The notes beneath the pieces were generated by a model. That model saw nothing but the letters and a program-made list of their open reading frames with translations. It did no database searches and was not told where the DNA came from. A stretch of DNA of 64,000 nt from a virus. The stretch covers positions 112,312-176,311 of IMG/VR virus record IMGVR_UViG_3300007734_000761; one strand, 5' to 3'. The translations under genes and the position numbers were made by a program. Positions 1 through 64,000 of the stretch are shown in pieces (position 1 is the first letter of the stretch; every line of letters starts with the position of its first letter).

Positions 1-3000
1 ATGAACCAGATGTGCCTGATGAACCTGAACTTCCACTTGTACCAGAAGATCCACTAGATCCTGAGGTGCCAGATGAACCTGAAGTGCCAGAAGAACCACT
101 AGTACCTGATGTACCATTTACTCCGCTTATACCTGATGTTCCTGATGAACCTGATGTTCCTGATGAACCTGATGTTCCTGATGAACCAGAGCTACCTGAA
201 GTTCCTGATGAACCTGATGTTCCACTAGAACCACTTGTTCCACTTGATCCTGAACTACCACTAGTACCTGAAGATCCACTTGAGCCACTAGTACCTGAAG
301 AACCTGAAGTACCTGAAGAACCACTAGTACCTGAACTACCACTTGAGCCAGATGTTCCTGAGCTACCTGATGAACCTGATGTACCTGAAGATCCACTAGT
401 ACCTGAAGAGCCTGAAGTACCTGAAGAACCAGAGCTACCTGAAGTACCTGATGAACCTGATGAACCTGAAGTACCACTTGAACCTGATGTTCCTGAACTG
501 CCAGAAGTACCTGAGCTTCCACTTGAACCTGAAGTTCCTGAACTGCCAGAAGTACCTGAGCTTCCACTTGAACCTGAAGTTCCTGAACTGCCAGAAGTAC
601 CTGAGCTTCCACTTGAACCTGACGTACCACTTGAGCCAGAAGTTCCAGAAGTTCCATTAACTCCACTTATACCTGAAGTGCCTGAAGATCCGGATGTACC
701 TGAACTGCCACTTGAGCCAGATGTACCTGAAGAGCCACTTGAACCTGATGTTCCTGATGAACCTGAAGATCCTGAAGTACCTGATGAACCGCTTGTTCCA
801 CTAGAACCAGATGATCCTGATGTACCTGAACTGCCAGAAGTACCACTTGAACCTGAAGAACCACTTGTTCCACTTGAACCACTTGAACCTGAGGTGCCAC
901 TTGATCCGCTTGTTCCGCTAGAACCCGATGTTCCTGATGAACCACTTGTTCCTGATGAACCGCTTGAACCTGAAGTACCTGATGTACCATTTACTCCGCT
1001 TATACCTGAAGTACCTGAAGATCCTGATGTACCTGAAGAACCTGATGTTCCTGAAGATCCACTTGAGCCAGATGTTCCTGATGAACCTGAGCTGCCTGAG
1101 GTTCCTGAAGAACCGCTAGTACCGCTTGAACCTGAACTTCCACTTGTTCCACTTGAACCTGATGAACCGGAAGTACCACTACTACCGCTTGTACCTGATG
1201 AACCTGATGATCCTGAAGTACCAGATGAGCCACTTGTTCCTGAAGAACCAGATGTCCCTGAACTTCCTGAAGAACCTGATGTTCCACTTGAACCACTTGT
1301 TCCTGATGAACCAGAGCTGCCTGATGTTCCTGAAGAACCTGAGGTTCCTGATGAGCCACTTGTTCCTGATGAACCTGAAGATCCTGAAGTACCTGATGAA
1401 CCGCTTGTTCCTGATGAACCACTAGTACCTGAAGTACCATCTACTCCACTTATACCTGATGTACCACTAGATCCTGAAGATCCTGAAGTACCTGATGAAC
1501 CACTTGAGCCAGATGTTCCTGATGAACCTGATGAACCGCTAGTACCACTTGAACCTGAAGTACCAGATGAACCTGATGTTCCAGAAGAACCACTAGTACC
1601 TGATGATCCACTAGATCCTGAAGTACCAGATGAACCTGATGAACCTGAGGTTCCTGAAGAACCGCTAGTTCCACTTGAACCTGAGGTTCCACTAGAACCC
1701 GATGAACCTGAAGTTCCTGAACTTCCTGATGAACCTGATGTGCCGCTTGAACCGCTAGTACCTGATGAACCTGATGTTCCTGATGAGCCACTAGTTCCTG
1801 AAGAACCGCTTGAACCTGAGGTGCCACTTGAACCACTAGATCCTGAAGTGCCAGATGAACCTGAAGAGCCTGAAGTACCAGATGAACCTGACGTTCCAGA
1901 TGAACCTGAAGTTCCAGATGTACCATTTACACCACTTATACCTGATGTACCACTAGATCCTGAAGATCCTGAAGTACCTGATGAACCTGAAGAACCTGAT
2001 GTTCCTGAAGAACCTGAGGTTCCTGAAGAACCGCTTGAGCCAGAGGAACCTGAAGATCCGCTTGTTCCACTTGAACCTGAAGACCCAGATGTTCCTGATG
2101 AACCTGAACTTCCTGAAGTGCCACTTGAACCAGATGTTCCGGATGAACCACTTGTACCACTTGAACCTGAAGAACCTGAGGTTCCAGATGAACCTGATGA
2201 TCCTGAAGTGCCACTACTTCCACTAGTTCCTGAAGAGCCTGAAGTACCAGATGATCCTGAAGATCCTGAAGTTCCACTTGAACCTGAAGAACCTGAGGTG
2301 CCACTTGAACCTGAAGAACCTGAGGTACCACTTGAACCAGAAGTTCCGCTTGAGCCACTAGTACCTGACGAACCGCTAGTGCCTGATGTACCATCCACAC
2401 CACTTATACCTGAAGTACCTGAGCTACCTGAAGTTCCGGATGAACCACTTGAACCAGAAGTTCCGGATGAACCTGAAGTACCACTAGAGCCTGATGTTCC
2501 TGATGAACCACTTGAACCACTTGTTCCGGATGATCCGGAAGTGCCTGATGAACCACTAGTACCTGACGATCCGCTTGAACCAGACGTTCCTGATGAACCA
2601 CTTGAACCAGAAGTTCCTGAAGAACCGCTAGTTCCACTTGATCCTGAAGTGCCACTTGAACCTGAAGATCCTGATGTTCCTGATGAACCATTTGTTCCAC
2701 TAGAACCAGATGATCCTGATGTGCCAGATGAACCTGAACTACCACTTGTTCCACTTGAACCTGAAGAACCTGAAGTTCCAGATGAACCTGATGAGCCACT
2801 GGTTCCTGAAGAACCAGAAGTTCCGCTTGAGCCACTAGTACCTGATGTACCGTCAACTCCACTTATACCTGAAGTACCTGAGCTACCGCTCGTACCTGAT
2901 GAACCACTTGAGCCAGATGTACCACTAGATCCTGAAGAACCTGATGTTCCACTAGAACCGCTAGTTCCAGATGAGCCTGATGTACCTGAACTTCCACTAG

Positions 3001-6000
3001 TTCCTGATGAACCACTTGAACCACTTGAACCAGAAGTTCCTGAAGAACCACTTGTTCCACTTGAACCACTTGTTCCTGATGAACCTGACGTTCCAGATGA
3101 ACCAGATGTCCCTGAACTTCCTGAAGAACCTGATGTTCCACTTGAACCTGAAGTACCAGATGAACCTGAACTTCCACTAGTTCCTGAAGAACCAGAAGAT
3201 CCTGAAGTACCTGATGAACCTGACGTTCCAGATGAACCTGACGTTCCAGATGAACCTGAGCTACCTGCGGTTCCTGAAGAACCACTTGTCCCAGATGAAC
3301 CAGAAGTACCTGACGTACCATCAACTCCACTTATACCTGAAGTGCCGCTTGAACCTGAAGTACCAGATGAACCTGAACTTCCGCTAGTTCCTGATGAACC
3401 ACTTGAGCCAGATGTACCAGAAGAACCGCTTGTTCCACTTGAACCTGATGTTCCTGAAGAACCTGATGAACCCGAGGTACCTGAACTGCCACTAGTACCT
3501 GATGAACCTGAAGTGCCAGATGAACCTGATGAACCTGAAGTTCCTGAAGAACCTGAGCTGCCTGATGTGCCAGATGAACCTGAGGTTCCTGAAGAACCAC
3601 TAGAACCAGACGTTCCTGAGCTGCCTGATGTACCACTAGAACCGCTAGTGCCTGATGAACCTGAAGATCCTGAAGTGCCTGATGAGCCACTTGAACCACT
3701 TGTACCACTTGAACCTGAAGATCCTGAAGTACCTGATGAACCAGAGGTGCCACTTGAGCCGCTAGTTCCGGATGAACCAGAAGTACCTGACGTGCCATCT
3801 ACTCCACTTATACCTGAAGTACCTGAGCTGCCTGAACTACCTGATGTGCCTGAACTACCAGAGCTGCCTGATGTGCCTGAACTGCCGCTTGAACCAGATG
3901 TACCTGATGAACCACTAGTACCTGAACTACCTGACGTACCACTTGAGCCAGAAGATCCTGAAGTACCAGAACTACCTGACGAACCACTAGTCCCACTTGA
4001 ACCTGAACTTCCACTTGTTCCTGATGAACCTGAACTTCCTGACGTACCACTTGAGCCAGAAGTGCCAGAACTACCTGATGTTCCTGATGAACCACTTGAG
4101 CCAGATGTACCTGATGTGCCATCTACTCCACTTATACCTGAAGTACCACTACTTCCTGAGGAACCAGAAGTACCTGATGAACCACTTGTTCCTGATGAAC
4201 CTGAAGTGCCACTTGATCCACTAGAACCTGATGTTCCTGAAGAACCTGACGTACCACTTGAGCCGCTTGAACCACTTGTTCCACTTGAACCTGATGAACC
4301 TGAAGTACCACTAGAACCAGATGTTCCACTACTACCACTTGTACCATCAATCCCAGAAGTACCTGATGAACCACTTGTGCCTGAACTACCTGATGTTCCT
4401 GATGTTCCGTTTATACCTGAAATTCCAGAAGTTCCTGAGCTGCCACTTGAACCTGAAGTACCACTAGAACCAGAACTACCTGATGTTCCTGAACTTCCTG
4501 AAGAACCTGAGGTTCCACTACTACCACTTGTACCTGATGATCCTGAACTACCTGATGTTCCTGAACTGCCGCTCGTTCCTGATGAACCTGATGTACCTGA
4601 AGATCCTGAAGTGCCTGATGAGCCTGAAGATCCTGAAGTACCGGAACTACCTGAAGTGCCACTTGAACCTGATGTACCACTTGAACCACTAGTGCCTGAG
4701 GATCCTGAAGTACCTGATGAGCCACTAGAACCAGAAGTTCCTGAACTACCTGAAGTTCCTGATGAACCTGATGAACCATCAACTCCACTTAAACCTGAAG
4801 TACCCGAAGTACCAGATGAGCCTGATGAGCCACTAGTACCTGATGATCCACTTGTTCCTGAAGAACCTGAACTACCTGACGTGCCACTTGAGCCAGATGT
4901 TCCCGAACTTCCACTTGAACCACTTGTACCTGATGAACCTGAGCTTCCTGAAGTACCAGACGAACCTGATGTTCCTGAACTTCCGCTAGTTCCACTTGAA
5001 CCTGAACTTCCACTAGTTCCTGAAGAACCGCTTGAGCCAGATGTTCCCGAACTTCCACTAGTTCCTGAAGAACCGCTTGAGCCAGATGTACCTGATGAAC
5101 CACTTGTTCCACTACTTCCTGAAGTGCCAGATGAGCCTGAGCTACCTGAAGTACCAGATGAACCACTTGTTCCTGAGCTTCCGCTTGTACCGGATGAACC
5201 TGATGAACCGCTAGTTCCACTTGAACCTGAACTTCCGCTAGTTCCTGAAGAACCACTTGAGCCAGATGTACCTGACGAACCGCTTGTTCCTGAAGAACCA
5301 CTTGTTCCACTTGAACCAGATGAACCAGATGTTCCTGAGCTTCCACTTGTTCCACTTGAACCTGAAGTACCTGAAGAACCACTTGAACCTGAAGTACCTG
5401 AAGAACCACTTGAGCCAGATGTGCCTGATGAACCGCTAGTTCCTGATGAACCAGATGTTCCACTTGTTCCGCTTGAACCTGATGTTCCTGAAGTGCCAGA
5501 TGAACCGCTAGTACCTGATGAACCACTAGAACCTGATGTTCCACTTGAACCACTTGTACCTGATGAACCAGATGTGCCTGATGAACCTGAGCTGCCACTT
5601 GTACCAGATGAGCCAGATGTTCCTGATGAACCTGACGTGCCTGAACTACCCGAAGTGCCAGAAGAACCAGATGTACCATTTGTACCTGAAGTACCGTTTG
5701 TGCCAGATGTTCCACTAGTTCCTGAAGTTCCTGAACTACCACTAGTTCCTGAGGTTCCTGAACTGCCACTAGTACCTGATGTTCCACTTGTGCCAGATGT
5801 ACTAAAATCAGCTATTGGAGCATATGTAAATTGTCCAGAACTAGTATCATATGTTATAAAATAACCTGATGAAGAGTTTTCACTTACTCCTAAAACTATA
5901 AAAGGATTTGAACCTGAAATTAATAATGATCCAGTAATTACAGCTGAACCTGAAAACGGAAATCCTGCTCCTCCACTACCTGAAGAAGCTATTCCATAAC

Positions 6001-6178
6001 TAACTAATCCTGTTGCTGGATCATATGTTAAATTATATGAGGCTGAAAGATCATTTTCTACTCCAATAAGTGTTAATGGGTTTGAGCCTGAAATTATTAC
6101 ACTCTCACTAATGCTACCTGTAATAGATAAATCATTAGATAAATACCACCCTAACTGTTCTGGTCTTACTCTTGCCAT
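1..6178 (-). CDS. Giant Gly-X-Y repeat tail-fibre-like protein, 3' end outside window
   Basis: An open frame of 2,059 codons runs from the ATG at 6178 to the window edge with no stop, so the C-terminus is missing. Residues 1-125 are non-repetitive and hold a duplicated module: ISGSNPLTLIGV at 29-40 and ISGSNPFIVLGV at 87-98, each followed by a TYDxxxGxxxY element, period 58. From about residue 128 nearly every third residue is Gly, in GTS and GSS triplets, broken at intervals by GISGVNG or GISGVDG. There is almost no proline, so it is collagen-like in period but not in composition. Such triplet proteins in phages are usually fibres or surface fibrils. It starts 1 nt after the upstream neck/tail gene, which places it at the end of the head-neck operon. 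The function is inferred from context and composition only. Confidence 0.8.
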   Translation of the reverse strand, partial: MARVRPEQLGWYLSNDLSITGSISESVIISGSNPLTLIGVENDLSASYNLTYDPATGLVSYGIASSGSGGAGFPFSGSAVITGSLLISGSNPFIVLGVSENSSSGYFITYDTSSGQFTYAPIADFSTSGTSGTSGTSGSSGTSGTSGSSGTSGTSGTSGTNGTSGTNGTSGSSGTSGSSGTSGSSGTSGSSGTSGSSGSSGTSGSSGTSGSSGTSGSSGSSGTSGSSGTSGTSGSSGTSGTSGSSGTSGSSGTSGSSGSSGTSGSSGSSGTSGSSGTSGSSGTSGSSGSSGTSGSSGTSGSSGTSGSSGSSGTSGSSGSSGTSGSSGSSGTSGSSGTSGSSGTSGSSGSSGTSGSSGTSGSSGTSGSSGSSGTSGSSGTSGSSGSSGTSGSSGSSGTSGSSGTSGSSGTSGSSGSSGTSGSSGSSGTSGSSGTSGSSGSSGTSGSSGTSGSSGSSGTSGTSGLSGVDGSSGSSGTSGSSGTSGSSGSSGTSGSSGTSGSSGTSGSSGTSGSSGTSGSSGSSGTSGSSGTSGSSGTSGSSGTSGSSGSSGTSGSSGTSGSSGSSGTSGSSGSSGTSGSSGSSGTSGISGINGTSGTSGSSGTSGSSGTSGIDGTSGSSGTSGSSGTSGSSGSSGTSGSSGSSGTSGSSGTSGSSGSSGTSGSSGTSGSSGTSGSSGSSGTSGISGVDGTSGTSGSSGSSGTSGSSGTSGSSGTSGSSGSSGTSGSSGSSGTSGSSGSSGTSGSSGSSGTSGSSGTSGSSGTSGSSGSSGTSGSSGSSGTSGSSGSSGTSGISGVDGTSGTSGSSGTSGSSGTSGSSGTSGSSGSSGTSGSSGSSGTSGSSGSSGTSGSSGTSGSSGTSGSSGSSGTSGSSGTSGSSGSSGTSGSSGSSGTSGSSGTSGSSGTSGSSGSSGTSGSSGTSGSSGTSGSSGSSGTSGSSGSSGTSGSSGTSGISGVDGTSGTSGSSGTSGSSGTAGSSGSSGTSGSSGTSGSSGTSGSSGSSGTSGSSGSSGTSGSSGTSGSSGSSGTSGSSGTSGSSGTSGSSGTSGSSGTSGSSGSSGSSGTSGSSGTSGSSGTSGSSGTSGSSGSSGTSGSSGSSGTSGSSGTSGISGVDGTSGTSGSSGTSGSSGTSGSSGSSGTSGSSGSSGTSGSSGSSGTSGSSGSSGTNGSSGTSGSSGSSGTSGSSGTSGSSGTSGSSGSSGTSGSSGSSGTSGSSGTSGSSGTSGSSGSSGTSGSSGTSGSSGTSGSSGSSGTSGSSGTSGISGVDGTSGTSGSSGTSGSSGTSGSSGTSGSSGSSGTSGSSGSSGTSGSSGSSGTSGSSGTSGSSGTSGSSGSSGTSGSSGSSGTSGSSGTSGSSGTSGSSGSSGTSGSSGSSGTSGSSGSSGSSGSSGTSGSSGTSGSSGSSGTSGSSGSSGTSGISGVNGTSGTSGSSGTSGSSGTSGSSGSSGTSGSSGSSGTSGSSGSSGTSGSSGTSGSSGTSGSSGTSGSSGSSGTSGSSGSSGTSGSSGTSGSSGTSGSSGSSGTSGSSGSSGTSGSSGTSGSSGTSGSSGTSGSSGSSGTSGSSGSSGTSGSSGSSGTSGISGVDGTSGTSGSSGTSGSSGTSGSSGSSGTSGSSGTSGSSGTSGSSGSSGTSGSSGTSGSSGSSGTSGSSGTSGSSGTSGSSGSSGTSGSSGTSGSSGSSGTSGSSGSSGTSGSSGTSGSSGSSGTSGSSGSSGTSGSSGTSGSSGTSGISGVNGTSGTSGSSGSSGTSGSSGTSGSSGTSGSSGTSGSSGSSGTSGSSGSSGTSGSSGTSGSSGSSGTSGSSGTSGSSGSSGTSGSSGSSGTSGSSGSSGTSGSSGTSGISGVNGTSGTSGSSGTSGSSGSSGTSGSSGTSGSSGSSGTSGSSGTSGSSGSSGTSGSSGTSGSSGTSGSSGSSGTSGSSGSSGTSGSSGTSGSSGTSGSSGSSGTSGSSGSSGTSGSSGTSGSSGTSGSSGSSGTSGSSGSSGTSGSSGTSGSSGTSGSSGSSGTSGSSGTSGSSGTSGISGVNGTSGTSGSSGTSGSSGTSGSSGSSGTSGSSGSSGTSGS
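4..5805 (-). repeat. 9-nt-based (Gly-Thr-Ser / Gly-Ser-Ser) coding repeat with ~460-nt super-period
   Basis: Continuous degenerate repeat of GGN(ACN/AGY/TCN)(TCN/AGY) triplets on the minus strand. Punctuating units (GIS GVN/GVD GTS) occur near 112, 650, 985, 1434, 1920, 2390, 2850, 3317, 3793, 4117 and 4774. Related GID/GIN units lie near 4345 and 4408. Between about 985 and 3793 the spacing is close to 450-486 nt. Synonymous codons vary strongly between copies, so conservation is at protein level. Confidence 0.85.
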
Positions 6179-6179
6179 C

Positions 6180-7409
6180 TTATTGGAATTTTCCTATTAT
6201 TAATACAGAATCTGGGTTAGGGCTTGAAGGTGAATTTAATTCAAATCCTAAACCAGACAATGATGTGTTAAACGTAAATACTATATCATTTCCAATTTGT
6301 TGTAAATTAAAGAAATTAGGTTCTGTGTTAATTCCGTTTATTAATACAATAAATTGATTTTTTCCTGTTGGTGGTAATGGGTCAGGAGCAACCATAATTT
6401 GTTTACCATATAAAGTAGCTTGATTCGTACTAGTTACAATAGCTAAAGCTGAATTATTTGTATTTAAATATTGTGATACTGCTGCAAATGATGCTGGGGT
6501 TATTATTGGTGGACTTAGTGGATTCACATTCGTTATTTTTGGTTTTTTTACATTTACTGGAATTATTAAATCATCTACTGCATATTCGTTAAAAATTACT
6601 TGACCTTTACTTACATATGCCATATCATGTGATAAATATGCATTTATAGTGTCGGGTATTAAATAACCATGTAATTTCATTGTGATTTTACTAACAACAG
6701 TTCTTTCTTCTTCTGCTGAGTATTGAACAGATGTTGGAAAAGACTCTATATTTACTCTAAAATAATAACGATTTTTATCTCCCCAATAACTATTTTCAGC
6801 ATATTGTACAGCTTCAAGTATTCTATTGGATTGTTCTACAAAATCTGCATAAATATTTAATTCATATGTAATAGTAACATAATCTGGGTGTGCTACCACC
6901 ATCATTTCTTTTACTGGTTGGCGATTATTTAACACATTAAAATTATCATAAGCATTTTTATTGGTAAATTGTCTTTCAAAAACATGAACGTTTTGAGCTA
7001 AATTACCATCAAGATTTCTACCTACATTACGATTTTTTGTTACATCTGTTCTGTTAACTACAATAAGAGGAGCAATAATTTTACCACTTACATCACGTAA
7101 AAATCCTTCTTTTTGCATTGCTACCCATCTTTCAGGATAAGCATATATTACAGGAACATCAATAAGTTCTGTATTACTGTATACTGTAGGTTTAATGTTA
7201 TTTTTAATATGTTCTAATACAGCCGTATCAATATCAATTAATTTAACACTAAAATTTTTCTCTCTAGTGCCTTTTTGTGATACTTTTAAAGCTCTATTAG
7301 GTTTACTAACCATAGGCTCTTTACCATAACTAGCAAGTTCATAAGGTACAATTTTATCTTGTACTTCTTGTGCGGGAGTTTTAGGTATAGGTTTTCTTAC
7401 TTGAGCCAT
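6180..7409 (-). CDS. Neck/tail-completion protein, T4 gp15-like (putative)
   Basis: The 409-residue product is encoded directly after two neck-type genes, the position gp15 (tail sheath stabiliser) holds after gp13 and gp14 in T4. The first ~290 residues resemble a conserved family of marine and freshwater T4-like phages as I recall it: a segment with YPERWVAMQKEGFLRD, then NAYDNFNVLNNRQPV and PDYVTITYELNIYADFVEQ. The last ~120 residues are low in charge and look like an added beta-rich domain. It overlaps the upstream stop in a TAATG arrangement, so translation is probably coupled. The gp15 assignment rests on gene order and remembered similarity; another tail-terminator role is possible. 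Confidence 0.55.
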   Translation of the reverse strand: MAQVRKPIPKTPAQEVQDKIVPYELASYGKEPMVSKPNRALKVSQKGTREKNFSVKLIDIDTAVLEHIKNNIKPTVYSNTELIDVPVIYAYPERWVAMQKEGFLRDVSGKIIAPLIVVNRTDVTKNRNVGRNLDGNLAQNVHVFERQFTNKNAYDNFNVLNNRQPVKEMMVVAHPDYVTITYELNIYADFVEQSNRILEAVQYAENSYWGDKNRYYFRVNIESFPTSVQYSAEEERTVVSKITMKLHGYLIPDTINAYLSHDMAYVSKGQVIFNEYAVDDLIIPVNVKKPKITNVNPLSPPIITPASFAAVSQYLNTNNSALAIVTSTNQATLYGKQIMVAPDPLPPTGKNQFIVLINGINTEPNFFNLQQIGNDIVFTFNTSLSGLGFELNSPSSPNPDSVLIIGKFQ

Positions 7410-8023
7410 TATTGTATTTTATAAGGTAAAATATTAAGTTTAATAGGTCTAGTCATTATTGTATCTAATTCAAATACTAAACTTTGACCTCTTTTATTTA
7501 AACTACTACTTTCAAAATTAGAAGCACCATAGATATATTGATCATCATTACCGAAATCAATCCAGTTTTCGTTTACATTATAAACTTCATAGTATCTTTC
7601 TCTATCTAAAATAATGTCTCCTACTTCAGGCATTACTCCAATTTTAAGCATCATTTCATGTACAAACCAGAATTGAGATTTTTGTGTATTACTTACACCA
7701 TAATCTTCTACTATTTGAAGTTCATCACCTCTATCAATATAACATTTAATAAGAACAGGTTGATAGTACCATTTTGAAGTACTTTCACCATAGATATTTG
7801 TAGATGAATTAGTAGCACTTATTTTATAATAAGGCACTTGCATTGACATTAATCTTTTATAAGCTTCTGTAATAGAAGTTACTTGAAAATCAATGTCATT
7901 ACCTGGAGCAAAGGGCATAGGTCTAGCTAATCCATCTGGTTGAGATGGTAAAGCTTCATAATCACCGGGGGTGGTAACTTTTTGGCCTGGTACTCTGAAA
8001 AATGCTCCTGGTTTGTTAGTCAT
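7409..8023 (-). CDS. Neck protein, T4 gp14-like (putative)
   Basis: The 204-residue protein sits between the gp13-like and gp15-like genes and overlaps both through TAATG junctions. Visible features include VPYYKISATNSSTNIYGES, a central acidic stretch around GDELQIVEDYG, and MPEVGDIILDRERYYEVYNV, which has the look of a small beta-barrel neck subunit. In T4 the gp13/gp14 complex closes the filled head and accepts the tail. The call rests mainly on synteny; no catalytic motif is present. Confidence 0.55.
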   Translation of the reverse strand: MTNKPGAFFRVPGQKVTTPGDYEALPSQPDGLARPMPFAPGNDIDFQVTSITEAYKRLMSMQVPYYKISATNSSTNIYGESTSKWYYQPVLIKCYIDRGDELQIVEDYGVSNTQKSQFWFVHEMMLKIGVMPEVGDIILDRERYYEVYNVNENWIDFGNDDQYIYGASNFESSSLNKRGQSLVFELDTIMTRPIKLNILPYKIQ

Positions 8024-9624
8024 TATAGAATGTAAATAGGTGAAGGTAAAGGTATATTATTCATAATAGCATTGTTAGCATCATCTTCAGCTTTTTGTCT
8101 TTCTAACTGTTTTTGTTTTGAAGTTTCATCTAATAAAACTCTAAGTTCTTCTAATAATGCTGCTTTATCTGCTTGAGATTGACTCATCAAATCACTACTA
8201 GACATAGCTCCTACTTTTGGAACTTCTGCTGCAGGATATTTACCTCTTGAATAACCTAAAATCTCTTTACAAATTGCTAATACATACCTCATAATCCATG
8301 ATTTACCTATTGAATTAATTCTAGAATATGTTGGGTTTGCATAAGGTACATTAGATACATCTGTTATGATAGGTTTATCATACGGAGGAACGTTACTATT
8401 TTGATTTTGGTTTTGTTGTAAAACATCACTTTCTTTAGCAAACTCAAGCCATAATTTATTTCCATTTCCTGGAGGAATAGGGAATATAGTAAGTATATTA
8501 TTATTTACACTAAAACTATATCCATTGTATCTTACATCCATCTGCATATTCCATTCTTGTATTCTTTGTATGTCAAAATACACAGGCCACTGAATGTATG
8601 AATTATATCCATATCCACCATAAAATCCAAACATATCAGCGGTAGCACCTACACCTCCTAAACCAGGGTATGGGCTTGTCATCCATGCTTGAGCAGGAGG
8701 AGCTTGATAAAATACTCTAACTACTACAGGATTATCTTTTAAACTAATAAGACTTTCACTAACAAACAATGTTTTTAAGTCATACGTTTGTTGACCATCT
8801 ATTAGGTCAATACTCGCGCTATATACTGGAATATCGCGTATGAAAGCTTGGTCCGCATAATTATTGGCGATTCTTATAGTTCCACCTAAAGTTCGGTCAA
8901 TAAGTCGAGTATTCATATTATAATCTGACTTATAAGCTATATATTGTACTACTTGAGTTGTAGGTGTTATACTAGCATTAGGATCTACATCTAAAATATA
9001 ATTATTATTTACATAACTAGCAGATACATAAAAATAATCTGCAGAATTAATAAAAGGAAGAGGATTTTTTACAACAAAATAAACATTTCCACCTTTCATG
9101 TAAGTATATTGGGGTAAAAAATTACCACACTGATTTTCAATGCCAAAAGATTGTACTAAACTGAAGTCAGCTCTAGACATTGATGGAATAACACTAGCAG
9201 AAACTACATAAAATATACTTCCACTATTAATAGCCCATTGCATTTCTGGGGCCGATGTAAAATCTGAAGCTACAGCTACTTCTGGTGGGCTAAACGATAA
9301 AGAAGCATTAAAGTAACTTACATTATATTCACATAAAAAACTATCTGTGTAACTACCTTCTATTGATAAGTAGTTTTCTCTTACTTTATAAAGATAAACT
9401 TCATTACCATAAGTAGTTACTGCTTCTTCCATAGCAGCATATATTTGAAAATCTACAAGTTCAACGTCAACTACACCAAAACCTAAACGTCGGGTTACAT
9501 AAAAACAAGCACGTTGTGCATCGTTTTGAAACGTTGGATCATTATCATAGTAACCGAAAGGAGTATTACCAGGAACTGGTAATAGATCGGATGTGGATAG
9601 GGCGTAATTGTAATCTTGAGACAT
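8023..9624 (-). CDS. Neck protein, T4 gp13-like
   Basis: The 533-residue product begins with the pattern typical of gp13-family neck proteins: FGYYDNDPTF, then a region reading VTRRLGFGVVDVELVDFQIY and EEAVTTYGNEV. The middle is rich in aromatic and Ser residues, probably beta structure. The C-terminal ~60 residues are a charged helix (LLEELRVLLDETSKQKQLER). It is longer than T4 gp13 (about 309 residues), suggesting a domain insertion in the centre. An ATATTTAT box lies 8 nt upstream of the ATG and overlaps the PhoH stop codon. Confidence 0.6.
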   Translation of the reverse strand: MSQDYNYALSTSDLLPVPGNTPFGYYDNDPTFQNDAQRACFYVTRRLGFGVVDVELVDFQIYAAMEEAVTTYGNEVYLYKVRENYLSIEGSYTDSFLCEYNVSYFNASLSFSPPEVAVASDFTSAPEMQWAINSGSIFYVVSASVIPSMSRADFSLVQSFGIENQCGNFLPQYTYMKGGNVYFVVKNPLPFINSADYFYVSASYVNNNYILDVDPNASITPTTQVVQYIAYKSDYNMNTRLIDRTLGGTIRIANNYADQAFIRDIPVYSASIDLIDGQQTYDLKTLFVSESLISLKDNPVVVRVFYQAPPAQAWMTSPYPGLGGVGATADMFGFYGGYGYNSYIQWPVYFDIQRIQEWNMQMDVRYNGYSFSVNNNILTIFPIPPGNGNKLWLEFAKESDVLQQNQNQNSNVPPYDKPIITDVSNVPYANPTYSRINSIGKSWIMRYVLAICKEILGYSRGKYPAAEVPKVGAMSSSDLMSQSQADKAALLEELRVLLDETSKQKQLERQKAEDDANNAIMNNIPLPSPIYIL

Positions 9625-9632
9625 AGTCGATG

Positions 9633-9640
9633 ATAAATAT
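9633..9640 (-). promoter_or_regulatory. Junction box before gp13-like
   Basis: Minus ATATTTAT, 8 nt before ATG 9624; overlaps the PhoH stop. Confidence 0.5.
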
Positions 9641-10353
9641 TAATCTCTTAATGTTTTATAAATTTCTAAGATTGGTTCTACTATTGGATGGCGATGATTT
9701 GTTTTAAGATGAAAATGACTAACACCATCAATAGCAGCTACTGCTTTACTTACAAAATATAATCCTGAGTCTTTTTTGAATTTTAAGTCAATTTGTCCAA
9801 CATCACCAACAATACACATTTTTGATCCTTCACATAAACGAGTAATAGCAAGTTCCATTTGTGAATCGGTAATGTTTTGAGCTTCATCTAAAATAATAAA
9901 GCTATTACTAAAATTTCGACCTCTCATAAAAGCAAATGGAATAATTTCTATTCTTCCTTCAGCAAACTCTTTATCGATTTTTTCTTTATTGTATAATCGA
10001 TACATGTTATCATAGATAGGGGCAATAAATGGATCTAATTTATCTTTTAATCCACCTGGAAGAAAACCAATGTCTTCTTTAGCTGTTACTACAGGTCTAG
10101 CTACAATAATCTTTTCTATTTCTTTGTTAAACAATAAATCTAAAGCTGCTTGACAAGCTACTAATGTTTTACCACTACCTGCAGCACCTGTTAATACTGA
10201 AATTGTGTTGTCGTAAATAATTCCTTTTGCTTGTTTTTGTTCTTGATTTAAAGATACATTAAATTTGATTGGATTTTTTGGTTTACGTTTTTCTTTAAAT
10301 TTGTCGTGGTGAGTTGCTACTGCATTTACCACACTTTCTACATTATTGTCCAT
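9640..10353 (-). CDS. phoH: PhoH-like P-loop ATPase
   Basis: PhoH-family ATPase with Walker A TGAAGSGKT near residue 60 and Walker B FIILDEAQN near residue 145. The conserved RPVVTAKEDIGFLPGGL segment and a late TNHRH element are also typical. I use the ATG at 10353 (237 residues) rather than an upstream TTG at 10368, because the TTG overlaps the junction box that follows the capsid-gene terminator. PhoH genes are common auxiliary genes in T4-like phages; their role in infection is unresolved. It lies between the capsid and neck genes. Confidence 0.9.
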   Translation of the reverse strand: MDNNVESVVNAVATHHDKFKEKRKPKNPIKFNVSLNQEQKQAKGIIYDNTISVLTGAAGSGKTLVACQAALDLLFNKEIEKIIVARPVVTAKEDIGFLPGGLKDKLDPFIAPIYDNMYRLYNKEKIDKEFAEGRIEIIPFAFMRGRNFSNSFIILDEAQNITDSQMELAITRLCEGSKMCIVGDVGQIDLKFKKDSGLYFVSKAVAAIDGVSHFHLKTNHRHPIVEPILEIYKTLRD

Positions 10354-10367
10354 AACTTTGTGTGGCA

Positions 10368-10375
10368 ATAAATAT
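10368..10375 (-). promoter_or_regulatory. Junction box before phoH
   Basis: Minus CATATTTATT, 14 nt before ATG 10353, just after the capsid terminator. Confidence 0.5.
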
Positions 10376-10376
10376 G

Positions 10377-10403
10377 AAAAAAAGACCCGCCGAAGCGGGT
10401 CTT
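10377..10403 (-). terminator. Rho-independent terminator after the major capsid gene
   Basis: On the minus strand AAGACCCGC, loop TTCG, GCGGGTCTT is followed by a T tract. The stem is perfect with a stable UUCG tetraloop. It lies 24 nt after the capsid stop and before the PhoH start, insulating capsid transcripts from downstream neck genes. Confidence 0.9.
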
Positions 10404-10426
10404 AATTAATTTAGATCAGACTATGA

Positions 10427-12163
10427 TTAAACTACTTGCAAGTCAGCAACTTCGATCTTACCGTAGTAATCAGGACGGAGCATTTTCTTAGCGTAGCGAG
10501 TCATTACACCTTTACGTGGTGTGAATGTTGTAGGATCATAGATCAATGGAGTCATGATCAATGGAACATAAGGAGCATAAACGGCACCAGTTTCCAAGAA
10601 CTGAGTTCCTTTGTAACCCAACAAGATAGTATTCCACTTCATGTAAGGGTTTTTGTACACCTTGTAACGACCATTGATTGAACCGATTTTCTGAACACCA
10701 AATGCATATTTCATTGTTTCTGCATCTGCGTTATCAGCAGCGAATCCAGGGATTGATTCCAAAATAGTAGCAACTGAAGGAGAAATTACCATAAAGTTAG
10801 CACCACCACGTAATGTTTTCTGGTGGATCAAGTTAGAAACTTTTTGTAATTTAATTCCTAAAGTTTGGAACCAAGACATTTGGTTGTAGTAAACACCAGC
10901 TGTATTGCTTGTGAAAGCAGTACCGTTTGAGTTGATTTGATTACCAACTTGAGCACTCCAGTATTGAGTGTTAGAAGCAGCAGCACCTGTGATCAACATA
11001 CCTAAAATTTCAAGGTCAATTTCCATTGAAATTTGCTCAGATAACATTGAAGTCAATTCAGCTTCAGCGTCTAAGTTTTGGTATGCATTCAAGTCTTGAG
11101 CGAATTCAGGAGTCCACTGAGCTTTCAATTTACGAGTTTCAGCAGTAATACTATCAGAAACTAACTTAATGTTTAATTCAGGGAATTCGATGTCGCTATA
11201 TGACTGTACGTTAGGAGATGCTAATGGGTTTCCACCGGCTTCGTAATCACCAACGTTGAATGGGTTCATAGAACCTTGTTTCAAGAAAGTTACTGTTGTA
11301 GCAACGTTAACTGTACTTCCGCTTAACAAACGATTTGCAAGAGCTGCGCTAGAAGCAGATACGTAGAAAGTAGTAGCAGTATTAGTAATTGTAGTGTAAT
11401 CAGCCAAAATACTATTAGCATTAATAGAAGCTGTAGGAGCAACTAAGTAGAAAGCTTGAACACCAAATACGTCTACAGAAGCTGTAGTATAACCGCTAGC
11501 AATACCTTGAGCAATAGCTTGAGCGTTAATTTGAACGTTAGGAATAACTACTTGATAAATTTGACCAGCATTACAAGAGTTAATGTAATTAGAATCGAAA
11601 TTGATTAAGTAGAAGTTTGAACCAGTTGTAATTTGAGTTACAGCAGAAGCAGATACACCAGAAGCTGAGAATTCGTTACGAGAGTATCCAAATCTACCAG
11701 CACCATAGTAACCACCTTCAGCTAAGTTGTCGAAGTTACTGTTACCAAATCCTGGAGCTGGAGTACCATAAAGTGAATCACCAGAAGTAAATGGAGTTTT
11801 AGTAGTACCATACTGGAAGTCCAAGTAGAAAATAAGACCAGTTGGCATTTGCATTGGCTGAACAGAAACGAATTCTTTAGCCACTACTTGTCCAAAAATC
11901 TTACGTACCATTGGAAGAGCAACACCAGCCCATTGGTAACCTTGACCAGTTGTAAAACCAGAAGTAGCACCAGCAGTAGTGTTTGTTTCAACGATAAGTT
12001 CCTTGGCTTGGTTTTCGAGCAACATCGACATGTTTGTTTTGTCGTATCCGCTCAAACCTTCCAATAAACCAGATTTAGCCCATTTGTTTGCTAAACGAGT
12101 CGCGTCGCCTTGCAAAGACTGCCATGGGTTAGCAGATTCGAGAAGTTGATTAATTGTTGACAT
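10427..12163 (-). CDS. Major capsid protein precursor, T4 gp23-like
   Basis: 578 residues, gp23-family major capsid protein. Position (after scaffold and protease, followed by a strong terminator) and sequence support this, for example VALPMVRKIFGQVVAKEFV near residues 80-100, FMVISPSVATILESIPGF, and a C-terminus ending in GKIEVADLQVV. The N-terminus carries four L/I-x-E sites (Glu 9, 35, 50 and 59). Cutting after Glu59 (LIVE|TNTT) matches the position of T4 gp23 maturation (Glu65), leaving a mature N-terminus with AGATSGFTTGQGYQ. The central Ser/Thr/Ala-rich part (about residues 150-290) is probably the variable insertion domain. The leader is A-rich with no Shine-Dalgarno. Confidence 0.92.
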   Translation of the reverse strand: MSTINQLLESANPWQSLQGDATRLANKWAKSGLLEGLSGYDKTNMSMLLENQAKELIVETNTTAGATSGFTTGQGYQWAGVALPMVRKIFGQVVAKEFVSVQPMQMPTGLIFYLDFQYGTTKTPFTSGDSLYGTPAPGFGNSNFDNLAEGGYYGAGRFGYSRNEFSASGVSASAVTQITTGSNFYLINFDSNYINSCNAGQIYQVVIPNVQINAQAIAQGIASGYTTASVDVFGVQAFYLVAPTASINANSILADYTTITNTATTFYVSASSAALANRLLSGSTVNVATTVTFLKQGSMNPFNVGDYEAGGNPLASPNVQSYSDIEFPELNIKLVSDSITAETRKLKAQWTPEFAQDLNAYQNLDAEAELTSMLSEQISMEIDLEILGMLITGAAASNTQYWSAQVGNQINSNGTAFTSNTAGVYYNQMSWFQTLGIKLQKVSNLIHQKTLRGGANFMVISPSVATILESIPGFAADNADAETMKYAFGVQKIGSINGRYKVYKNPYMKWNTILLGYKGTQFLETGAVYAPYVPLIMTPLIYDPTTFTPRKGVMTRYAKKMLRPDYYGKIEVADLQVV

Positions 12164-12182
12164 TTTATTTTAATGTGTTTTT

Positions 12183-13583
12183 TTATTTTGTAATAATACC
12201 AGCTAATTGTTGCATTCTTGTAATTTGATCATCTGTACTGATAATAGGTGACTTAGCTGTTGTACCACCTACGATACTAGAAGCAAATGATTTGTGTTCT
12301 TTCAAAGTAGTTTTAGAACTTACTTTAGAAGTTTTTACTGTGTTTTTCAATACTTCGTAAATGTTTTTAGCTTCAGTTAAAGTTTGTGCTTTATCAAAGC
12401 TATTAACAACATTTACTTTTTGGTTTTCAGTTAAGTTGCTTGCTTTAAACAATTTATTTACATAAATCAATTTAGCATTTAACAAATTAACTTCATTTAA
12501 TTGGCTACGAAGACTCTTAATTACATTGATTGCTTCTTCTAATTCTTTTTCTTTTTCTTTCTTTTTAGCTTCATCTACTTCTTTAACTTTTTCGTTGAGC
12601 TTCATAGAAAGTTTATTTTTGTAAGCACCATTTAAACCAGATTTCTTGTCACCAGCTGCACCATATGGTGCACCGATTTTGTTTTTAGATTTACCTAAAC
12701 CAAAAGGAGCATTAGCTTTCTTATCGTAAGCTTCGTCTAATTCTTTTTCTTTCTTACCACCTTTGTACTTAGCACGCTCATCAAGCTCTTCTTTTTCTTT
12801 TTTCTTTCTTTCGTAAAGAGCAAATAATTCGTCTAATTCTTCTTCTTTTGACTTTTTCTTTTTAGGTTTTTCTTCAGTCTCTTCTTCGGTTTCGTCTTCG
12901 ATGTCTAAGTCGAATTCATCGTCACCTCCAGCGTCCATGTCCGTCATGTCCATGTCTGTCTCTTCGTCTCCAGCAGCACCAGCTTCACCACCCATGACAG
13001 CTCTAATAGCGTCTTGGATCATGTCGCGAAGTTCGTCTACTGTTACTTCGTCGATGCTCTCACCTCCACTAGCTTTTTCAAACATAGTGTTTTCTTCGAG
13101 TTCTTCTTTACCTTCTTCCATTTCATCATCGCCTTCATAAATTTCATTGGCTTCTTCTTCAAGCTCACGTAAGATTTCTTCAAGATCGTAATCTTCTTCT
13201 AAATCTTCTTCGCTCATTTCAGAATTCATTTCCATCATGTCGTCGTCTTCTTCAGAAAGAGAATTGAAAAGTTCTTCAAGATCGAGTTCTTCCATGTTGT
13301 CATAGTCTTCTTCAAGTTCGTCTTTTCCTTCTTCCATTTCTTCAGTTTCATCTAATGAATCAATGAGATTGTCTTTGTCTACGATGTACGTAGCTTTTTC
13401 TTTAAGCTCTTCCTCTTTCTTTTCTTCTAATTCGTCAGCTTCCATTACACGTCTTTCAAACATGCTCTGAATGCGAGGCATAAAAGATTCTTCAAGGGCG
13501 GCTTTTGCGTTAGCGACGGCAACTTCACGTAAAGTTTTGGCGTCAGCAATTGCGTCTTTAAATAATTGTTGGTTGTTTGACAT
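12183..13583 (-). CDS. Prohead scaffold/core protein, T4 gp22-like
   Basis: 466 residues with an amphipathic N-terminal helix, a strongly acidic middle (about residues 50-240, rich in Glu, Asp and Met), alternating Lys/Glu coiled coil, then a basic stretch with APFGLGKSKNKIGAPYGAAG and a helical C-terminus ending ITRMQQLAGIITK. It sits between protease and capsid genes exactly like T4 gp22, and the composition fits an assembly core that is digested during maturation. It is longer than T4 gp22 (269 residues). The final RMQQLAGI motif recurs near the ends of two other proteins in the window. Confidence 0.8.
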   Translation of the reverse strand: MSNNQQLFKDAIADAKTLREVAVANAKAALEESFMPRIQSMFERRVMEADELEEKKEEELKEKATYIVDKDNLIDSLDETEEMEEGKDELEEDYDNMEELDLEELFNSLSEEDDDMMEMNSEMSEEDLEEDYDLEEILRELEEEANEIYEGDDEMEEGKEELEENTMFEKASGGESIDEVTVDELRDMIQDAIRAVMGGEAGAAGDEETDMDMTDMDAGGDDEFDLDIEDETEEETEEKPKKKKSKEEELDELFALYERKKKEKEELDERAKYKGGKKEKELDEAYDKKANAPFGLGKSKNKIGAPYGAAGDKKSGLNGAYKNKLSMKLNEKVKEVDEAKKKEKEKELEEAINVIKSLRSQLNEVNLLNAKLIYVNKLFKASNLTENQKVNVVNSFDKAQTLTEAKNIYEVLKNTVKTSKVSSKTTLKEHKSFASSIVGGTTAKSPIISTDDQITRMQQLAGIITK

Positions 13584-13722
13584 TTGTTTTTTTTGTTTCG
13601 CACTGTCTATTAGAGAGACAATATAAGATTTTTAATTTGTGCGACAGAATATTAAAGATTCTGTATGGATACCCATAAATATATAGGGCTATCCAGAAAC
13701 ATGCAAAACTAGCAAAAAGCTT
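13584..13722 (-). promoter_or_regulatory. 139-nt leader of the scaffold-capsid operon with two inverted repeats
   Basis: This is one of the longer non-coding gaps in the head cluster. It holds an inverted repeat ACAGAAT/ATTCTGT (13644-13664), a shorter TGTCT/AGACA repeat (13604-13620), and an ATATTTAT box at 13675-13682. The start codon is preceded by an A-rich tract rather than a Shine-Dalgarno. A structured leader for the two most abundant head proteins is plausible but untested. Confidence 0.5.
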
Positions 13723-14352
13723 TTATTTTATGCAACAAACTCCCGTTTGATTACAAATAATATCTGTAATCAGTGAGTTAATTTTTGAGTATTGGTTAGA
13801 TATTTGTTGAGTGTATTGTTTACCTTCAGCTAAACTTACTGGTTTCATGTAAGCTCCATGTGTACTTGGTGTACTTACAAAATCCCAACATACTAAATCA
13901 AAATCATCTTGTACTTCTACAGTATTTTCGCCTAATTGTTTAACACTACCCATTCCTCTTGAACTAATTCCTACAGTAATGTTATTTAACAATAAATCTT
14001 TTAAAATATTTCCACTAGGTGTATTAAGAATTTCAATACGGCCAAATAAATCATCACCTTCCCATCGTAATTGTTTAATATTGTGACAAACATTTTTTAA
14101 ACTAATAACAGAAGACTCTGGGTGATCTAATTCACCCAAAGCTCTGTTTTGGGCAATCGGGCCTGCAATGTATTTTTCTACTTCTCTATGGAGAATTGCT
14201 TTAGGATAAACACGACCGTTTTCATTTTTGGCATCTGCACGCTGTACAATACCTTCTACCACTAAATTTTTATTAGGGCTCATTTTAGCCTCATTAAGAG
14301 ACTGAGGTGTTGGCTTGAATGCCAAATATTCTATTAAAACTTGTTTAGTCAT
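13723..14352 (-). CDS. Prohead maturation protease, T4 gp21-like (S77 family)
   Basis: Serine protease that matures the prohead by cutting scaffold, capsid and internal proteins after (L/I)-x-E in the T4 family. Visible landmarks are GRVYPKAIL, the His motif ALGELDHPE, WEGDDLFGR and the Ser motif VGISSRGMGS. These match T4 gp21 (ALGELNHP, GVSSRGLGS) in order and spacing. I choose the ATG at 14352 (MTKQVLIEYL), which overlaps the upstream stop by 8 nt, over the ATG at 14382 that lies deep inside the upstream gene. Length is about 209 residues, close to T4 gp21 (212). It is the likely processing enzyme for the tagged proteins elsewhere in the window. Confidence 0.88.
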   Translation of the reverse strand: MTKQVLIEYLAFKPTPQSLNEAKMSPNKNLVVEGIVQRADAKNENGRVYPKAILHREVEKYIAGPIAQNRALGELDHPESSVISLKNVCHNIKQLRWEGDDLFGRIEILNTPSGNILKDLLLNNITVGISSRGMGSVKQLGENTVEVQDDFDLVCWDFVSTPSTHGAYMKPVSLAEGKQYTQQISNQYSKINSLITDIICNQTGVCCIK

Positions 14353-15394
14353 TTGGATCGTTTGGGTTATCAAACTTAGCATTAAAACCTTGATCTGTTA
14401 ATTTTTTAAGTGTACTCATATCTCCAGGTTTTACAGATACTATTCCTCTAGCCATTTCATGTACTAAAGTTAAAATTTGATTTTTAGTAGTAGGAGTTAA
14501 CTTAATTTTTCTAGAGTCTTTTACGTTTACATCTTCGTTTATGTCTTCTTCAAAACCACTTAATGTTCCTCTATTGTAAAATCCTGGGCCGGGTTTATCT
14601 GCTGTTTCTTGATTACTAATTGTGTAATCCATTCCTTCTTCTACACCCTTACTAAGAAGTCTTTCTAAAGCACTAGCTAAATCTTTTTTACCTTCTTCTT
14701 TTAACTTAGCTACTAACTGTTTTAATTTTGCTAATTGTTGTGCAGGAATGCCTTTAGACTCACTCATTGGAGCATCATTAATATTTTTAATAGCTTTCTT
14801 TACTTTATCTTGAATTTCTTCGTCTTTATCGCGTTTTTCAGCGTATTGTCTTAGTAATTTAATGACTTGATTTTTCTTAGCTGTATCTCCTTTAATAGCA
14901 TCTCTAACACTTTTAATAAGTTCTCCGTTATTATCCATAGCGGCTAAATAAGATGCTGGATTAAGTGTATAAACATCATATCCTTCATTTAATTTAGCTG
15001 GTTCCATTCCAGAAGACTTATATTTACCTTTAACTTCGTCTTTAAGACCATATGGAGCGTCTTGTTTATCAGCTTTAGGCATTTTACCATCTTTTTTTAT
15101 GGCTTCAGCACTTTTAGCAGTATTTTTTACTCCAGGTTTTTTACCAGATCCATATTCACCCACCATTTTAATGGTTTCGTTTACTAACATGTTAGTGTAA
15201 AAATTAGGATCTTTTTTAAGATTTTTCAAAACTTTACTTTGGGCTTCTTTGATAGTATCAACGTTAATGGTTTTACCAGAAGTTGTTAATTCATAATCCA
15301 TCCCATTTTCAAATTCGTAAATATTGACTTTGTCTATTTCACGAACTACAGGAGTGATGTATTTATCAAAGTAAGATTTATTAGGATTACTCAT
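14345..15394 (-). CDS. Prohead core-associated protein of unknown function
   Basis: 349 residues, highly charged. It begins MSNPNKSYFDKYITPVVREID and contains YEFENGMDYEL, a Lys-rich linker with QDAPYGLKDEVKGKYK, AKLNEGYDVY, a helical Lys/Glu region and a C-terminal HEMARGIVSVKPGD segment. A KLNE|G site (L-x-E) precedes the central domain. It lies in the T4 gp67/gp68 slot between portal and protease, so a core role is likely, but it is larger than either and I see no clear homology to them. A junction box lies 4 nt upstream of its ATG. Confidence 0.6.
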   Translation of the reverse strand: MSNPNKSYFDKYITPVVREIDKVNIYEFENGMDYELTTSGKTINVDTIKEAQSKVLKNLKKDPNFYTNMLVNETIKMVGEYGSGKKPGVKNTAKSAEAIKKDGKMPKADKQDAPYGLKDEVKGKYKSSGMEPAKLNEGYDVYTLNPASYLAAMDNNGELIKSVRDAIKGDTAKKNQVIKLLRQYAEKRDKDEEIQDKVKKAIKNINDAPMSESKGIPAQQLAKLKQLVAKLKEEGKKDLASALERLLSKGVEEGMDYTISNQETADKPGPGFYNRGTLSGFEEDINEDVNVKDSRKIKLTPTTKNQILTLVHEMARGIVSVKPGDMSTLKKLTDQGFNAKFDNPNDPND

Positions 15395-15398
15395 GGTA

Positions 15399-15406
15399 AT
15401 AAATAT
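15399..15406 (-). promoter_or_regulatory. Junction box before core protein 14345-15394
   Basis: Minus CATATTTATT, 4 nt before the ATG. Confidence 0.5.
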
Positions 15407-15409
15407 GTA

Positions 15410-15556
15410 TTATCCTTGTCCTACGTATCTTTTTACGTAATTTTTACTAGATTTTGATTTACTTGCTTTTGTTTTAGCATGAATACCAGGGCGTCTACGT
15501 TTAGGTTTTACTTGAAAAACTTTAACTGACGATGTTTTTGTCTTTACCTTTGCCAT
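15410..15556 (-). CDS. 48-residue highly basic head-cluster protein
   Basis: A short ORF begins ATGGCAAAGGTAAAGACA and overlaps the 3' end of the upstream gene by 35 nt in another frame. It encodes 48 residues with about one third Lys/Arg, including KPKRRRPGIHAK and SSKNYVKRYVGQG. The composition suggests a DNA- or scaffold-binding peptide. It stops just before the junction box of the next gene. I have an impression of similar small basic proteins beside core genes in other T4-like phages but cannot verify it. The tight gene fit and coding-like composition support a real gene. Confidence 0.7.
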   Translation of the reverse strand: MAKVKTKTSSVKVFQVKPKRRRPGIHAKTKASKSKSSKNYVKRYVGQG

Positions 15557-16313
15557 TTTCCTTTATTTGTTTTAAATTTTGATACAACGTTGCTGTTTCT
15601 TTCATTAATTGATTTAAATAAGCTTCAGTACGCTTATTGTAAGAAACATTGTTAGTTTCACTTAACTCAGTTTTTAATTGTTTTGTGTAACTAGCGATTT
15701 TGTTTACTTCTTGTAAACGTTTTTTAATTTCTCTAATCGCAACGTGCATCTGTGTAGATGGCTTAACTACTTCAGTTTGTTTTTTAAACTGACTATAACG
15801 TGATTCGTTTAATTCTTGTTTTTTTACTATAGCATCATAATTAGCCATAGTAAGAGTATTTCCTGTACCGCTTAACTTAATAATATTTTCAGTAACATTA
15901 TGAAGATCCATGTCTGTTTTAGCATCTTCACGAGCATATTCTAATAAACGAATAAATAAGGGAACATCAGTTTTAATTGTATCTTTAGGATTAGTAGCTT
16001 CTTTTAAACCACCTTTACCAGCCCAAAGATACTTAGCATCAATCATTTCACTAGGTTTTACTTCTCTATATCCAATACTTGTATATGCACTTAAATCTTT
16101 AGCACCTGGTGTGAATACAGAAGGAATTCCTTTACCATCTTTAGGTGGTTTTTGAAATACTTTTTGTTTAGTTTCGTTTTTTGGTTTTTTACCTTGATGT
16201 TGATAACCAGTACCTGTTTGAAATCCACTTGTAGCACCAGCTCCAGTAGACATTTCCTTTAAGCGATTTTCAGCAAACTTTTTAATTCTTTCTTTAAGTC
16301 GTTTTTTGTCCAT
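15522..16313 (-). CDS. Head/core protein sharing the mature capsid N-terminal motif
   Basis: 263 residues, basic, mostly helical. The first 20 residues (MDKKRLKERIKKFAENRLKE) are an amphipathic helix ending in L-K-E. Directly after comes GAGATSGFQTGTGYQ, which closely matches AGATSGFTTGQGYQ just after the predicted cleavage site of the major capsid protein. The rest includes a Lys/Pro linker, PSVFTPGAKDLSAYTSIGYRE and long C-terminal helices. It lies in the gp67/gp68 slot. The shared motif suggests a common binding partner or a processed arm. No enzyme motif is visible. Confidence 0.65.
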   Translation of the reverse strand: MDKKRLKERIKKFAENRLKEMSTGAGATSGFQTGTGYQHQGKKPKNETKQKVFQKPPKDGKGIPSVFTPGAKDLSAYTSIGYREVKPSEMIDAKYLWAGKGGLKEATNPKDTIKTDVPLFIRLLEYAREDAKTDMDLHNVTENIIKLSGTGNTLTMANYDAIVKKQELNESRYSQFKKQTEVVKPSTQMHVAIREIKKRLQEVNKIASYTKQLKTELSETNNVSYNKRTEAYLNQLMKETATLYQNLKQIKENGKGKDKNIVS

Positions 16314-17164
16314 TAAATTACTTTTTTAATTTCGCTTAACAACTCATAATATTGTAATAAATTAATTAAATGTTCTTCCTTAGGAGCTTCATTTTTCTGG
16401 ATAGGTTTGATCAATTTAATACCTTCGTTTATTTTAATTTTTGTAACAGGTTCTTGAATTTTTTCTACAAAACTACTTAAAGTAAGTTTCAAATAATTAT
16501 AATGATCGTTTACTACTTTTTTTAATTTAGCTGAATCATTAATGTTATTGATGTATTCTTTTAATATAACTTTTTGTTGAGGAGTAAAATTATTATATTT
16601 GTCGTTAAATTTTTCTATTAACATTCTATAAGTTAAAATACGAATATCTTTACTTTCTTGTAAAAATTCTTTTATTTCCTCATTTTCTTTGTTAATAATT
16701 TCTTTTTGAGTCAAATGCTCTAAAAGAGTAATTTTACTATTTACTACTTGTTTAGGATCTGTAAAGTAAGGTAAACGATATGATTCTAATAACGTATAAA
16801 TACTAGCACTAGTTTTATAATTATTTATTTTATTTTTAAAAAAATTATTTAAATCGTAATATTTTTTAATTTCTTTAATTAAATTATATTTTTCTTTATT
16901 TAACTTTTGTAAATCAAACTTTAAAGCAGATTCAGCTATAGTTTGTAAAATAGTTTCTGCTTTTCCTTCTGTAAATCTTTCTTGTGTATTTACTAAGTTA
17001 TAAAGTCTTTGTTCTTTAGCTAATTCAGTGTTTGAAAAATATTTTTTTAAAATCTTTACTGAAGGAGAATCTCCAGTAGCCAAGACGTCATTAGTTACCT
17101 GGCGAACTAATAGTTCAAAGATAATTCCAGTATTTTTATACTTTGAATGTTTAATTTGATTCAT
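16313..17164 (-). CDS. Head-cluster helical protein of unknown function
   Basis: About 283 residues, Lys- and Asn-rich and almost entirely helical. I start at ATG 17164 (MNQIKHSKYKNTGIIFELLVRQ), which has a junction box 14 nt upstream. An ATG at 17221 would extend into the portal coding region and add a hydrophobic stretch unlike the rest. It is placed directly after the portal gene and before core genes, so it may be a core or portal-associated factor. No catalytic motif was recognised. Confidence 0.6.
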   Translation of the reverse strand: MNQIKHSKYKNTGIIFELLVRQVTNDVLATGDSPSVKILKKYFSNTELAKEQRLYNLVNTQERFTEGKAETILQTIAESALKFDLQKLNKEKYNLIKEIKKYYDLNNFFKNKINNYKTSASIYTLLESYRLPYFTDPKQVVNSKITLLEHLTQKEIINKENEEIKEFLQESKDIRILTYRMLIEKFNDKYNNFTPQQKVILKEYINNINDSAKLKKVVNDHYNYLKLTLSSFVEKIQEPVTKIKINEGIKLIKPIQKNEAPKEEHLINLLQYYELLSEIKKVI

Positions 17165-17178
17165 GTGAAGCTCTAATA

Positions 17179-17186
17179 ATAAATAT
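17179..17186 (-). promoter_or_regulatory. Junction box before 16313-17164
   Basis: Minus CATATTTATT, 14 nt before ATG 17164; supports that start over 17221. Confidence 0.5.
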
Positions 17187-17195
17187 GTACTAAAA

Positions 17196-19130
17196 TTATA
17201 AAGGCATAATATTGTCTTCACTCAATATACCATCGTCGTTTTTACTTTCAAACAAATGGATTTTTCTACTTTCAGGTTTAGGCATCATATCAAACATAAA
17301 CTTATTTTTATAGTATTGAGCTTTACTTTCTAAGGCTAAAGGACTACCTCCTTTATGATTTGTTTTACCATACTTATCTTCTCCATCATCAGATGATGAA
17401 TACTCTTTACGACCTAAAGCATCTTTACCAAATGGACTTTGTTGAGTGTCTTTAATACTAGTTTTATCTTGAGGTCTACCAGGTAATCTTACAATATTAG
17501 GTTCGTTTTCATCGTAACCCATAGGAACATCAGTTGGAGCATTCGGTACTTGGGTATATCTTCCTTTACCATAAATTGTAGCTAATTGATGTGGTGTTCC
17601 ATATGCCTGTCCAGTTTCTGCTGGGTCATTTCCTTCTTCTTCTACTTGTTTATATCTAAACTGGCGTTTTTTATCTTCAATAACTAAATCTCTATACTCA
17701 TCAATTTCATCTTCACTAAAGTGGAATACATTATCATAAATCCAATCTGTAGGCATTAATCCTGATTCTTGAATTGATTTAGCTAATTCAACTTTTTCTT
17801 TTAGTAACGCAATTCTTTCTTGATCGTAAATAATTGATGGAGTAGTTAAACTAAGCTCAAAATTTGTCATAGCTTCACCATCATAACCTTGAGTATATAA
17901 ATGAACTAATGCAATTTTTGTTAACTCACTTACTAAAATTCTTTGAATTCTTTCAATTGTGCGAGCAAAACGAATGTCTTCAGCTGCTAATGTTGCTTTA
18001 CCAGTTAAGTCTTTTTCATAACCCATAAACGCTTTAGGTACTTTAAGAGCAGCAAATAATTTTTCTCTTAAGTATTCTACGTCTTTAATACCATCGTATT
18101 CTAAACCTTTTACAGAGTCAATTTTAGTTGTAGTATCATTACCTCTTACAGGAATATAATAGTCTTCCAACATATTCATTACGTTGTATTTTAAATTATA
18201 TTGACCTGTTTTTTCATCCATAAATGGAGTCTTTTTAAGTTTAGACACCATTTTTTGCATATAATTTTCTACTTCTGCTGGAGGAATAGAACCAATATTA
18301 ATGTAAAATAATCGTCTATCTGGAGCTCTGGTGATACGGTGAATTAACATCGCATCTTCCATTAAAATATATTGTTTAAACAATTTACGAGCTGGTTCTA
18401 GGTAGCTTCTACCGTATGGAAGATAATTAAGATCACTTAGTAATCTAAAGTGAGCCATTTCATAGTTTTCAAAATAAAATGCGTCTTCATCTTTTTGTCC
18501 TCCACCATAGCTTGCCCATCCTCCAGCTGATGTTCCATAACCAGCAGCAGCGGCGGCATCATATCTAAATCTTACATAAGATGGATTTTTAGGATCCATT
18601 CCTTCTTCTCTTAAAATATTAAAAGCAGAGAATGGAATAACTTGATATACTCCAAACTTTTCAGCAATTTCTAACTTAAGAAAAAAATCACCGTATTTAC
18701 ACATATTTCTTGTCCATGACCATAAATTAAACTCAATGTTTAATACATCATAAAACAAGTTATATAATATTTTTTGAATATTTTCGTCAGAACTACGAAT
18801 ATGAAGCATTTCTCCAGATTCATTTCTCAAAGTACATTCATCTGCTATAATATCTAAAGCACTACTTACAATAGCATCTGTATCCATTGATTCGTAATCA
18901 CTGTAAAGTTGAGGACGAAGAGATGGATAGTTAATAGCCATCTGTCCAGCATATGCTGATATTCCTGATGTTGTATAAACTCTACTAAATCTATCTACAA
19001 CAGAATTTGTTGCCAATACCCCTGTTGTTTGAATATTGTTTGTATCTAGTATTTTTAGTTCATCTCCCCCTACATTTCTAATAATTACATCAGAACTAAA
19101 GAGTCGTTTTAAGTTGTCAAATATAGCCAT
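17196..19130 (-). CDS. Portal vertex protein, T4 gp20-like
   Basis: 644 residues, gp20-family portal. Conserved segments include TDAIVSSALDIIADECTLRN, RAPDRRLFYINIGSIPPAEVE and LREKLFAALKVPKAFMGYE. The dodecameric portal is the DNA gate and prohead nucleation site. The C-terminal ~120 residues are a flexible acidic/basic tail ending ILSEDNIMPL. It follows terminase directly; in T4 sheath and tube genes (18, 19) lie between these two. A junction box lies 14 nt upstream of the ATG. Confidence 0.92.
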   Translation of the reverse strand: MAIFDNLKRLFSSDVIIRNVGGDELKILDTNNIQTTGVLATNSVVDRFSRVYTTSGISAYAGQMAINYPSLRPQLYSDYESMDTDAIVSSALDIIADECTLRNESGEMLHIRSSDENIQKILYNLFYDVLNIEFNLWSWTRNMCKYGDFFLKLEIAEKFGVYQVIPFSAFNILREEGMDPKNPSYVRFRYDAAAAAGYGTSAGGWASYGGGQKDEDAFYFENYEMAHFRLLSDLNYLPYGRSYLEPARKLFKQYILMEDAMLIHRITRAPDRRLFYINIGSIPPAEVENYMQKMVSKLKKTPFMDEKTGQYNLKYNVMNMLEDYYIPVRGNDTTTKIDSVKGLEYDGIKDVEYLREKLFAALKVPKAFMGYEKDLTGKATLAAEDIRFARTIERIQRILVSELTKIALVHLYTQGYDGEAMTNFELSLTTPSIIYDQERIALLKEKVELAKSIQESGLMPTDWIYDNVFHFSEDEIDEYRDLVIEDKKRQFRYKQVEEEGNDPAETGQAYGTPHQLATIYGKGRYTQVPNAPTDVPMGYDENEPNIVRLPGRPQDKTSIKDTQQSPFGKDALGRKEYSSSDDGEDKYGKTNHKGGSPLALESKAQYYKNKFMFDMMPKPESRKIHLFESKNDDGILSEDNIMPL

Positions 19131-19144
19131 TCTTATATATGATA

Positions 19145-19152
19145 ATAAATAT
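19145..19152 (-). promoter_or_regulatory. Junction box before portal
   Basis: Minus AATATTTATT, 14 nt before the ATG. Confidence 0.5.
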
Positions 19153-19154
19153 TA

Positions 19155-20783
19155 TTAAATTAGCCAAGTTAAATCCATCATTTGTCCGTTACCAATATCC
19201 ATACTCCATTGATTGGGAACTCCATTTCCTCCGCCTATTCCTCGGTAACTTCCACCTTGATAAACACCAGGTCCTACAGATGTTGTTGATTTTCCAAAAT
19301 TTTCTAAACTTGCTATAGTTAATTGATCTCCTGTTTGTTTGTATTTAAGACTTGTGTCTCTTAAAAACATACAAATACCTAAAGCCATTACTAAGTCATC
19401 ATGATAACCATCTTGTGCTTGAGCTTTACCATGTTTCCAAATAAATGTTCTTAATTCTTCTAAAGTACGTTTACTTTGAATAGTTACACTTTTTTCATGT
19501 AAATAACTAATCATTTTTCCAATAACTAATGGACGAGTACGTAAAGTTGTACTAAAACCCGGTACCATTCCTTGTCCTGAGTCAAATTTATTTAAGTACA
19601 TTTCTACATTAGTAAGAGCTGCATCTTGTCTTGGACTATAGTACATGTTTGGGTAACCTCTTTCAATTGCTGTTTGAACTACGTCCCATCCTACGTTAGC
19701 ATTTTCAATAACTAATAAAGCATTGTTGTATTCACTAGCTATACCAACTAAAAAATGACCATAATCACGAGTTCCTATTTGTCCTTTATATTCTGCTACT
19801 TGAGTATTAGTTTCTATGTCAAAAACATGAAAAGCGCTGTAATCTTTTCCATCTCCTCGAGCACAGTCAGCAACGACAGCATACATTTTTGAATAATCAG
19901 GTCTTTCAAATACCCAAAGATTACCATCTAAACCTCTACGCTCTAAAGGTTCTTTTGCTTGTATTAAATACCAGTTTAAAATAGCAGGATCAATAGCTGT
20001 GTCACCAGATGTTGTAAAATCACAATCACATTCTTGTGCTGCCATTCTAGGTCCTAAATCTACATCTTGTTGGTCTCTCCAGCTTTGATCTCGCTCAGGG
20101 TGAACATCCCATGGTAATCTTATTGGTAAAAAACTATTTTGACCTTCTTCTGCTTTCACCCAAGTTCTGTGGAACCAGTTTCCTGTGCCGTATGGTGTAG
20201 ACATAGCGATACATCCACCACCCGTCGCCAAGGTTTGTTGGGCAGATACGAATACTTCTTCAATATTATCGATAAATGCAGCCTCGTCAATAAGTAATAA
20301 TGATACGGCTTCACTTCGCGCACTATCACCCGCAGCAGATACAGCTTTCATTTGACTACCGTTTGATAATCGTATACTAAGCTTATTATTTTCTAAAGAT
20401 TTAATTTTCATCCAACTAGGTAAATTATCATATCCAAATTTTACCTTAGTTACCATATTTTTTGCTGTTTCTGTTTTAGTAGCAATACATAACACGTTTT
20501 TATCAGTATGATAAAGCATAAGCCATAAAGCATATGCTGAGCTTAATGTACTGATGCCTAATTGTCTTGATTTATTTACTATATTAAATTTATTTTTTAA
20601 AAATAATCGTAATACGCTTTCTTGAAACGGGTATAAATTAAAATGAACTCTACCTTTAGTAGGGTGCTGAATCATGTAGTATTTTTTACAAAAATAAACA
20701 GGATCTTGCTTACATTTAAGAAGTTCTTGTTGAATTGCTTCTTTTATAGAAAGCTGTTTTGGGATATCATTCAATTCGCTCAT
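19155..20783 (-). CDS. Terminase large subunit, T4 gp17-like
   Basis: 542 residues with ATPase and nuclease domains. The P-loop region reads NKSRQLGIST (residues ~71-79), a variant with Ile where many relatives have Lys. Walker B is LLLIDEAAFID, followed by the coupling motif MSTPYGTGNWFHRTW. The RNase H-like nuclease carries VVADCARGDGKDYSAF, VIENANVGWD and GYHDDLVMAL, supplying the acidic metal ligands. It packages DNA into the prohead through the adjacent portal. The start overlaps the upstream stop by 4 nt. Confidence 0.95.
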   Translation of the reverse strand: MSELNDIPKQLSIKEAIQQELLKCKQDPVYFCKKYYMIQHPTKGRVHFNLYPFQESVLRLFLKNKFNIVNKSRQLGISTLSSAYALWLMLYHTDKNVLCIATKTETAKNMVTKVKFGYDNLPSWMKIKSLENNKLSIRLSNGSQMKAVSAAGDSARSEAVSLLLIDEAAFIDNIEEVFVSAQQTLATGGGCIAMSTPYGTGNWFHRTWVKAEEGQNSFLPIRLPWDVHPERDQSWRDQQDVDLGPRMAAQECDCDFTTSGDTAIDPAILNWYLIQAKEPLERRGLDGNLWVFERPDYSKMYAVVADCARGDGKDYSAFHVFDIETNTQVAEYKGQIGTRDYGHFLVGIASEYNNALLVIENANVGWDVVQTAIERGYPNMYYSPRQDAALTNVEMYLNKFDSGQGMVPGFSTTLRTRPLVIGKMISYLHEKSVTIQSKRTLEELRTFIWKHGKAQAQDGYHDDLVMALGICMFLRDTSLKYKQTGDQLTIASLENFGKSTTSVGPGVYQGGSYRGIGGGNGVPNQWSMDIGNGQMMDLTWLI

Positions 20784-21193
20784 AACAATACTATTAAAAA
20801 TATACTAATCGCTGCTACTATACCAGTAATTACATAAGATTTACTTAATTTAGTTTGTAAATCACTTATTTGATTTTCTTTTTCTTTTATTACTCCTTTA
20901 TAACTAGTAACTACACTATCATGTCTAGTTTCATTTTTCTTATATAAAGCTATCTGAATATCACCAATTTTTATTGTAGAGTCTTGTGATTTAATTATTT
21001 TATTTTGTGATTTAATAGTATCCCTACAAACAATAAGTTGTTTTTGTAAATAGTCTCGTTCTACTTTTACCTCTAATGCTTTTCTTAAAGCAGAAACTGG
21101 TACTACTACACTAGTATCACTTAAAAGTTTTTGTGAACTTACTGGCAATGTCAGCATTAGACATACCATTAAGACGCTTACGTTCTTCTTCAT
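20780..21193 (-). CDS. Signal-peptide coiled-coil protein with C-terminal TM, spanin-like (putative)
   Basis: 137 residues. The N-terminal hydrophobic signal ends in LPVSSQ, a Bacteroidota-style signal end. A ~90-residue coiled coil follows, then a C-terminal transmembrane segment (VITGIVAAISIFLIVLL). Signal plus periplasmic coiled coil plus C-terminal TM is the layout of unimolecular spanins such as T1 gp11, but the only Cys near the N-terminus is inside the hydrophobic core, not in a convincing lipobox. It overlaps the upstream gene by 77 nt in another frame. The lysis role is inference. Confidence 0.5.
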   Translation of the reverse strand: MKKNVSVLMVCLMLTLPVSSQKLLSDTSVVVPVSALRKALEVKVERDYLQKQLIVCRDTIKSQNKIIKSQDSTIKIGDIQIALYKKNETRHDSVVTSYKGVIKEKENQISDLQTKLSKSYVITGIVAAISIFLIVLL

Positions 21194-21458
21194 ATTGTTC
21201 TTTAAATTCTGCGGCTCTTTTAGCTGCTGCTTCTAAATCTTTTTTATCTTTTGCAATTTGAGCAGCTAAAATATTTTTTACTGAGTCTAGGCTAGCTATT
21301 TTTTGTTTATCTTTAGCTATTTCTTTATTCAAGCTATCTATGGTATTATAATATTGTTGTTCTTTATTATTAGAATAACGTGGGGTTGGTTTATGAAACC
21401 AAAAATATAACACAACTATTATAACAACTAAAATCAAAACACTTGATATATTTTTCAT
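21117..21458 (-). CDS. Single-pass membrane coiled-coil protein, i-spanin-like (putative)
   Basis: 113 residues. The N-terminal anchor (VLILVVIIVVLYFWF) is followed by a long Lys/Glu/Ala coiled coil with EFKEQYEEERKRL. This is Rz-type inner-membrane spanin topology. It overlaps the next small membrane protein out of frame by 77 nt, an arrangement common for Rz/Rz1 pairs. No endolysin or holin is adjacent in the window, so the lysis assignment remains tentative. Confidence 0.45.
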   Translation of the reverse strand: MKNISSVLILVVIIVVLYFWFHKPTPRYSNNKEQQYYNTIDSLNKEIAKDKQKIASLDSVKNILAAQIAKDKKDLEAAAKRAAEFKEQYEEERKRLNGMSNADIASKFTKTFK

Positions 21459-21459
21459 A

Positions 21460-21945
21460 TTATAATCCTAAATCAGACATTGTCTTAAGATCATCATTAA
21501 CGTCAAAATCTTCTTCTTCTAATGATGTTCTCCACATGTCAAATTCACTTCTCATAGATTCTTCAGGACTTTTAAATCTTGACATAACATCATTATCAGC
21601 AAATACGCCTGACGTTCCTTTACCATCATCAAATAAATGATATGTCATTCCTTTAATATCTTTAGCAATACCTTTATATTTCATGTATGTTCTTCCTGGT
21701 TCTCCTGAACCTGGCATTCCACCTATATAAACATATTCTTTACCTATTGTTAAATTTTTAGGATCTACTTCATTTAAAGTTTCTTCTTTAAGTTTAACAT
21801 CAGTGTCTTTTAGTTTCATTTCACCAAAAGCATGTTTTTTAAAAGGTACGGCTTCTTGTACATCTTCTACCTCATTTATTGGTAAAGGTTTAAAAGCTTG
21901 TACCATTCTTCTAAATAAATCGTTTGAAAAGTCTATATTGTCCAT
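21460..21945 (-). CDS. Acidic hypothetical protein with small beta domain
   Basis: 161 residues, acidic. It contains LPINEVEDVQE and TLNEVDP (two L/I-x-E sites), followed by a predicted small beta domain (NLTIGKEYVYIGGMPGSGEPG, HLFDDGKGTSGVFADND). The NL-x-IGKEY pattern after L-x-E recalls the modules of the 1,537-residue protein at 57.7-62.4 kb, which read L-x-E...EELGVGD. Possibly a single-module relative and an internal head protein. A box at 21960-21967, inside the upstream gene's last codons, lies 14 nt before the ATG. Confidence 0.55.
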   Translation of the reverse strand: MDNIDFSNDLFRRMVQAFKPLPINEVEDVQEAVPFKKHAFGEMKLKDTDVKLKEETLNEVDPKNLTIGKEYVYIGGMPGSGEPGRTYMKYKGIAKDIKGMTYHLFDDGKGTSGVFADNDVMSRFKSPEESMRSEFDMWRTSLEEEDFDVNDDLKTMSDLGL

Positions 21946-21947
21946 AT

Positions 21948-22478
21948 TTACATTTTAGTATAAATATGTTCAAATATAGCTTTCACACGTTCTTCTGTAG
22001 AACCACTTACTACTAGTAAATTTTTAGGTGGATATGTTTCTAAAAGATTTTGAATTTGATAATCAATTTGATCTCTATATTCTCTATTAGTTTCACGAAC
22101 TCCGTTATCTTCTATTTCTACTCCATCAGGTTTTACATAAATTACTAAATCATACTCATTTCTAAGATTCATTGCGGCATGTTCAAAGTCATATTTTTGA
22201 CTATTATTAATACTTTTAGATAAAGCTGTAAAACTACAAACATCCCATATAGTTCTATCTGTAATGATATTATCAAACATTAACTCAGTACTTCTTTCTG
22301 CTAAGAATATAAATTGACCTTTTAAAGTACTATCAGTATTAAGAGGAATACCTAAACCCATTAAATATTTACTTCGTTCAGTAGCAGTTTCGTAATTTTT
22401 AAAAAAATCATGTGCTCTTAAAGCATTTACTAATGTAGTTTTACCTACACTCATTGTACCTGTTAAACCTATTTTCAT
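21948..22478 (-). CDS. NadR-like P-loop nucleotide/nucleoside kinase
   Basis: 176 residues with Walker A GTMSVGKTT at residues 6-14 and a NadR/AAA_28-type layout. After the P-loop come ATERSKYL, FIFLAERSTELMF, ITDRTIWDVCSF (DR...D motif), YDLVIYVKPDGVE and a REYRDQIDYQI lid-like segment. Relatives phosphorylate small nucleosides such as nicotinamide riboside, but substrate cannot be read from sequence alone. The window also encodes an HxGH nucleotidylyltransferase domain at 31.4-33.7 kb, so a split NAD-salvage function is possible. Confidence 0.65.
   Translation of the reverse strand: MKIGLTGTMSVGKTTLVNALRAHDFFKNYETATERSKYLMGLGIPLNTDSTLKGQFIFLAERSTELMFDNIITDRTIWDVCSFTALSKSINNSQKYDFEHAAMNLRNEYDLVIYVKPDGVEIEDNGVRETNREYRDQIDYQIQNLLETYPPKNLLVVSGSTEERVKAIFEHIYTKM
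21960..21967 (-). promoter_or_regulatory. Junction box before 21460-21945
   Basis: Minus CATATTTATA inside the last codons of the NadR-like gene, 14 nt before the ATG. Confidence 0.5.
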
Positions 22479-22479
22479 A

Positions 22480-22722
22480 TTACTTCATTGATTGTTCGTA
22501 ACGTGGATCTTTTGATGGAGGAATACCGTTAAAATCTCTTTTAGCTTCTTCCCACTGTTCTTTAGTTTTTTGTTCTCCAAAAATATAGTATTCTGGTTTT
22601 TGTTTTTGGTCTTTTGAATGAATTAATGCGGGACCATCCCAATTGTGTAGTACTCTACGTTCATCATTGTTGAAGTAATAAATAGTTTTACCATCAACGG
22701 TTTTCATTTTAATTGTTTGCAT
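22480..22722 (-). CDS. Small MORN-like hypothetical protein
   Basis: 80 residues. HNWDGPALIH followed by EYYIFGEQKTKEQWEEAKRD resembles the DGPA...YY.xG...W unit found singly or in tandem in many phage and bacterial proteins of unknown function. It is packed 1 nt after the start-side neighbour without overlap. No enzymatic motif is seen. Confidence 0.6.
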   Translation of the reverse strand: MQTIKMKTVDGKTIYYFNNDERRVLHNWDGPALIHSKDQKQKPEYYIFGEQKTKEQWEEAKRDFNGIPPSKDPRYEQSMK

Positions 22723-22739
22723 AACTTATTGTATATAGT

Positions 22740-24089
22740 TTAAATAAAAAGTGTTAAATCTCCATCATACCACACGTCTTCTAGATGGTATTTATCATTA
22801 AGTAAAGACTCAGCAACATATATCCCATGAGCTCCACTTACTGTAATTCCTCTTGCACTTAGTGCATCTCCTACAAAATAAACATTTGGATATTTAGTAA
22901 GACTTAAATTTTTGTAATTAACTAATGGTTCGGGTGAAAGATATTTTACTTCAGGTACATAAACTCCCCAATCATCACCAAAATCAAATACTTTATTCAT
23001 ATCATCAATAAAGTTTTTAATGTAAGTCCAATATTCACCCATAGCTTCTTCAATTTGAGATGTTTCTGCAACAGGATGACTGCTAACCATTTCACCTTCT
23101 GATGTAATACCTGCTACTCTTGATGGGCTATAGTACAATCCCGTTCCATCTTTTTGTAATTTAGACACAACATTACGACTCCATTCAAATGGATTTTCAA
23201 TGCCTTTGATTTCCATAATAATGCCAAAATTAGTCATATCATTTCTGTATTCTTCGCCTTTCTTTGCATGGCCATTATAAGTAACATCACCATAAGTTTC
23301 TTCTACTGCAACATAAGCAGCATTATTGTTAGTACAAAATGAACGTAAACTAACATCATCAAATTTTTGGTACAATTTAAAATCATAACTTACATCAATT
23401 AATTTCTGAAAGTAATGTTGTGGTGCTTCAAATCGAACTCCAATTTGAACTGATTTAGGTTCATCTGGTAATTGATATTGATTAGCTAATTGTTGAGCAA
23501 AATCAATTCCTGACTTGCCTACTGCAAATATAAGTTCTTCATAATCTATTTCTAGATTTAACTCACTGTTTAAAATATCACAAACTATAAGTTCTTGAGT
23601 AAAATCAATACTAGTTACTTTAGTTTCCCAATAAAAGTTTACACCTTTATTAACTAAATATTGATACCAGTTTTTAGCAATTTCATGAAGATAATTACTT
23701 CCAATGTGATATACAGGAAACATTCTTAAACCAAAATATGGTTTAATAAATTCAGGTTCTTCTTGAGGATTTGACAAGTAAATTTCTGATTCTTTAGGAT
23801 GAAAACGTCTAAAGTTTTCTATTACTTGATCCATTAATTCCATTGCTTTTTTCTCACCACAGTATTTTGATAATTGACCACCAATTGCTGTGTGGTAAGT
23901 TAATTTACCATCACTCCATCCTCCTGCTCCTAACATTCCTTCCATTACTTCTTCAGGAAGTCTGTTATGGGGATCTTTACCCATATCAATAATAGTAATA
24001 TCTTTTCCAGGATAACCATTATCTACTAATTTAGTTGCTGCATTGATGCCTGCAACACCTGCTCCTACAATAACTATTTTCATGCTCAT
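22740..24089 (-). CDS. FAD-dependent oxidoreductase (COG2509-type), rare phage cargo
   Basis: 449 residues. The N-terminus has a Rossmann dinucleotide-binding motif (IVIVGAGVAGINAATKL), then GMLGAGGWSDGKLTY, as in bacterial FAD-dependent dehydrogenases with a GG.(F/W)SDGKL motif. LIFAVGKSG closes the second nucleotide-binding region, and a C-terminal FVGDALSARGITVSGAHG FAD-closing motif is present. All elements of a functional enzyme appear intact. The substrate is unknown. It neighbours a cupin-like protein and a tagged Cys-rich protein, suggesting a redox-related cassette, but that link is speculative. There are two candidate starts (ATG 24089 or 24083). Confidence 0.8.
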   Translation of the reverse strand: MSMKIVIVGAGVAGINAATKLVDNGYPGKDITIIDMGKDPHNRLPEEVMEGMLGAGGWSDGKLTYHTAIGGQLSKYCGEKKAMELMDQVIENFRRFHPKESEIYLSNPQEEPEFIKPYFGLRMFPVYHIGSNYLHEIAKNWYQYLVNKGVNFYWETKVTSIDFTQELIVCDILNSELNLEIDYEELIFAVGKSGIDFAQQLANQYQLPDEPKSVQIGVRFEAPQHYFQKLIDVSYDFKLYQKFDDVSLRSFCTNNNAAYVAVEETYGDVTYNGHAKKGEEYRNDMTNFGIIMEIKGIENPFEWSRNVVSKLQKDGTGLYYSPSRVAGITSEGEMVSSHPVAETSQIEEAMGEYWTYIKNFIDDMNKVFDFGDDWGVYVPEVKYLSPEPLVNYKNLSLTKYPNVYFVGDALSARGITVSGAHGIYVAESLLNDKYHLEDVWYDGDLTLFI

Positions 24090-24118
24090 AACTAAAATAT
24101 TATAATAAATTATTCATA

Positions 24119-24382
24119 TTAAACCAAATAAATTTTTAATTTAAGTTTACCATTTCCTTTAATAGCTCTATGCCATTTGTGTTTAGGAATGTAAATTGGT
24201 TTATTTAATGAAGTTGGTAATTCGTTGTCTAATTGAATTTTCCAATTTGTTTCACCAATTATTTCAATTGTTCTGTCTTCATTATCACGATGCCACATCA
24301 ATTCTATAGGATCAATGTTTTCATCAAATTCCCTAATAATATATTTGTCAGTAATTTCTAAATCTTTATACGGCTTTATCAT
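24119..24382 (-). CDS. Small cupin-like phage protein
   Basis: 87 residues. ELMWHRDNEDRTIEI, WKIQLDNELP and a late IYIPKHKWHRAIKG match a small conserved phage family with a cupin-like beta-barrel pattern, as I recall it. His residues in WHRD and WHR could bind metal. It overlaps the upstream Cys-rich gene by 17 nt. Function unknown. Confidence 0.6.
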   Translation of the reverse strand: MIKPYKDLEITDKYIIREFDENIDPIELMWHRDNEDRTIEIIGETNWKIQLDNELPTSLNKPIYIPKHKWHRAIKGNGKLKLKIYLV

Positions 24383-24791
24383 CTGTAAGAGGACCGCCTA
24401 CAACCCAAGCATTACAAGTTCGAGCTGCAGCACATTTAAACTTTAAAAACCTACAGTATCCTAATTGACCTGCTTTAATAACATCAAATGGATCTTCTGT
24501 ACCTTCATCACTACCTATTCCTTTAGCTATGCAATCTAATGTTTTTGTTGTAATATCAAATGCAGCACAGTTACCACAACGAGAAGATTTAGCTTCTTCT
24601 ATAGAATCAAGTTTCCACATGTCTACTTTATCCTGCCAAAATTTATCGTTTGGTTCATTTGGGTTTAGAGGACCATATCCATACTCATTAATTGCTTTTT
24701 GTCTGTTTTGAAGATTTAATTCAATATTTTGAGTGGGGGCAGGACATTTACTTATTTCTGCTTCGTTTAATATATTAATTAGTTTTATCAT
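24366..24791 (-). CDS. Tagged Cys-rich metal-binding virion-type protein
   Basis: 141 residues. It starts MIKLINILNE|AE, the shared 10-residue tag with Glu at position 10. After the tag, nine cysteines are arranged as SKCP, RCGNCAAFD, DCIAKG, YCRFLKFKCAA and RTCNAW. This spacing suggests Fe-S or Zn binding, perhaps HiPIP-like. The family looks familiar from marine T4-like phages but has no assigned role. Adjacent to the FAD oxidoreductase and cupin-like genes. The tag suggests packaging in the head (inference). Confidence 0.7.
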   Translation of the reverse strand: MIKLINILNEAEISKCPAPTQNIELNLQNRQKAINEYGYGPLNPNEPNDKFWQDKVDMWKLDSIEEAKSSRCGNCAAFDITTKTLDCIAKGIGSDEGTEDPFDVIKAGQLGYCRFLKFKCAAARTCNAWVVGGPLTDDKAV

Positions 24792-25108
24792 TTTTTATCT
24801 TTAATTAACAATTCACCTAAAACTTCTAAACGACCAACTTCTCTTTGAAATTCAATTTGAGACATGTCTAAAGAGATTTTTTTATAAGTTTCCTCGTATT
24901 CTTTTTTTGCTTTTTCTAAATCTAATTTACCTTCACTTGCCTTTTTGTAATAGGGTAATTTAACTTTAAAGTGGTGCCAAGTTAAAAGCGCTAAACCTCC
25001 TTTTTTGTGAGCATTATCAGCAATTTTTTTAGCTCCACTCATACGAGTTTGACTAAAATCTTCAAATTGGTTTTTTGCTTCTACTAGTATGTCTTTAAAT
25101 TTAATCAT
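24788..25108 (-). CDS. Tagged small basic virion-type protein
   Basis: 106 residues beginning MIKFKDILVE|AK. The rest is Lys-rich and helical: TRMSGAKKIADNAHKKGG, HFKVKLPYYKKA and a C-terminal GRLEVLGELLI. It overlaps both neighbours by 4 nt in ATGA junctions, so the cluster is translationally coupled. It is basic, as expected for an internal DNA-associated head protein, but the function is not known. Confidence 0.7.
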   Translation of the reverse strand: MIKFKDILVEAKNQFEDFSQTRMSGAKKIADNAHKKGGLALLTWHHFKVKLPYYKKASEGKLDLEKAKKEYEETYKKISLDMSQIEFQREVGRLEVLGELLIKDKK

Positions 25109-25464
25109 TTTTTTAATCGTTGAGTTTTTCTTTTAGATGCTTCTTTTCTGGCAGTGATGTATGTTAGTCCTTTTTTTAAACGAGCTTTTACTTCAGGATT
25201 TTTGGCTTTACTATATGCTGCTCTTACACGTTGATGAATTAAGTTAATAATCTGTGATTGGCGAGCATGGCTTTTTGCTTTAAAAGATGATTTAGACAAT
25301 GTATTTTTAATGTCTTGAACAGTTTTAAATTTAACACCTACAGTATCTGTTGGATCTTCATCTGTGTATAAACGGCGACTTGATCCTTTTGGCTTTTTAC
25401 CTGTGCCTACTTTAGGATCAGCCTCATTTAAAGATTCTTTTAGAAGATCTACTAGTTTAATCAT
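25105..25464 (-). CDS. Tagged basic virion-type protein
   Basis: 119 residues beginning MIKLVDLLKE|SLNE|AD, with two L-x-E sites. The body carries KPKGSSRRLYTDEDPTDTVG, VKFKTVQDIKNTL, SHARQSQIINLIHQRVRAAY and a Lys/Arg-rich tail. Its strong positive charge suggests nucleic-acid binding inside the head. ATGA overlaps on both sides. Confidence 0.7.
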   Translation of the reverse strand: MIKLVDLLKESLNEADPKVGTGKKPKGSSRRLYTDEDPTDTVGVKFKTVQDIKNTLSKSSFKAKSHARQSQIINLIHQRVRAAYSKAKNPEVKARLKKGLTYITARKEASKRKTQRLKK

Positions 25465-26189
25465 TTTGTTTTACCCCATGTTTTACCTTTACCTGGTCTT
25501 TTACATTGAGAAGGTGTAGGTCTACATGATGGATATTTTGATCTTACCTCACCTTTTTTACGGCCACAAGGTTTACATTTTCCATCACGACAAGTATTAC
25601 AATCTACCCATCCTCCTGTTTTACCTGGTGCTCCTTTACGTTTAAACCAAGTTCTTAATGTTTCTTTTTTAGCTTCATCTAATTCAGATTTTCTATTATT
25701 AATATAAGTTTCAATATCTTCGGCTTTATAGCCTAATAGTTGACCTATTCTTCTAGCATCTTCATCAGTAGCTTTATATGACAAATAACCATTGTATTTT
25801 TCTGCTATGTCTTTTAACTCATTAGCTTCATTTTCTGCTCCTTTTACATAAAAAACATAAGCTCTATGGGGATTTGAAGGAACTTTAATAGTACCTAAAT
25901 CAAACTTTTTTACAATATCCCAAAAATTTTTTTCAGGAAAATCCATGCCATCTAAAACCATAAAACCTAATTTTCGTTTTCCATCTAAAACAGTTTTTAT
26001 AGAACCTTTATCCTCGTATGCTTCTTCAGCACTAATTTCTTCTTTTAGTCCCTTCCAAATATTTCCTTTACGACATCTAACAATAGCACCAGACTTATAT
26101 GCTGAAGGTTTACTGTAACGACGATCTGCTATGCGTTTACAGCGATCTTCAGTAAGTACTTCAAGTAATATGTTAGTAAGTTTAATCAT
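25461..26189 (-). CDS. Tagged multidomain protein with C-terminal Cys-rich domain
   Basis: 242 residues. The tag is MIKLTNILLE|VLTE|D. A first small domain has RCKRIADRRYSKPSAYKSGA. A middle alpha/beta domain runs from GLKEEISAEE to YINNRKS. A last domain after SELDE|AKKE has LRTWFKRKGAPGKTGGWVDC, CRDGKCKPCGRKKGE and CRPTPSQCK, similar to a Cys-rich domain seen in phage and giant-virus proteins (DUF5872-like from memory). L-x-E sits in the linkers at both domain borders, consistent with later cutting into three pieces. Confidence 0.68.
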   Translation of the reverse strand: MIKLTNILLEVLTEDRCKRIADRRYSKPSAYKSGAIVRCRKGNIWKGLKEEISAEEAYEDKGSIKTVLDGKRKLGFMVLDGMDFPEKNFWDIVKKFDLGTIKVPSNPHRAYVFYVKGAENEANELKDIAEKYNGYLSYKATDEDARRIGQLLGYKAEDIETYINNRKSELDEAKKETLRTWFKRKGAPGKTGGWVDCNTCRDGKCKPCGRKKGEVRSKYPSCRPTPSQCKRPGKGKTWGKTK

Positions 26190-27064
26190 ACAGAAATTGA
26201 AGTTGATATGTCACCTGTAGGTATTAACTTACCACCCATATTTTCTATTTTTTGTTTCATTTCTTCAAAGTTTTTTGGTATTACACTTACTTTAAAACTT
26301 TTTGGGTTTTCTTGAACAAATTTAAAAAAATCATTTAATGTAGGAAATAAACCTGTTATATTAGGACGATTTTTATAATCATATTTTTTTAGTTCAACAG
26401 CTTCTCCGGGTATTTTTAAGTACTGTTTTTTTTCTAAAAATGGTTTTAAAAATCCATATTTAGTTGCTCTAAATACTGTTATTTTTTTTAATTTACCATT
26501 AAAATAAAAAATTCCTAATTCCTTTTTTATTCCATTTTCTACACTTCCATATTGTACTGCTAGTCTTCTTTGTGCTTCTCTAGGTAATTCTATAGTAAAA
26601 TTTTCTGTTACCGAAAAATCTATTTTATTTACGTTTTTATCTATTTTTATTTTTCTTAAGGCTTTAGATAAATCAATGCCTTGAGTCAAATCAGAAGTAG
26701 GAGCTGATGAAACTGTAAACTCATCATCTATGTCTACTCCTAAGTCTTTTGCTTTAATAGCTGCACCTTCTACAGGCATTATAATGCCATTCTGCAATAA
26801 AGCTTTTATAAACGTACTAGCGTTACCTGTTCCTTTAATGTTGAATACTTTTTTAACATCATCTACATTGAAATGATTTATGTCTTCTAAAGATTCCATT
26901 TTCAAAACAATGTCTTGAAATCTAGGTCCTGAGCCTCTAACATTAGATATTTTACTTTCCCAGTCATCTGTTAAAGTGTAGAACTTCTTTATCTGTGGCA
27001 TTTCAGCCAAATGTCTTTTTACAGCTTCTACTAGTATTGCTTTTATTAAATTTCTTTTTTCCAT
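26186..27064 (-). CDS. Hypothetical protein with variant cleavage tag
   Basis: 292 residues beginning MEKRNLIKAILVE|AVKRHLAE|MPQ, a longer variant of the tag with L-x-E at Glu13 and Glu21. After this comes a mixed domain (VRGSGPRFQDIVLKMESLED), an ENFTIELPREAQRRLAVQYG segment and a C-terminal domain with TLNDFFKFVQENP. No known catalytic motif. It overlaps the next gene by 4 nt and belongs to the tagged cluster. Confidence 0.6.
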   Translation of the reverse strand: MEKRNLIKAILVEAVKRHLAEMPQIKKFYTLTDDWESKISNVRGSGPRFQDIVLKMESLEDINHFNVDDVKKVFNIKGTGNASTFIKALLQNGIIMPVEGAAIKAKDLGVDIDDEFTVSSAPTSDLTQGIDLSKALRKIKIDKNVNKIDFSVTENFTIELPREAQRRLAVQYGSVENGIKKELGIFYFNGKLKKITVFRATKYGFLKPFLEKKQYLKIPGEAVELKKYDYKNRPNITGLFPTLNDFFKFVQENPKSFKVSVIPKNFEEMKQKIENMGGKLIPTGDISTSISV

Positions 27065-27065
27065 A

Positions 27066-27698
27066 TTACCAAAATCCTGAGTATGATGATTTTAATCCTA
27101 ATAATTTAGCGTAGCGAGGTAAACGACAACTCCAGTAACTTGCTTTTGTTCTGTCTTTTTTATTAGGACAATCGTGACGTTTTGAAAAAGCAGCTCTTGC
27201 TTTAGAGTTATTAATTTTAGCTGACAAACCAGTAGTGTCACCAAATGATACTTTTTTAACTCCACCACCTGGTTTTCTTACATAAACATAGAATTTTTTA
27301 GATCCACCACGTTTTGGTTTACCAATTGGAGGTATTTTTTTCTTTTTATCTGCTTCTTCTAAGTCTACTTCTTCTAATAGTAAGTCTATTGGAACTAATT
27401 TACCATTGTAAAAATCAAACGTACCAATTTCTGTTTCTTCTAAAAGTTGCTTGTCAGCTCCATCGAAAGTTATTTGTTTATTTTCATGTAACCATCTAGC
27501 TTCTTGCCATAAGTCAAGAAAAGATTCACTGCCATATCTAAATGTATTTTCAGTAATAGGAAGTTTTTGATAAACATGATATAACATGTTAGGACTAATT
27601 TTTTCTGGGTTAGTCGATTCTGTTAGTAAAGGAGCTTTAGGTCTGGCGCAAGTTGGACATCCTGATCCTTCTAACAATATGTCTTTTAACTTAATCAT
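27066..27698 (-). CDS. Tagged virion structural-type protein with basic C-terminal domain
   Basis: 210 residues. Tag MIKLKDILLE|GS, followed by CPTC, then LLTE|STNPEK, then a helical domain, then VDLEE|ADKKKK before a basic C-terminal domain with FYVYVRKPGGGVKKVSFGDT, FSKRHDCPNKKDRTKAS and SCRLPRYAKLLG. I recognise the C-terminal domain from T4-like marine phage virion proteins. L-x-E sites again sit at the domain edges. ATGA overlap with the upstream gene. Confidence 0.7.
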   Translation of the reverse strand: MIKLKDILLEGSGCPTCARPKAPLLTESTNPEKISPNMLYHVYQKLPITENTFRYGSESFLDLWQEARWLHENKQITFDGADKQLLEETEIGTFDFYNGKLVPIDLLLEEVDLEEADKKKKIPPIGKPKRGGSKKFYVYVRKPGGGVKKVSFGDTTGLSAKINNSKARAAFSKRHDCPNKKDRTKASYWSCRLPRYAKLLGLKSSYSGFW

Positions 27699-29449
27699 TT
27701 TGGTCTGTTCGTTGATTTTACTTTTAAACTAGGAAGTATACCTCCTGCTGAATTTCTTATATCTATTTGATAAATAGTTTCACCTCCTTCAGGACTGTTA
27801 GTAGTAACTCTTACTTCACATGACTTACTTGATATTGATGGATATTTTACTTTTACTTTAGTTACTTCTCCAATAAGTTCATCAATATCTTCCTTTTTAT
27901 TTATATCTTTTATATAAAGTTCGCCTGGTTTGATTTGTCTTACATAATAATACCCATAACCATAACTAGATCTTAAGAAAATAATGATTTTTTGTCCATC
28001 ATAATCAGTAATATCTTCCCACTGTGCCGGTACTCCTTCTTGTTTAACGTAATTTTCTAAACCCTCTGCTATTTTTTCAGGATTAACACCAGTAATTTCA
28101 ATTATTTTCTTAGTTAAACTATCATCCTTCATAAAACTATCTTCATCAAAATAAATATTTTTATCTGGGCTTTGTTTGATGAATTTTAACGTTCCTCCAT
28201 TATAAATGTAATCACCTTTTGGATCTTTTAATGAAATTTTATAATCTTGACCGTTAGCTTTAATAATAATATCAGCTATTTTTGTGCCTATATCTTCAGG
28301 TTCTTCTAAACTTGGTTGACGTTTAGTATCTATTTTACCTGTACCTTCTATATCGTCTGCTTTTATAGTTTGAGGATTAATTTCAAGATAATCAAAAAGT
28401 TGTTTTACTTCTTCATCTTCTATATCTTTTAATTCTTTACCTGCACTCTGTTTTAACTTATCTACAAATTCTTTTTCATAAGCTTCTCCTTTATTAGCCC
28501 CTGATGCTAATATTACACCAACAGGTCCAAACTCAGTTTCAAAACTATACATAGGAAATCTATTGCTACCATAAGGTTTAACATTTATACCTGTTTTAGG
28601 AGGAATTATTGTAATGTTAGCGTCTGGATATAAAGTTTGTAGTAAAGCTTCGAATTGTTCGCTAGGTATTTTATTTGGGTTTGCTACTCTTGAACTTTTG
28701 TTCATGGGTTTAAATCCAAATTCTTTATTTTCTTCAGAATTTAAAATTCTTTGAACTACTTTACCACTATTTTGACCTATAGAACCTTCCAAAAGTAAAA
28801 CTTGTCTTAATGCTATGCGAAACGCCGTTGGGTACTTTTTACCTATTTCTAAAAGCGTCTTTTTTTTTGACTCTACTAGAGGTGTAGTAGTAGTTTCTTC
28901 TGCTGTAGGTAAACTTTCATTTCCTGTTGGTGGAGCTCCCTCTCCTCCTCCTCCTGCGAATGGGTTAGATCCTTCAGAAGGTAATGGTGTTTCTGTAGAT
29001 TCATTGGCCATTGCTTCTTCACTTGGTTCAAGTCCTAACGGAGCTCCCATCATTAATAAGCGAGCTATAGCATCAATTGCTCTTCCTCGTTCTCCTACAT
29101 TTAATAAGTAGTATTTTTTACCAGCTATTTTAGCAATCCAAGTTCTTCCCATGTAAATCATGTAAAAAAACTGGTTGTTATGTAAAATTACTTTAAAAGT
29201 TGTAGGTATAGGAGCAATAACGTAAATACCTGTTATATAATCTAAAAAATCATTACTAAGTAATGTTTGGAGAGATTCTTTTAATGTAGGGTAACTATAG
29301 AGTATATAACCTATTGGATCTTCTTCAAATGTAGGAACTTTCTTAGTATCTTTGTTGAACTTTTCAATGTAAGCCTTATCCGTTTCCTTAGATGTACGGA
29401 ATTTTTGGTATTCTTCGTCGAATATTTTTTGAAAAGTTTTAATATTCAT
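27695..29449 (-). CDS. Two-part protein with possible PD-(D/E)XK nuclease-like C-terminus
   Basis: 584 residues. N-terminal domain ~1-135, a low-complexity Gly/Pro/Thr linker ~140-190, then PLVE|SKKK (Glu193) and LLLE|GSIGQ (Glu221), both L-x-E. The C-terminal part contains ASGANKGEAYEKEFVDKL, TKIADIIIKANGQDYKISLK and GDYIYNGGTLK. The order Glu...Asp...(S)xK is reminiscent of PD-(D/E)XK nucleases, but this is a weak pattern match. If cut at Glu221 the C-terminal domain would be released inside the head. The N-terminus lacks the standard tag. Confidence 0.6.
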   Translation of the reverse strand: MNIKTFQKIFDEEYQKFRTSKETDKAYIEKFNKDTKKVPTFEEDPIGYILYSYPTLKESLQTLLSNDFLDYITGIYVIAPIPTTFKVILHNNQFFYMIYMGRTWIAKIAGKKYYLLNVGERGRAIDAIARLLMMGAPLGLEPSEEAMANESTETPLPSEGSNPFAGGGGEGAPPTGNESLPTAEETTTTPLVESKKKTLLEIGKKYPTAFRIALRQVLLLEGSIGQNSGKVVQRILNSEENKEFGFKPMNKSSRVANPNKIPSEQFEALLQTLYPDANITIIPPKTGINVKPYGSNRFPMYSFETEFGPVGVILASGANKGEAYEKEFVDKLKQSAGKELKDIEDEEVKQLFDYLEINPQTIKADDIEGTGKIDTKRQPSLEEPEDIGTKIADIIIKANGQDYKISLKDPKGDYIYNGGTLKFIKQSPDKNIYFDEDSFMKDDSLTKKIIEITGVNPEKIAEGLENYVKQEGVPAQWEDITDYDGQKIIIFLRSSYGYGYYYVRQIKPGELYIKDINKKEDIDELIGEVTKVKVKYPSISSKSCEVRVTTNSPEGGETIYQIDIRNSAGGILPSLKVKSTNRPK

Positions 29450-30075
29450 TACTTACGACGTAATTTTGCTTTTTCTATTCTTTCACCTTTAGCAACACCG
29501 GCACCAAAAGTATTTTTTTCACCTTTTTTACCAAAACGTTTTGCGTCTCTAGCACGTTTATAATCAGTATCGCCTCTTCCTTCATAGAATTGAGCACCTA
29601 AAATAACATCTGAGTCAGAAGAACGCATAGATGGCATATCATCCATTTCTTCACTTTCTTCTCCAGCTAAATAATTATAAACTGAGTTTAGATAGTCCTC
29701 TGCTATAGTAAGTTTTGACTGTACCCATGCATCTAACTGTTCTCCATCGTCAATCATATTACACAACTTATCAGTTAAACTTTTAATAGAACGAAGCTGA
29801 CCATGAGCCATATCTGATTCATCATCTGGCTGCTTCCAATCATCTTCTTCTAAATCCTCAGCATCAAAAGACATATTTGGTCCTGTTGGATTTGGAACTA
29901 ATGGTTGTTCTTTCATATTTTTAGCAGCACGTAATGCTTTAAAATCAGCACCTGTAATTTTATCTTTAGGTTCAGCTGCAGATGCTATTTTCATTTGTTT
30001 ATCAGACAATTCATTAAGCTCTTTTAAAGCTTGCTGCATGCGCCATTCGTGGATGTCAAAATTATTGTTAGTCAT
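29449..30075 (-). CDS. Virion-type hypothetical protein
   Basis: 208 residues with HEWRMQQALKELNELSDKQM near the N-terminus, an acidic centre, and GEQLDAWVQSKLTIAEDYLN, a helical segment common in T4-like marine phage structural proteins. It ends in a basic tail (RARDAKRFGKKGEKNTFGAG). It overlaps the next downstream gene's start and belongs to the same operon as the tagged genes. Function unknown. Confidence 0.6.
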   Translation of the reverse strand: MTNNNFDIHEWRMQQALKELNELSDKQMKIASAAEPKDKITGADFKALRAAKNMKEQPLVPNPTGPNMSFDAEDLEEDDWKQPDDESDMAHGQLRSIKSLTDKLCNMIDDGEQLDAWVQSKLTIAEDYLNSVYNYLAGEESEEMDDMPSMRSSDSDVILGAQFYEGRGDTDYKRARDAKRFGKKGEKNTFGAGVAKGERIEKAKLRRK

Positions 30076-30415
30076 TTTTATATTCTGTTACTTCGGCGCC
30101 TAATACATTAGGCATTTTTTTACGGATATTTTCTAAAATCTTTTTAAGTCTTTCAGAAGTTACTTTACCTTCTTTAGCACTTACCTTTATTCCTGTTGAG
30201 TCTTTAATCTCAAATTTAAAAGGTGGTTCAGACATTTTTGATTCTTTAGCTAATTTAGAATAGTTACTAGGATTGCTTAACCATTTCATAGCACTATTTC
30301 TTAAACCTTCTGATTTAAATACAAAACCTGGTGTTAGTACCTCTACTACTTCCTTTTCTTCAGAAATAATACCAGCTAACGCCTGCATTCTTTTTATTTC
30401 AACTGCTGATTGCAT
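30068..30415 (-). CDS. Small protein with N-terminal RMQxLAGI motif
   Basis: 115 residues beginning MQSAVEIKRMQALAGIISE|EKE. The KRMQALAGI element matches the C-terminal TRMQQLAGI of the scaffold and loosely the end of the 429-residue protein at 55.7 kb. It is followed by an I-x-E site. The remainder is Lys-rich, with VSAKEGKVTSERLKKILENI. Possibly another head-targeted protein using a scaffold-binding motif. Confidence 0.55.
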   Translation of the reverse strand: MQSAVEIKRMQALAGIISEEKEVVEVLTPGFVFKSEGLRNSAMKWLSNPSNYSKLAKESKMSEPPFKFEIKDSTGIKVSAKEGKVTSERLKKILENIRKKMPNVLGAEVTEYKND

Positions 30416-30416
30416 A

Positions 30417-30761
30417 TTATTTTTCTAACTTTGCCATTTCAGCATAAAGTCTTTTCATTTCGTTATGCATCTTTTCTATTTCACTCATTGAATTTTCATA
30501 TCCTTCGTGTGTCATAGTTTCATACATACCTTTTACATTATTATGCATTTCACCCATTTCAGCCATTAATTCTTCTTTTTTCTTTCCTACATTAAAGGCT
30601 TCAACGATTTCTTTTAATTCGTCTTTAGCAGCTTTAGGATCGTTGGCATAAAGAGCTTTTAAATATTGTTTTACATCTCCTTTAGTGCAACCAACTTTTG
30701 CACCCATTTTTCCGTCTTTAGTTTTTTTATAGACACATTTTCCTTTGGCTTTGTATGGCAT
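30417..30761 (-). CDS. Small protein with Cys/Lys N-terminal domain and coiled coil
   Basis: 114 residues. The N-terminal ~40 residues (KAKGKCVYKKTKDGKMGAKV, then GCTKGDVKQYLKALYAND) resemble a short domain widespread in phage proteins as I recall. The rest is a Met/Glu-rich coiled coil. A junction box lies 20 nt before the ATG and overlaps the end of the upstream gene. Function unknown. Confidence 0.55.
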   Translation of the reverse strand: MPYKAKGKCVYKKTKDGKMGAKVGCTKGDVKQYLKALYANDPKAAKDELKEIVEAFNVGKKKEELMAEMGEMHNNVKGMYETMTHEGYENSMSEIEKMHNEMKRLYAEMAKLEK

Positions 30762-30776
30762 AATTATAATATTAGT

Positions 30777-31367
30777 TTATGATAAATATGTATCAATCTT
30801 AGCTCTTTGGTCAGCAATCCATTGTTTAGTTTCTTTTATTTGTTCTGGAGTTAAACCTCTACCATCCCAACTTTCTACTTCTCCAGTTTCACTCATAACT
30901 TTTTCAAAACCATTAGAAACAAAATCATCAAATTCTTTTTCGGTTTGATCTAAAATGTGTAAATGATTTTTAAAATACATATTCTTCGCGTATTCATCAA
31001 AGATACCGGCCAGTTTCATGTTAGTTTCTTCTTTAGTCACGCACTTTGGACATTTATGCGCAAGCTTATAAATATGTTTTACATACTCACTTTGTCTAGC
31101 TAAAGGTTCACTACATTGAGGACAAGTAAGAGGCATAATATTTGTGTCTTTAAACTTAGCTAACTTACTTACAGTACGTTTTACACCATTTTTAATAGTC
31201 CACGTTTTACCATTTTCATCCCAAACGTCTCCTTCTTGTCTTTTTACTTGAGATTCATAACCTGCCTGAATTGTAGTTCTATCTCCAGTTTTTTTCGTAA
31301 TAATATTACGCATTCGCTGAACTTCACGTTCAGTAAACTGTCTATTTAGTAAAGTTTCTTTACTCAT
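30777..31367 (-). CDS. Zinc-ribbon phage protein
   Basis: 196 residues. TEREVQRMRNIITKKTGDRT at the N-terminus, GDVWDENGKTWTIKNGVKR, then a four-Cys ribbon (CPQC...CPKC) near residues 82-111, and a helical C-terminus. Proteins with this arrangement are common in T4-like marine phages without assigned role; the ribbon probably binds Zn. It overlaps the upstream four-domain gene by 8 nt. Confidence 0.6.
   Translation of the reverse strand: MSKETLLNRQFTEREVQRMRNIITKKTGDRTTIQAGYESQVKRQEGDVWDENGKTWTIKNGVKRTVSKLAKFKDTNIMPLTCPQCSEPLARQSEYVKHIYKLAHKCPKCVTKEETNMKLAGIFDEYAKNMYFKNHLHILDQTEKEFDDFVSNGFEKVMSETGEVESWDGRGLTPEQIKETKQWIADQRAKIDTYLS
30782..30789 (-). promoter_or_regulatory. Junction box before 30417-30761
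   Basis: Minus CATATTTATC in the last codons of the zinc-ribbon gene, 20 nt before the ATG. Confidence 0.4.
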
Positions 31368-33666
31368 ATTTAAATTTATATAACTTTTTTATTGATTCTC
31401 TTGAGTCTTCTGGATTGTTTTTTATTCCTGTTCCACCAGCTTGAATAAACTGACTAACGTTTGAACCCACATCATCAATCAACATATAACCTGGTTTTGC
31501 TTCTGTGTGTTTGTCTTTAGCTTGTTTGTATACTCTTCTGTCTTGAGGAATATTTAAATGTTTGTCTACCCATTCATTTTTTCCCTTTTTAGCATCTCCG
31601 TTTGGATCTAAACCTGGTGATGATAATATCCATACTTCTATACCTTTTTCATCAGCTATTTTCATAACGGCCTTATAAAGTTCTTCTCCACCTGGATTCC
31701 AAGGCATTGTTGACCAAAACTTTACTTTGCCTTTATTAATTATATCCCAAGCTTTATTAGCACCATATTTTCCAATGTATGATTTAAAATCTAAATTTTC
31801 TTTGTTGTATTTTTTAAATTGATCATCAAAACCAGCTAATACTCCATCTAAATCAAAGTAGATTCTTGTAATAGGAGGATTTGTTTCTTTAGATTCATTT
31901 AACATTCCAATATTATAAATGCTAGGATTTTGTTTTCCATAGTCTCTCATTAATATACCGGCAATAGCATTGGCATCATTTTCATGTTCACTACCAGTTT
32001 CGCCTGAATCTGGTTGTAATAAGCCCATTTCGTTTTGTTTAGCATGAACTAACTCATGAGCTAACGTGCGAAGAACATCAACTATATTTCTGTTACTAGG
32101 ATTGACAAATATATGATGTTTTGATGGAACATATGCTCCAAAACTTGGTTGATCTTCACCATATTCATATCTAATTTCAAACGAAGGAGGATTATGAATT
32201 TGAAGTTCGTTGCAAGCATAAGTCATGAATTTTTCAAAAAGTGAATTTTTATCAACAGACTCATTTAAAGATAAAGTTTTATCTATAAAAGAATTTTTTA
32301 GATTATTAAGTTTTTCTAAATAACCTGTGTTTCTTAAATTTTTAAATGCTAAGTTTTCTAATGAATATTCACCATCTTCATCTAATCCTGTTTGTCTAAA
32401 GTTTTTAAGACGTTCTTTAATTTTATTTGTAAGTTCTATCGCTTTTTCAGGATTATTTTTACCTATTTTTTCTAATTTATCTATTTGTTGTTTAAATAAC
32501 TTTGCTTTCTTTTCAATTTCTTCGTCAGGAATATTTATTTCTACAAAAGACGGTTTACGTAACCATTTATCATTCATTAAGCTGTATTCACCTCTATATT
32601 CAGGATGGTCTTTATTATCTTGAATGTAAACTTCAATATTTTGTTTGCCTAATTTTAAATCATGAACCCTATTCCAGTTAACCTTTGCTTCATCAAAGTA
32701 TTTTTTTAACAATTCAGGATTTTCAAATTTGTCAAAATCAACAACAATGTGTAAATCTATGTCAGATGTTGGAGTATAATTATAATTTACACTACTTCCT
32801 GTTAAAAGAATATCTTCAAACGGTTCAGGTATTTCTAATCCTTCCCAAAAATAATTAGCTACTTTTAATAATAACTCTTTTACTTTTGGGTCTACTTTAT
32901 CATCAGTATCAAAAATTAAAGGATTTAATTTATTTTGACTCTTATATTCTAACCAAACCCACTGAGGTTGTTTTTTAGGGTTTGGTTGAGTTCCTTCTTG
33001 TAAACTAGCTGGTTCAGGAAAATTAATTCCTAAAACTCTCTGAATGTCATCTAAGTATCCTTTTTGTATTACTGCTTCAGGAAATAAACTTTTAAAGTAG
33101 TTATATGTAGTATTATAATCGTTTAATGCTTTTTTATCTCCAGGATTATTTTTTACTTGAAGATATCTTTGTCTTAATTCAGCTATTGTAGCTCTAAAGT
33201 CAGTTCCACTAACTCTATCACCATCACTATCTACAAATTGATCATCTACAATTTCTTCTTGAACTCTATCACCAAAAGCCTCTTTTAAACCTTTAAAATA
33301 TTCTAAATCATCTGCTTCTTTACCAGCAGCAGCAACATAAGCTTCTCTATTTAAGTCATCTCCAAACCATCTATAAAGATCTCTAATAGGAGATTTAGTC
33401 TTAGCAATTTCAACTTTAATTTTTGGATTTGGTTGGGCTTTTAAATAAATGTCCCAAATTGCTTTACTTTGTTCTGCTGTAATTCCACCTCTTTTACCGT
33501 GACCTATTAATACATTTACTTGAGTAATATAAGGTTTTGCTGCTAATTGTTGAGCAGCGGCAAGATGACCTTTATGTGGTGGTTTAAAACCTCCAGGATA
33601 CCAACAAATTTCAGGTTTTTTGGCTACTTCTTCTCCTATTAATTTTCCTATTTCTGCTACGTTCAT
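31360..33666 (-). CDS. Four-domain protein: HxGH nucleotidylyltransferase, Pol-beta NTase, HExxH zincin, HAD
   Basis: 768 residues with four recognisable domains. (1) Residues ~18-200: nucleotidylyltransferase fold, GGFKPPHKGH (25-34) and SGTDFR (153-158), as in NMN adenylyltransferase/cytidylyltransferase relatives. (2) ~225-460: Pol-beta type nucleotidyltransferase, GSS at 290-292 and DID at 302-304. (3) ~470-590: zincin, HELVH at 537-541 with a later SEHENDANAIAG as probable third ligand. (4) ~600-768: HAD/5'-nucleotidase-like, FDLDGVLAGF, ILSSPG and LIDDVGSN. Borders carry LQE|G (Glu224), LNE|S (Glu469) and LNE|S (Glu591), and IGE at Glu12. All active-site motifs look intact. Overlaps the kinase gene by 4 nt. 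Confidence 0.8.
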   Translation of the reverse strand: MNVAEIGKLIGEEVAKKPEICWYPGGFKPPHKGHLAAAQQLAAKPYITQVNVLIGHGKRGGITAEQSKAIWDIYLKAQPNPKIKVEIAKTKSPIRDLYRWFGDDLNREAYVAAAGKEADDLEYFKGLKEAFGDRVQEEIVDDQFVDSDGDRVSGTDFRATIAELRQRYLQVKNNPGDKKALNDYNTTYNYFKSLFPEAVIQKGYLDDIQRVLGINFPEPASLQEGTQPNPKKQPQWVWLEYKSQNKLNPLIFDTDDKVDPKVKELLLKVANYFWEGLEIPEPFEDILLTGSSVNYNYTPTSDIDLHIVVDFDKFENPELLKKYFDEAKVNWNRVHDLKLGKQNIEVYIQDNKDHPEYRGEYSLMNDKWLRKPSFVEINIPDEEIEKKAKLFKQQIDKLEKIGKNNPEKAIELTNKIKERLKNFRQTGLDEDGEYSLENLAFKNLRNTGYLEKLNNLKNSFIDKTLSLNESVDKNSLFEKFMTYACNELQIHNPPSFEIRYEYGEDQPSFGAYVPSKHHIFVNPSNRNIVDVLRTLAHELVHAKQNEMGLLQPDSGETGSEHENDANAIAGILMRDYGKQNPSIYNIGMLNESKETNPPITRIYFDLDGVLAGFDDQFKKYNKENLDFKSYIGKYGANKAWDIINKGKVKFWSTMPWNPGGEELYKAVMKIADEKGIEVWILSSPGLDPNGDAKKGKNEWVDKHLNIPQDRRVYKQAKDKHTEAKPGYMLIDDVGSNVSQFIQAGGTGIKNNPEDSRESIKKLYKFKYE

Positions 33667-34505
33667 GGTTTAGCAAATGTTTTTACTGCTCCTACTGCTT
33701 CTCTATAATTTAGAGGTTTAATAATTTTTAAAAACTTTTCAACAGTTTTAAATTGATCCTTAATATTTTTAACAGCATCACTAAATTTCTTCTCTGCTGC
33801 TTTTTTCTTTTCTTCTTTTGCCTTTAAAGTTTCAGGATCTGGTAAGTCTTTTGATGTTTTTACATCAGAAGGTTGGGGTTTACTGAAACTAGATCTGTAT
33901 TTTTCTGGATCTGTTTGTATTAACTGTTTAAAGTAATCTTCTAATTCACCTGACTTTAGTACTTTTTCAAATTTATTAACATTTGCTTTTTCAGCAGGTG
34001 ATAATTCTGTTTGAACAACTAAATACTCAATACCAGGAATGCTTTTATAGCTACTTATTTGGTTATATACTTTAGCCCAATTATTTAACACAACTTCTTT
34101 AGGTAATTTTCTACTTCTATTAAAATTTCTTAAAAAGCTAACAATAGGACTTCCGTAAAGTGTAATAACCATTACTTTATAACCATTTTGTTGTGCGTTA
34201 CTCACAATTTCTGCTGTTTCTTTAAAATTTTGTCCTGTAGTATCATAAATAAAATTTTGTTTTTTACTAATAGCATCAGGAATAGCCTTAGTTCTTATAA
34301 TAATATTATTTTTACTTATGTTAGGTCTATCAGGATCATCTTCTGGATTAAAAGTATCAGGATTGAATACTCTAAAATCTGAAGGTATATTTCTTACTAA
34401 ATCATTTATTAAAGTTGATTTACCCATTCCTGCTGCTCCTGATAGAATTATTGCTTTTGGTTGTGTGCCAAAAACTTCTAATAACAAAGACTGCAGATTA
34501 ATCAT
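33663..34505 (-). CDS. Tagged P-loop kinase, zeta-toxin/AAA_33-like
   Basis: 280 residues. Starts with the tag MINLQSLLLE|VFG. Walker A IILSGAAGMGKST follows at ~19-31, then DTFNPEDDPD, FIYDTTGQNFKETA, MVITLYGSPIVSFLRNFNRS and a Lys-rich C-terminal helix. The layout resembles zeta-toxin or polynucleotide-kinase-like P-loop kinases; the substrate is unknown. An ATATTTAT box lies 4 nt before the ATG. The overlap with the four-domain gene suggests co-production. The tag suggests this kinase is packaged in the head (inference). Confidence 0.68.
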   Translation of the reverse strand: MINLQSLLLEVFGTQPKAIILSGAAGMGKSTLINDLVRNIPSDFRVFNPDTFNPEDDPDRPNISKNNIIIRTKAIPDAISKKQNFIYDTTGQNFKETAEIVSNAQQNGYKVMVITLYGSPIVSFLRNFNRSRKLPKEVVLNNWAKVYNQISSYKSIPGIEYLVVQTELSPAEKANVNKFEKVLKSGELEDYFKQLIQTDPEKYRSSFSKPQPSDVKTSKDLPDPETLKAKEEKKKAAEKKFSDAVKNIKDQFKTVEKFLKIIKPLNYREAVGAVKTFAKP

Positions 34506-34509
34506 ACAT

Positions 34510-34517
34510 ATAAATAT
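34510..34517 (-). promoter_or_regulatory. Junction box before tagged kinase
   Basis: Minus CATATTTATA, 4 nt before the ATG. Confidence 0.5.
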
Positions 34518-34518
34518 G

Positions 34519-35301
34519 TTACATTTCTAGTTTTACTGATGTAGGTAATTTTTCAAATAAAGGTTTTTGATCTGGGTTTTCTAATATATAAATGTCGTAA
34601 ATATTTTTAAACATAGTAAAGTAGTCTTCTAATGGTTTTTCAGGTTGAACAATTTCCCAACCATTGCCTTGCAATTTACCTTCTTTACCTTTTCGCTTAC
34701 TACTTTTTAACCATAAAATCCCACTTTCTTCAATTTTTACATCGCTGTGTTCATTCCAAGCATTAGCATAAGCTGATAACTGGAGATTGTGACTAGTATG
34801 TAAACTATTACTTGTTTTAGTATCTAATAACCAAACTTTATCGTTCATTTTTACTACTAAGTCACAAGTTCCAGCATATTTGTGTTCATGACTCAATAAA
34901 TGTATTTCACTAGCTATTAATTCTGGTTTGCAAGTATTCCAAAAATCACTAAATTTCAAAATCATTTTCCAAACTTCTAAACTATAATTAGCTCGTTTGT
35001 TTTCATCTACCCAAACAATTTCTTCACCTTTTAAAAATCTTTCAATAGCATCATGAACTTGAGTTCCTTCTTCACTAGCTCTTCTAACAATAATATCACT
35101 GTTATGACCTACATCTTTCAACCAACTTTCAAAAAATTTATTTTTAGGATAAAAACCTAAAACTGTAGTTACAGAAGGATAATAGTCTCCATTTTCTGTT
35201 TTGTAAAATCGAGAATCTAAAAAGTTAATTTGTTCTCCTTCGTGTTCAACAATCCTTTTTAAATAAGGATGTTTCTCAATGTTGTGGCCTTTTTCTATCA
35301 T
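34519..35301 (-). CDS. RecB/Cas4-like PD-(D/E)XK nuclease
   Basis: 260 residues. Motifs in order: GTQVHDAIERFL, HEHKYAGTCDLVV (motif-II Asp), VWLLDTKTS (D-x-K) and LQLSAYANAW (Q...Y). This is the RecB-family nuclease pattern. It overlaps the primase gene by 4 nt, so a replication or recombination role is likely. No helicase domain is attached. Confidence 0.75.
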   Translation of the reverse strand: MIEKGHNIEKHPYLKRIVEHEGEQINFLDSRFYKTENGDYYPSVTTVLGFYPKNKFFESWLKDVGHNSDIIVRRASEEGTQVHDAIERFLKGEEIVWVDENKRANYSLEVWKMILKFSDFWNTCKPELIASEIHLLSHEHKYAGTCDLVVKMNDKVWLLDTKTSNSLHTSHNLQLSAYANAWNEHSDVKIEESGILWLKSSKRKGKEGKLQGNGWEIVQPEKPLEDYFTMFKNIYDIYILENPDQKPLFEKLPTSVKLEM

Positions 35302-36224
35302 ATATTCATTTTAAGTAACATAATGTCACTAAAAGTTAGTGGATTAGCATTATGTAATTTTTTTGTAAAAGTTTCAAAACCCATTTCACTTGGATCTTTA
35401 TCATCCATATCAACCCAATATACTTCTTTACCGTAATTCGTTAAGGTAAGCGCGTGATCTAACGCGTCTTTTTTAGCATCGCGATCTAATGCGATATAAA
35501 TAGTTTTTACCGAAGATTCAACGAGTTTCTTCATAAGAGCATTAGAAATACTTTTACCAAAGAGAGGAATAGCGTTACGGCGCACAGAAATAGCATCAAA
35601 TGCTCCTTCAACAAGAATAATCGGCATCTCCCAAGATATGAGTGCCTCAAAACCAATAATCTCATTTTTGTTACATTTGGGTGTATCATACTTTCTACTA
35701 GCATTCGGATCCATAGTTCGAGCCACGAAATAGTTGATACTATAATTGTTATCATAAGAGGGAATAATGATGCTATTAGCATAAGGTCCAGTAGATGCAT
35801 ATCCTATGTTGTATTTTATAAGTTCAGTTTCAGTAATGCCTCGTTTTTTTAAATAAACTTTAGCTCTTCTTGCTTCTAAACTTGTGTCTGCTATTAAGTG
35901 TTTAAAATCTTTAGGTAATTGAACTTCTGTGTGTTCTACTTTTAAGTCTTCTTTAGGACTAACACCTAAAATACTTCTTAATTCAAGAGTTTTTTCTCTA
36001 GGTGTTTTTATTTTTTTAAATAAAGTCGGAAGTTTAAGTCCTTTAACGTTACAAACCCAACAGTGATAAGGATTTTCACCTTTTAAATTAGTTTGTAGTT
36101 TTACTTCTAATTTAGGTTTATGATGGTTACAAAAAGGACAATTAAAGGCATAATTACCACTACTAGACTTTTTGCCTTTACCTAATACGCTTTCAAGACA
36201 GTTTAATAATAGTATGTTATCCAT
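35298..36224 (-). CDS. DNA primase, DnaG-type (T4 gp61-like)
   Basis: About 308 residues from ATG 36224 (MDNILLLNCLESVLGKGKK). The 36260 start would pass back through the terminator region, so I reject it. An N-terminal zinc finger CPFC...CWVC (residues ~29-60) is followed by the Toprim signature ILVEGAFDAIS and an IYIALDRDAK acidic pair. It makes RNA primers for lagging-strand synthesis. It lies right after a minus-strand terminator, so it probably has its own promoter in the short AT-rich gap 36225-36240. Confidence 0.88.
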   Translation of the reverse strand: MDNILLLNCLESVLGKGKKSSSGNYAFNCPFCNHHKPKLEVKLQTNLKGENPYHCWVCNVKGLKLPTLFKKIKTPREKTLELRSILGVSPKEDLKVEHTEVQLPKDFKHLIADTSLEARRAKVYLKKRGITETELIKYNIGYASTGPYANSIIIPSYDNNYSINYFVARTMDPNASRKYDTPKCNKNEIIGFEALISWEMPIILVEGAFDAISVRRNAIPLFGKSISNALMKKLVESSVKTIYIALDRDAKKDALDHALTLTNYGKEVYWVDMDDKDPSEMGFETFTKKLHNANPLTFSDIMLLKMNI

Positions 36225-36239
36225 TATTAATACTATAAT

Positions 36240-36263
36240 AAAAAAGGCTTGGAAAACCAAGCC
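36240..36263 (-). terminator. Rho-independent terminator upstream of the primase gene
   Basis: Minus strand GGCTTGG, loop TTTT, CCAAGCC followed by six T. It ends transcripts of the tail/GIY-YIG operon before the primase gene. Confidence 0.9.
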
Positions 36264-36293
36264 CTTAATCTTATTTATTTTAATATTTAATGT

Positions 36294-36779
36294 TTATAAA
36301 TCAATTATATGAATTAAACCACTTTTTGGATAAGTATGTTCTTTACCATCATTTTTTTTCATTATAATATTATCTCCATCAATTTTGGTAATTCTACCTA
36401 CTTGTTGTCTAACACTATTCATATCTTTATATGACATTTTAGGTAAAACATTTAAACCTACTTTTAAATCTGCCATTTGGTTTGATTTTGGTTGGTCCAT
36501 TCCAAAGGGTTTTGTTACATCTTTAAGATAAAAGAATGGTATTTTTTCTTCTTTTAATCCTATTTTTTTATCTCCAAAAGCATCATTAATTGCATCCCAA
36601 TCATCATGACTTACAGAAATTTTCTTTTTAGAACCATCTTCAAACTCAACATTATATGATTTGTCACCATTTTGTGTAGCATTTTTAATTGTTTTTCCTT
36701 CACATTTAACTTCACTTAGTTGAGATTGTGGAGTTAATTTGTTTTCAATTAAAAACTTTTTTAAGTCAAAATTATCCAT
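36294..36779 (-). CDS. Small protein with tag-like N-terminus
   Basis: 161 residues beginning MDNFDLKKFLIE|NKLTPQSQLSE|VK, a hydrophobic/charged N-terminus with L-x-E at Glu12 and Glu23. It has two predicted beta domains (SYNVEFEDGSKKKISVSHDD; QQVGRITKIDGDNIIMKKND), the second SH3/KOW-like in pattern. Possibly a further head-targeted small domain protein. A junction box lies 4 nt upstream and overlaps the stop of the upstream gene. It is followed by a terminator. Confidence 0.55.
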   Translation of the reverse strand: MDNFDLKKFLIENKLTPQSQLSEVKCEGKTIKNATQNGDKSYNVEFEDGSKKKISVSHDDWDAINDAFGDKKIGLKEEKIPFFYLKDVTKPFGMDQPKSNQMADLKVGLNVLPKMSYKDMNSVRQQVGRITKIDGDNIIMKKNDGKEHTYPKSGLIHIIDL

Positions 36780-36783
36780 AGTA

Positions 36784-36791
36784 ATAAATAT
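36784..36791 (-). promoter_or_regulatory. Junction box before 36294-36779
   Basis: Minus AATATTTATT, 4 nt before the ATG; overlaps the upstream stop. Confidence 0.5.
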
Positions 36792-37255
36792 TATTCAAAG
36801 TCTCTTCGGTAGAATTTTCCTAAAATGTTATCGCAATAACATAGATTATCTTGTAAACAGCCGTTTTCCATTTGGGCTTTTACTTCATAATATGTTAAAA
36901 GTTTTTTATTAGAAACAATGTAAAGTATTTCTCTAGAAAATTCAGTGTCTAATTTACCTTTTTTAAATTCTAAAAAATCTTTACTTGAACCCCAATATTC
37001 TAACCAGTCACTTTCTTTTTGAACTACTTTTGTAGTTGATCTTCTACCAGGGCCAGTTTGTTCTAATATTTCTTTTTTAGTAAGTTTTTTCTTTATGTTG
37101 TGGAAAAGAACTTTTTTACCAACATAATATCGTTTTGTTTCTTTATGGATTATTTTATAAATAAACCCATAAGTGTTTTCAGGAAAATCTGAAAGTTCGT
37201 TGAAATATTTAATATCTCCTTTTTTAAAAGTAAACCACATGCTATGAGCGTTCAT
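36791..37255 (-). CDS. GIY-YIG (SegE-like) endonuclease
   Basis: 154 residues. YGFIYKI and YYVGKK form the GIY-YIG core at the N-terminus, followed by LEQTGPGRRSTTK, SDWLEYWGSS, a possible metal-binding Glu in LTYYEVKAQ and DNILGKFYRRDF near the end. The pattern matches T4 SegE-like GIY-YIG proteins, some of which act as free-standing homing nucleases. I see no sign that it interrupts another gene. Confidence 0.65.
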   Translation of the reverse strand: MNAHSMWFTFKKGDIKYFNELSDFPENTYGFIYKIIHKETKRYYVGKKVLFHNIKKKLTKKEILEQTGPGRRSTTKVVQKESDWLEYWGSSKDFLEFKKGKLDTEFSREILYIVSNKKLLTYYEVKAQMENGCLQDNLCYCDNILGKFYRRDFE

Positions 37256-37256
37256 T

Positions 37257-38213
37257 TTACCAATCTAATTTTACCAAAAATGTCAAGTCTGTTGCGTTTG
37301 AAAGCGGAACAGGTTGTGACATTTTTGCTACGGCCAATAATTGATTTGAGTCATTGTAAAAACCTAATGATCCTACGTAAGGACTGAAATAACTAGCTGT
37401 TGCAAAATCTTTTAATTGATTGTCTGGGTATGTATAGTAAGTGCCTGAGTAATTGTAAGGTATTGTACTAGAAGTAATCCACACAGATGCTGATTCATAA
37501 ATAAATCCGAAAGATCCGGTTGTTAATGTTGGATTATAACTTGTATTGAATTCATAATCTTTTACTCTACAAACCATATTTTGTTCGTAAAGTATATAGC
37601 TATTTTGAAATTGTATATTATTAAAAGAAGCTGACATTTTAGTCAATACTCCTAATCCTTGTTCGTAGAATATATTTCCTACACAACTACTTTGTGAAAC
37701 TATTATTCCTACTGAGCCAGTAAAACTAGATCCTGACCATCTTAAATTATATTCTCCATCATCATAAATAAATCCTCCACCACTTACTGCTGCTTGAAAA
37801 GTTGTAGGAATTATTTTATTAGAATATAATGTATTAGGAATATTAATTGTTTGAATACTACTTGTGTAAAAATTCTTTTCTATTGAATATAAATTTCCTA
37901 ATCTTAAAGCACCACTAACTGCATAATCTGTTGAAGTTAAATTTACTGTGTAATTTACAGTTTGATAATATGAAGATGTAGATAAAGAATTTACTGGGTA
38001 ATATTCAGGGTAGTAATTAACTAATACTGATTTATAAATTAAATTACTATAATTATAATCTAATTTATTTATAGAACTAGTATAACTTCCTGTTTGAAAA
38101 AAGATACCGTATTCTGTAAAATCAGATGCAGTGACAGACCATAACTTATTAGCTTCATAAGGTATAGTAAAGACGTCACTTACATTTAATCTTTTTAATA
38201 CGGTATCAGACAT
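37257..38213 (-). CDS. Tail/baseplate structural protein, paralogue 1
   Basis: 318 residues, rich in Ser, Tyr and Asn, mostly beta. The N-terminus LNVSDVFTIPYEANKLWSVT resembles a marine T4-like tail protein family. The C-terminus GFYNDSNQLLAVAKMSQPV pairs it with the next gene (GLYNDSNELLAVAKLSKPL). Abuts its neighbours by TAATG-type junctions. Likely a baseplate or fibre-attachment component; exact role unknown. Confidence 0.6.
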   Translation of the reverse strand: MSDTVLKRLNVSDVFTIPYEANKLWSVTASDFTEYGIFFQTGSYTSSINKLDYNYSNLIYKSVLVNYYPEYYPVNSLSTSSYYQTVNYTVNLTSTDYAVSGALRLGNLYSIEKNFYTSSIQTINIPNTLYSNKIIPTTFQAAVSGGGFIYDDGEYNLRWSGSSFTGSVGIIVSQSSCVGNIFYEQGLGVLTKMSASFNNIQFQNSYILYEQNMVCRVKDYEFNTSYNPTLTTGSFGFIYESASVWITSSTIPYNYSGTYYTYPDNQLKDFATASYFSPYVGSLGFYNDSNQLLAVAKMSQPVPLSNATDLTFLVKLDW

Positions 38214-39238
38214 TAATAATCAAGTTTTACTCTAACTAAAGTTTCTTTAGTAAAGTCTTTTTGTAAAGGTTTACTTAATTTAGCAACTGCTAATAACTCA
38301 TTACTGTCATTGTATAAGCCAATAGCAGTAATATAAGTTACAGGACTATAAATTAATTGATTGTAAATTAAGTTTCCATCACTATCAATAATAGTAGGAT
38401 TTGCTGTATAGTTGTATTCAGCATTTTTAGCTCTACAGAAAATAAAATTACTACTTAATACTTCAGCAGCTTGTAAACTAAAAGCTCCACTACTACTAAT
38501 TAACTGGTAAACAGTTCTGTTATTTGGATTATAAAAAGGACTTGGAGGAGTTGTACTAGCAGGAGTTCTATTCCACCCAATTTCCAATCCAGCACTACCT
38601 GTAGGACACTGTAAAGCCATTGGATTTAACATAATAAGACCCATATCTGGGAATACATAACCATAACTTCCTGATACTGTTCCAGCTGAGCTAAATACAC
38701 TTCCTTGACTACCACTTACTAAAGTATAATATTGAGTATTATTAATAAAAGTAGCAGTAGATTGAATTTGACTATTATCTGTTAAAGTAATTTGATTTGA
38801 ACCTGTTTTTAAAGTTAATGTTAAACTTCCTGGATTAAAACTTTGTTTATATCTTCCTCGTGCTACTGTTATTACAATAATATCGTCTGAGCCTGATACT
38901 GTATCAAACATAAACTTGCTGTTTTCATCTCCTAAAATTAAAGCTCTATATTGTCCATATATGTCTTTAGTAGGTGTATAAGTAGGAGCAGCAGCATTAA
39001 AGTAATAACTTCCAGATCCTAAAATATTACCATAAGCAATAGCAAATTGATTTTCTGCTGTATTTAAAGTAGATGCTGTTTGATATACATTTAAGTAAAA
39101 AGCTCCAGTTGAACCCGTTGATTGAGCTGAACTTGTAAAAAATTGGGTTAGAGTATATTGATTGTTGGTCCAAGCAGCTGAAACTACTACTTCGCTACTT
39201 ACTACTTGATCGTCTAACGTTAATACAGAATATGACAT
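38213..39238 (-). CDS. Tail/baseplate structural protein, paralogue 2
   Basis: 341 residues, Ser/Thr/Gly-rich beta protein. Its C-terminal ~30 residues (NDSNELLAVAKLSKPL...VRVKLDY) match those of the preceding paralogue, suggesting the same docking site with divergent bodies. It overlaps the next gene's end by 1 nt in a TAATG junction. Confidence 0.6.
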   Translation of the reverse strand: MSYSVLTLDDQVVSSEVVVSAAWTNNQYTLTQFFTSSAQSTGSTGAFYLNVYQTASTLNTAENQFAIAYGNILGSGSYYFNAAAPTYTPTKDIYGQYRALILGDENSKFMFDTVSGSDDIIVITVARGRYKQSFNPGSLTLTLKTGSNQITLTDNSQIQSTATFINNTQYYTLVSGSQGSVFSSAGTVSGSYGYVFPDMGLIMLNPMALQCPTGSAGLEIGWNRTPASTTPPSPFYNPNNRTVYQLISSSGAFSLQAAEVLSSNFIFCRAKNAEYNYTANPTIIDSDGNLIYNQLIYSPVTYITAIGLYNDSNELLAVAKLSKPLQKDFTKETLVRVKLDY

Positions 39239-39240
39239 TA

Positions 39241-39906
39241 TTATTGTTTTTTATTAACTGTGAATGGAATACTAACTCTTGCTCCTGAATTTCTACCAAC
39301 AAAAGTAATTGTTGTAGTTACAATAGTTGTTCCTGAAGGGAAAATATCGTTTAAACTAGTAGCTGTTAATGTAAATGAAGTTCCAATTTGTGAAATACTT
39401 AAAGGAGCACCAGATGTTGTTGGGGTTGGTGTTAAACTTGGTAAGGCTGTTGTATTAACTCCAGTACCTGTAAAACTTCCTACTAAGTTTTGGTTTGAGA
39501 TTGTTGCTAAATAACCTAAAGGTTCAACACTTTCAATAGTACCTAAATAGTTTAATGTAGTAGGATTAATGACAATTGTAGCTCCTTGTTGTAAACTAAT
39601 ACTTGCTCTACCTCCAATATTCAATACCGGTAATTTAGCAGTACCACGAGGTAAAGTTACTAATTGATATTTCATATCTTGAGTATTATCTACAAAAGCC
39701 TGTAATAAAGGCATAGCTTCAATAGCTTCTCCATAATATGCTGATCCAGAAGGATGATTTGGATTATAAAGTGTATAATCAATTTCATCATCTGATAATG
39801 AAAATTGAGTAATTCTGAATGAACCATCATTGCGAGCTAAAAGCTCTCTGCCTTTTGTTGTTAGAACCGCATCTACGGTTACATATTCATTATTTAAGTA
39901 TGCCAT
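39241..39906 (-). CDS. Tail structural protein
   Basis: 221 residues. The N-terminus (AYLNNEYVTVDAVLTTKGRE, LLARNDGSFRITQF, DDEIDYTLYNPNHP) is a conserved start found in tail proteins of marine T4-like phages. The C-terminal ~70 residues form a Thr/Ser-rich beta domain. A box at 39917-39924 lies 10 nt before the ATG and includes the stop codon of the upstream giant gene. Confidence 0.65.
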   Translation of the reverse strand: MAYLNNEYVTVDAVLTTKGRELLARNDGSFRITQFSLSDDEIDYTLYNPNHPSGSAYYGEAIEAMPLLQAFVDNTQDMKYQLVTLPRGTAKLPVLNIGGRASISLQQGATIVINPTTLNYLGTIESVEPLGYLATISNQNLVGSFTGTGVNTTALPSLTPTPTTSGAPLSISQIGTSFTLTATSLNDIFPSGTTIVTTTITFVGRNSGARVSIPFTVNKKQ

Positions 39907-39916
39907 ATTGTGTTAT

Positions 39917-39924
39917 ATAAATAT
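39917..39924 (-). promoter_or_regulatory. Junction box before 39241-39906
   Basis: Minus AATATTTATA, 10 nt before the ATG; overlaps the upstream stop. Confidence 0.5.
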
Positions 39925-42900
39925 TATGGGATTAAAAGTTTTGATGATAGACTTGATATTATGTTTGGTAAATTATTTTTTAGTGTAGAGCTCATGTATT
40001 TAGGTAATATAAATGATGGTGCTAAACCTGGTTGAGATTTAACGGGGTTATTATTTAATATAATATAACCTGGGTCAGAAACCAAACGTCTTATAGCAAA
40101 ATAATCTAAATTTTGTCCTTGTGGAGTTCTATCTAAATATAAGAATAAAGGTGAAGCATAAGATATACTTGTAGCTCCGCTAAAATTATATGTAACACTC
40201 GCTGATACAAATGTATAACTATTTAATGTATCAGCGTTATATGGATCTCCTACATAACCTGCTTTAAGAATTAAAACATCAGCTGAGTTTGAGGCTGTTA
40301 TTCCAGCAAAAGTACTAGAATAAAGTGCTGCAGATTTACTAACATTAAAAACAGCAGAAGCAGAAAATGCAAATCCTGTTGGTGTTTTAGTAGTAAATGA
40401 TGAAGTTACTATATAAATGTTAGTTAATGTATTACCTCCAAGAGGAGCAGAAGAAGTGAAATTAAAAGTAACTCCATTAACACCAAAAGAACCTATACCA
40501 GTTGAAGTAGCACTAGCAGAAGCATATGTTAGGCTTCCACTTACTGATCCTGTTGTTATTAACTGGTTTATAGAATTTATTGATGAAGATAAAATTGTAT
40601 AAACTTGATTTTCATTTCCACCAAATCTTATTTGATCATAAGATTCTATAGTAAAAGGTAAAGGATTATTAAATCCACTTCCTGTTCCGTTTGTTACAAC
40701 AGGAATCTGAGCATAACCAGGTCCGTAGTAATAACTTAATGCTGTTGAAGCTGTTAAAACTGTTCCTTCAAAACTACTTGTAAAATAATAACTACTTGTT
40801 ACTACTGGTGCTGTATTTGATGCTCCTGCAGTTATTATAAAATAAGTATCTGTAGGAGATGTTCCATTTACTATATGTAAATTATTTCTTTTACCTGGAG
40901 TGTCATTACACTCGTATGTTACATAAAATTGGTCTCCTTGTAAATATGTAGTTGTTGTTTTTAATTGAACTAAAGCATATTGATTTCCACCTATATTTGT
41001 TGTATCTGATGATAATATAGTTCCATTTTTGTATAATTTAGTAGTTATTCCTGTTATTTGTCCTGCATTATCATTATAATAATATACAGATCCAGTAAGT
41101 TGTACTTGATTATTGAAATTTCCAGGAGCTGTATAAGTATATGGAGACCATCCTCCAGCATCATCTTTAATAATTGTAGTATATTTTATTCCTTCAAAAT
41201 TTACAGGAACATAATCTCCATTAGGAACGTTTTTAATATATGTTTCTATATTTGTTAAAAACCCATCAATACTAGCGAAAGACATTGTAGGACGGAATCC
41301 GGGTTGTAAATAAGAAGTATTCCATGATCCCGTATCTGAATATATTACGGTTTCAAGTCGTTTTAATGGTTGATAAACAGTTGTATCAAAATCTTGGTTA
41401 ATACTTCCACTACCATTATATATAGCAACAGCTACTGGTGAATTACTTCCAAAATTTTGGTCTGTATTATACCAATAAGAAGAACTTTGTTCTGGTTTGA
41501 ATATACTTCCTGTATTATCTATTAAATATTTTACGTGATATTCAGTACTACCGTATCTATTAGCTAAAGTATTTTGAGCAGTATCTACGAAAAGAATATA
41601 TTCTTGAGTTTGTTCAACGTTTGGAAGAGAATTATTTCCTAAAAATGTTGTATCATAAGTAATAATACTAGAAGTAGTAGAAAAAGTTTGGTTAAAATCT
41701 AAAGCCGTTGTTGAACTACCTATTTCTCTACTTTTAACATATCCAGCATCACTTAAATTAGTATCTTGCCATTCAATAGAAGATGAAAATTGAGTAAATA
41801 CTCTATTATCTACTTGTCTTATAAAACCATTAAAATCTACTTGAAAATTATTTGCTGGTGCTGAAGTAGCGCAAAATCCTAAAGTATCATATCCTAAAGA
41901 ATTTTCTATAGCTTCTACATAAATAAAGTTAGGACCATAATTTGGAAAAGGAGTTGAATTAATAACATCACATAATACTGGTGTTCCACTACAATTTACA
42001 TAATTAAAGTAAATAGGATTATTAGCTTGAGAGGGTGTTCCACCTTGAGTTCCTAAATTCCATACTTTATATCTAACACAATTACCTAAAGCATTTGTAT
42101 TAATAGATTGTGATGTTGGTAATTTTTTAAATTTAAATTGAGATTGAGTGTTTGGAACAACATTATTATCTAAAGCATCCCATCCTTCATATTGTTCTAC
42201 AAAAGCTTGTCCTTCATTAAATCTTCCTAAGTCTTGTAAATAAAAATTTGTACTACCTATTGTAGTTACTTTGTCTTTACATGCTGTTAATTGTACTACT
42301 CTTTGTGTAATTCCAGAGTCTACTTTAGTTTCTCCATTACAGTCAACCCAAACAATTTGTCCATCTGTAGTAACTTGATATTGATGACAATCACAAATAG
42401 CTCTAGTAAATGGGTTATTTTGGTCATAGGCACTCCAAATTTCAATAAAACTTCCACTTAATTCACCATCAAAAAACGCTTCATTTATAGCTGAATTTCT
42501 CGAACAGCAATAATCTCCTGAATTAGATCCTACAATAGCTACTGTTTCTGTTTGACCATCATAAGAAGCTGTGTTAATTGTAGGTTCATATCTTCTTGTT
42601 TTACTTCTTTCAAGAATATGGGGTTTAATTACAACACCAGAAGCATTATTTGCTCTACCAGGGATATAAGTTTCTAAATATCTAAATAAAGATTTATGAT
42701 AAGTTTCAATTAATTGAATAAAATCTTTATAATTGTAAGGACTAATATATTTTTCAAAGTAATCCTCTTGTAGTGTTTCTAAACCAGGATAATAATTTAA
42801 ATCACTGTATCTTGGGTCCCCTATTATTTGATCTAAATTATATGTAGTACCTAATTGAGCTATAATATCATTATTTATTTGATCTTGTGGACTAAAACCA

Positions 42901-45515
42901 ACTTGAGTTAAATGAATGTCATTAGTTCTACTACTTGTAGGATTATTATAAACTACTGATTTAAGAGGTTGTAATCTATTAGTTGCTAGTGTTTGACTTT
43001 CTATTCTTATTTTATCTGTATTTGGAACTGAATATCCACCTACTGCTGGTTGAGTATAATACTGTTCTGTAAAGTAAACATAATCACTTGGTTGCCAAGT
43101 TCCATTAAAATATAAAAAATAATTAGGAGTTAAATTTGGTTGACTTCCTGTTACAACACCAAAATTAGTATATAAATCATTTCCTAAAGGAAATCTAAAT
43201 ATTAAATTATCATAAGCATCATTTGTAGTATTACCTACGTAAGATTCGGGGTTAAGAGTATGAGAATTTAGGACAGATTCACTTAAAGATATTGCCCATC
43301 CTCTTAATTCTTGTAATTGAGAATAACAATTACCTAATGATAAACTTGAAGGAAGAGTAGTAGAAAACAATGGATTTACGTTTCCTAATTCAATTCTAGT
43401 AGTAATATCATCATAAACAGGAATAGAATATGATGTAGAAACATTATATCCTATTTCACCATTTAATTCGTTTTTTACATATAGTTTAGATCCAGTTCCT
43501 TCATTTTGCCAAACTACATTCCACCAATTATATTCTTTATTACTACCTGTTACAAATGCTGGTATAGAAACACTTTGAGTTTGATTTGTTGTATTAGTCC
43601 AAAGAACTACATTAGCATAATCATAACCATTTACACTAGTTGGTTGTAAATAAATTACCCAATTAGCTGTTGAAGGATTAAAATGATCTGATCCTATTAA
43701 TAAAGTTTGATTATTTGATGTATTTAAATCAGTTGGTTTAAATCTAAATTCTATATTTTGTATACCATAAGAACTTGTAGTTAAATTATCTACAAAACTA
43801 TATTTAAATGGTTGGAATTGTAGTGCTGAGGTAAATCTAGAATAATTATATTCTACTGTATTGCTTGTTTTATCTATACCACCAAATTCCATAGGGAATA
43901 AAATAGTATCGGGAATACCATAAAGTGTATTTAAATAATTAACAAATCTGTCTGTTCCTTTACTTTTTAATAGTGTAGGTAAGTTGGCATATATTCTTTT
44001 AAATATACTTTTTGCTTCATCTTGACCTGATAAAGTATATTGTGATGCTGTAATCCCTGTTTGCCAACTTTGTGTTACAAAAGTTTGTGTTCCTGATTGA
44101 TTAGATCCATATAGCCAATCGTATATATTATCTTGATCTCCATCTGTATATAATGCAATTCCTAAACTTTGTAATGCATCTCCTACTATATCTTTACTAA
44201 TACCCTGATTTAAACCATTTTCAGCTTTCCATAAATCAGTCATTGCTTTAATATAGATCCAAATGTCATCAAACATCTGTCCCATAGAATAAACAAAAGG
44301 AGCTACTTTATTAAAAGTAGGACTTTCTTGTAAATAAGTAGGTAATCCATATATTAAATTATTATTATTAAATTCATCATAATAACTAGCTGATGTGTAA
44401 TTTAAATTATACCATGCAATTCCTTGAGAACTTGTTACTGAATAATTTATATATGGTTTATTTCCTGGGTATTTAGGCCAAGATTTACTTCCAGATTCAA
44501 AATATAAAAAGTTTTCATAAGCATCAAAACCTTTAATAACACTGTCTAATTGTTGTTGATAAACAATAGCATCAGGACTAGTAGCAAAACTAACTATATT
44601 AGCATTATATGCTTCAATTTGGGTTAATTTATATTGAAATGTTTCAAGTTGTTGAGTTGCTGATCCAAAATGTATAAAATTTTCATAATCGTTGTAATCA
44701 ACATTTATAGTAGGATTACTACTACTAATAAAAGTAAGTAAGTTTTGAAACTCAGAACTAGTATAATTTAAAATTTGATCATAATTATAATAATTGCTTG
44801 AACCAATTCTAAAACTATCTACATCTAAACTAAAATTAGCTTCTCTAAGTGAAGGTAAATTATTTTGTGATGTGATTATATCACTAGTAAGAACGGCTTG
44901 ATATTCTTGAGTATTTACTATTTTTTCTACAACATTTAACGGAGAATTAACAACAAATGTTTCTGGAAGTGGGTTTTGTAATTTAATTATTACAGTAACA
45001 TTTTCATTAATATCTTTTTCTGCTGCCATAGATAAGGCAGGATATATTATATTATTACCAAAATCTAAATAATATTCAATAAAATAATTTCTATTTTGAA
45101 TAAGATCAATATATGCTATAGCGTTACTAAAGAAAATATTTTGATCTGTAGTAGTAGCAATTTTAATCTCTTTTCTATCACTAGATATGGATTTAATAAA
45201 TAAATCTAAATTTGGATTTTGGGTAAGTAATGGTCTAAGAAAATTATAAACCATTCTATATGTACCTAATCTGAAGCCTAATCGCTCAATATCTTCAGCT
45301 GGATCGAAATTTATTTCTTTGTTTTCAGTTACACTATAAAAATCAAAAGTAGGATCATTTCCTACTAAAGTATTTATATTATTGTAAATAAACAATTGTA
45401 CAAAATCTTCAGAAAGACCAAAAAATCTAGTCATCTCCTTAGAAGCTACAAGATTTTGCTCTTGCGGAGTTAAAATACTAGGGTTGTCATATAAAGGGTT
45501 TATAACAATTGACAT
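39924..45515 (-). CDS. Giant (1,863-residue) baseplate/tail protein with LamG-like and Cys-rich segments
   Basis: The N-terminal region has FFGLSEDFVQLFIYNNINTL. Around residue 510 is TLPTLLKSKGTDRFVNYLNT followed by LYGIPDTI, common in phage tail proteins. A LamG/concanavalin-type beta domain (~570-705) follows. A Cys-rich stretch at ~995-1215 includes DYCCSRNS, AICDCHQYQV and NCVRYKVWNLG. The long C-terminus is a Ser/Thr beta region ending KYMSSTLKNNLPNIISSLSS. By position after gp6-type genes it may correspond to a large wedge protein such as T4 gp7, but it is nearly twice as long. No autoprotease motif was identified. Confidence 0.65.
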   Translation of the reverse strand: MSIVINPLYDNPSILTPQEQNLVASKEMTRFFGLSEDFVQLFIYNNINTLVGNDPTFDFYSVTENKEINFDPAEDIERLGFRLGTYRMVYNFLRPLLTQNPNLDLFIKSISSDRKEIKIATTTDQNIFFSNAIAYIDLIQNRNYFIEYYLDFGNNIIYPALSMAAEKDINENVTVIIKLQNPLPETFVVNSPLNVVEKIVNTQEYQAVLTSDIITSQNNLPSLREANFSLDVDSFRIGSSNYYNYDQILNYTSSEFQNLLTFISSSNPTINVDYNDYENFIHFGSATQQLETFQYKLTQIEAYNANIVSFATSPDAIVYQQQLDSVIKGFDAYENFLYFESGSKSWPKYPGNKPYINYSVTSSQGIAWYNLNYTSASYYDEFNNNNLIYGLPTYLQESPTFNKVAPFVYSMGQMFDDIWIYIKAMTDLWKAENGLNQGISKDIVGDALQSLGIALYTDGDQDNIYDWLYGSNQSGTQTFVTQSWQTGITASQYTLSGQDEAKSIFKRIYANLPTLLKSKGTDRFVNYLNTLYGIPDTILFPMEFGGIDKTSNTVEYNYSRFTSALQFQPFKYSFVDNLTTSSYGIQNIEFRFKPTDLNTSNNQTLLIGSDHFNPSTANWVIYLQPTSVNGYDYANVVLWTNTTNQTQSVSIPAFVTGSNKEYNWWNVVWQNEGTGSKLYVKNELNGEIGYNVSTSYSIPVYDDITTRIELGNVNPLFSTTLPSSLSLGNCYSQLQELRGWAISLSESVLNSHTLNPESYVGNTTNDAYDNLIFRFPLGNDLYTNFGVVTGSQPNLTPNYFLYFNGTWQPSDYVYFTEQYYTQPAVGGYSVPNTDKIRIESQTLATNRLQPLKSVVYNNPTSSRTNDIHLTQVGFSPQDQINNDIIAQLGTTYNLDQIIGDPRYSDLNYYPGLETLQEDYFEKYISPYNYKDFIQLIETYHKSLFRYLETYIPGRANNASGVVIKPHILERSKTRRYEPTINTASYDGQTETVAIVGSNSGDYCCSRNSAINEAFFDGELSGSFIEIWSAYDQNNPFTRAICDCHQYQVTTDGQIVWVDCNGETKVDSGITQRVVQLTACKDKVTTIGSTNFYLQDLGRFNEGQAFVEQYEGWDALDNNVVPNTQSQFKFKKLPTSQSINTNALGNCVRYKVWNLGTQGGTPSQANNPIYFNYVNCSGTPVLCDVINSTPFPNYGPNFIYVEAIENSLGYDTLGFCATSAPANNFQVDFNGFIRQVDNRVFTQFSSSIEWQDTNLSDAGYVKSREIGSSTTALDFNQTFSTTSSIITYDTTFLGNNSLPNVEQTQEYILFVDTAQNTLANRYGSTEYHVKYLIDNTGSIFKPEQSSSYWYNTDQNFGSNSPVAVAIYNGSGSINQDFDTTVYQPLKRLETVIYSDTGSWNTSYLQPGFRPTMSFASIDGFLTNIETYIKNVPNGDYVPVNFEGIKYTTIIKDDAGGWSPYTYTAPGNFNNQVQLTGSVYYYNDNAGQITGITTKLYKNGTILSSDTTNIGGNQYALVQLKTTTTYLQGDQFYVTYECNDTPGKRNNLHIVNGTSPTDTYFIITAGASNTAPVVTSSYYFTSSFEGTVLTASTALSYYYGPGYAQIPVVTNGTGSGFNNPLPFTIESYDQIRFGGNENQVYTILSSSINSINQLITTGSVSGSLTYASASATSTGIGSFGVNGVTFNFTSSAPLGGNTLTNIYIVTSSFTTKTPTGFAFSASAVFNVSKSAALYSSTFAGITASNSADVLILKAGYVGDPYNADTLNSYTFVSASVTYNFSGATSISYASPLFLYLDRTPQGQNLDYFAIRRLVSDPGYIILNNNPVKSQPGLAPSFILPKYMSSTLKNNLPNIISSLSSKLLIP

Positions 45516-45844
45516 TATATATTTGTATTAAATTCGTTTATTTGTTCTTGTAATAGTTTATTTTGTTCTTGTAAAAAATTTAACTGTTCTAATAGTAAAT
45601 TTAGATCTAAACCTAAATATTCACTACTTCTCTCTACAAGAGTAGTATGAGAATTACTACCAGTTAAAGGAATTTCATAAAATAAAATATCATAATTTTC
45701 AAAAAATCCATCTACGGTAGGTATAGCTTCAACAGTTTGTTCAATAGGAGAAGGAGTAACAAAATTACTAAATTGTGTATCAGTAACTATATTAATATCT
45801 TTACTATAGACTAATTTTTGAGTTGGAATTGTTATTTTACTCAT
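45515..45844 (-). CDS. Small tail-cluster protein with C-terminal coiled coil
   Basis: 109 residues. The N-terminal half is beta-rich. The C-terminal ~35 residues form a Leu/Gln heptad coiled coil (LLLEQLNFLQEQNKLLQEQ). It lies between the giant wedge-like protein and a DNRLRE-like protein, overlapping both. Possibly a trimerising adaptor. Confidence 0.55.
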   Translation of the reverse strand: MSKITIPTQKLVYSKDINIVTDTQFSNFVTPSPIEQTVEAIPTVDGFFENYDILFYEIPLTGSNSHTTLVERSSEYLGLDLNLLLEQLNFLQEQNKLLQEQINEFNTNI

Positions 45845-46983
45845 GGGAATATAGTTTGAGAAACTTTAAACTTCATATCACTATCATCTTTTATATAAGT
45901 ACTTCCATCAATATTTACTTTAATTTGTATTGTGTAAAATCTTTCTGGTTCTAGTGTACTCATATCTACGTTAAAATATGAACCAGTTCCATTAGCACTT
46001 ATTAATGTACCTGGGTCATTGAAAGGTATTATAGTTTCGTTAGTATCTACGTCAATAATTTGATAAAAACTTTGTGAAGGTAAAGTCTTATTAAATTCAT
46101 ATAGTGAAGAAGTTACAAACTGTCTTTGAGGATATTTGTCTCTTGATGCTACTGTAAATCTAACGTTACTTTCAGCATAATAAATTCCATCATTATTTCC
46201 AATAGATACGTCAAAAACTTGATTTGTTTGAAGTTTAGTTATATCAGGATTAAAGACTTGATTTTTCCAATAAAAGAATAAAGAAGGAGGATAAATAGTA
46301 TTTGTATCTCTACTAAAATAATCTAAAATATATTGATAATTCGGATTATTTTCTACAGATTCACTAACTCTTAAAATAAAACCATTATTAGGTATTAAAG
46401 AAGATGACCATTGATTTATAATAGAAGTTACATTTATATATAAATCTTGTGGAGTATATTGCGATATTGTTGTAGTTGCATAACTACTAGTATACCAAGC
46501 TCCTCCTCCTACTGATCCTGATAGATATGATCCTGTTATAGGTACTCCTGTTACATATCCACTTAAAGCATAATCATTTACATAATAAAGTGAAGAAGTA
46601 TTATTTATTATCCAAAAACTACCAGTTTTAGGTCCTAACCAACTAGCTCCATTTACTGTAGTAGGTGAATTTGCTAATCGACCTGTTCCTTGATCCCATT
46701 CTTGAGAAACTGGATTAACTACTATTGGAACTACTGTAGGTAAACTTTCTACTTGTGAGGCATATATTCTTAAATAAGCTTCCCAACTACCTGATGATGT
46801 TGATGTTTCACTAATCTTACTTAAAGTATTCATTATTTCAGTTTGATCAAACTGAATAAGTATTCTAGAAGCATTATATGGGTCAGGTTTAGTAAATTCT
46901 AATATAGGATCTAAACCAGTATTAGTTTCTGGGTATAGTGAATATAATGTTGCGTCTTTAGAAGGAAATAATTGAGAAAACAT
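45841..46983 (-). CDS. Baseplate/tail protein with DNRLRE-like N-terminus (putative)
   Basis: 380 residues. PSKDATLYSLYPETNTGLDP near the N-terminus resembles the opening strand of DNRLRE-type beta domains; LLFYWKNQ-like and PERFYTIQIKVNIDGSTY elements suggest a second beta domain. Situated directly downstream of the gp6-like gene. A junction box ends 5 nt before the ATG and shares the gp6-like stop codon. No enzyme motif. Confidence 0.5.
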   Translation of the reverse strand: MFSQLFPSKDATLYSLYPETNTGLDPILEFTKPDPYNASRILIQFDQTEIMNTLSKISETSTSSGSWEAYLRIYASQVESLPTVVPIVVNPVSQEWDQGTGRLANSPTTVNGASWLGPKTGSFWIINNTSSLYYVNDYALSGYVTGVPITGSYLSGSVGGGAWYTSSYATTTISQYTPQDLYINVTSIINQWSSSLIPNNGFILRVSESVENNPNYQYILDYFSRDTNTIYPPSLFFYWKNQVFNPDITKLQTNQVFDVSIGNNDGIYYAESNVRFTVASRDKYPQRQFVTSSLYEFNKTLPSQSFYQIIDVDTNETIIPFNDPGTLISANGTGSYFNVDMSTLEPERFYTIQIKVNIDGSTYIKDDSDMKFKVSQTIFP

Positions 46984-46988
46984 ATATT

Positions 46989-46996
46989 ATAAATAT
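46989..46996 (-). promoter_or_regulatory. Junction box before 45841-46983
   Basis: Minus AATATTTATA, 5 nt before the ATG; overlaps the gp6-like stop. Confidence 0.5.
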
Positions 46997-48864
46997 TAAG
47001 CCCCAACAACTCGTCCTAAAATATCACTATCGGGGTATCTAATTTCAAAAATCATAGGATCTAAACTAGGGTAAATAATACCTCCTAAAGTAGCTCCTTG
47101 TAAATCATATGTATAAGGACTATAAATTCCACCAGCTTTATTAGTAAATTCTATATTTTTTACAGCAGCTACACCATTTACATTAGCGCAACTAATACAG
47201 TTTTCTACCTGACTTAGTATAATAGGTTGATTTATAGACCATTTATTTGTATCAAAAAATACTTTTAAAGCTTCAATACAACCAATTAAAACTTGTTGTG
47301 CATTAAAACCTTGTAATACTTGTATTTCAAAATTAATTCCTACATTAACATAAAAAGCATCTTTAATTGTAACAGCATCTGTTAACATTTTATATTGACT
47401 CAAATATGTTTTTAAATTTTGTTTTACTGCCAAATTAGCTGTGGTTAATTTACCATCTGTATTTGTACTTAAAACATAAGCACTTAAAGCTAATGGATTC
47501 ATATTAACTAAGCTTTGAGTGTTATCTCTATCAGCATTTAAATTTAAATCTTGAACAACATATGCTTTACTTATGTAACCAAATTCACTAGGCATACTAA
47601 GAATTCTTACTAAATAATCGCTTTTAGTAACATTTCTTAATTGAGTAGGAAAATTAGCTAAAGCATTTAATCTTATTTCTTCAACTGAGTCTCCAGGTCC
47701 TCCTCCCGTTGCTCCAACATTATTATTAAATTTAACAGATTGTAATACTGTTTGAACAACACTATCACTTAATCCATAAGTATCTATTTGAGGATTAACT
47801 ACTTTATTTTGACTAATATCATTAGCAGGAACATTGCTTTGAGCTCCACCACCAACAAGATACGTAAAAGTAATAGTTGTATTTGTAGGTGATTGACCAT
47901 ACTCGTTTGTAAAGAAGAAATTAGATGGATCAAAAGCTGTGTTAAAAGCACTAATTCCATCTTGTATTCCTAAACCAACATTATCAGGATTAGGAATGAT
48001 TAATTCACTATCTTTTCCAGTTGTACCTGCTCCAAAACTTATTTGTAAATTAGATTCGTCTAAAAATTGAGCTGTAAATCTTTTATTTACCTTTTTTAAT
48101 CTCAACATAAATGGAGCTTGATCGTTGTATTGAGAGTAATTAGGTTCAAAAACACTAATATTATAAGTTTTATCTATAATAGTATCTTGAGCTAAGTAAG
48201 GTACTTCATACCATGTATTTCCATCACTATCTACAGCTTCAATAATCTGAATTATGTTGCTATCACTTAATACAATTTGTTGGAATTGTTGGGCATTACT
48301 AAAAGTAAAATTTTGTGTTTTAACTTGTCCGCTAACAGCTTCAACCTGTTTTTTTAAAATGTAAAACATTGGGTTACTAGTGCTTGAATAATAGCTATAA
48401 ACACTAATTTCTGTAGGATCAAAACTACTACTATAACTAAAATCTACTAAATTTTGAGTTAAGAATGTAATGTCGGGTTGAGATGTGCTCGATATTTGCG
48501 AATTTTCGGGTATTTGTACCGTATATCTCCAGTCAGGCACGTACCCCGATGAAGCATCAGAAGGTATTAGTTGATATACGTCAAGAACTGCCGTAGATGG
48601 TTTTGTTACTTTAGGTGAATACCCCAAACTATAAGCAATAGGAAGTATATTTTTAAATTCTTTTGCTTCTAATAATAAAGTTTCTTGTACTTGAGTATCG
48701 GTATAAAAACTTAAAATATCACCCACATATGCTGACAAATCTGTAAACATATTTCCTGGTGAACTCGGTCCAAAATCTGTGTAATTTTGGTAATTATTCT
48801 TTATATAGTTAACTAAAGCTTGCTTTAGTTGATTAAAATCTTTATTTAAATATTGTATGGCCAT
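46996..48864 (-). CDS. Baseplate wedge protein, T4 gp6/baseplate J-like
   Basis: 622 residues, close to T4 gp6 (660). The N-terminus IQYLNKDFNQLKQALVNYIK, then FGPSSPGNMFTDLSAYVGD and LLEAKEFKNILPIAYSLGY are hallmark gp6/baseplate-J segments. A central FPTQLRNVTKSDYLVRILSM element is typical of the J domain. It overlaps gp25-like by 1 nt, matching T4 gene order (25 then 6). It forms the inner baseplate ring that triggers sheath contraction. Confidence 0.88.
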   Translation of the reverse strand: MAIQYLNKDFNQLKQALVNYIKNNYQNYTDFGPSSPGNMFTDLSAYVGDILSFYTDTQVQETLLLEAKEFKNILPIAYSLGYSPKVTKPSTAVLDVYQLIPSDASSGYVPDWRYTVQIPENSQISSTSQPDITFLTQNLVDFSYSSSFDPTEISVYSYYSSTSNPMFYILKKQVEAVSGQVKTQNFTFSNAQQFQQIVLSDSNIIQIIEAVDSDGNTWYEVPYLAQDTIIDKTYNISVFEPNYSQYNDQAPFMLRLKKVNKRFTAQFLDESNLQISFGAGTTGKDSELIIPNPDNVGLGIQDGISAFNTAFDPSNFFFTNEYGQSPTNTTITFTYLVGGGAQSNVPANDISQNKVVNPQIDTYGLSDSVVQTVLQSVKFNNNVGATGGGPGDSVEEIRLNALANFPTQLRNVTKSDYLVRILSMPSEFGYISKAYVVQDLNLNADRDNTQSLVNMNPLALSAYVLSTNTDGKLTTANLAVKQNLKTYLSQYKMLTDAVTIKDAFYVNVGINFEIQVLQGFNAQQVLIGCIEALKVFFDTNKWSINQPIILSQVENCISCANVNGVAAVKNIEFTNKAGGIYSPYTYDLQGATLGGIIYPSLDPMIFEIRYPDSDILGRVVGA

Positions 48865-49292
48865 TATATAAGTTCTCCAGATAATTCATTATTTACTTGT
48901 ATACTAAGTTCATCAGACATATTATTAATAGAATAAAATATATTAATACTTATTGTGTTGCTGTTACTAGGAGTAATAGTTAATTCTTTTATTATTATAT
49001 TTTGAACATAACGCTCAATTAAATCTTTTAAACTTTCTTCTAAACTAGTAAAATCGGTATTTTGTTCAAAAAGTAAATTTCGTATCCCTGCTCCAAAAGC
49101 AGGATCAAAAAATCTTTCTCCAGGATTTGTAAGAATAAAATTTATTAATTGATTTTTGGTTTGTTGTTTTGTAGTATATGTACTTGTAAAAACTCCAGGT
49201 GTTATGAATTCCAAACTTATTCCTATTTCTCGTTGACGAGAATATGATGATGTAAGTTCATTATAGGAATATATAGGTCTATTTGGAATCAT
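48864..49292 (-). CDS. Baseplate wedge protein, T4 gp25-like
   Basis: 142 residues, GPW/gp25 family. LINFILTNPGERFFDPAFGA and GIRNLLFEQNT are the family signature (T4: L.T..GERV..P.FG). It binds gp6 and sheath at the baseplate centre. Size matches T4 gp25 (132). Confidence 0.9.
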   Translation of the reverse strand: MIPNRPIYSYNELTSSYSRQREIGISLEFITPGVFTSTYTTKQQTKNQLINFILTNPGERFFDPAFGAGIRNLLFEQNTDFTSLEESLKDLIERYVQNIIIKELTITPSNSNTISINIFYSINNMSDELSIQVNNELSGELI

Positions 49293-49726
49293 TATAATAA
49301 TCCTTTATTTTTCATTGTAGTCATCATAGCACTAAAATCAGGTACACTATTTACTTGTACTTGTCTAATATCTTGTGCTCCGTTATTATTTTGTTGAATA
49401 AAACCTTCAATTCCTTTAGTTACAGGAGTTGCTCCTTCTCCATATTCATTCATTAACTGTTGTTGAAAACCAAAATTTTGAGCTTGATGAGAATCAAAAG
49501 TACCTCCTCCTAACGTTCTCCATTCACCTTCATAAGCTGTTTCATTTAGAAGATCTTGAATTGAATTTCCTGTTGATTTTGGTTTAGGAGCTCTTTTAAT
49601 GTTTTCTATTGTTGGATTGTAATTTTCTTTAATAGAGGATGTACCTAATTCTTCTTTAAGAGCCGCTCTAACTTCTTTACGAACTACTTCTTGTATTAAC
49701 TTTAATAATTTTTCTGTACTGTTCAT
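49292..49726 (-). CDS. Small conserved structural protein
   Basis: 144 residues. N-terminal helix KLIQEVVRKEVRAALKEELG, then SIQDLLNE|TAYEGEWRTLGG with an L-x-E site, then a Gln/Asn-rich middle and PDFSAMMTTMKNKGLL end. Seen beside baseplate genes in related phages as far as I recall. A junction box lies 6 nt upstream of its ATG. Confidence 0.55.
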   Translation of the reverse strand: MNSTEKLLKLIQEVVRKEVRAALKEELGTSSIKENYNPTIENIKRAPKPKSTGNSIQDLLNETAYEGEWRTLGGGTFDSHQAQNFGFQQQLMNEYGEGATPVTKGIEGFIQQNNNGAQDIRQVQVNSVPDFSAMMTTMKNKGLL

Positions 49727-49732
49727 ATTGGT

Positions 49733-49740
49733 ATAAATAT
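49733..49740 (-). promoter_or_regulatory. Junction box before 49292-49726
   Basis: Minus AATATTTATA, 6 nt before the ATG. Confidence 0.5.
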
Positions 49741-49759
49741 TAAATTGTAAAATTTTATG

Positions 49760-50827
49760 TTATGTTGTTGTGCTTCCTGTTATATTACTAATTCTTGTTA
49801 CTACAGATCCAGTTAGTTGGTTATAAGATCCAGTTAGTTGATTATTTACTTGAGTTAAAGCTTTATTAAATATTTGAGACTGGAAGTCATTTATAGTTTG
49901 TTGAATATTTAAAAGTTGATTTTTAGTTTTTTCGTATTTGTCACCATAAAATACTATTTGTTTTTTTATATTTTCAAATTCTTTATAAGCTTCAGCTAAG
50001 TCTTCTAAACTATTTAATTCATTAGCAGTATATTGAGTTGCTCTTTGAGCATATTCTGTTGCTAAAGCAATATTAGGAACAGGTACTTGAGAAGCAGCAT
50101 TAGTAGCTATTATTAAATCTTGAGCTTTTCTTCTTTTAATTTGTATTTGTAATATTTCTAATTTTACAGCTAATATTTTATCGTAAAGAGGAATTAATTT
50201 ATTTAAACTTAAATTTTTTCTTAATTGATCAACGGTTCTAATTTCATCTGTATTATAAACACGTCGAGCATATTTGTCTACTGCTAACACATAAGTATCT
50301 ATTGTTTTTTGTATATTTTGAATAGCCTGAGTTGTTTGTTGGCTTTGAATTGGTTGAGCTACTATCTGGCCATTTTCTGTACTTACAAAATTTACATTAC
50401 TTTGGGTTAATATTTTATCTACATTTTTTTCTAAAATACTTAATAGTCTACCTGATCTAACATAGTTTTGAGCAATATTATCTATTAATTTTTTAGTAGT
50501 TTGTTTGATTCTTCTTGTAATAGGTTTACTATCTGTTACTTTTCCTGTAGTGGATTCTTCTTGTTCTTGCTGTTGAGATTTAAAAATAAATTCACGAGCA
50601 AATTTTGATATATTAAAAGGTTGATTACCCCCATCAATACTAGCATCATTTATAAAACTTGTTATTTCATTAGATTTACTACTTAGTTGACTAATACTCT
50701 GAATAGTTTTTTGTAAACTACTAGAACCCGTAATTGGACTAATTCCAGGAACTACGGTCGTAGTACTTTGGATAATAGTTTTATTACCTACTTGAAAACT
50801 TTTTATTTGTTCTATATCTAAAGCCAT
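49760..50827 (-). CDS. Coiled-coil tail protein
   Basis: 355 residues, mostly helical (residues ~110-330) with long heptad stretches and a C-terminal direct duplication NNQLTGSYNQLTGSVV visible in both DNA and protein. It lies between spike-type genes and gp25; a hub or tape-associated role is plausible. No homologue recognised. Confidence 0.5.
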   Translation of the reverse strand: MALDIEQIKSFQVGNKTIIQSTTTVVPGISPITGSSSLQKTIQSISQLSSKSNEITSFINDASIDGGNQPFNISKFAREFIFKSQQQEQEESTTGKVTDSKPITRRIKQTTKKLIDNIAQNYVRSGRLLSILEKNVDKILTQSNVNFVSTENGQIVAQPIQSQQTTQAIQNIQKTIDTYVLAVDKYARRVYNTDEIRTVDQLRKNLSLNKLIPLYDKILAVKLEILQIQIKRRKAQDLIIATNAASQVPVPNIALATEYAQRATQYTANELNSLEDLAEAYKEFENIKKQIVFYGDKYEKTKNQLLNIQQTINDFQSQIFNKALTQVNNQLTGSYNQLTGSVVTRISNITGSTTT

Positions 50828-51207
50828 TAGTAAGTTTTCGTTATTTTTGATTTAATATTAATTAATTTAGTTTTTAATAATGTAATATCTCCTACTAATG
50901 CTGCTTCTGCTCCATCAGGAGTTGTTACTATTTGGTTCATTATATCTAACATTTCAGATAAAATTTTTATTAGTTCATCTGATTTTGGGACTGCTTCTAA
51001 TTTTACAGCATTATTTGATTTTAATCCTAAAATTATATTTTGAGAATTTATAATATAAGAATTTTTTTTATTTTTAGGGTCTCCAGTTTGATATATTATA
51101 GAACCACCAGAATAAGTATTTATATTCTTATTAGACTTTATATCAATATTATCTATAGATGATGATATAAAAACATATTCAGATGATATATTTAATTGCT
51201 GTTTCAT
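50827..51207 (-). CDS. Small tail-spike-type beta protein (putative)
   Basis: 126 residues. The N-terminal half has repeating short beta elements (IDIKSNKNINTYSGGSIIY, SQNIILGLKSNNAVKLEAV), as in spike or beta-helix tips. The C-terminal half is a helical pair. It follows the lytic gene and OB-fold gene, as the beta-helix follows the lysozyme domain in T4 gp5. The match is structural pattern only. Confidence 0.45.
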   Translation of the reverse strand: MKQQLNISSEYVFISSSIDNIDIKSNKNINTYSGGSIIYQTGDPKNKKNSYIINSQNIILGLKSNNAVKLEAVPKSDELIKILSEMLDIMNQIVTTPDGAEAALVGDITLLKTKLINIKSKITKTY

Positions 51208-52218
51208 TTATATAGGAAATCCTTGAATTTGATAATATTTTTTTAACTTAGCTATAGTTAAAGGTTCTTTTTTAGGTCTTTGTAATATTCTATTAAAAGC
51301 TGGATTTTGATCCGCTACTGTCTCTGCTGATAATCGTTTTGTTTTTAATACATAACTATCTGGTTTGCCTACAGCTGCTGGGAAGAATGTTACTATGTAT
51401 ATGTCTACTAATTTAGGATTAGAAATATTTAAAGCTTTAAACCAATATCTATAAAATTCATAAACTAAATCCATTTGTTGAACTCTAGTTTGTTTAGCTA
51501 AATCTTCTCTAGTAAATGGACCTTTATTTCCTATTTTTATAGTTTTTGCTTTACCAAAGAAAAATTGAATTAGACCTCTTGTTACATTTTTAGGAGCTGA
51601 TATTGATGTGCTAAATCCTGATTCATGTTTCATTGTAGCTAATAAAGCATCTACTAGATTTTCATTTCCTAATTTTTTAGCTGTTTCAACAACTTTATTA
51701 TAAAAAGCTAAATCTAATTTTTTTACAGATTCTCTTAAATTTTTAAAACCAGAGCTTGTTTTTAAACTTTTAGATGTAGAAACGGTTTCAATGATTTGAT
51801 TATCTTCAGTATATGTTTTTATTTCATCCAATGAATCAAATACTTGTATTGATGTAATATCAATGCTATCATATAAAGAAAAAAATGTTTCTTCTTCATC
51901 TGGTACTTCTATAGCAAATATTTGTTCATAAGTTAATGAAGATGTTGGTTCTATATTTAATTCTACTTGATTTTTAATTGATGTAGAACTAGTAATAGGT
52001 ATAATATCTGTTATTGTTTCAAAACTTCCTGTTGTTTTATTTAAATTAGGAACAATAATAGTACTAGGAGTTGAAGGAGTAACTACAGGAGCTGTTGAAA
52101 CATTATCAGTATTTATCTGAATACTAGTATTACCAGATGAAATAATAGTACTTCCATCTGGATTAAGATCCATGTAGTTACTATTTCTTCCTTGTAGTCT
52201 ATTTACTCCTGATTTCAT
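51208..52218 (-). CDS. Tail-associated lytic enzyme (SLT/lysozyme-like)
   Basis: 336 residues. The N-terminal ~165 residues are Thr/Ser/Ile-rich and probably structural. The C-terminal domain has LLATMKHESGFSTS, a catalytic-Glu motif (E-S-G-F) as in lytic transglycosylases, then RGLIQFF and VDIYIVTFFPAAVG. It probably cuts peptidoglycan during entry. Located in the baseplate cluster rather than near spanins, so a tail lysin rather than the lysis endolysin. Confidence 0.62.
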   Translation of the reverse strand: MKSGVNRLQGRNSNYMDLNPDGSTIISSGNTSIQINTDNVSTAPVVTPSTPSTIIVPNLNKTTGSFETITDIIPITSSTSIKNQVELNIEPTSSLTYEQIFAIEVPDEEETFFSLYDSIDITSIQVFDSLDEIKTYTEDNQIIETVSTSKSLKTSSGFKNLRESVKKLDLAFYNKVVETAKKLGNENLVDALLATMKHESGFSTSISAPKNVTRGLIQFFFGKAKTIKIGNKGPFTREDLAKQTRVQQMDLVYEFYRYWFKALNISNPKLVDIYIVTFFPAAVGKPDSYVLKTKRLSAETVADQNPAFNRILQRPKKEPLTIAKLKKYYQIQGFPI

Positions 52219-52715
52219 ATAAATCCGTTTAATGAATTAGTATAATTTATTGGATTTAAATTAGTCATTTTATTATTTTGTACTTGGTTTGGTACAGTAG
52301 GATCTAAATTCTTTTGAGAGCCTGTTAATTCATTCCAAATATTTAAAGGTCCTTTAACGCTATCCCAATAAACAATAGTTGTTGGATTTGCTTTATTTTG
52401 ACTAGAGGCTATTGGATCATAACTAGAATATATTTCTACATATTCACCTACCTCAGGCATGTTTATACTAGTAGGAGTACTAGGGATTGCTACTTTAGTT
52501 AAATCAGGACTGCCCAAAGAAGATTTTCCGTAATTATTTTTTACAAACTCATAAGAAATCATTCCATTAATACCTGTTATTCCGGTTACTCTAACTGTTG
52601 TTCTCTGACTAGTATTTCCAGTAAAACCTGTAAAACCACTAGCCCCTGCCACATTACCTATTGTAGTAGGAGCAGTTGTAAATCCAGCAGTATTAAATAA
52701 CTGATTATCCGGCAT
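52215..52715 (-). CDS. Baseplate hub OB-fold-like protein (putative, gp5 N-domain-like)
   Basis: 166 residues. A Gly/Thr-rich N-terminus (GFTGFTGNT), then TTVRVTGITGINGMISYEFV, INMPEVGEYVEIY and TTIVYWDSVKGPLNIWNEL suggest a small beta-barrel of the hub OB-fold kind. It overlaps the lytic gene by 4 nt. Assignment rests on pattern and position. Confidence 0.45.
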   Translation of the reverse strand: MPDNQLFNTAGFTTAPTTIGNVAGASGFTGFTGNTSQRTTVRVTGITGINGMISYEFVKNNYGKSSLGSPDLTKVAIPSTPTSINMPEVGEYVEIYSSYDPIASSQNKANPTTIVYWDSVKGPLNIWNELTGSQKNLDPTVPNQVQNNKMTNLNPINYTNSLNGFI

Positions 52716-53052
52716 TGCTTATTCCTAAATCTTCTAAACTGGCGAATAAAAGTTCTTTATCTTTATCAGACATCATTCCACCATTTTCTTCTTGAGCTCT
52801 TAAACTTACAGCTTCTATTTTTTGAATAATAGTAAGTATTTTGATAATGGTATCATCATTTTTAATGAGTAAATCCATATATTCTTTAATTAATGGAACC
52901 ATCATTACAGCATCTCCACCATCATTAATTAAATCTTTTAATTGATTAATCATTGATCTAAGTTGACTGCTTTTATCGTTTTTATCTTTATAAGCTTCTT
53001 CCATCAACTTAGCTATAGTTTTACCTTTAAATATTTCTTTATTATAGTCCAT
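52705..53052 (-). CDS. Conserved helical hypothetical protein
   Basis: 115 residues, entirely helical: FKGKTIAKLMEEAYKDK, INDGGDAVMMVPLIKEYMDL and ILTIIQKIEAVSLR. This small family occurs next to baseplate or gp55-type genes in marine T4-like phages as I recall it. A junction box is 5 nt before the ATG. Function unknown. Confidence 0.6.
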   Translation of the reverse strand: MDYNKEIFKGKTIAKLMEEAYKDKNDKSSQLRSMINQLKDLINDGGDAVMMVPLIKEYMDLLIKNDDTIIKILTIIQKIEAVSLRAQEENGGMMSDKDKELLFASLEDLGISNAG

Positions 53053-53057
53053 ATTGT

Positions 53058-53065
53058 ATAAATAT
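53058..53065 (-). promoter_or_regulatory. Junction box before 52705-53052
   Basis: Minus CATATTTATA, 5 nt before the ATG, just downstream of the sigma-factor gene. Confidence 0.5.
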
Positions 53066-53072
53066 GGTTTTA

Positions 53073-53828
53073 TTAAAGTTTTTGGACTACTCCATCTCTA
53101 ACATAGTCGTTATAAAGTTTAACATATAAAATTTTCATCTTTTTAATAACTTTTGTTATAAGAGTAGTATCAGCGTCTACCATTTCTCTTATGAATATGT
53201 AAAAGGCTTTTTTATTGAATATATCTAAATTTTCTCTTGTTTTAAAAATTTGTAATACCGCGTTAGCTACTTGTTGTTCTTTATATTTAACATATAACTT
53301 TTCTAAATATTCTTCGTTATATTTAATATAAACATCAAAAAACATACTTAAAGTATTTTCTTGAAAACTATCAACTATTAATTCTTTTTTTACTACTTCT
53401 TCATCATTAACTATAGTTTCAGTAATATCTTGGTGAGTTTGAAGTTTTTTATAGTTATTCTGGTTATTAAATATAAAATATCTTTTAGCTATTGTGCCAA
53501 AATAGCTATATGCTTTACCTTTATTTGGTTTAAATTTTTCTAAACGTTCAAGTAAAAATATAATAGCGTTATGTTGTAATTCTTCTATTGTATGATTATC
53601 AGTGTAATAGTATTTATAAGTATGAATTAAATTTTCTGTTAGCTTAAAAAAAGCATAGTGAATTTTTTCTTTATAAATTTTATTTCTTTTTTGAACATCA
53701 GTACAACTTACAAACTCAACAATAGCTTCTTCAGTTTCTTGAGTAAAATAGTTACGGTCTTTTTTAGGTTTTCTTTTCCTAAGAGTTCCTTTTTTCGTGT
53801 AAACATTAGGATCTAAAGTAGTACTCAT
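53073..53828 (-). CDS. Late-transcription sigma factor, T4 gp55-like
   Basis: 251 residues. The core reads YKEKIHYAFFKLTENLI, HTIEELQHNAIIFLLERLEK and FKPNKGKAYSYFGTIAKRYF, the sigma region-2-type signature of gp55-like late sigma factors in marine T4-like phages. It probably redirects host RNA polymerase to late promoters of this phage. A basic N-terminus (KKGTLRKRKPKKDRNYFTQ) and a C-terminal helical domain follow the family pattern. Confidence 0.75.
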   Translation of the reverse strand: MSTTLDPNVYTKKGTLRKRKPKKDRNYFTQETEEAIVEFVSCTDVQKRNKIYKEKIHYAFFKLTENLIHTYKYYYTDNHTIEELQHNAIIFLLERLEKFKPNKGKAYSYFGTIAKRYFIFNNQNNYKKLQTHQDITETIVNDEEVVKKELIVDSFQENTLSMFFDVYIKYNEEYLEKLYVKYKEQQVANAVLQIFKTRENLDIFNKKAFYIFIREMVDADTTLITKVIKKMKILYVKLYNDYVRDGVVQKL

Positions 53829-54094
53829 TCTTTATATTGTTTTAAAGATTCATTGAGGTTTTTTAGTTCTAACCACATTTGACCTACATAATCATTACTT
53901 CTAAATGTTTGTTCTTCGTCTATTTTATCAAAACTATAAGTAATATTATTAACGGCTTGTTTTGTTTCGGCAATACGTTGAGATTGTTTTTCAATAATTT
54001 TTTCTAATTTATTAATTCTTTGCCAAAGATTATTAAAAATAAATCCTACTACTGTTATTACCCAAAGTAATATTGCAATTATTCCTGTACTCAT
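53825..54094 (-). CDS. Small membrane-anchored coiled-coil protein
   Basis: 89 residues. N-terminal TM (IIAILLWVITVVGFIFNNLW), coiled coil (INKLEKIIEKQSQRIAETK) and acidic C-terminus. It overlaps the sigma-factor gene by 4 nt. No further homology recognised. Confidence 0.55.
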   Translation of the reverse strand: MSTGIIAILLWVITVVGFIFNNLWQRINKLEKIIEKQSQRIAETKQAVNNITYSFDKIDEEQTFRSNDYVGQMWLELKNLNESLKQYKE

Positions 54095-54095
54095 A

Positions 54096-54866
54096 TTATA
54101 GATTTTTTAACATGTCAGCAAAAGCTGTATTTTTATTTCCTATTTGTCTAATAGCTTTTTCTTGAGATTTTTGTTTTGATTGAAAATTATTTACTAAAGG
54201 TTTTTTAACTGGTTCTTTATAAAAATTATCTAAACATTCATGTTCCCATTCAACTCTAGCTGCTAATAAGTCGGCTTGATGTAAAATATAAACCATACTA
54301 GTTCTAGGTCTAGTCTCTGGCATGTATGATTTTAAGTAAGGTTCATTTGCTTGATCATAAAGTCCATCATGTAATTTAATAGTTAAATATTCATTTTGAG
54401 ATACTTTAATACCTAATTCAGCTAATAACCATAATCCACGATCAGGTACTGACATGTAAGTAAGTTTAGTATTAAATTGGTACATCTCACCTAATTTTGT
54501 TTTTCGCCATTCGTCGGTTTGTTCAATAACTGCTTCATGTTCAAGATCTCCAAATTTACCTAAATCATGGTTAATTGCACTAAATACTAACTCTTCAGTA
54601 GTATAGTTATCTTTACAATCAAATTTTTTCCATACTTTATCTAATTCAAGAGATGCATCTATTACTCTTAATACGTGATCAATATAGCCCCCTGGAAAAG
54701 AATTATGATAACCACTTTTATGGCTTGCTGGCATTAAACTAAAACGTTCCTCATATTTTTGATAAAACTCTAATAACTGTTCTTTTCTAGGGGACTCGAT
54801 ATATTGATCTATAACAGAGAGGAAACGATTCCAATTTTCTAAAATTTGTTCTGGTGTTAAATTCAT
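54096..54866 (-). CDS. HD-domain phosphohydrolase
   Basis: 256 residues with PGGYIDHVLRV (first His), FSAINHDLGKFGD (HD motif) and DRGLWLLAELGIKVSQNEYL, then KLHDGLYD and MVYILHQADLLAARVEWEHE. The H...HD...H/D order is that of metal-dependent HD phosphohydrolases; some phage members act on nucleotides. The substrate is not determinable here. Confidence 0.75.
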   Translation of the reverse strand: MNLTPEQILENWNRFLSVIDQYIESPRKEQLLEFYQKYEERFSLMPASHKSGYHNSFPGGYIDHVLRVIDASLELDKVWKKFDCKDNYTTEELVFSAINHDLGKFGDLEHEAVIEQTDEWRKTKLGEMYQFNTKLTYMSVPDRGLWLLAELGIKVSQNEYLTIKLHDGLYDQANEPYLKSYMPETRPRTSMVYILHQADLLAARVEWEHECLDNFYKEPVKKPLVNNFQSKQKSQEKAIRQIGNKNTAFADMLKNL

Positions 54867-54867
54867 A

Positions 54868-55122
54868 TTAAAACCTTCCTGATTGAATTCCGTAATCGAT
54901 ATTCTTTTGTGGATTTGGGAATGATGCTGTGTTGTATTGTTCTTCTTCTTGATTCAAATACGTTCTAATCTGTTCAAATGCTTGTTTACTAACTTCAATT
55001 TGTTTTTCTAAAAATACTCGTTCACCTTCTGCAAGACTGGTATTGCGAATGAATTGAATAAAACTTTGTTGAACTGCCTCAATTTGGCCTAAAGTTAACT
55101 GTACGTGTCTTTTGTTTCTCAT
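54868..55122 (-). CDS. Small helical hypothetical protein
   Basis: 84 residues, mostly helix (LTLGQIEAVQQSFIQFIRNT), Gln/Glu-rich, with a short non-helical tail. It lies between a thioredoxin-fold gene and the HD gene, overlapping the former by 4 nt. No function evident. Confidence 0.5.
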   Translation of the reverse strand: MRNKRHVQLTLGQIEAVQQSFIQFIRNTSLAEGERVFLEKQIEVSKQAFEQIRTYLNQEEEQYNTASFPNPQKNIDYGIQSGRF

Positions 55123-55475
55123 GATAAATGTGGGGTTAATTGTTTATATATTGTTATTTGTGGATTTAAATTTGAAATTAATTTACTGTGTCTAATAGGA
55201 CTATCTGTATGTAATACTTTAGTTTCTGGGTAATTGATAAATATAACTGGATAGCTATTACTTTGAAGAATACCTTCAATTTCATCGGCTATTAATTCAT
55301 GTTTAGTATCCATGCAATCAAAACTTTCATAACTCCATCCATCAATCATTAATTCAGATTCTAATGACTTACAAACTTTACACCCATGTAATTTAAATAC
55401 AATAATTTGAGGTTCAAATTCAGTTCCGTTATTTTTTTGGTACATTTGAACTTTTTCTATCAGTTTTTCTACCAT
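55119..55475 (-). CDS. Glutaredoxin/thioredoxin-fold protein
   Basis: About 118 residues from ATG 55475 (MVEKLIEKVQ), the start I prefer. An ATG at 55511 would add MAFTIHYVIIRG, less typical. FKLHGCKVCKSLE holds a C-x-x-C redox pair and SYPVIFINYPE the cis-Pro strand. Such proteins often reduce phage ribonucleotide reductase, but none is in the window. TTATAAT followed by AAGAGGT lies just before 55475. Confidence 0.7.
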   Translation of the reverse strand: MVEKLIEKVQMYQKNNGTEFEPQIIVFKLHGCKVCKSLESELMIDGWSYESFDCMDTKHELIADEIEGILQSNSYPVIFINYPETKVLHTDSPIRHSKLISNLNPQITIYKQLTPHLS

Positions 55476-55707
55476 ACCTCTTATTATAACATAATGAATT
55501 GTAAAGGCCAAACTTAGATTTATTTTTCTCCCCCCGCCCCATATCTTAGGAAAAAAAACTAATTAATAAAAACTAAGCATAAAGTATTTGATTTAAGGAA
55601 AATCATACCATTTAGAGCCGACCGTTGGTTTTCTGTATGTAGTTTTAGACTTACTAGTCTGTGTTTCCACAAACATAGTATTAATAAAAATACTCTTAAA
55701 AACCAAA
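55476..55707 (-). promoter_or_regulatory. 232-nt low-coding gap between two operons, with a G-run
   Basis: On the minus strand this holds a possible 27-residue ORF (55593-55676), a GGGGCGGGGGG run (55531-55541), unusual in this AT-rich DNA, and AT-rich promoter-like sequence near the thioredoxin-fold start. No terminator or tRNA was identified. It probably separates the tagged/polyprotein operon from the sigma-factor cluster. Confidence 0.4.
55593..55676 (-). CDS. Possible 27-residue basic peptide
   Basis: ATG at 55676 encodes MFVETQTSKSKTTYRKPTVG followed by SKWYDFP and a stop, in the gap between operons. The composition is coding-like (Lys, Thr, aromatic end) but the ORF is short enough to be chance. 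Confidence 0.3.
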   Translation of the reverse strand: MFVETQTSKSKTTYRKPTVGSKWYDFP

Positions 55708-56997
55708 TTACAAACCAGCTAATCTTTGAAGTCTTTCAAGTAAAGCATTATCTGCGTCATCTGCTGTTTTATCTTGACGCATTTGTTTAAACATGCCTTT
55801 TAATTGATTTAATTGTTGACTAGTAACATTATTATTAATTACATTAGTCATTAATTGAATAAATTCTTTATTTTCTAACTTATAAATATCTTGTAAGAAA
55901 TCATCTCTTTCCTCAGGTGTAACGTTAACTTCTAATTTATTAATTAAGTCTTGTAAGTTTTTAGCAATTAACTGACCATAAGCAATGTCTTCAGGTTCAT
56001 TAGTAATTTTATCAGTAAATTTAACTACTTTTTCTCCTCTTTCTAAATCACTAAATCCAAATAAACCAATAATTTCATACATTCCTTTTACAATTTCTAA
56101 TATAAGAACAGGAAAAACAATAGCTCTTGCTTTAATAATCCATTTTTCTTTTTCAAAATCATAAAATACTGACTCAGCTCCAGTAGCACTAGATTCTAAA
56201 TCAGCTCCACCCATACGCATACCAGCTGCTCCTACTGAAAAATCAATTAAATCAAGAGCAGCCTGCATTAAATCTCTGTATTTATCACTTGTTCCTTGTC
56301 CACCAATAATATCAATGTATTCTTGTTGAATGTAATGAGCTGATTTACTAAATGTAGAAGCGCCTTGCGTAACAGCGTTAATTAATCTTCTTTTTTTTAA
56401 ATCCTCAGCAATGTCATCCATCATTTCTTGTTCTTCTTCTACACTTAATTCATCAATGTCTTCTTCTTGTGGTGAATTTGGTTGTAAAGCTTCTTTAACT
56501 TGTGGTTGAGGAACAATTTTAGCATCAATTTCAATTACATCTTCATTTGACTTTAAATAAGGATAGGCTTCGTATATAACATCGTAGGCTAACTGTTCAA
56601 GTAAATCTTGATTTCCTTGTTCTAACTGCATTACTTGTTGAGCTAACTGCATTAGATTACCCATAATCTGCATTGGGTTTTTACCTTGTATCCTTTGTTT
56701 TACACTACCTTTTAATTTACCTAATGTTTCTGGGTCAAAAACCTTATCATAGTCGGCCTCACTTAATTTATTAAAAGCAGACATGTATCTATCTACAATT
56801 TTTTTCATAACTTCACTTTCTTCTCCCATTAAAGTTTTAGCTTTTGGAGCAGGAGTTGGTGAAGTACTAGGACTAGGAACACTTCTTCTACGAGGAGTAG
56901 GTTTAGTAGGTGTATCTGTATCGGGTTTAGTAACCGGTTTAGTAGGAGCTGGTGCAGTTTGAGGTTCCTCTAACAATAAAGATTTTAACTTGATCAT
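55708..56997 (-). CDS. Tagged 429-residue head-associated protein
   Basis: Starts MIKLKSLLLE|EPQ, then a Pro/Thr/Lys-rich linker to ~residue 60 and a mostly helical body: VDRYMSAFNKLSEADYDKVF, MQLAQQVMQLEQGNQDLLEQ, RRLINAVTQGASTFSK, then a hydrophobic FPVLILEIVKGMYEIIGLFG stretch. The final residues LLERLQRLAGL recall the scaffold end RMQQLAGI. A box lies 5 nt before the ATG. Probably an internal or core head protein; no enzyme motif. Confidence 0.62.
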   Translation of the reverse strand: MIKLKSLLLEEPQTAPAPTKPVTKPDTDTPTKPTPRRRSVPSPSTSPTPAPKAKTLMGEESEVMKKIVDRYMSAFNKLSEADYDKVFDPETLGKLKGSVKQRIQGKNPMQIMGNLMQLAQQVMQLEQGNQDLLEQLAYDVIYEAYPYLKSNEDVIEIDAKIVPQPQVKEALQPNSPQEEDIDELSVEEEQEMMDDIAEDLKKRRLINAVTQGASTFSKSAHYIQQEYIDIIGGQGTSDKYRDLMQAALDLIDFSVGAAGMRMGGADLESSATGAESVFYDFEKEKWIIKARAIVFPVLILEIVKGMYEIIGLFGFSDLERGEKVVKFTDKITNEPEDIAYGQLIAKNLQDLINKLEVNVTPEERDDFLQDIYKLENKEFIQLMTNVINNNVTSQQLNQLKGMFKQMRQDKTADDADNALLERLQRLAGL

Positions 56998-57002
56998 ATA
57001 TT

Positions 57003-57010
57003 ATAAATAT
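57003..57010 (-). promoter_or_regulatory. Junction box before tagged 429-residue gene
   Basis: Minus CATATTTATA, 5 nt before the ATG. Confidence 0.5.
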
Positions 57011-57011
57011 G

Positions 57012-57728
57012 TTATTCTTCTACAAGTAGTAACTCATTAACAGGTTTTAGTGTTTCTAAGAAATTACTAACTAATTCTTCACTACTAAAATCACTGTCAA
57101 ATTTATTTTTATCGTAAATCCAATTTAAATCAAGAGAAATATTAAAAACAGGAATGTCTACCATAAATTTAATTCTTGGTTGATCTTGAGTATTATCGTC
57201 TAAAATTTCAAAATCTCTTAAAAAACCAACAAAAACTCTATGATCTTTAAAATCAGCTTCTAAAACATAACTAACATCAGTTACAATTAGTATTCTTTTA
57301 TTTTTTAATGAATTTAATTTTTCAAAAAATATATCTAAGTTAGTTTCTCTATAAAGTTCTAAACCTATATTTTTCCAACTATAGTTACGAATTTCTTTTT
57401 CTAAAGTTTCATCAACTTGAGTTTCTTGTTCTATTTCAATTTTACTACTTTCTTCTGGTATACTTTCTACTATTTCATTTAATACTTGATCTAATGTATG
57501 TTCTTCATCCCACTCTACTTCTTCTTCTAATAAAGGTGCTTCTAACCATTCTTTATCTTCTTCTGTTAATTCATATTGTTGAATATTAGAAGTTTCAAAT
57601 AATTTTTTTGGTTCTTTTTCTTGAATTTGAAAAAAATTTGTTGTATTACCTTGATAAGGAGAAATATAACCTAACAGTAAAAATCCTAACAATAATAAAC
57701 CTAAAGATATTAATATAACAATCCACAT
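57012..57728 (-). CDS. Membrane-anchored acidic hypothetical protein
   Basis: 238 residues. N-terminal TM (WIVILISLGLLLLGFLLLGY) with the rest on one side. An acidic linker rich in Glu (~50-100) and a C-terminal alpha/beta domain with ILIVTDVSYVLEADFKDHR, RIKFMVDIPVFNISLDLNW. No homologue recognised. A junction box lies 10 nt before the ATG and includes the stop of the 15-module gene. Confidence 0.5.
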   Translation of the reverse strand: MWIVILISLGLLLLGFLLLGYISPYQGNTTNFFQIQEKEPKKLFETSNIQQYELTEEDKEWLEAPLLEEEVEWDEEHTLDQVLNEIVESIPEESSKIEIEQETQVDETLEKEIRNYSWKNIGLELYRETNLDIFFEKLNSLKNKRILIVTDVSYVLEADFKDHRVFVGFLRDFEILDDNTQDQPRIKFMVDIPVFNISLDLNWIYDKNKFDSDFSSEELVSNFLETLKPVNELLLVEE

Positions 57729-57738
57729 AACATTTACA

Positions 57739-57746
57739 ATAAATAT
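57739..57746 (-). promoter_or_regulatory. Junction box before 57012-57728
   Basis: Minus AATATTTATT, 10 nt before the ATG; overlaps the stop of the 15-module gene. Confidence 0.5.
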
Positions 57747-60700
57747 TATTTAGAAAATGCTTCTATATCAAAACCAGGTTTTAACTTAGCTTTAACAATT
57801 CCCTTACGAGTTTTCATAAATCTATCAAATTGAGGTTCAAATCCACTTCCACGATTTATGTATTTTTTTACTTCAATTTCCCCATCGCTAGTTATGTTAC
57901 CAATTTCATATTTAACATTTGGATCGTTAAATGTTGAGTTAGTATTATCAAGAAAATCTCCTTTATTTAAATAAACAATGTCCCATTTTTGAGGTGCTTT
58001 TACTGTAAACTCGTCATCTGCTTCTTTTAAAGTAGAAACAGCTCTAATTTTAAACCCAGTTCTGTCCATATCTATATTTTCAGCAGTCGACCAGTCAAAA
58101 TCTTCTTCTACCTCAAAGAGACTATCATCAAAGTCAAACATTTCAACTAAGTCTGTGTCCCAATTAATTGAATAATACCATTTAGTAAGATTTTCAGAAG
58201 TAGGATTTCCAGTAAATGGTTTCCAATCAGAATAAGAATATTGTTCTAAATCATTTATATTGACTATTCCTCCTCCATCTCTTTCTACAATAGCTTCTTT
58301 ACCATTTTCATCTTCATACCAGTAAGTATCTTGAAACATAAGTTCAACATCACCATCATATTCCCACCAATCTTTAGGAGCATCAACACTAAAATCTTCT
58401 TCCTCATTCATGTCATCATACCATTCACTAGTTTCATCTTGAGCTCTAATCCATTGTTGAAAATCTTCATATAAATCTCCACTACTTATTCCTTCATAAT
58501 TTCCAAAATCCCCAAAATTAAAAACTTCATCTAAATACACTTCAATAAATTCATCTTCAACCCCATATTTTCTTAAAATACGCGTAACAAATTCATCAAA
58601 ACTTTTATAATATTCATCCTCTCTCATACCTTTAGTAGGTTCCCAATAGTCATAGTTCCATTCTTCAGGTGCATTAACACTAAATTCGTCATCTGATTCT
58701 TCCAAATTATAAGGAACAATTTTATATTGAGGTTTTAAAAACTCATTAACTTCGTCTAAATCAAATGGAGCTTCATTACGTCCTAATTGAACCCACCATC
58801 CACCATCATCTTCTCCTATGTCTTCAATATTTAATGGTTTAGAAATATCAAACCAACTATTAATTTGCTCATATCCCCACATTTCAGGAGTAACTGTATC
58901 TCCAACAGTTAATAATTCAACGTTCCATTCATCTGGAGCGTTAACATTAAAGTCTTCTTCGTTTTCTAATAACTTACTTAATTCAAATACAGGTTTTTGT
59001 ATTTGATATTGAGGTTTTAAAGTATTTTCATTGAAACCATCTAAGCTAAAACCTAATCCTAATTTTATGTCTTTACTTTGTGGTAAGTATTTTCTCCAAC
59101 CTATATCTTGAAATTTAATTCGTACACCCCAAAACTTAGCATCATCTGTAGGCCCAGCTAGATAAATTTTTGTTATTACACCGGGAAAGTCCATTCTAAA
59201 ATCCTCGTCCATTTGCTCTAAAAATATAGGATTTTTAATCATATCTCTAGTGATTTTATCTCCTACTCCTAATTCAATAACGTCCCATTTTTGAGGTGCT
59301 TTAACATCAAATTCATCGTCTATTTCTAATAATTCATTTAAAGAAGTCATTATTCTGTATTTATCATTTAATACGTCTTCATTTATGTAATCAATGCAGA
59401 ATGGTGTATGGTAACCTGATTCAACATGGAGAAGATTAACAGTCCAACATTCATCAAAATAAATGTCTTCTATAAATAATTTTCTTCTTGAAAACCATGT
59501 ATAATCATTACCTTTAGGATTTAACATATTAGAATTAATATAATCTCCTACTCTTAATTCAATAACATCCCACTCAGGTAAAGCATCAACATTGAAGTTT
59601 TCTTCACTTTCTTGTAAATTAGATAAACTAATTCTATATTCAGGTTTTAATAAATCATGAATATCTTCTACAGCGTATGTAACTAAGTCTGATTCTTCAA
59701 ATACTATAAAATTCTCAATTCCATCACTTCCTATCCAATTTATTTTTAAAGGTTTATTAAAAGAAAAATCAAACGTTGATTGTTTAGTTTCTCTTTTATT
59801 CCACATATTAGGTGTAATTGTATCACCTACATTTAAATAATTAATATTCCATGATTTAGGTGCATCAACATTGAAGTTTTCTTCATCTTCATTTAAATTA
59901 AAACGATTAGGCAAGTTAATGTAAGCATTTAATTTAGGACCCCTAGTATTATTAAAATGTTCAACAGTAAATGAATATATTTGGTTTTTGTTGGATACAC
60001 GTCTAAAAGCAATTATATTATGGTCATAATAAGCCGATTTACGGTATTCACCTTCATTAGATCCTATGTATATTATTTCATACGTGAATCCTCTACTATC
60101 TTTAGGAATGTCTTCTTCACGAGTATAAACTTCTCCAATATAATCATCAAAATAGTCTCCAACTTTTAATTCATGTCGGTTCCACTCAGCAGGTGCGTCA
60201 ACATTAAAATCTTCCTCTTCAGTTAAATTTTTATTTTGAACTACTTTAAATTCAGGTTTTAATAAATAGTTAACAAAATCTATATCATACTCTGTAGTAG
60301 TATCACCTAAATCTAAACCAACTAAAGGTTCTTCTTCTTCATTATCAAATTCATTGTAACCAATAGAATCTATTTTTATAGGTTTACTAAAAAAATCCTT
60401 TCTTCTTCCAATTTTATTTTGATCCCACATGTCAGGAGTAATAGTATCTCCAGTTGTTAAGTATTCAACATTCCATTCTTGTGGTGCGTCAACACTAAAT
60501 TCATTTTCACTTTCACGTAATGAAGGTGTAATTATAAAATTATCTTTTAAACGATCATTTAAAGTTTCAATATCAACAAAAATATTTCTTATGTATTTCC
60601 ATTGTCTAGTTGTTCTGTTAGTTCCAGGTATTGGTTCGTCTTTTAATTGAAATACTTTAAGTACTGCTTCATTATGACCCCAAGGAAACAAGGATACCTT

Positions 60701-62359
60701 AAAATCTACAATTTCGAATTTTTTCATCCAATTAATAAGATCATCTTTCCACATGTCAGGAGTAATAATGTCACCTTTACTCAATTCAGTAACATCCCAT
60801 TCTGATGGTGCATCAACATTAAACTCATCCTCATTTGATTCATACATGCCAAAATCTCCAACTACTTTATATTGAGGTAAAAGAAAATCATTAGTAAGTA
60901 TAAAATACAAACCTGCTACTTCAAAATACAACTCATCACCCCTCATCACCCCAGTTATTTTAATAGGTTTACTTGTTAGTTGTTTAAACAAATATTTAGA
61001 TTCGGATTGACCAGTAAAAAAATCATCAATGTCTTTAACCCACATGTCAGGCATAATGTAGTCTCCCTTTTTCAATTCAGTAATATCCCACTCAGCAGGA
61101 GCATCAACATTAAAATCTTCGTCTGACTCTATTAAGTTTTGTTCTATTTTATATTGTGGTTTTAACAAATCATTAATAACATCTATGTCATAATCAAGCG
61201 ACCAATATGGATTATTATGAGCCAACACAACATACGGTCCTTTATCATCTACACCAATGTCAGTTATTTCAGCTGTTTTACCTTGAATGTTAAGATCATA
61301 TTGTTTACTTTGCCACATGTCAGGAGTGATTTGGTCACCAACTCCTAATTCAATGATATTCCAGTCTTCAGGGGCGTCTACATTGAATTCATCTTCAACT
61401 TCATTTAAGTTTTTATTTTGAGTAATTTTAAAACCAGGTTTTAGTCTAGATTGAAGATTACGTAAACCAGCGTGAAAATCAATACTATGTTGTGGCATAA
61501 ATTCTCCATTATAATCTAATGTTCCTTTTCTTACATAAACACTATCACCCACAATCCTTTTTATTAAATAATAGTTTCCTGTAGTGCTATTTTCAGGGGT
61601 AATCAAGTCTCCTACACCTAATTCTTCTACATTCCACTCAGGTGGTGCTGCTACATTGAATTCATCTTCAACTTCATTTAAGTTTTTATTTTGAGTAATT
61701 TTAAACTCAGGCTTCAAACTACCCTGAAGTACAGTTAATGACTCGGTAGATATGTGTCCTACTTCATCCTCTAATTCTACAAAAATTGGATCAAAGTCCT
61801 CTTGTTCTTCATAACCATCCCATTCTTCAAAAAAGCCTATAATTTTGTAAGTCTTATTTATGTCAGTGTCAAGTAAATCCCAAATTAACTTACTTTCTTG
61901 ATTCCACATGTCAGGAGTGATTTGGTCTCCTATACTCAAATATTCAATGTTCCATTCTTCGGGTGCGTCTACATTAAACTCATCTTCACTTTCACTTAAA
62001 TCAGTAGTTACAACTTTATATTTGGGTTTTAAATACTTATTTATTTCACCAAGACCCCAGGTAAGTTGATTATCAAGATATTTTAGGTTCCCTTCGACAC
62101 TATCACCAAATTCAGTAATAACATAATAACCTGCACTTTCTGGATCATCTAAATAATTATCATCATAACCTATTTCTTTTATGTAGAGATCAAAATTATA
62201 ATATTTATATTGATTTTTAAACATATTGGGAGTAATAGTGTCTCCAACTGTTAAGGTTTCAACATTCCACTGTTTAGGTGCTGTGACCGAAAATTCTTCT
62301 TCTTCCCTAAGTATATACGCTAATTTGTTGGTATTGAAAATTTTAGACAGTAAACCCAT
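57746..62359 (-). CDS. 1,537-residue protein of 15 similar ~100-residue modules with L-x-E linkers
   Basis: The protein is a tandem array. Each module opens with EDEFNVDAPEEWN-like sequence, continues ELGVGDxITPDMW, has a small beta core (a common form is KPLKI..IG.DD), and closes LLKPQYKI. I count 15 openings; 13 and 14 are degenerate and 1 opens EEEEFSVTAPKQWN. Linkers before the openings read LRE, LSE, LNE, LNE, LIE, MYE, LRE, LTE, LNE, LQE, LLE, LLE, LEE, MNE and LKE in order. Those L-x-E sites fit the consensus of gp21-type proteases, so the array may be a polyprotein. Function of a module is unknown; the beta core has an SH3-like look. Confidence 0.7.
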   Translation of the reverse strand: MGLLSKIFNTNKLAYILREEEEFSVTAPKQWNVETLTVGDTITPNMFKNQYKYYNFDLYIKEIGYDDNYLDDPESAGYYVITEFGDSVEGNLKYLDNQLTWGLGEINKYLKPKYKVVTTDLSESEDEFNVDAPEEWNIEYLSIGDQITPDMWNQESKLIWDLLDTDINKTYKIIGFFEEWDGYEEQEDFDPIFVELEDEVGHISTESLTVLQGSLKPEFKITQNKNLNEVEDEFNVAAPPEWNVEELGVGDLITPENSTTGNYYLIKRIVGDSVYVRKGTLDYNGEFMPQHSIDFHAGLRNLQSRLKPGFKITQNKNLNEVEDEFNVDAPEDWNIIELGVGDQITPDMWQSKQYDLNIQGKTAEITDIGVDDKGPYVVLAHNNPYWSLDYDIDVINDLLKPQYKIEQNLIESDEDFNVDAPAEWDITELKKGDYIMPDMWVKDIDDFFTGQSESKYLFKQLTSKPIKITGVMRGDELYFEVAGLYFILTNDFLLPQYKVVGDFGMYESNEDEFNVDAPSEWDVTELSKGDIITPDMWKDDLINWMKKFEIVDFKVSLFPWGHNEAVLKVFQLKDEPIPGTNRTTRQWKYIRNIFVDIETLNDRLKDNFIITPSLRESENEFSVDAPQEWNVEYLTTGDTITPDMWDQNKIGRRKDFFSKPIKIDSIGYNEFDNEEEEPLVGLDLGDTTTEYDIDFVNYLLKPEFKVVQNKNLTEEEDFNVDAPAEWNRHELKVGDYFDDYIGEVYTREEDIPKDSRGFTYEIIYIGSNEGEYRKSAYYDHNIIAFRRVSNKNQIYSFTVEHFNNTRGPKLNAYINLPNRFNLNEDEENFNVDAPKSWNINYLNVGDTITPNMWNKRETKQSTFDFSFNKPLKINWIGSDGIENFIVFEESDLVTYAVEDIHDLLKPEYRISLSNLQESEENFNVDALPEWDVIELRVGDYINSNMLNPKGNDYTWFSRRKLFIEDIYFDECWTVNLLHVESGYHTPFCIDYINEDVLNDKYRIMTSLNELLEIDDEFDVKAPQKWDVIELGVGDKITRDMIKNPIFLEQMDEDFRMDFPGVITKIYLAGPTDDAKFWGVRIKFQDIGWRKYLPQSKDIKLGLGFSLDGFNENTLKPQYQIQKPVFELSKLLENEEDFNVNAPDEWNVELLTVGDTVTPEMWGYEQINSWFDISKPLNIEDIGEDDGGWWVQLGRNEAPFDLDEVNEFLKPQYKIVPYNLEESDDEFSVNAPEEWNYDYWEPTKGMREDEYYKSFDEFVTRILRKYGVEDEFIEVYLDEVFNFGDFGNYEGISSGDLYEDFQQWIRAQDETSEWYDDMNEEEDFSVDAPKDWWEYDGDVELMFQDTYWYEDENGKEAIVERDGGGIVNINDLEQYSYSDWKPFTGNPTSENLTKWYYSINWDTDLVEMFDFDDSLFEVEEDFDWSTAENIDMDRTGFKIRAVSTLKEADDEFTVKAPQKWDIVYLNKGDFLDNTNSTFNDPNVKYEIGNITSDGEIEVKKYINRGSGFEPQFDRFMKTRKGIVKAKLKPGFDIEAFSK
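57760..62310 (-). repeat. Tandem protein-domain array, 15 units of ~300 nt
   Basis: Unit starts on the minus strand recur roughly every 300 nt, marked by the plus-strand complement of the DAP-EW motif (for example near 61978, 61670, 61375, 61095, 60815, 60495, 60195, 59865, 59575, 59310, 58940 and 58675). The DNA copies differ at many synonymous and nonsynonymous sites, so the array is old rather than a recent amplification. Confidence 0.75.
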
Positions 62360-62366
62360 TCCACGT

Positions 62367-62374
62367 ATAAATAT
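62367..62374 (-). promoter_or_regulatory. Junction box before the 15-module gene
   Basis: Minus AATATTTATA, 7 nt before ATG 62359. The gap 62375-62431 also has an inverted repeat ACTTAA/TTAAGT without a T tract on the coding side. Confidence 0.5.
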
Positions 62375-62431
62375 TTAAAAATAGTAAAACAATGGCGCTT
62401 TTTTACTTAACTTTTAAGTACGTATATACCT

Positions 62432-63484
62432 TTAAAGTCCATAAGTTCCTTTAGTATTATTGTAATTACTCAATACTTCAACACTAGTAAGTCCTTTATT
62501 GTATACGTGTAAGGCTCCAAATCTAAAAGTACTACCCGCACCACTACCCATGTTAGTAGCAGTTGGATATCCTAAATTGTAAAATAAATTAAAACCATTA
62601 TTGCCAGGAGACTGTCTTGTCATAGTGGTTGAGCCAGCATTTTGACCATTTACGTATGCTGTCAACGTTGTGCCATTGTAAGTAAGACCTAAATAATACC
62701 AGTTATTTAACGGTGTAGCTATAGTAGATGATATGTAAGGTGAACCTAACGGCCAAACTCTAAATTTCATAGTTCCTCCAACTAATTCTATTTGAGAATC
62801 ATACCAACCAGTATCTGGAGGAGTTTGTCCTTGTTCACTCAATATAGTTCCATTTGATGTAGGATAAGCCCACACAAATACAGAAATACTAGTTCCGGTA
62901 TTAACTGGTGATAATTTACTGTTTAAACCGGTGTTTGTGTTGATGTATTCTGTTGTAGTTCCTTGTATTGTTAAGTAATTAGGAGTATCCGACGTGTAAG
63001 TAATAGTACCTGTAAGAGTACCATTTGAATTACCTTGTAAGTCTGTTATAGTAGTGCCTGATCCATTGTAAGAATTTAAGTCTTGTAAATTCCAATTTAA
63101 AATTAATCCACTTGAAGTAATACTACTTGTCCAACTTGACCAAAATCCACTTGAACTTAAGTAAGAATTAGCTTGTTGACCGGTAGTAAAACTTTGGTTG
63201 TAAAATCCATTAACCGTATTAACAAATGAATTTTCGGTTTTGAGAGGTGATCTTCTAAATCTTAAACTAGCAGAAACATTGGTAGGAGTAGGTACGTCAC
63301 CCCCAGGAACAGGAAATGCTATGACGTAGCCTAAGTCTTCGTCAGGACCATTCCACCACTGAAGTCCTCCCGGATCAAGATCTTCATAAGCTATGCTAGC
63401 TGTTCCAATGGCTAAGTTGCCAAATTGTTGAGTGCCTGTAATAGTAGAACCGGTGTTGTAAGCAAAAGGTCTTGAAGTAGCCAT
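62432..63484 (-). CDS. LamG-domain tail fibre/adhesin-like protein
   Basis: 350 residues. The N-terminus RPFAYNTGSTITGTQQFGN and WWNGPDEDLGYVIAFPVPGG resemble a start seen in Bacteroidota phage tail proteins. Residues ~130-345 form a concanavalin/LamG domain: NWNLQDLNSYNGSGTTITDL, SVFVWAYPTSNGTILSEQGQ, NNWYYLGLTYNGTTLTAYVN, ending FRFGALHVYNKGLTSVEVLS. Likely a receptor- or glycan-binding tail component. A box lies 6 nt before the ATG. Confidence 0.7.
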   Translation of the reverse strand: MATSRPFAYNTGSTITGTQQFGNLAIGTASIAYEDLDPGGLQWWNGPDEDLGYVIAFPVPGGDVPTPTNVSASLRFRRSPLKTENSFVNTVNGFYNQSFTTGQQANSYLSSSGFWSSWTSSITSSGLILNWNLQDLNSYNGSGTTITDLQGNSNGTLTGTITYTSDTPNYLTIQGTTTEYINTNTGLNSKLSPVNTGTSISVFVWAYPTSNGTILSEQGQTPPDTGWYDSQIELVGGTMKFRVWPLGSPYISSTIATPLNNWYYLGLTYNGTTLTAYVNGQNAGSTTMTRQSPGNNGFNLFYNLGYPTATNMGSGAGSTFRFGALHVYNKGLTSVEVLSNYNNTKGTYGL

Positions 63485-63805
63485 TTAACAATAAATATTT
63501 AAAGATTTGGCTTTTGACTTGATTTTTATTAATATATAGGTATATAAGTTCACCATTAAGCCGTTTTTGCTGTTTGGGTTTGATTGCGATCTTGATGTTC
63601 TTTGACGTAATGGATTTTTTGAAAAGTGTGTCATCTTCGTGGGATATTCGTTAGTATAGAAGTATATACGGGGCCCGTGGTGTTGAAAGGTTTCGGAGTC
63701 GTGCTTTTCGTCAAACAACCATGTACCGCTAGCCGCGCGTCGATTGACAGCGGTTCGGCGTGGGCCTAATATCATTCCAATATCATTATGCTGTCGGCTC
63801 GCCAT
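63485..63805 (-). CDS. Doubtful 106-residue ORF in GC-richer region
   Basis: An ORF from ATG 63805 (MASRQHNDIGMILGPRRT) to a stop that abuts the LamG gene start (TAAATG). The first ~60 residues come from GC-richer DNA and the last 40 from AT-rich DNA that also contains the downstream junction box, giving an odd protein without recognised motifs. It could instead be an untranslated region. If genuine, it starts immediately after a terminator. Confidence 0.3.
   Translation of the reverse strand: MASRQHNDIGMILGPRRTAVNRRAASGTWLFDEKHDSETFQHHGPRIYFYTNEYPTKMTHFSKNPLRQRTSRSQSNPNSKNGLMVNLYTYILIKIKSKAKSLNIYC
63491..63498 (-). promoter_or_regulatory. Junction box before LamG protein
   Basis: Minus AATATTTATT, 6 nt before the ATG. 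Confidence 0.5.
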
Positions 63806-63812
63806 CGGCCAC

Positions 63813-63843
63813 AAAAAAAGAAAGAGCCAAAAGGCTCCCTCTT
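63813..63843 (-). terminator. Rho-independent terminator after the AT-hook gene
   Basis: Minus strand AAGAGGGAGCC, loop TTTT, GGCTCTTTCTT followed by T residues; 11-bp stem with two G-T pairs. A second small hairpin (GGCTC/GAGCC) lies at 63857-63869 just after the stop codon. Confidence 0.85.
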
Positions 63844-63869
63844 CGTTGTACTGTCTGGCTCTTTGAGCC

Positions 63870-63992
63870 TTATTCGTCTACATTGACTTTTTTCGGACGA
63901 CCTAACTTCAATGTGCCACTCGCACGTTTTTCATTCAACATAGCCAATCGTTGTTGTCTTGGACTATTTGGATTGACGGGACGACCTCTCAT
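63870..63992 (-). CDS. 40-residue AT-hook-like protein
   Basis: ATG 63992 gives MRGRPVNPNSPRQQRLAMLN, then a Lys/Arg stretch with LKLGRPKK near the end, stop at 63870. Two RGRP/GRPKK motifs flank a helical segment, the AT-hook pattern for minor-groove binding. This small type recurs in marine T4-like phages as I recall it. It is closed by a terminator directly downstream. Possibly DNA-binding or transcriptional. Confidence 0.7.
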   Translation of the reverse strand: MRGRPVNPNSPRQQRLAMLNEKRASGTLKLGRPKKVNVDE

Positions 63993-64000
63993 GCCGGTCA

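Follow-up and report, generated by a model that had tools for sequence, protein, structure and literature searches.

A tagged four-domain protein of a T4-like phage as a putative polyprotein of the prohead protease

For the division of polyvalent phage proteins into working parts, self-processing by a zincin has been suggested: Iyer et al. 2017 (PMC5512222), who described such proteins in phages and conjugative elements and compared them with polyproteins, proposed processing by the embedded zincin. The question arises for a gene in a viral contig record of 176,311 bases, of which we analysed a window of 64,000 nucleotides (positions 112312-176311 of the record). Its intact ORF (31360..33666, minus strand, ATG start) encodes a 768-aa chain of four enzyme-like domains. 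In our assessment the gene probably encodes a capsid-targeted polyvalent protein that the prohead protease cuts into separate injected enzymes. The sequence, the predicted disorder at the sites, their conservation, the module swapping and the presence of a protease gene are observed, while packaging, cleavage, injection and function are inferred.

The chain, its neighbours and the N-terminal tags

A first-pass annotation of the sequence had recognized four enzyme-like domains in these 768 residues, and profile searches, an AlphaFold2 (AF2) model and fold comparison bear it out. The N-terminal domain (aa ~20-215; 33022..33609, minus) resembles NaMN/NMN adenylyltransferases of the HxGH type. Its match by sequence is weak (PF01467, E=0.053), but it displays the HxGH and SGT..R motifs (GGFKPPHKGH and VSGTDFR), its alignment has invariant columns, and a Foldseek search with the AF2 model matched its fold to NadD structures; relatives are matched only weakly by PPAT and NadD models alike. 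It is followed by a Pol-beta nucleotidyltransferase (NTase) domain (aa 239-467; 32266..32952, minus; phrog_36119, E=7e-43; PF01909 above its cut-off), a zincin-like metallopeptidase domain (aa ~475-585; 31912..32244, minus; phrog_87 metallo-protease, E=2.4e-5) with an intact HELVH motif at residues 537-541, and an NT5C-like HAD domain resembling 5'(3')-nucleotidases (aa 599-766; 31369..31872, minus; phrog_2643, E=6e-20), whose fold matches the human and mouse 5'(3')-deoxyribonucleotidases. 5'(3')-deoxyribonucleotidases and NadD enzymes are the top Foldseek matches of the model. Searched with phmmer, the full-length protein matched no PDB sequence, and NCBIfam gave only weak, sub-threshold matches. 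With at least two unrelated effector-type domains in one polypeptide, the chain meets the definition of a polyvalent protein, and it contains the zincin-like metallopeptidase, a hub domain of that class.

The functions of the products are inferred, in the absence of activity data. NaMN/NMN adenylylation, the salvage step noted in PMC12774641, would restore NAD, nucleotides would lose phosphate through the HAD domain, and host proteins may be modified or cleaved by the NTase and zincin. In two relatives (L178 and L096) the NMNAT-like active site is degenerate, with PPTKGH and PPNKGH aligned to residues 25-34 and the first His of HxGH lost; the module is therefore possibly non-catalytic in some relatives.

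Judged from its genes, the phage is T4-like, with a gp23 capsid protein, a gp21-family serine protease, a portal and a terminase. The 768-aa gene sits in a co-directional cluster between baseplate and head genes, amid tagged proteins. As had been noted at first pass, it overlaps a tagged gene upstream, by 4 nt; this gene is kinase-like by domain search (33663..34505, minus) and starts with a tag of T4 geometry, MINLQSLLLE/ (a slash marks the presumed cut). Downstream, a Zn-ribbon gene (30777..31367) shares 8 nt with the ORF.

In the capsid targeting sequence (CTS) of T4, packaging depends on residues 4 and 7, processing on residues 8 and 10 (PMC9026906). The chain itself begins with a capsid-targeting-like tag, MNVAEIGKLIGE/ (33631..33666, minus), in which I6, L9, I10 and E12 take the T4 CTS positions -6, -3, -2 and 0; a short propeptide ending in [IL]xE/ with hydrophobic residues at -6 and -3 is what defines T4-type CTS cargo. 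For delivery of the chain with the DNA at infection the tag is no more than suggestive. At least nine further proteins of the phage begin with T4-like tags (MIKLxxLLxE/), and nine in its own gene set have the exact T4 geometry, against 0.17 expected. That count includes one probable chance match (34523) and omits MINLQSLLLE and MIKLINILNE, which are absent from the gene set. The tagged proteins, all on the minus strand, comprise MIKLINILNE/ (24366..24791), MIKFKDILVE/ (24788..25108), MIKLVDLLKE/SLNE/ADPK (25105..25464), a module that is internal in polyproteins of relatives, MIKLTNILLE/ (25461..26189), MEKRNLIKAILVE/ (26186..27064), MIKLKDILLE/ (27066..27698) and MIKLKSLLLE/ (55708..56997). 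Two of them are probably fusions themselves. The protein at 25461-26189 looks like an LxE-delimited multi-module chain (GLKE/EISA, SELDE/AKKETLRTWF), its AKKETLRTWF module being a tagged solo gene in L102, and that at 27066-27698 looks like a two-module one (LLLE/EVDLEE/ADKKKK plus a phrog_7595 module).

Other tag-like sequences recur as well: FDLKKFLxENKxT close to N-termini, and (R)xQxLAGI(I) at either terminus. They occur at 36294-36779 (minus), at 59398-59856 of the record, at 30068-30415 (minus) and at the C-termini of 12183-13583 and 55708-56997; the putative scaffold protein likewise ends in (R)xQxLAGI(I).

The presumed protease is a T4 gp21-family head maturation protease (13723..14382, minus; PF03420 Peptidase_S77, E=5.7e-31). 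Its substrate preference can be approached through the major capsid protein (10427..12163, minus; PF07068 Gp23, E=1.3e-76), whose N-terminal prodomain, like that of its homologues in relatives, carries [IL]xE repeatedly, here as LLE/, LLE/, LLE/ and LIVE/TNT. Nearly all of these phages bear [ILV]xE sites in the gp23 prodomain just ahead of the mature core; the last one reads LLRE/, LINE/, MINE/ or LLSE/ elsewhere, with VVE or VSE as the final triplet in some. Homology to solved mature gp23 chains starts at residue 60, directly after LIVE. The exact cut is inferred, since in T4 the mature chain already begins 11 residues ahead of the aligned position. The prodomain sites support [IL]xE as the putative recognition site in these phages and not in T4 alone. 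As a discriminator the protease family phrog_207 was rejected: it is present in 18/18 related records >110 kb searched, tagged or not, and is therefore necessary but not telling.

Joints between domains in the model and in relatives

The chain's borders carry the sites LIGE12/EV, SLQE224/GT, SLNE469/SV and MLNE591/SK, exactly where the first-pass annotation had placed protease-type sites. They are four of ten [IL]xE motifs in the protein; five others lie inside domains and one, SLFE478/, at the start of the zincin. Junction 1 comprises its site and a disordered linker at 223-235 (32962..33006, minus), and junctions 2 and 3 lie at 32257..32271 and 31891..31905 (both minus). In the AF2 model (40 aligned sequences, mean pLDDT 86.8, pTM 0.38) pLDDT falls below 50 at 223-235, 467-470 and 591-594 and in two zincin loops. 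The three internal sites are thus predicted to fall in the sole disordered inter-domain segments and are not buried, which is the outcome that the first reading had asked of a structure prediction. By shuffling and random placement, the chance that all three segments hold [IL]xE is ~0.001; this concerns one sequence, so the single protein is suggestive only and the main weight rests on the comparison with relatives. For the 1021-aa orthologue L019, a second model shows low confidence at 225-241, 468-473, 591-600, 629-646 and 844-848, coinciding with its junction sites (225, 471, 593, 634/641 and 844). Its inserted region has almost no alignment, so that the outer joints alone are informative. 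Low-confidence loops at joints would also be expected of ordinary linkers, and [IL]xE is a weak, short motif, found inside folded domains too.

Scans of viral contigs gave 240 loci, with the architectures NMNAT-ZN, NMNAT-ZN-HAD, NMNAT-NTase-ZN, ZN-HAD and others (ZN, zincin). Over 20 diverse relatives L222 and E224 are at least 90% conserved, while the intervening residue and P1' vary; at junction 2 L and E are likewise kept and x changes between N, V and T. Among 42 non-redundant fusions, 23/27 short linkers contain [IL]xE, against 12.9+-2.4 expected from shuffles (0/2000 of which reach 23) and 3.5+-1.7 from random in-domain windows. These two controls reject chance occurrence of the motif. 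Inside the domains its density is 9.1 per 1000 aa, lower than the 13.9 of the same phage's early proteins. The loss of L-x-E in orthologues that keep the fusion had been named beforehand as a finding that would speak against processing. The motif is mostly kept, as the linker counts and the conservation of L222 and E224 attest, but a minority of relatives has lost the site: L089 has ITD, L090 has LTK, and L059 and L087 have none. As far as sequences and AF2 models can tell, what is expected of a protease-matured polyprotein, a motif in flexible inter-domain linkers that is conserved across orthologues, is met.

Exchange of modules between tagged genes and chains

Additional modules were found at junction 3 in four relatives, each bounded by LxE on both sides. 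L003 carries there a fifth module of ~150 aa with the joint duplicated (MLNES/...WLNES/K). The other three have a Zn ribbon at this place: by itself in L096, together with a further module in L178 and with a second HExxH protein in L019. In L019 the insert spans residues 594-843 and carries the Zn ribbon CDKCGW...CHKCG and a second metallopeptidase-like module with HELAH. The 1549-aa chain of L226 has LxE at its visible borders, and an internal, full copy of a tag (GFTKYLVE/SFLKE/) directly precedes its NMNAT domain.

Moreover, tagged solo genes are homologous to internal modules of other chains, with the cut point aligned. MIKLLEILNE/ADPKKGTG (L032) corresponds to LSLPLNE/ADPKKGTG (L195), GGINE/ADPKTGTG (L197) and DAINE/ADPKKGTG (L206), the window's own solo copy being the gene at 25105-25464; MIKLIDLLKE/AKQVGTLY (L052) corresponds to ALNE/GKQVGTLY (L218), and MNLIKILLSE/GGTGGHMA (L189) to LLTE/GGTGGHMA (L194). 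The HAD domain is swapped in the same manner, MIKLLDILKE/AEEQQYKIY (L053) being the counterpart of EVLNE/GKQEQYKIY (L030), and in Flavobacterium phage immuto it is a separate gene with the tag MKKVMGNLADLLLE/ESD. In matches of solo to internal modules the motif lies near 145/183 interior junctions, against 29% at random, and at most 5 aa from the projected cut in 17/23 module families. The junction count takes in related sequences, and it was made on tag-filtered listings, the unfiltered all-against-all comparison being too noisy. That the tag is a mere part of the HAD fold was considered and rejected: untagged solo HADs (L040, MSYVIYCDMDG; L251) begin directly at strand 1 of the fold, and the tag is therefore an add-on. 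The NTase-like module of immuto gp089 (L005:4209-5117) starts directly as M-GGNVF; it lacks a tag, and there is no start codon further upstream. Elsewhere this module is tagged or preceded by LxE (LNE/GGNVF).

N-terminal tags and internal sites share the defining -2 and E positions and differ in the targeting ones. Hydrophobic residues at both -6 and -3 are present in 42/105 N-terminal tags (40%) and in 10/100 internal sites (10%; p=8e-7, an optimistic value because both sets contain related sequences). The internal joints would thus retain the T4 processing determinants and mostly lose the targeting ones, as expected of one address label with several cut sites. Disorder, conservation and the interchange of modules between tagged solo genes and LxE-bounded positions together lend support to the polyprotein maturation proposed at first pass, in which cleavage, presence in the head, injection and enzymatic activities remain inferences.

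Proposed maturation and its alternatives

In the model that we propose, the single N-terminal tag would bring the whole chain into the prohead core, where the gp21-type S77 protease, activated in head maturation, would cut after [IL]xE, removing the tag and severing the linkers at 224, 469 and 591. Four small enzymes of about 23, 28, 14 and 20 kDa would be freed, stay with the DNA, be injected and act at the start of infection, with nucleotide/NAD chemistry and host proteins as their probable targets. Fusion of modules behind one tag may ensure equal dosage, and an LxE joint may accept further modules that need no targeting signal of their own; passage through the tail should also be easier for small products. 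The presumed protease has LxE motifs of its own in its N-terminal region (VLIE/YLAF and SLNE/AKMS), whose position suggests self-removal of a propeptide.

The agent of cleavage could instead be the chain's own zincin, acting in the head or after injection; its HExxH is intact, and polyvalent proteins have the zincin as their hub (PMC5512222). An [IL]xE joint is found, however, in tagged solo proteins without a zincin and in 9/14 zincin-less fusions as well, and the capsid prodomain has this motif too, so that a protease acting in trans is implied; self-processing seems unlikely, and is not excluded. It is also conceivable that the protein is packaged through its tag and left uncut, the LxE of its linkers being an effect of composition or of helix caps. 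Multidomain phage proteins with flexible linkers are indeed common, and in N4 the virion RNA polymerase enters the head without processing (PMC5512222), but the enrichment in linkers above composition shuffles, the conservation of L and E beside varying neighbours and the presence of LxE on each side of inserted modules make this improbable in our judgement.

Since modules clearly pass back and forth between tagged solo genes and internal positions, and the targeting hydrophobics are lost at internal sites, these sites might be vestiges of N-terminal tags, in decay since the genes fused and no longer cut. We give this very little weight, because only the targeting positions have decayed while -2 and E are kept, a pattern predicted by selection for cleavage and not by neutral decay. 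It remains as counter-evidence to cleavage by the prohead protease that some fusions have no clear site and that linker sites could be left over from the joining of tagged genes. Separate production of the domains from internal translation starts was rejected as scarcely credible: an ATG (M588) stands just ahead of junction 3, but no Shine-Dalgarno-like sequence, and hence no ribosome site, precedes it, and there is no Met near residues 225 or 470.

Cleavage by the prohead protease has its parts in known systems. Like the polyvalent proteins of PMC5512222, the chain combines unrelated enzymatic domains, with the recurring zincin and Pol-beta NTase, and is likely head-packaged; unlike them, its joints match a prohead protease of the gp21 type, encoded separately, and a single capsid-targeting tag at the N-terminus. 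In PMC5512222 the term prohead protease was found in a reference title alone. With the T4 internal proteins and Alt it shares an N-terminal tag that ends in hydrophobic-x-E/ with the same spacing, besides the gp21-family protease and gp23 (PMC9026906, PMC5694885). T4 tags measure 10-19 residues and Alt undergoes a further cut, at LTE close to its C-terminal end, but T4 proteins lose a tag or terminal propeptide, and no T4 chain is described in these two sources as split into several enzymes. In phiKZ and SPN3US, many head proteins, ejection proteins among them, are cut after E, sometimes at several sites per protein (PMC10052503), but the multiple cuts lie in long discarded propeptides and not between functional modules. 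A genomic counterpart is gp086-gp090 of immuto (NC_055915.1), where genes for a primase, an exonuclease, an NMNAT+zincin protein, a HAD and a Zn ribbon are syntenic; its HAD is a separate tagged gene and its NMNAT domain is internal, unlike here. A Bacteroidota host is suggested solely by this synteny. In the open-access literature searched, which left out preprints and most subscription journals, neither multi-enzyme chains cut by a prohead protease nor the interchange of modules and tags was found, the polyvalent proteins and the T4 tags with gp21 being already known.

On balance, we favour the view that T4-like phages, probably mainly those of aquatic Bacteroidota, use the capsid-maturation protease as a polyprotein protease, and that modules shuffle between tagged solo genes and one-tag chains cut at [IL]xE inside the prohead. 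The [IL]xE joint, together with the exchange between solo and fused forms, would then give a simple, testable rule for recognizing phage enzymes carried in the head and their cut points. If this is true, dozens of 'hypothetical' late genes would be marked as injected effectors, a single head-targeted fusion might serve for the delivery of several proteins, and tailed phages would have an analogue of the polyproteins of RNA viruses, by which a modular set of injected enzymes is loaded.

Fusions of HAD and NTase in other large phages were treated separately. They have no N-terminal tag, and their LKE/IKE (here the slash separates alternatives) lies apparently at a helix end and is not conserved. 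The phrog_36119 NTase (L007, LR745206.1; L008, Molly_1; L132 and other large-phage loci) is widespread as a solo gene, usually unannotated, in very large phages and cyanophages, and in some it is fused behind a HAD.
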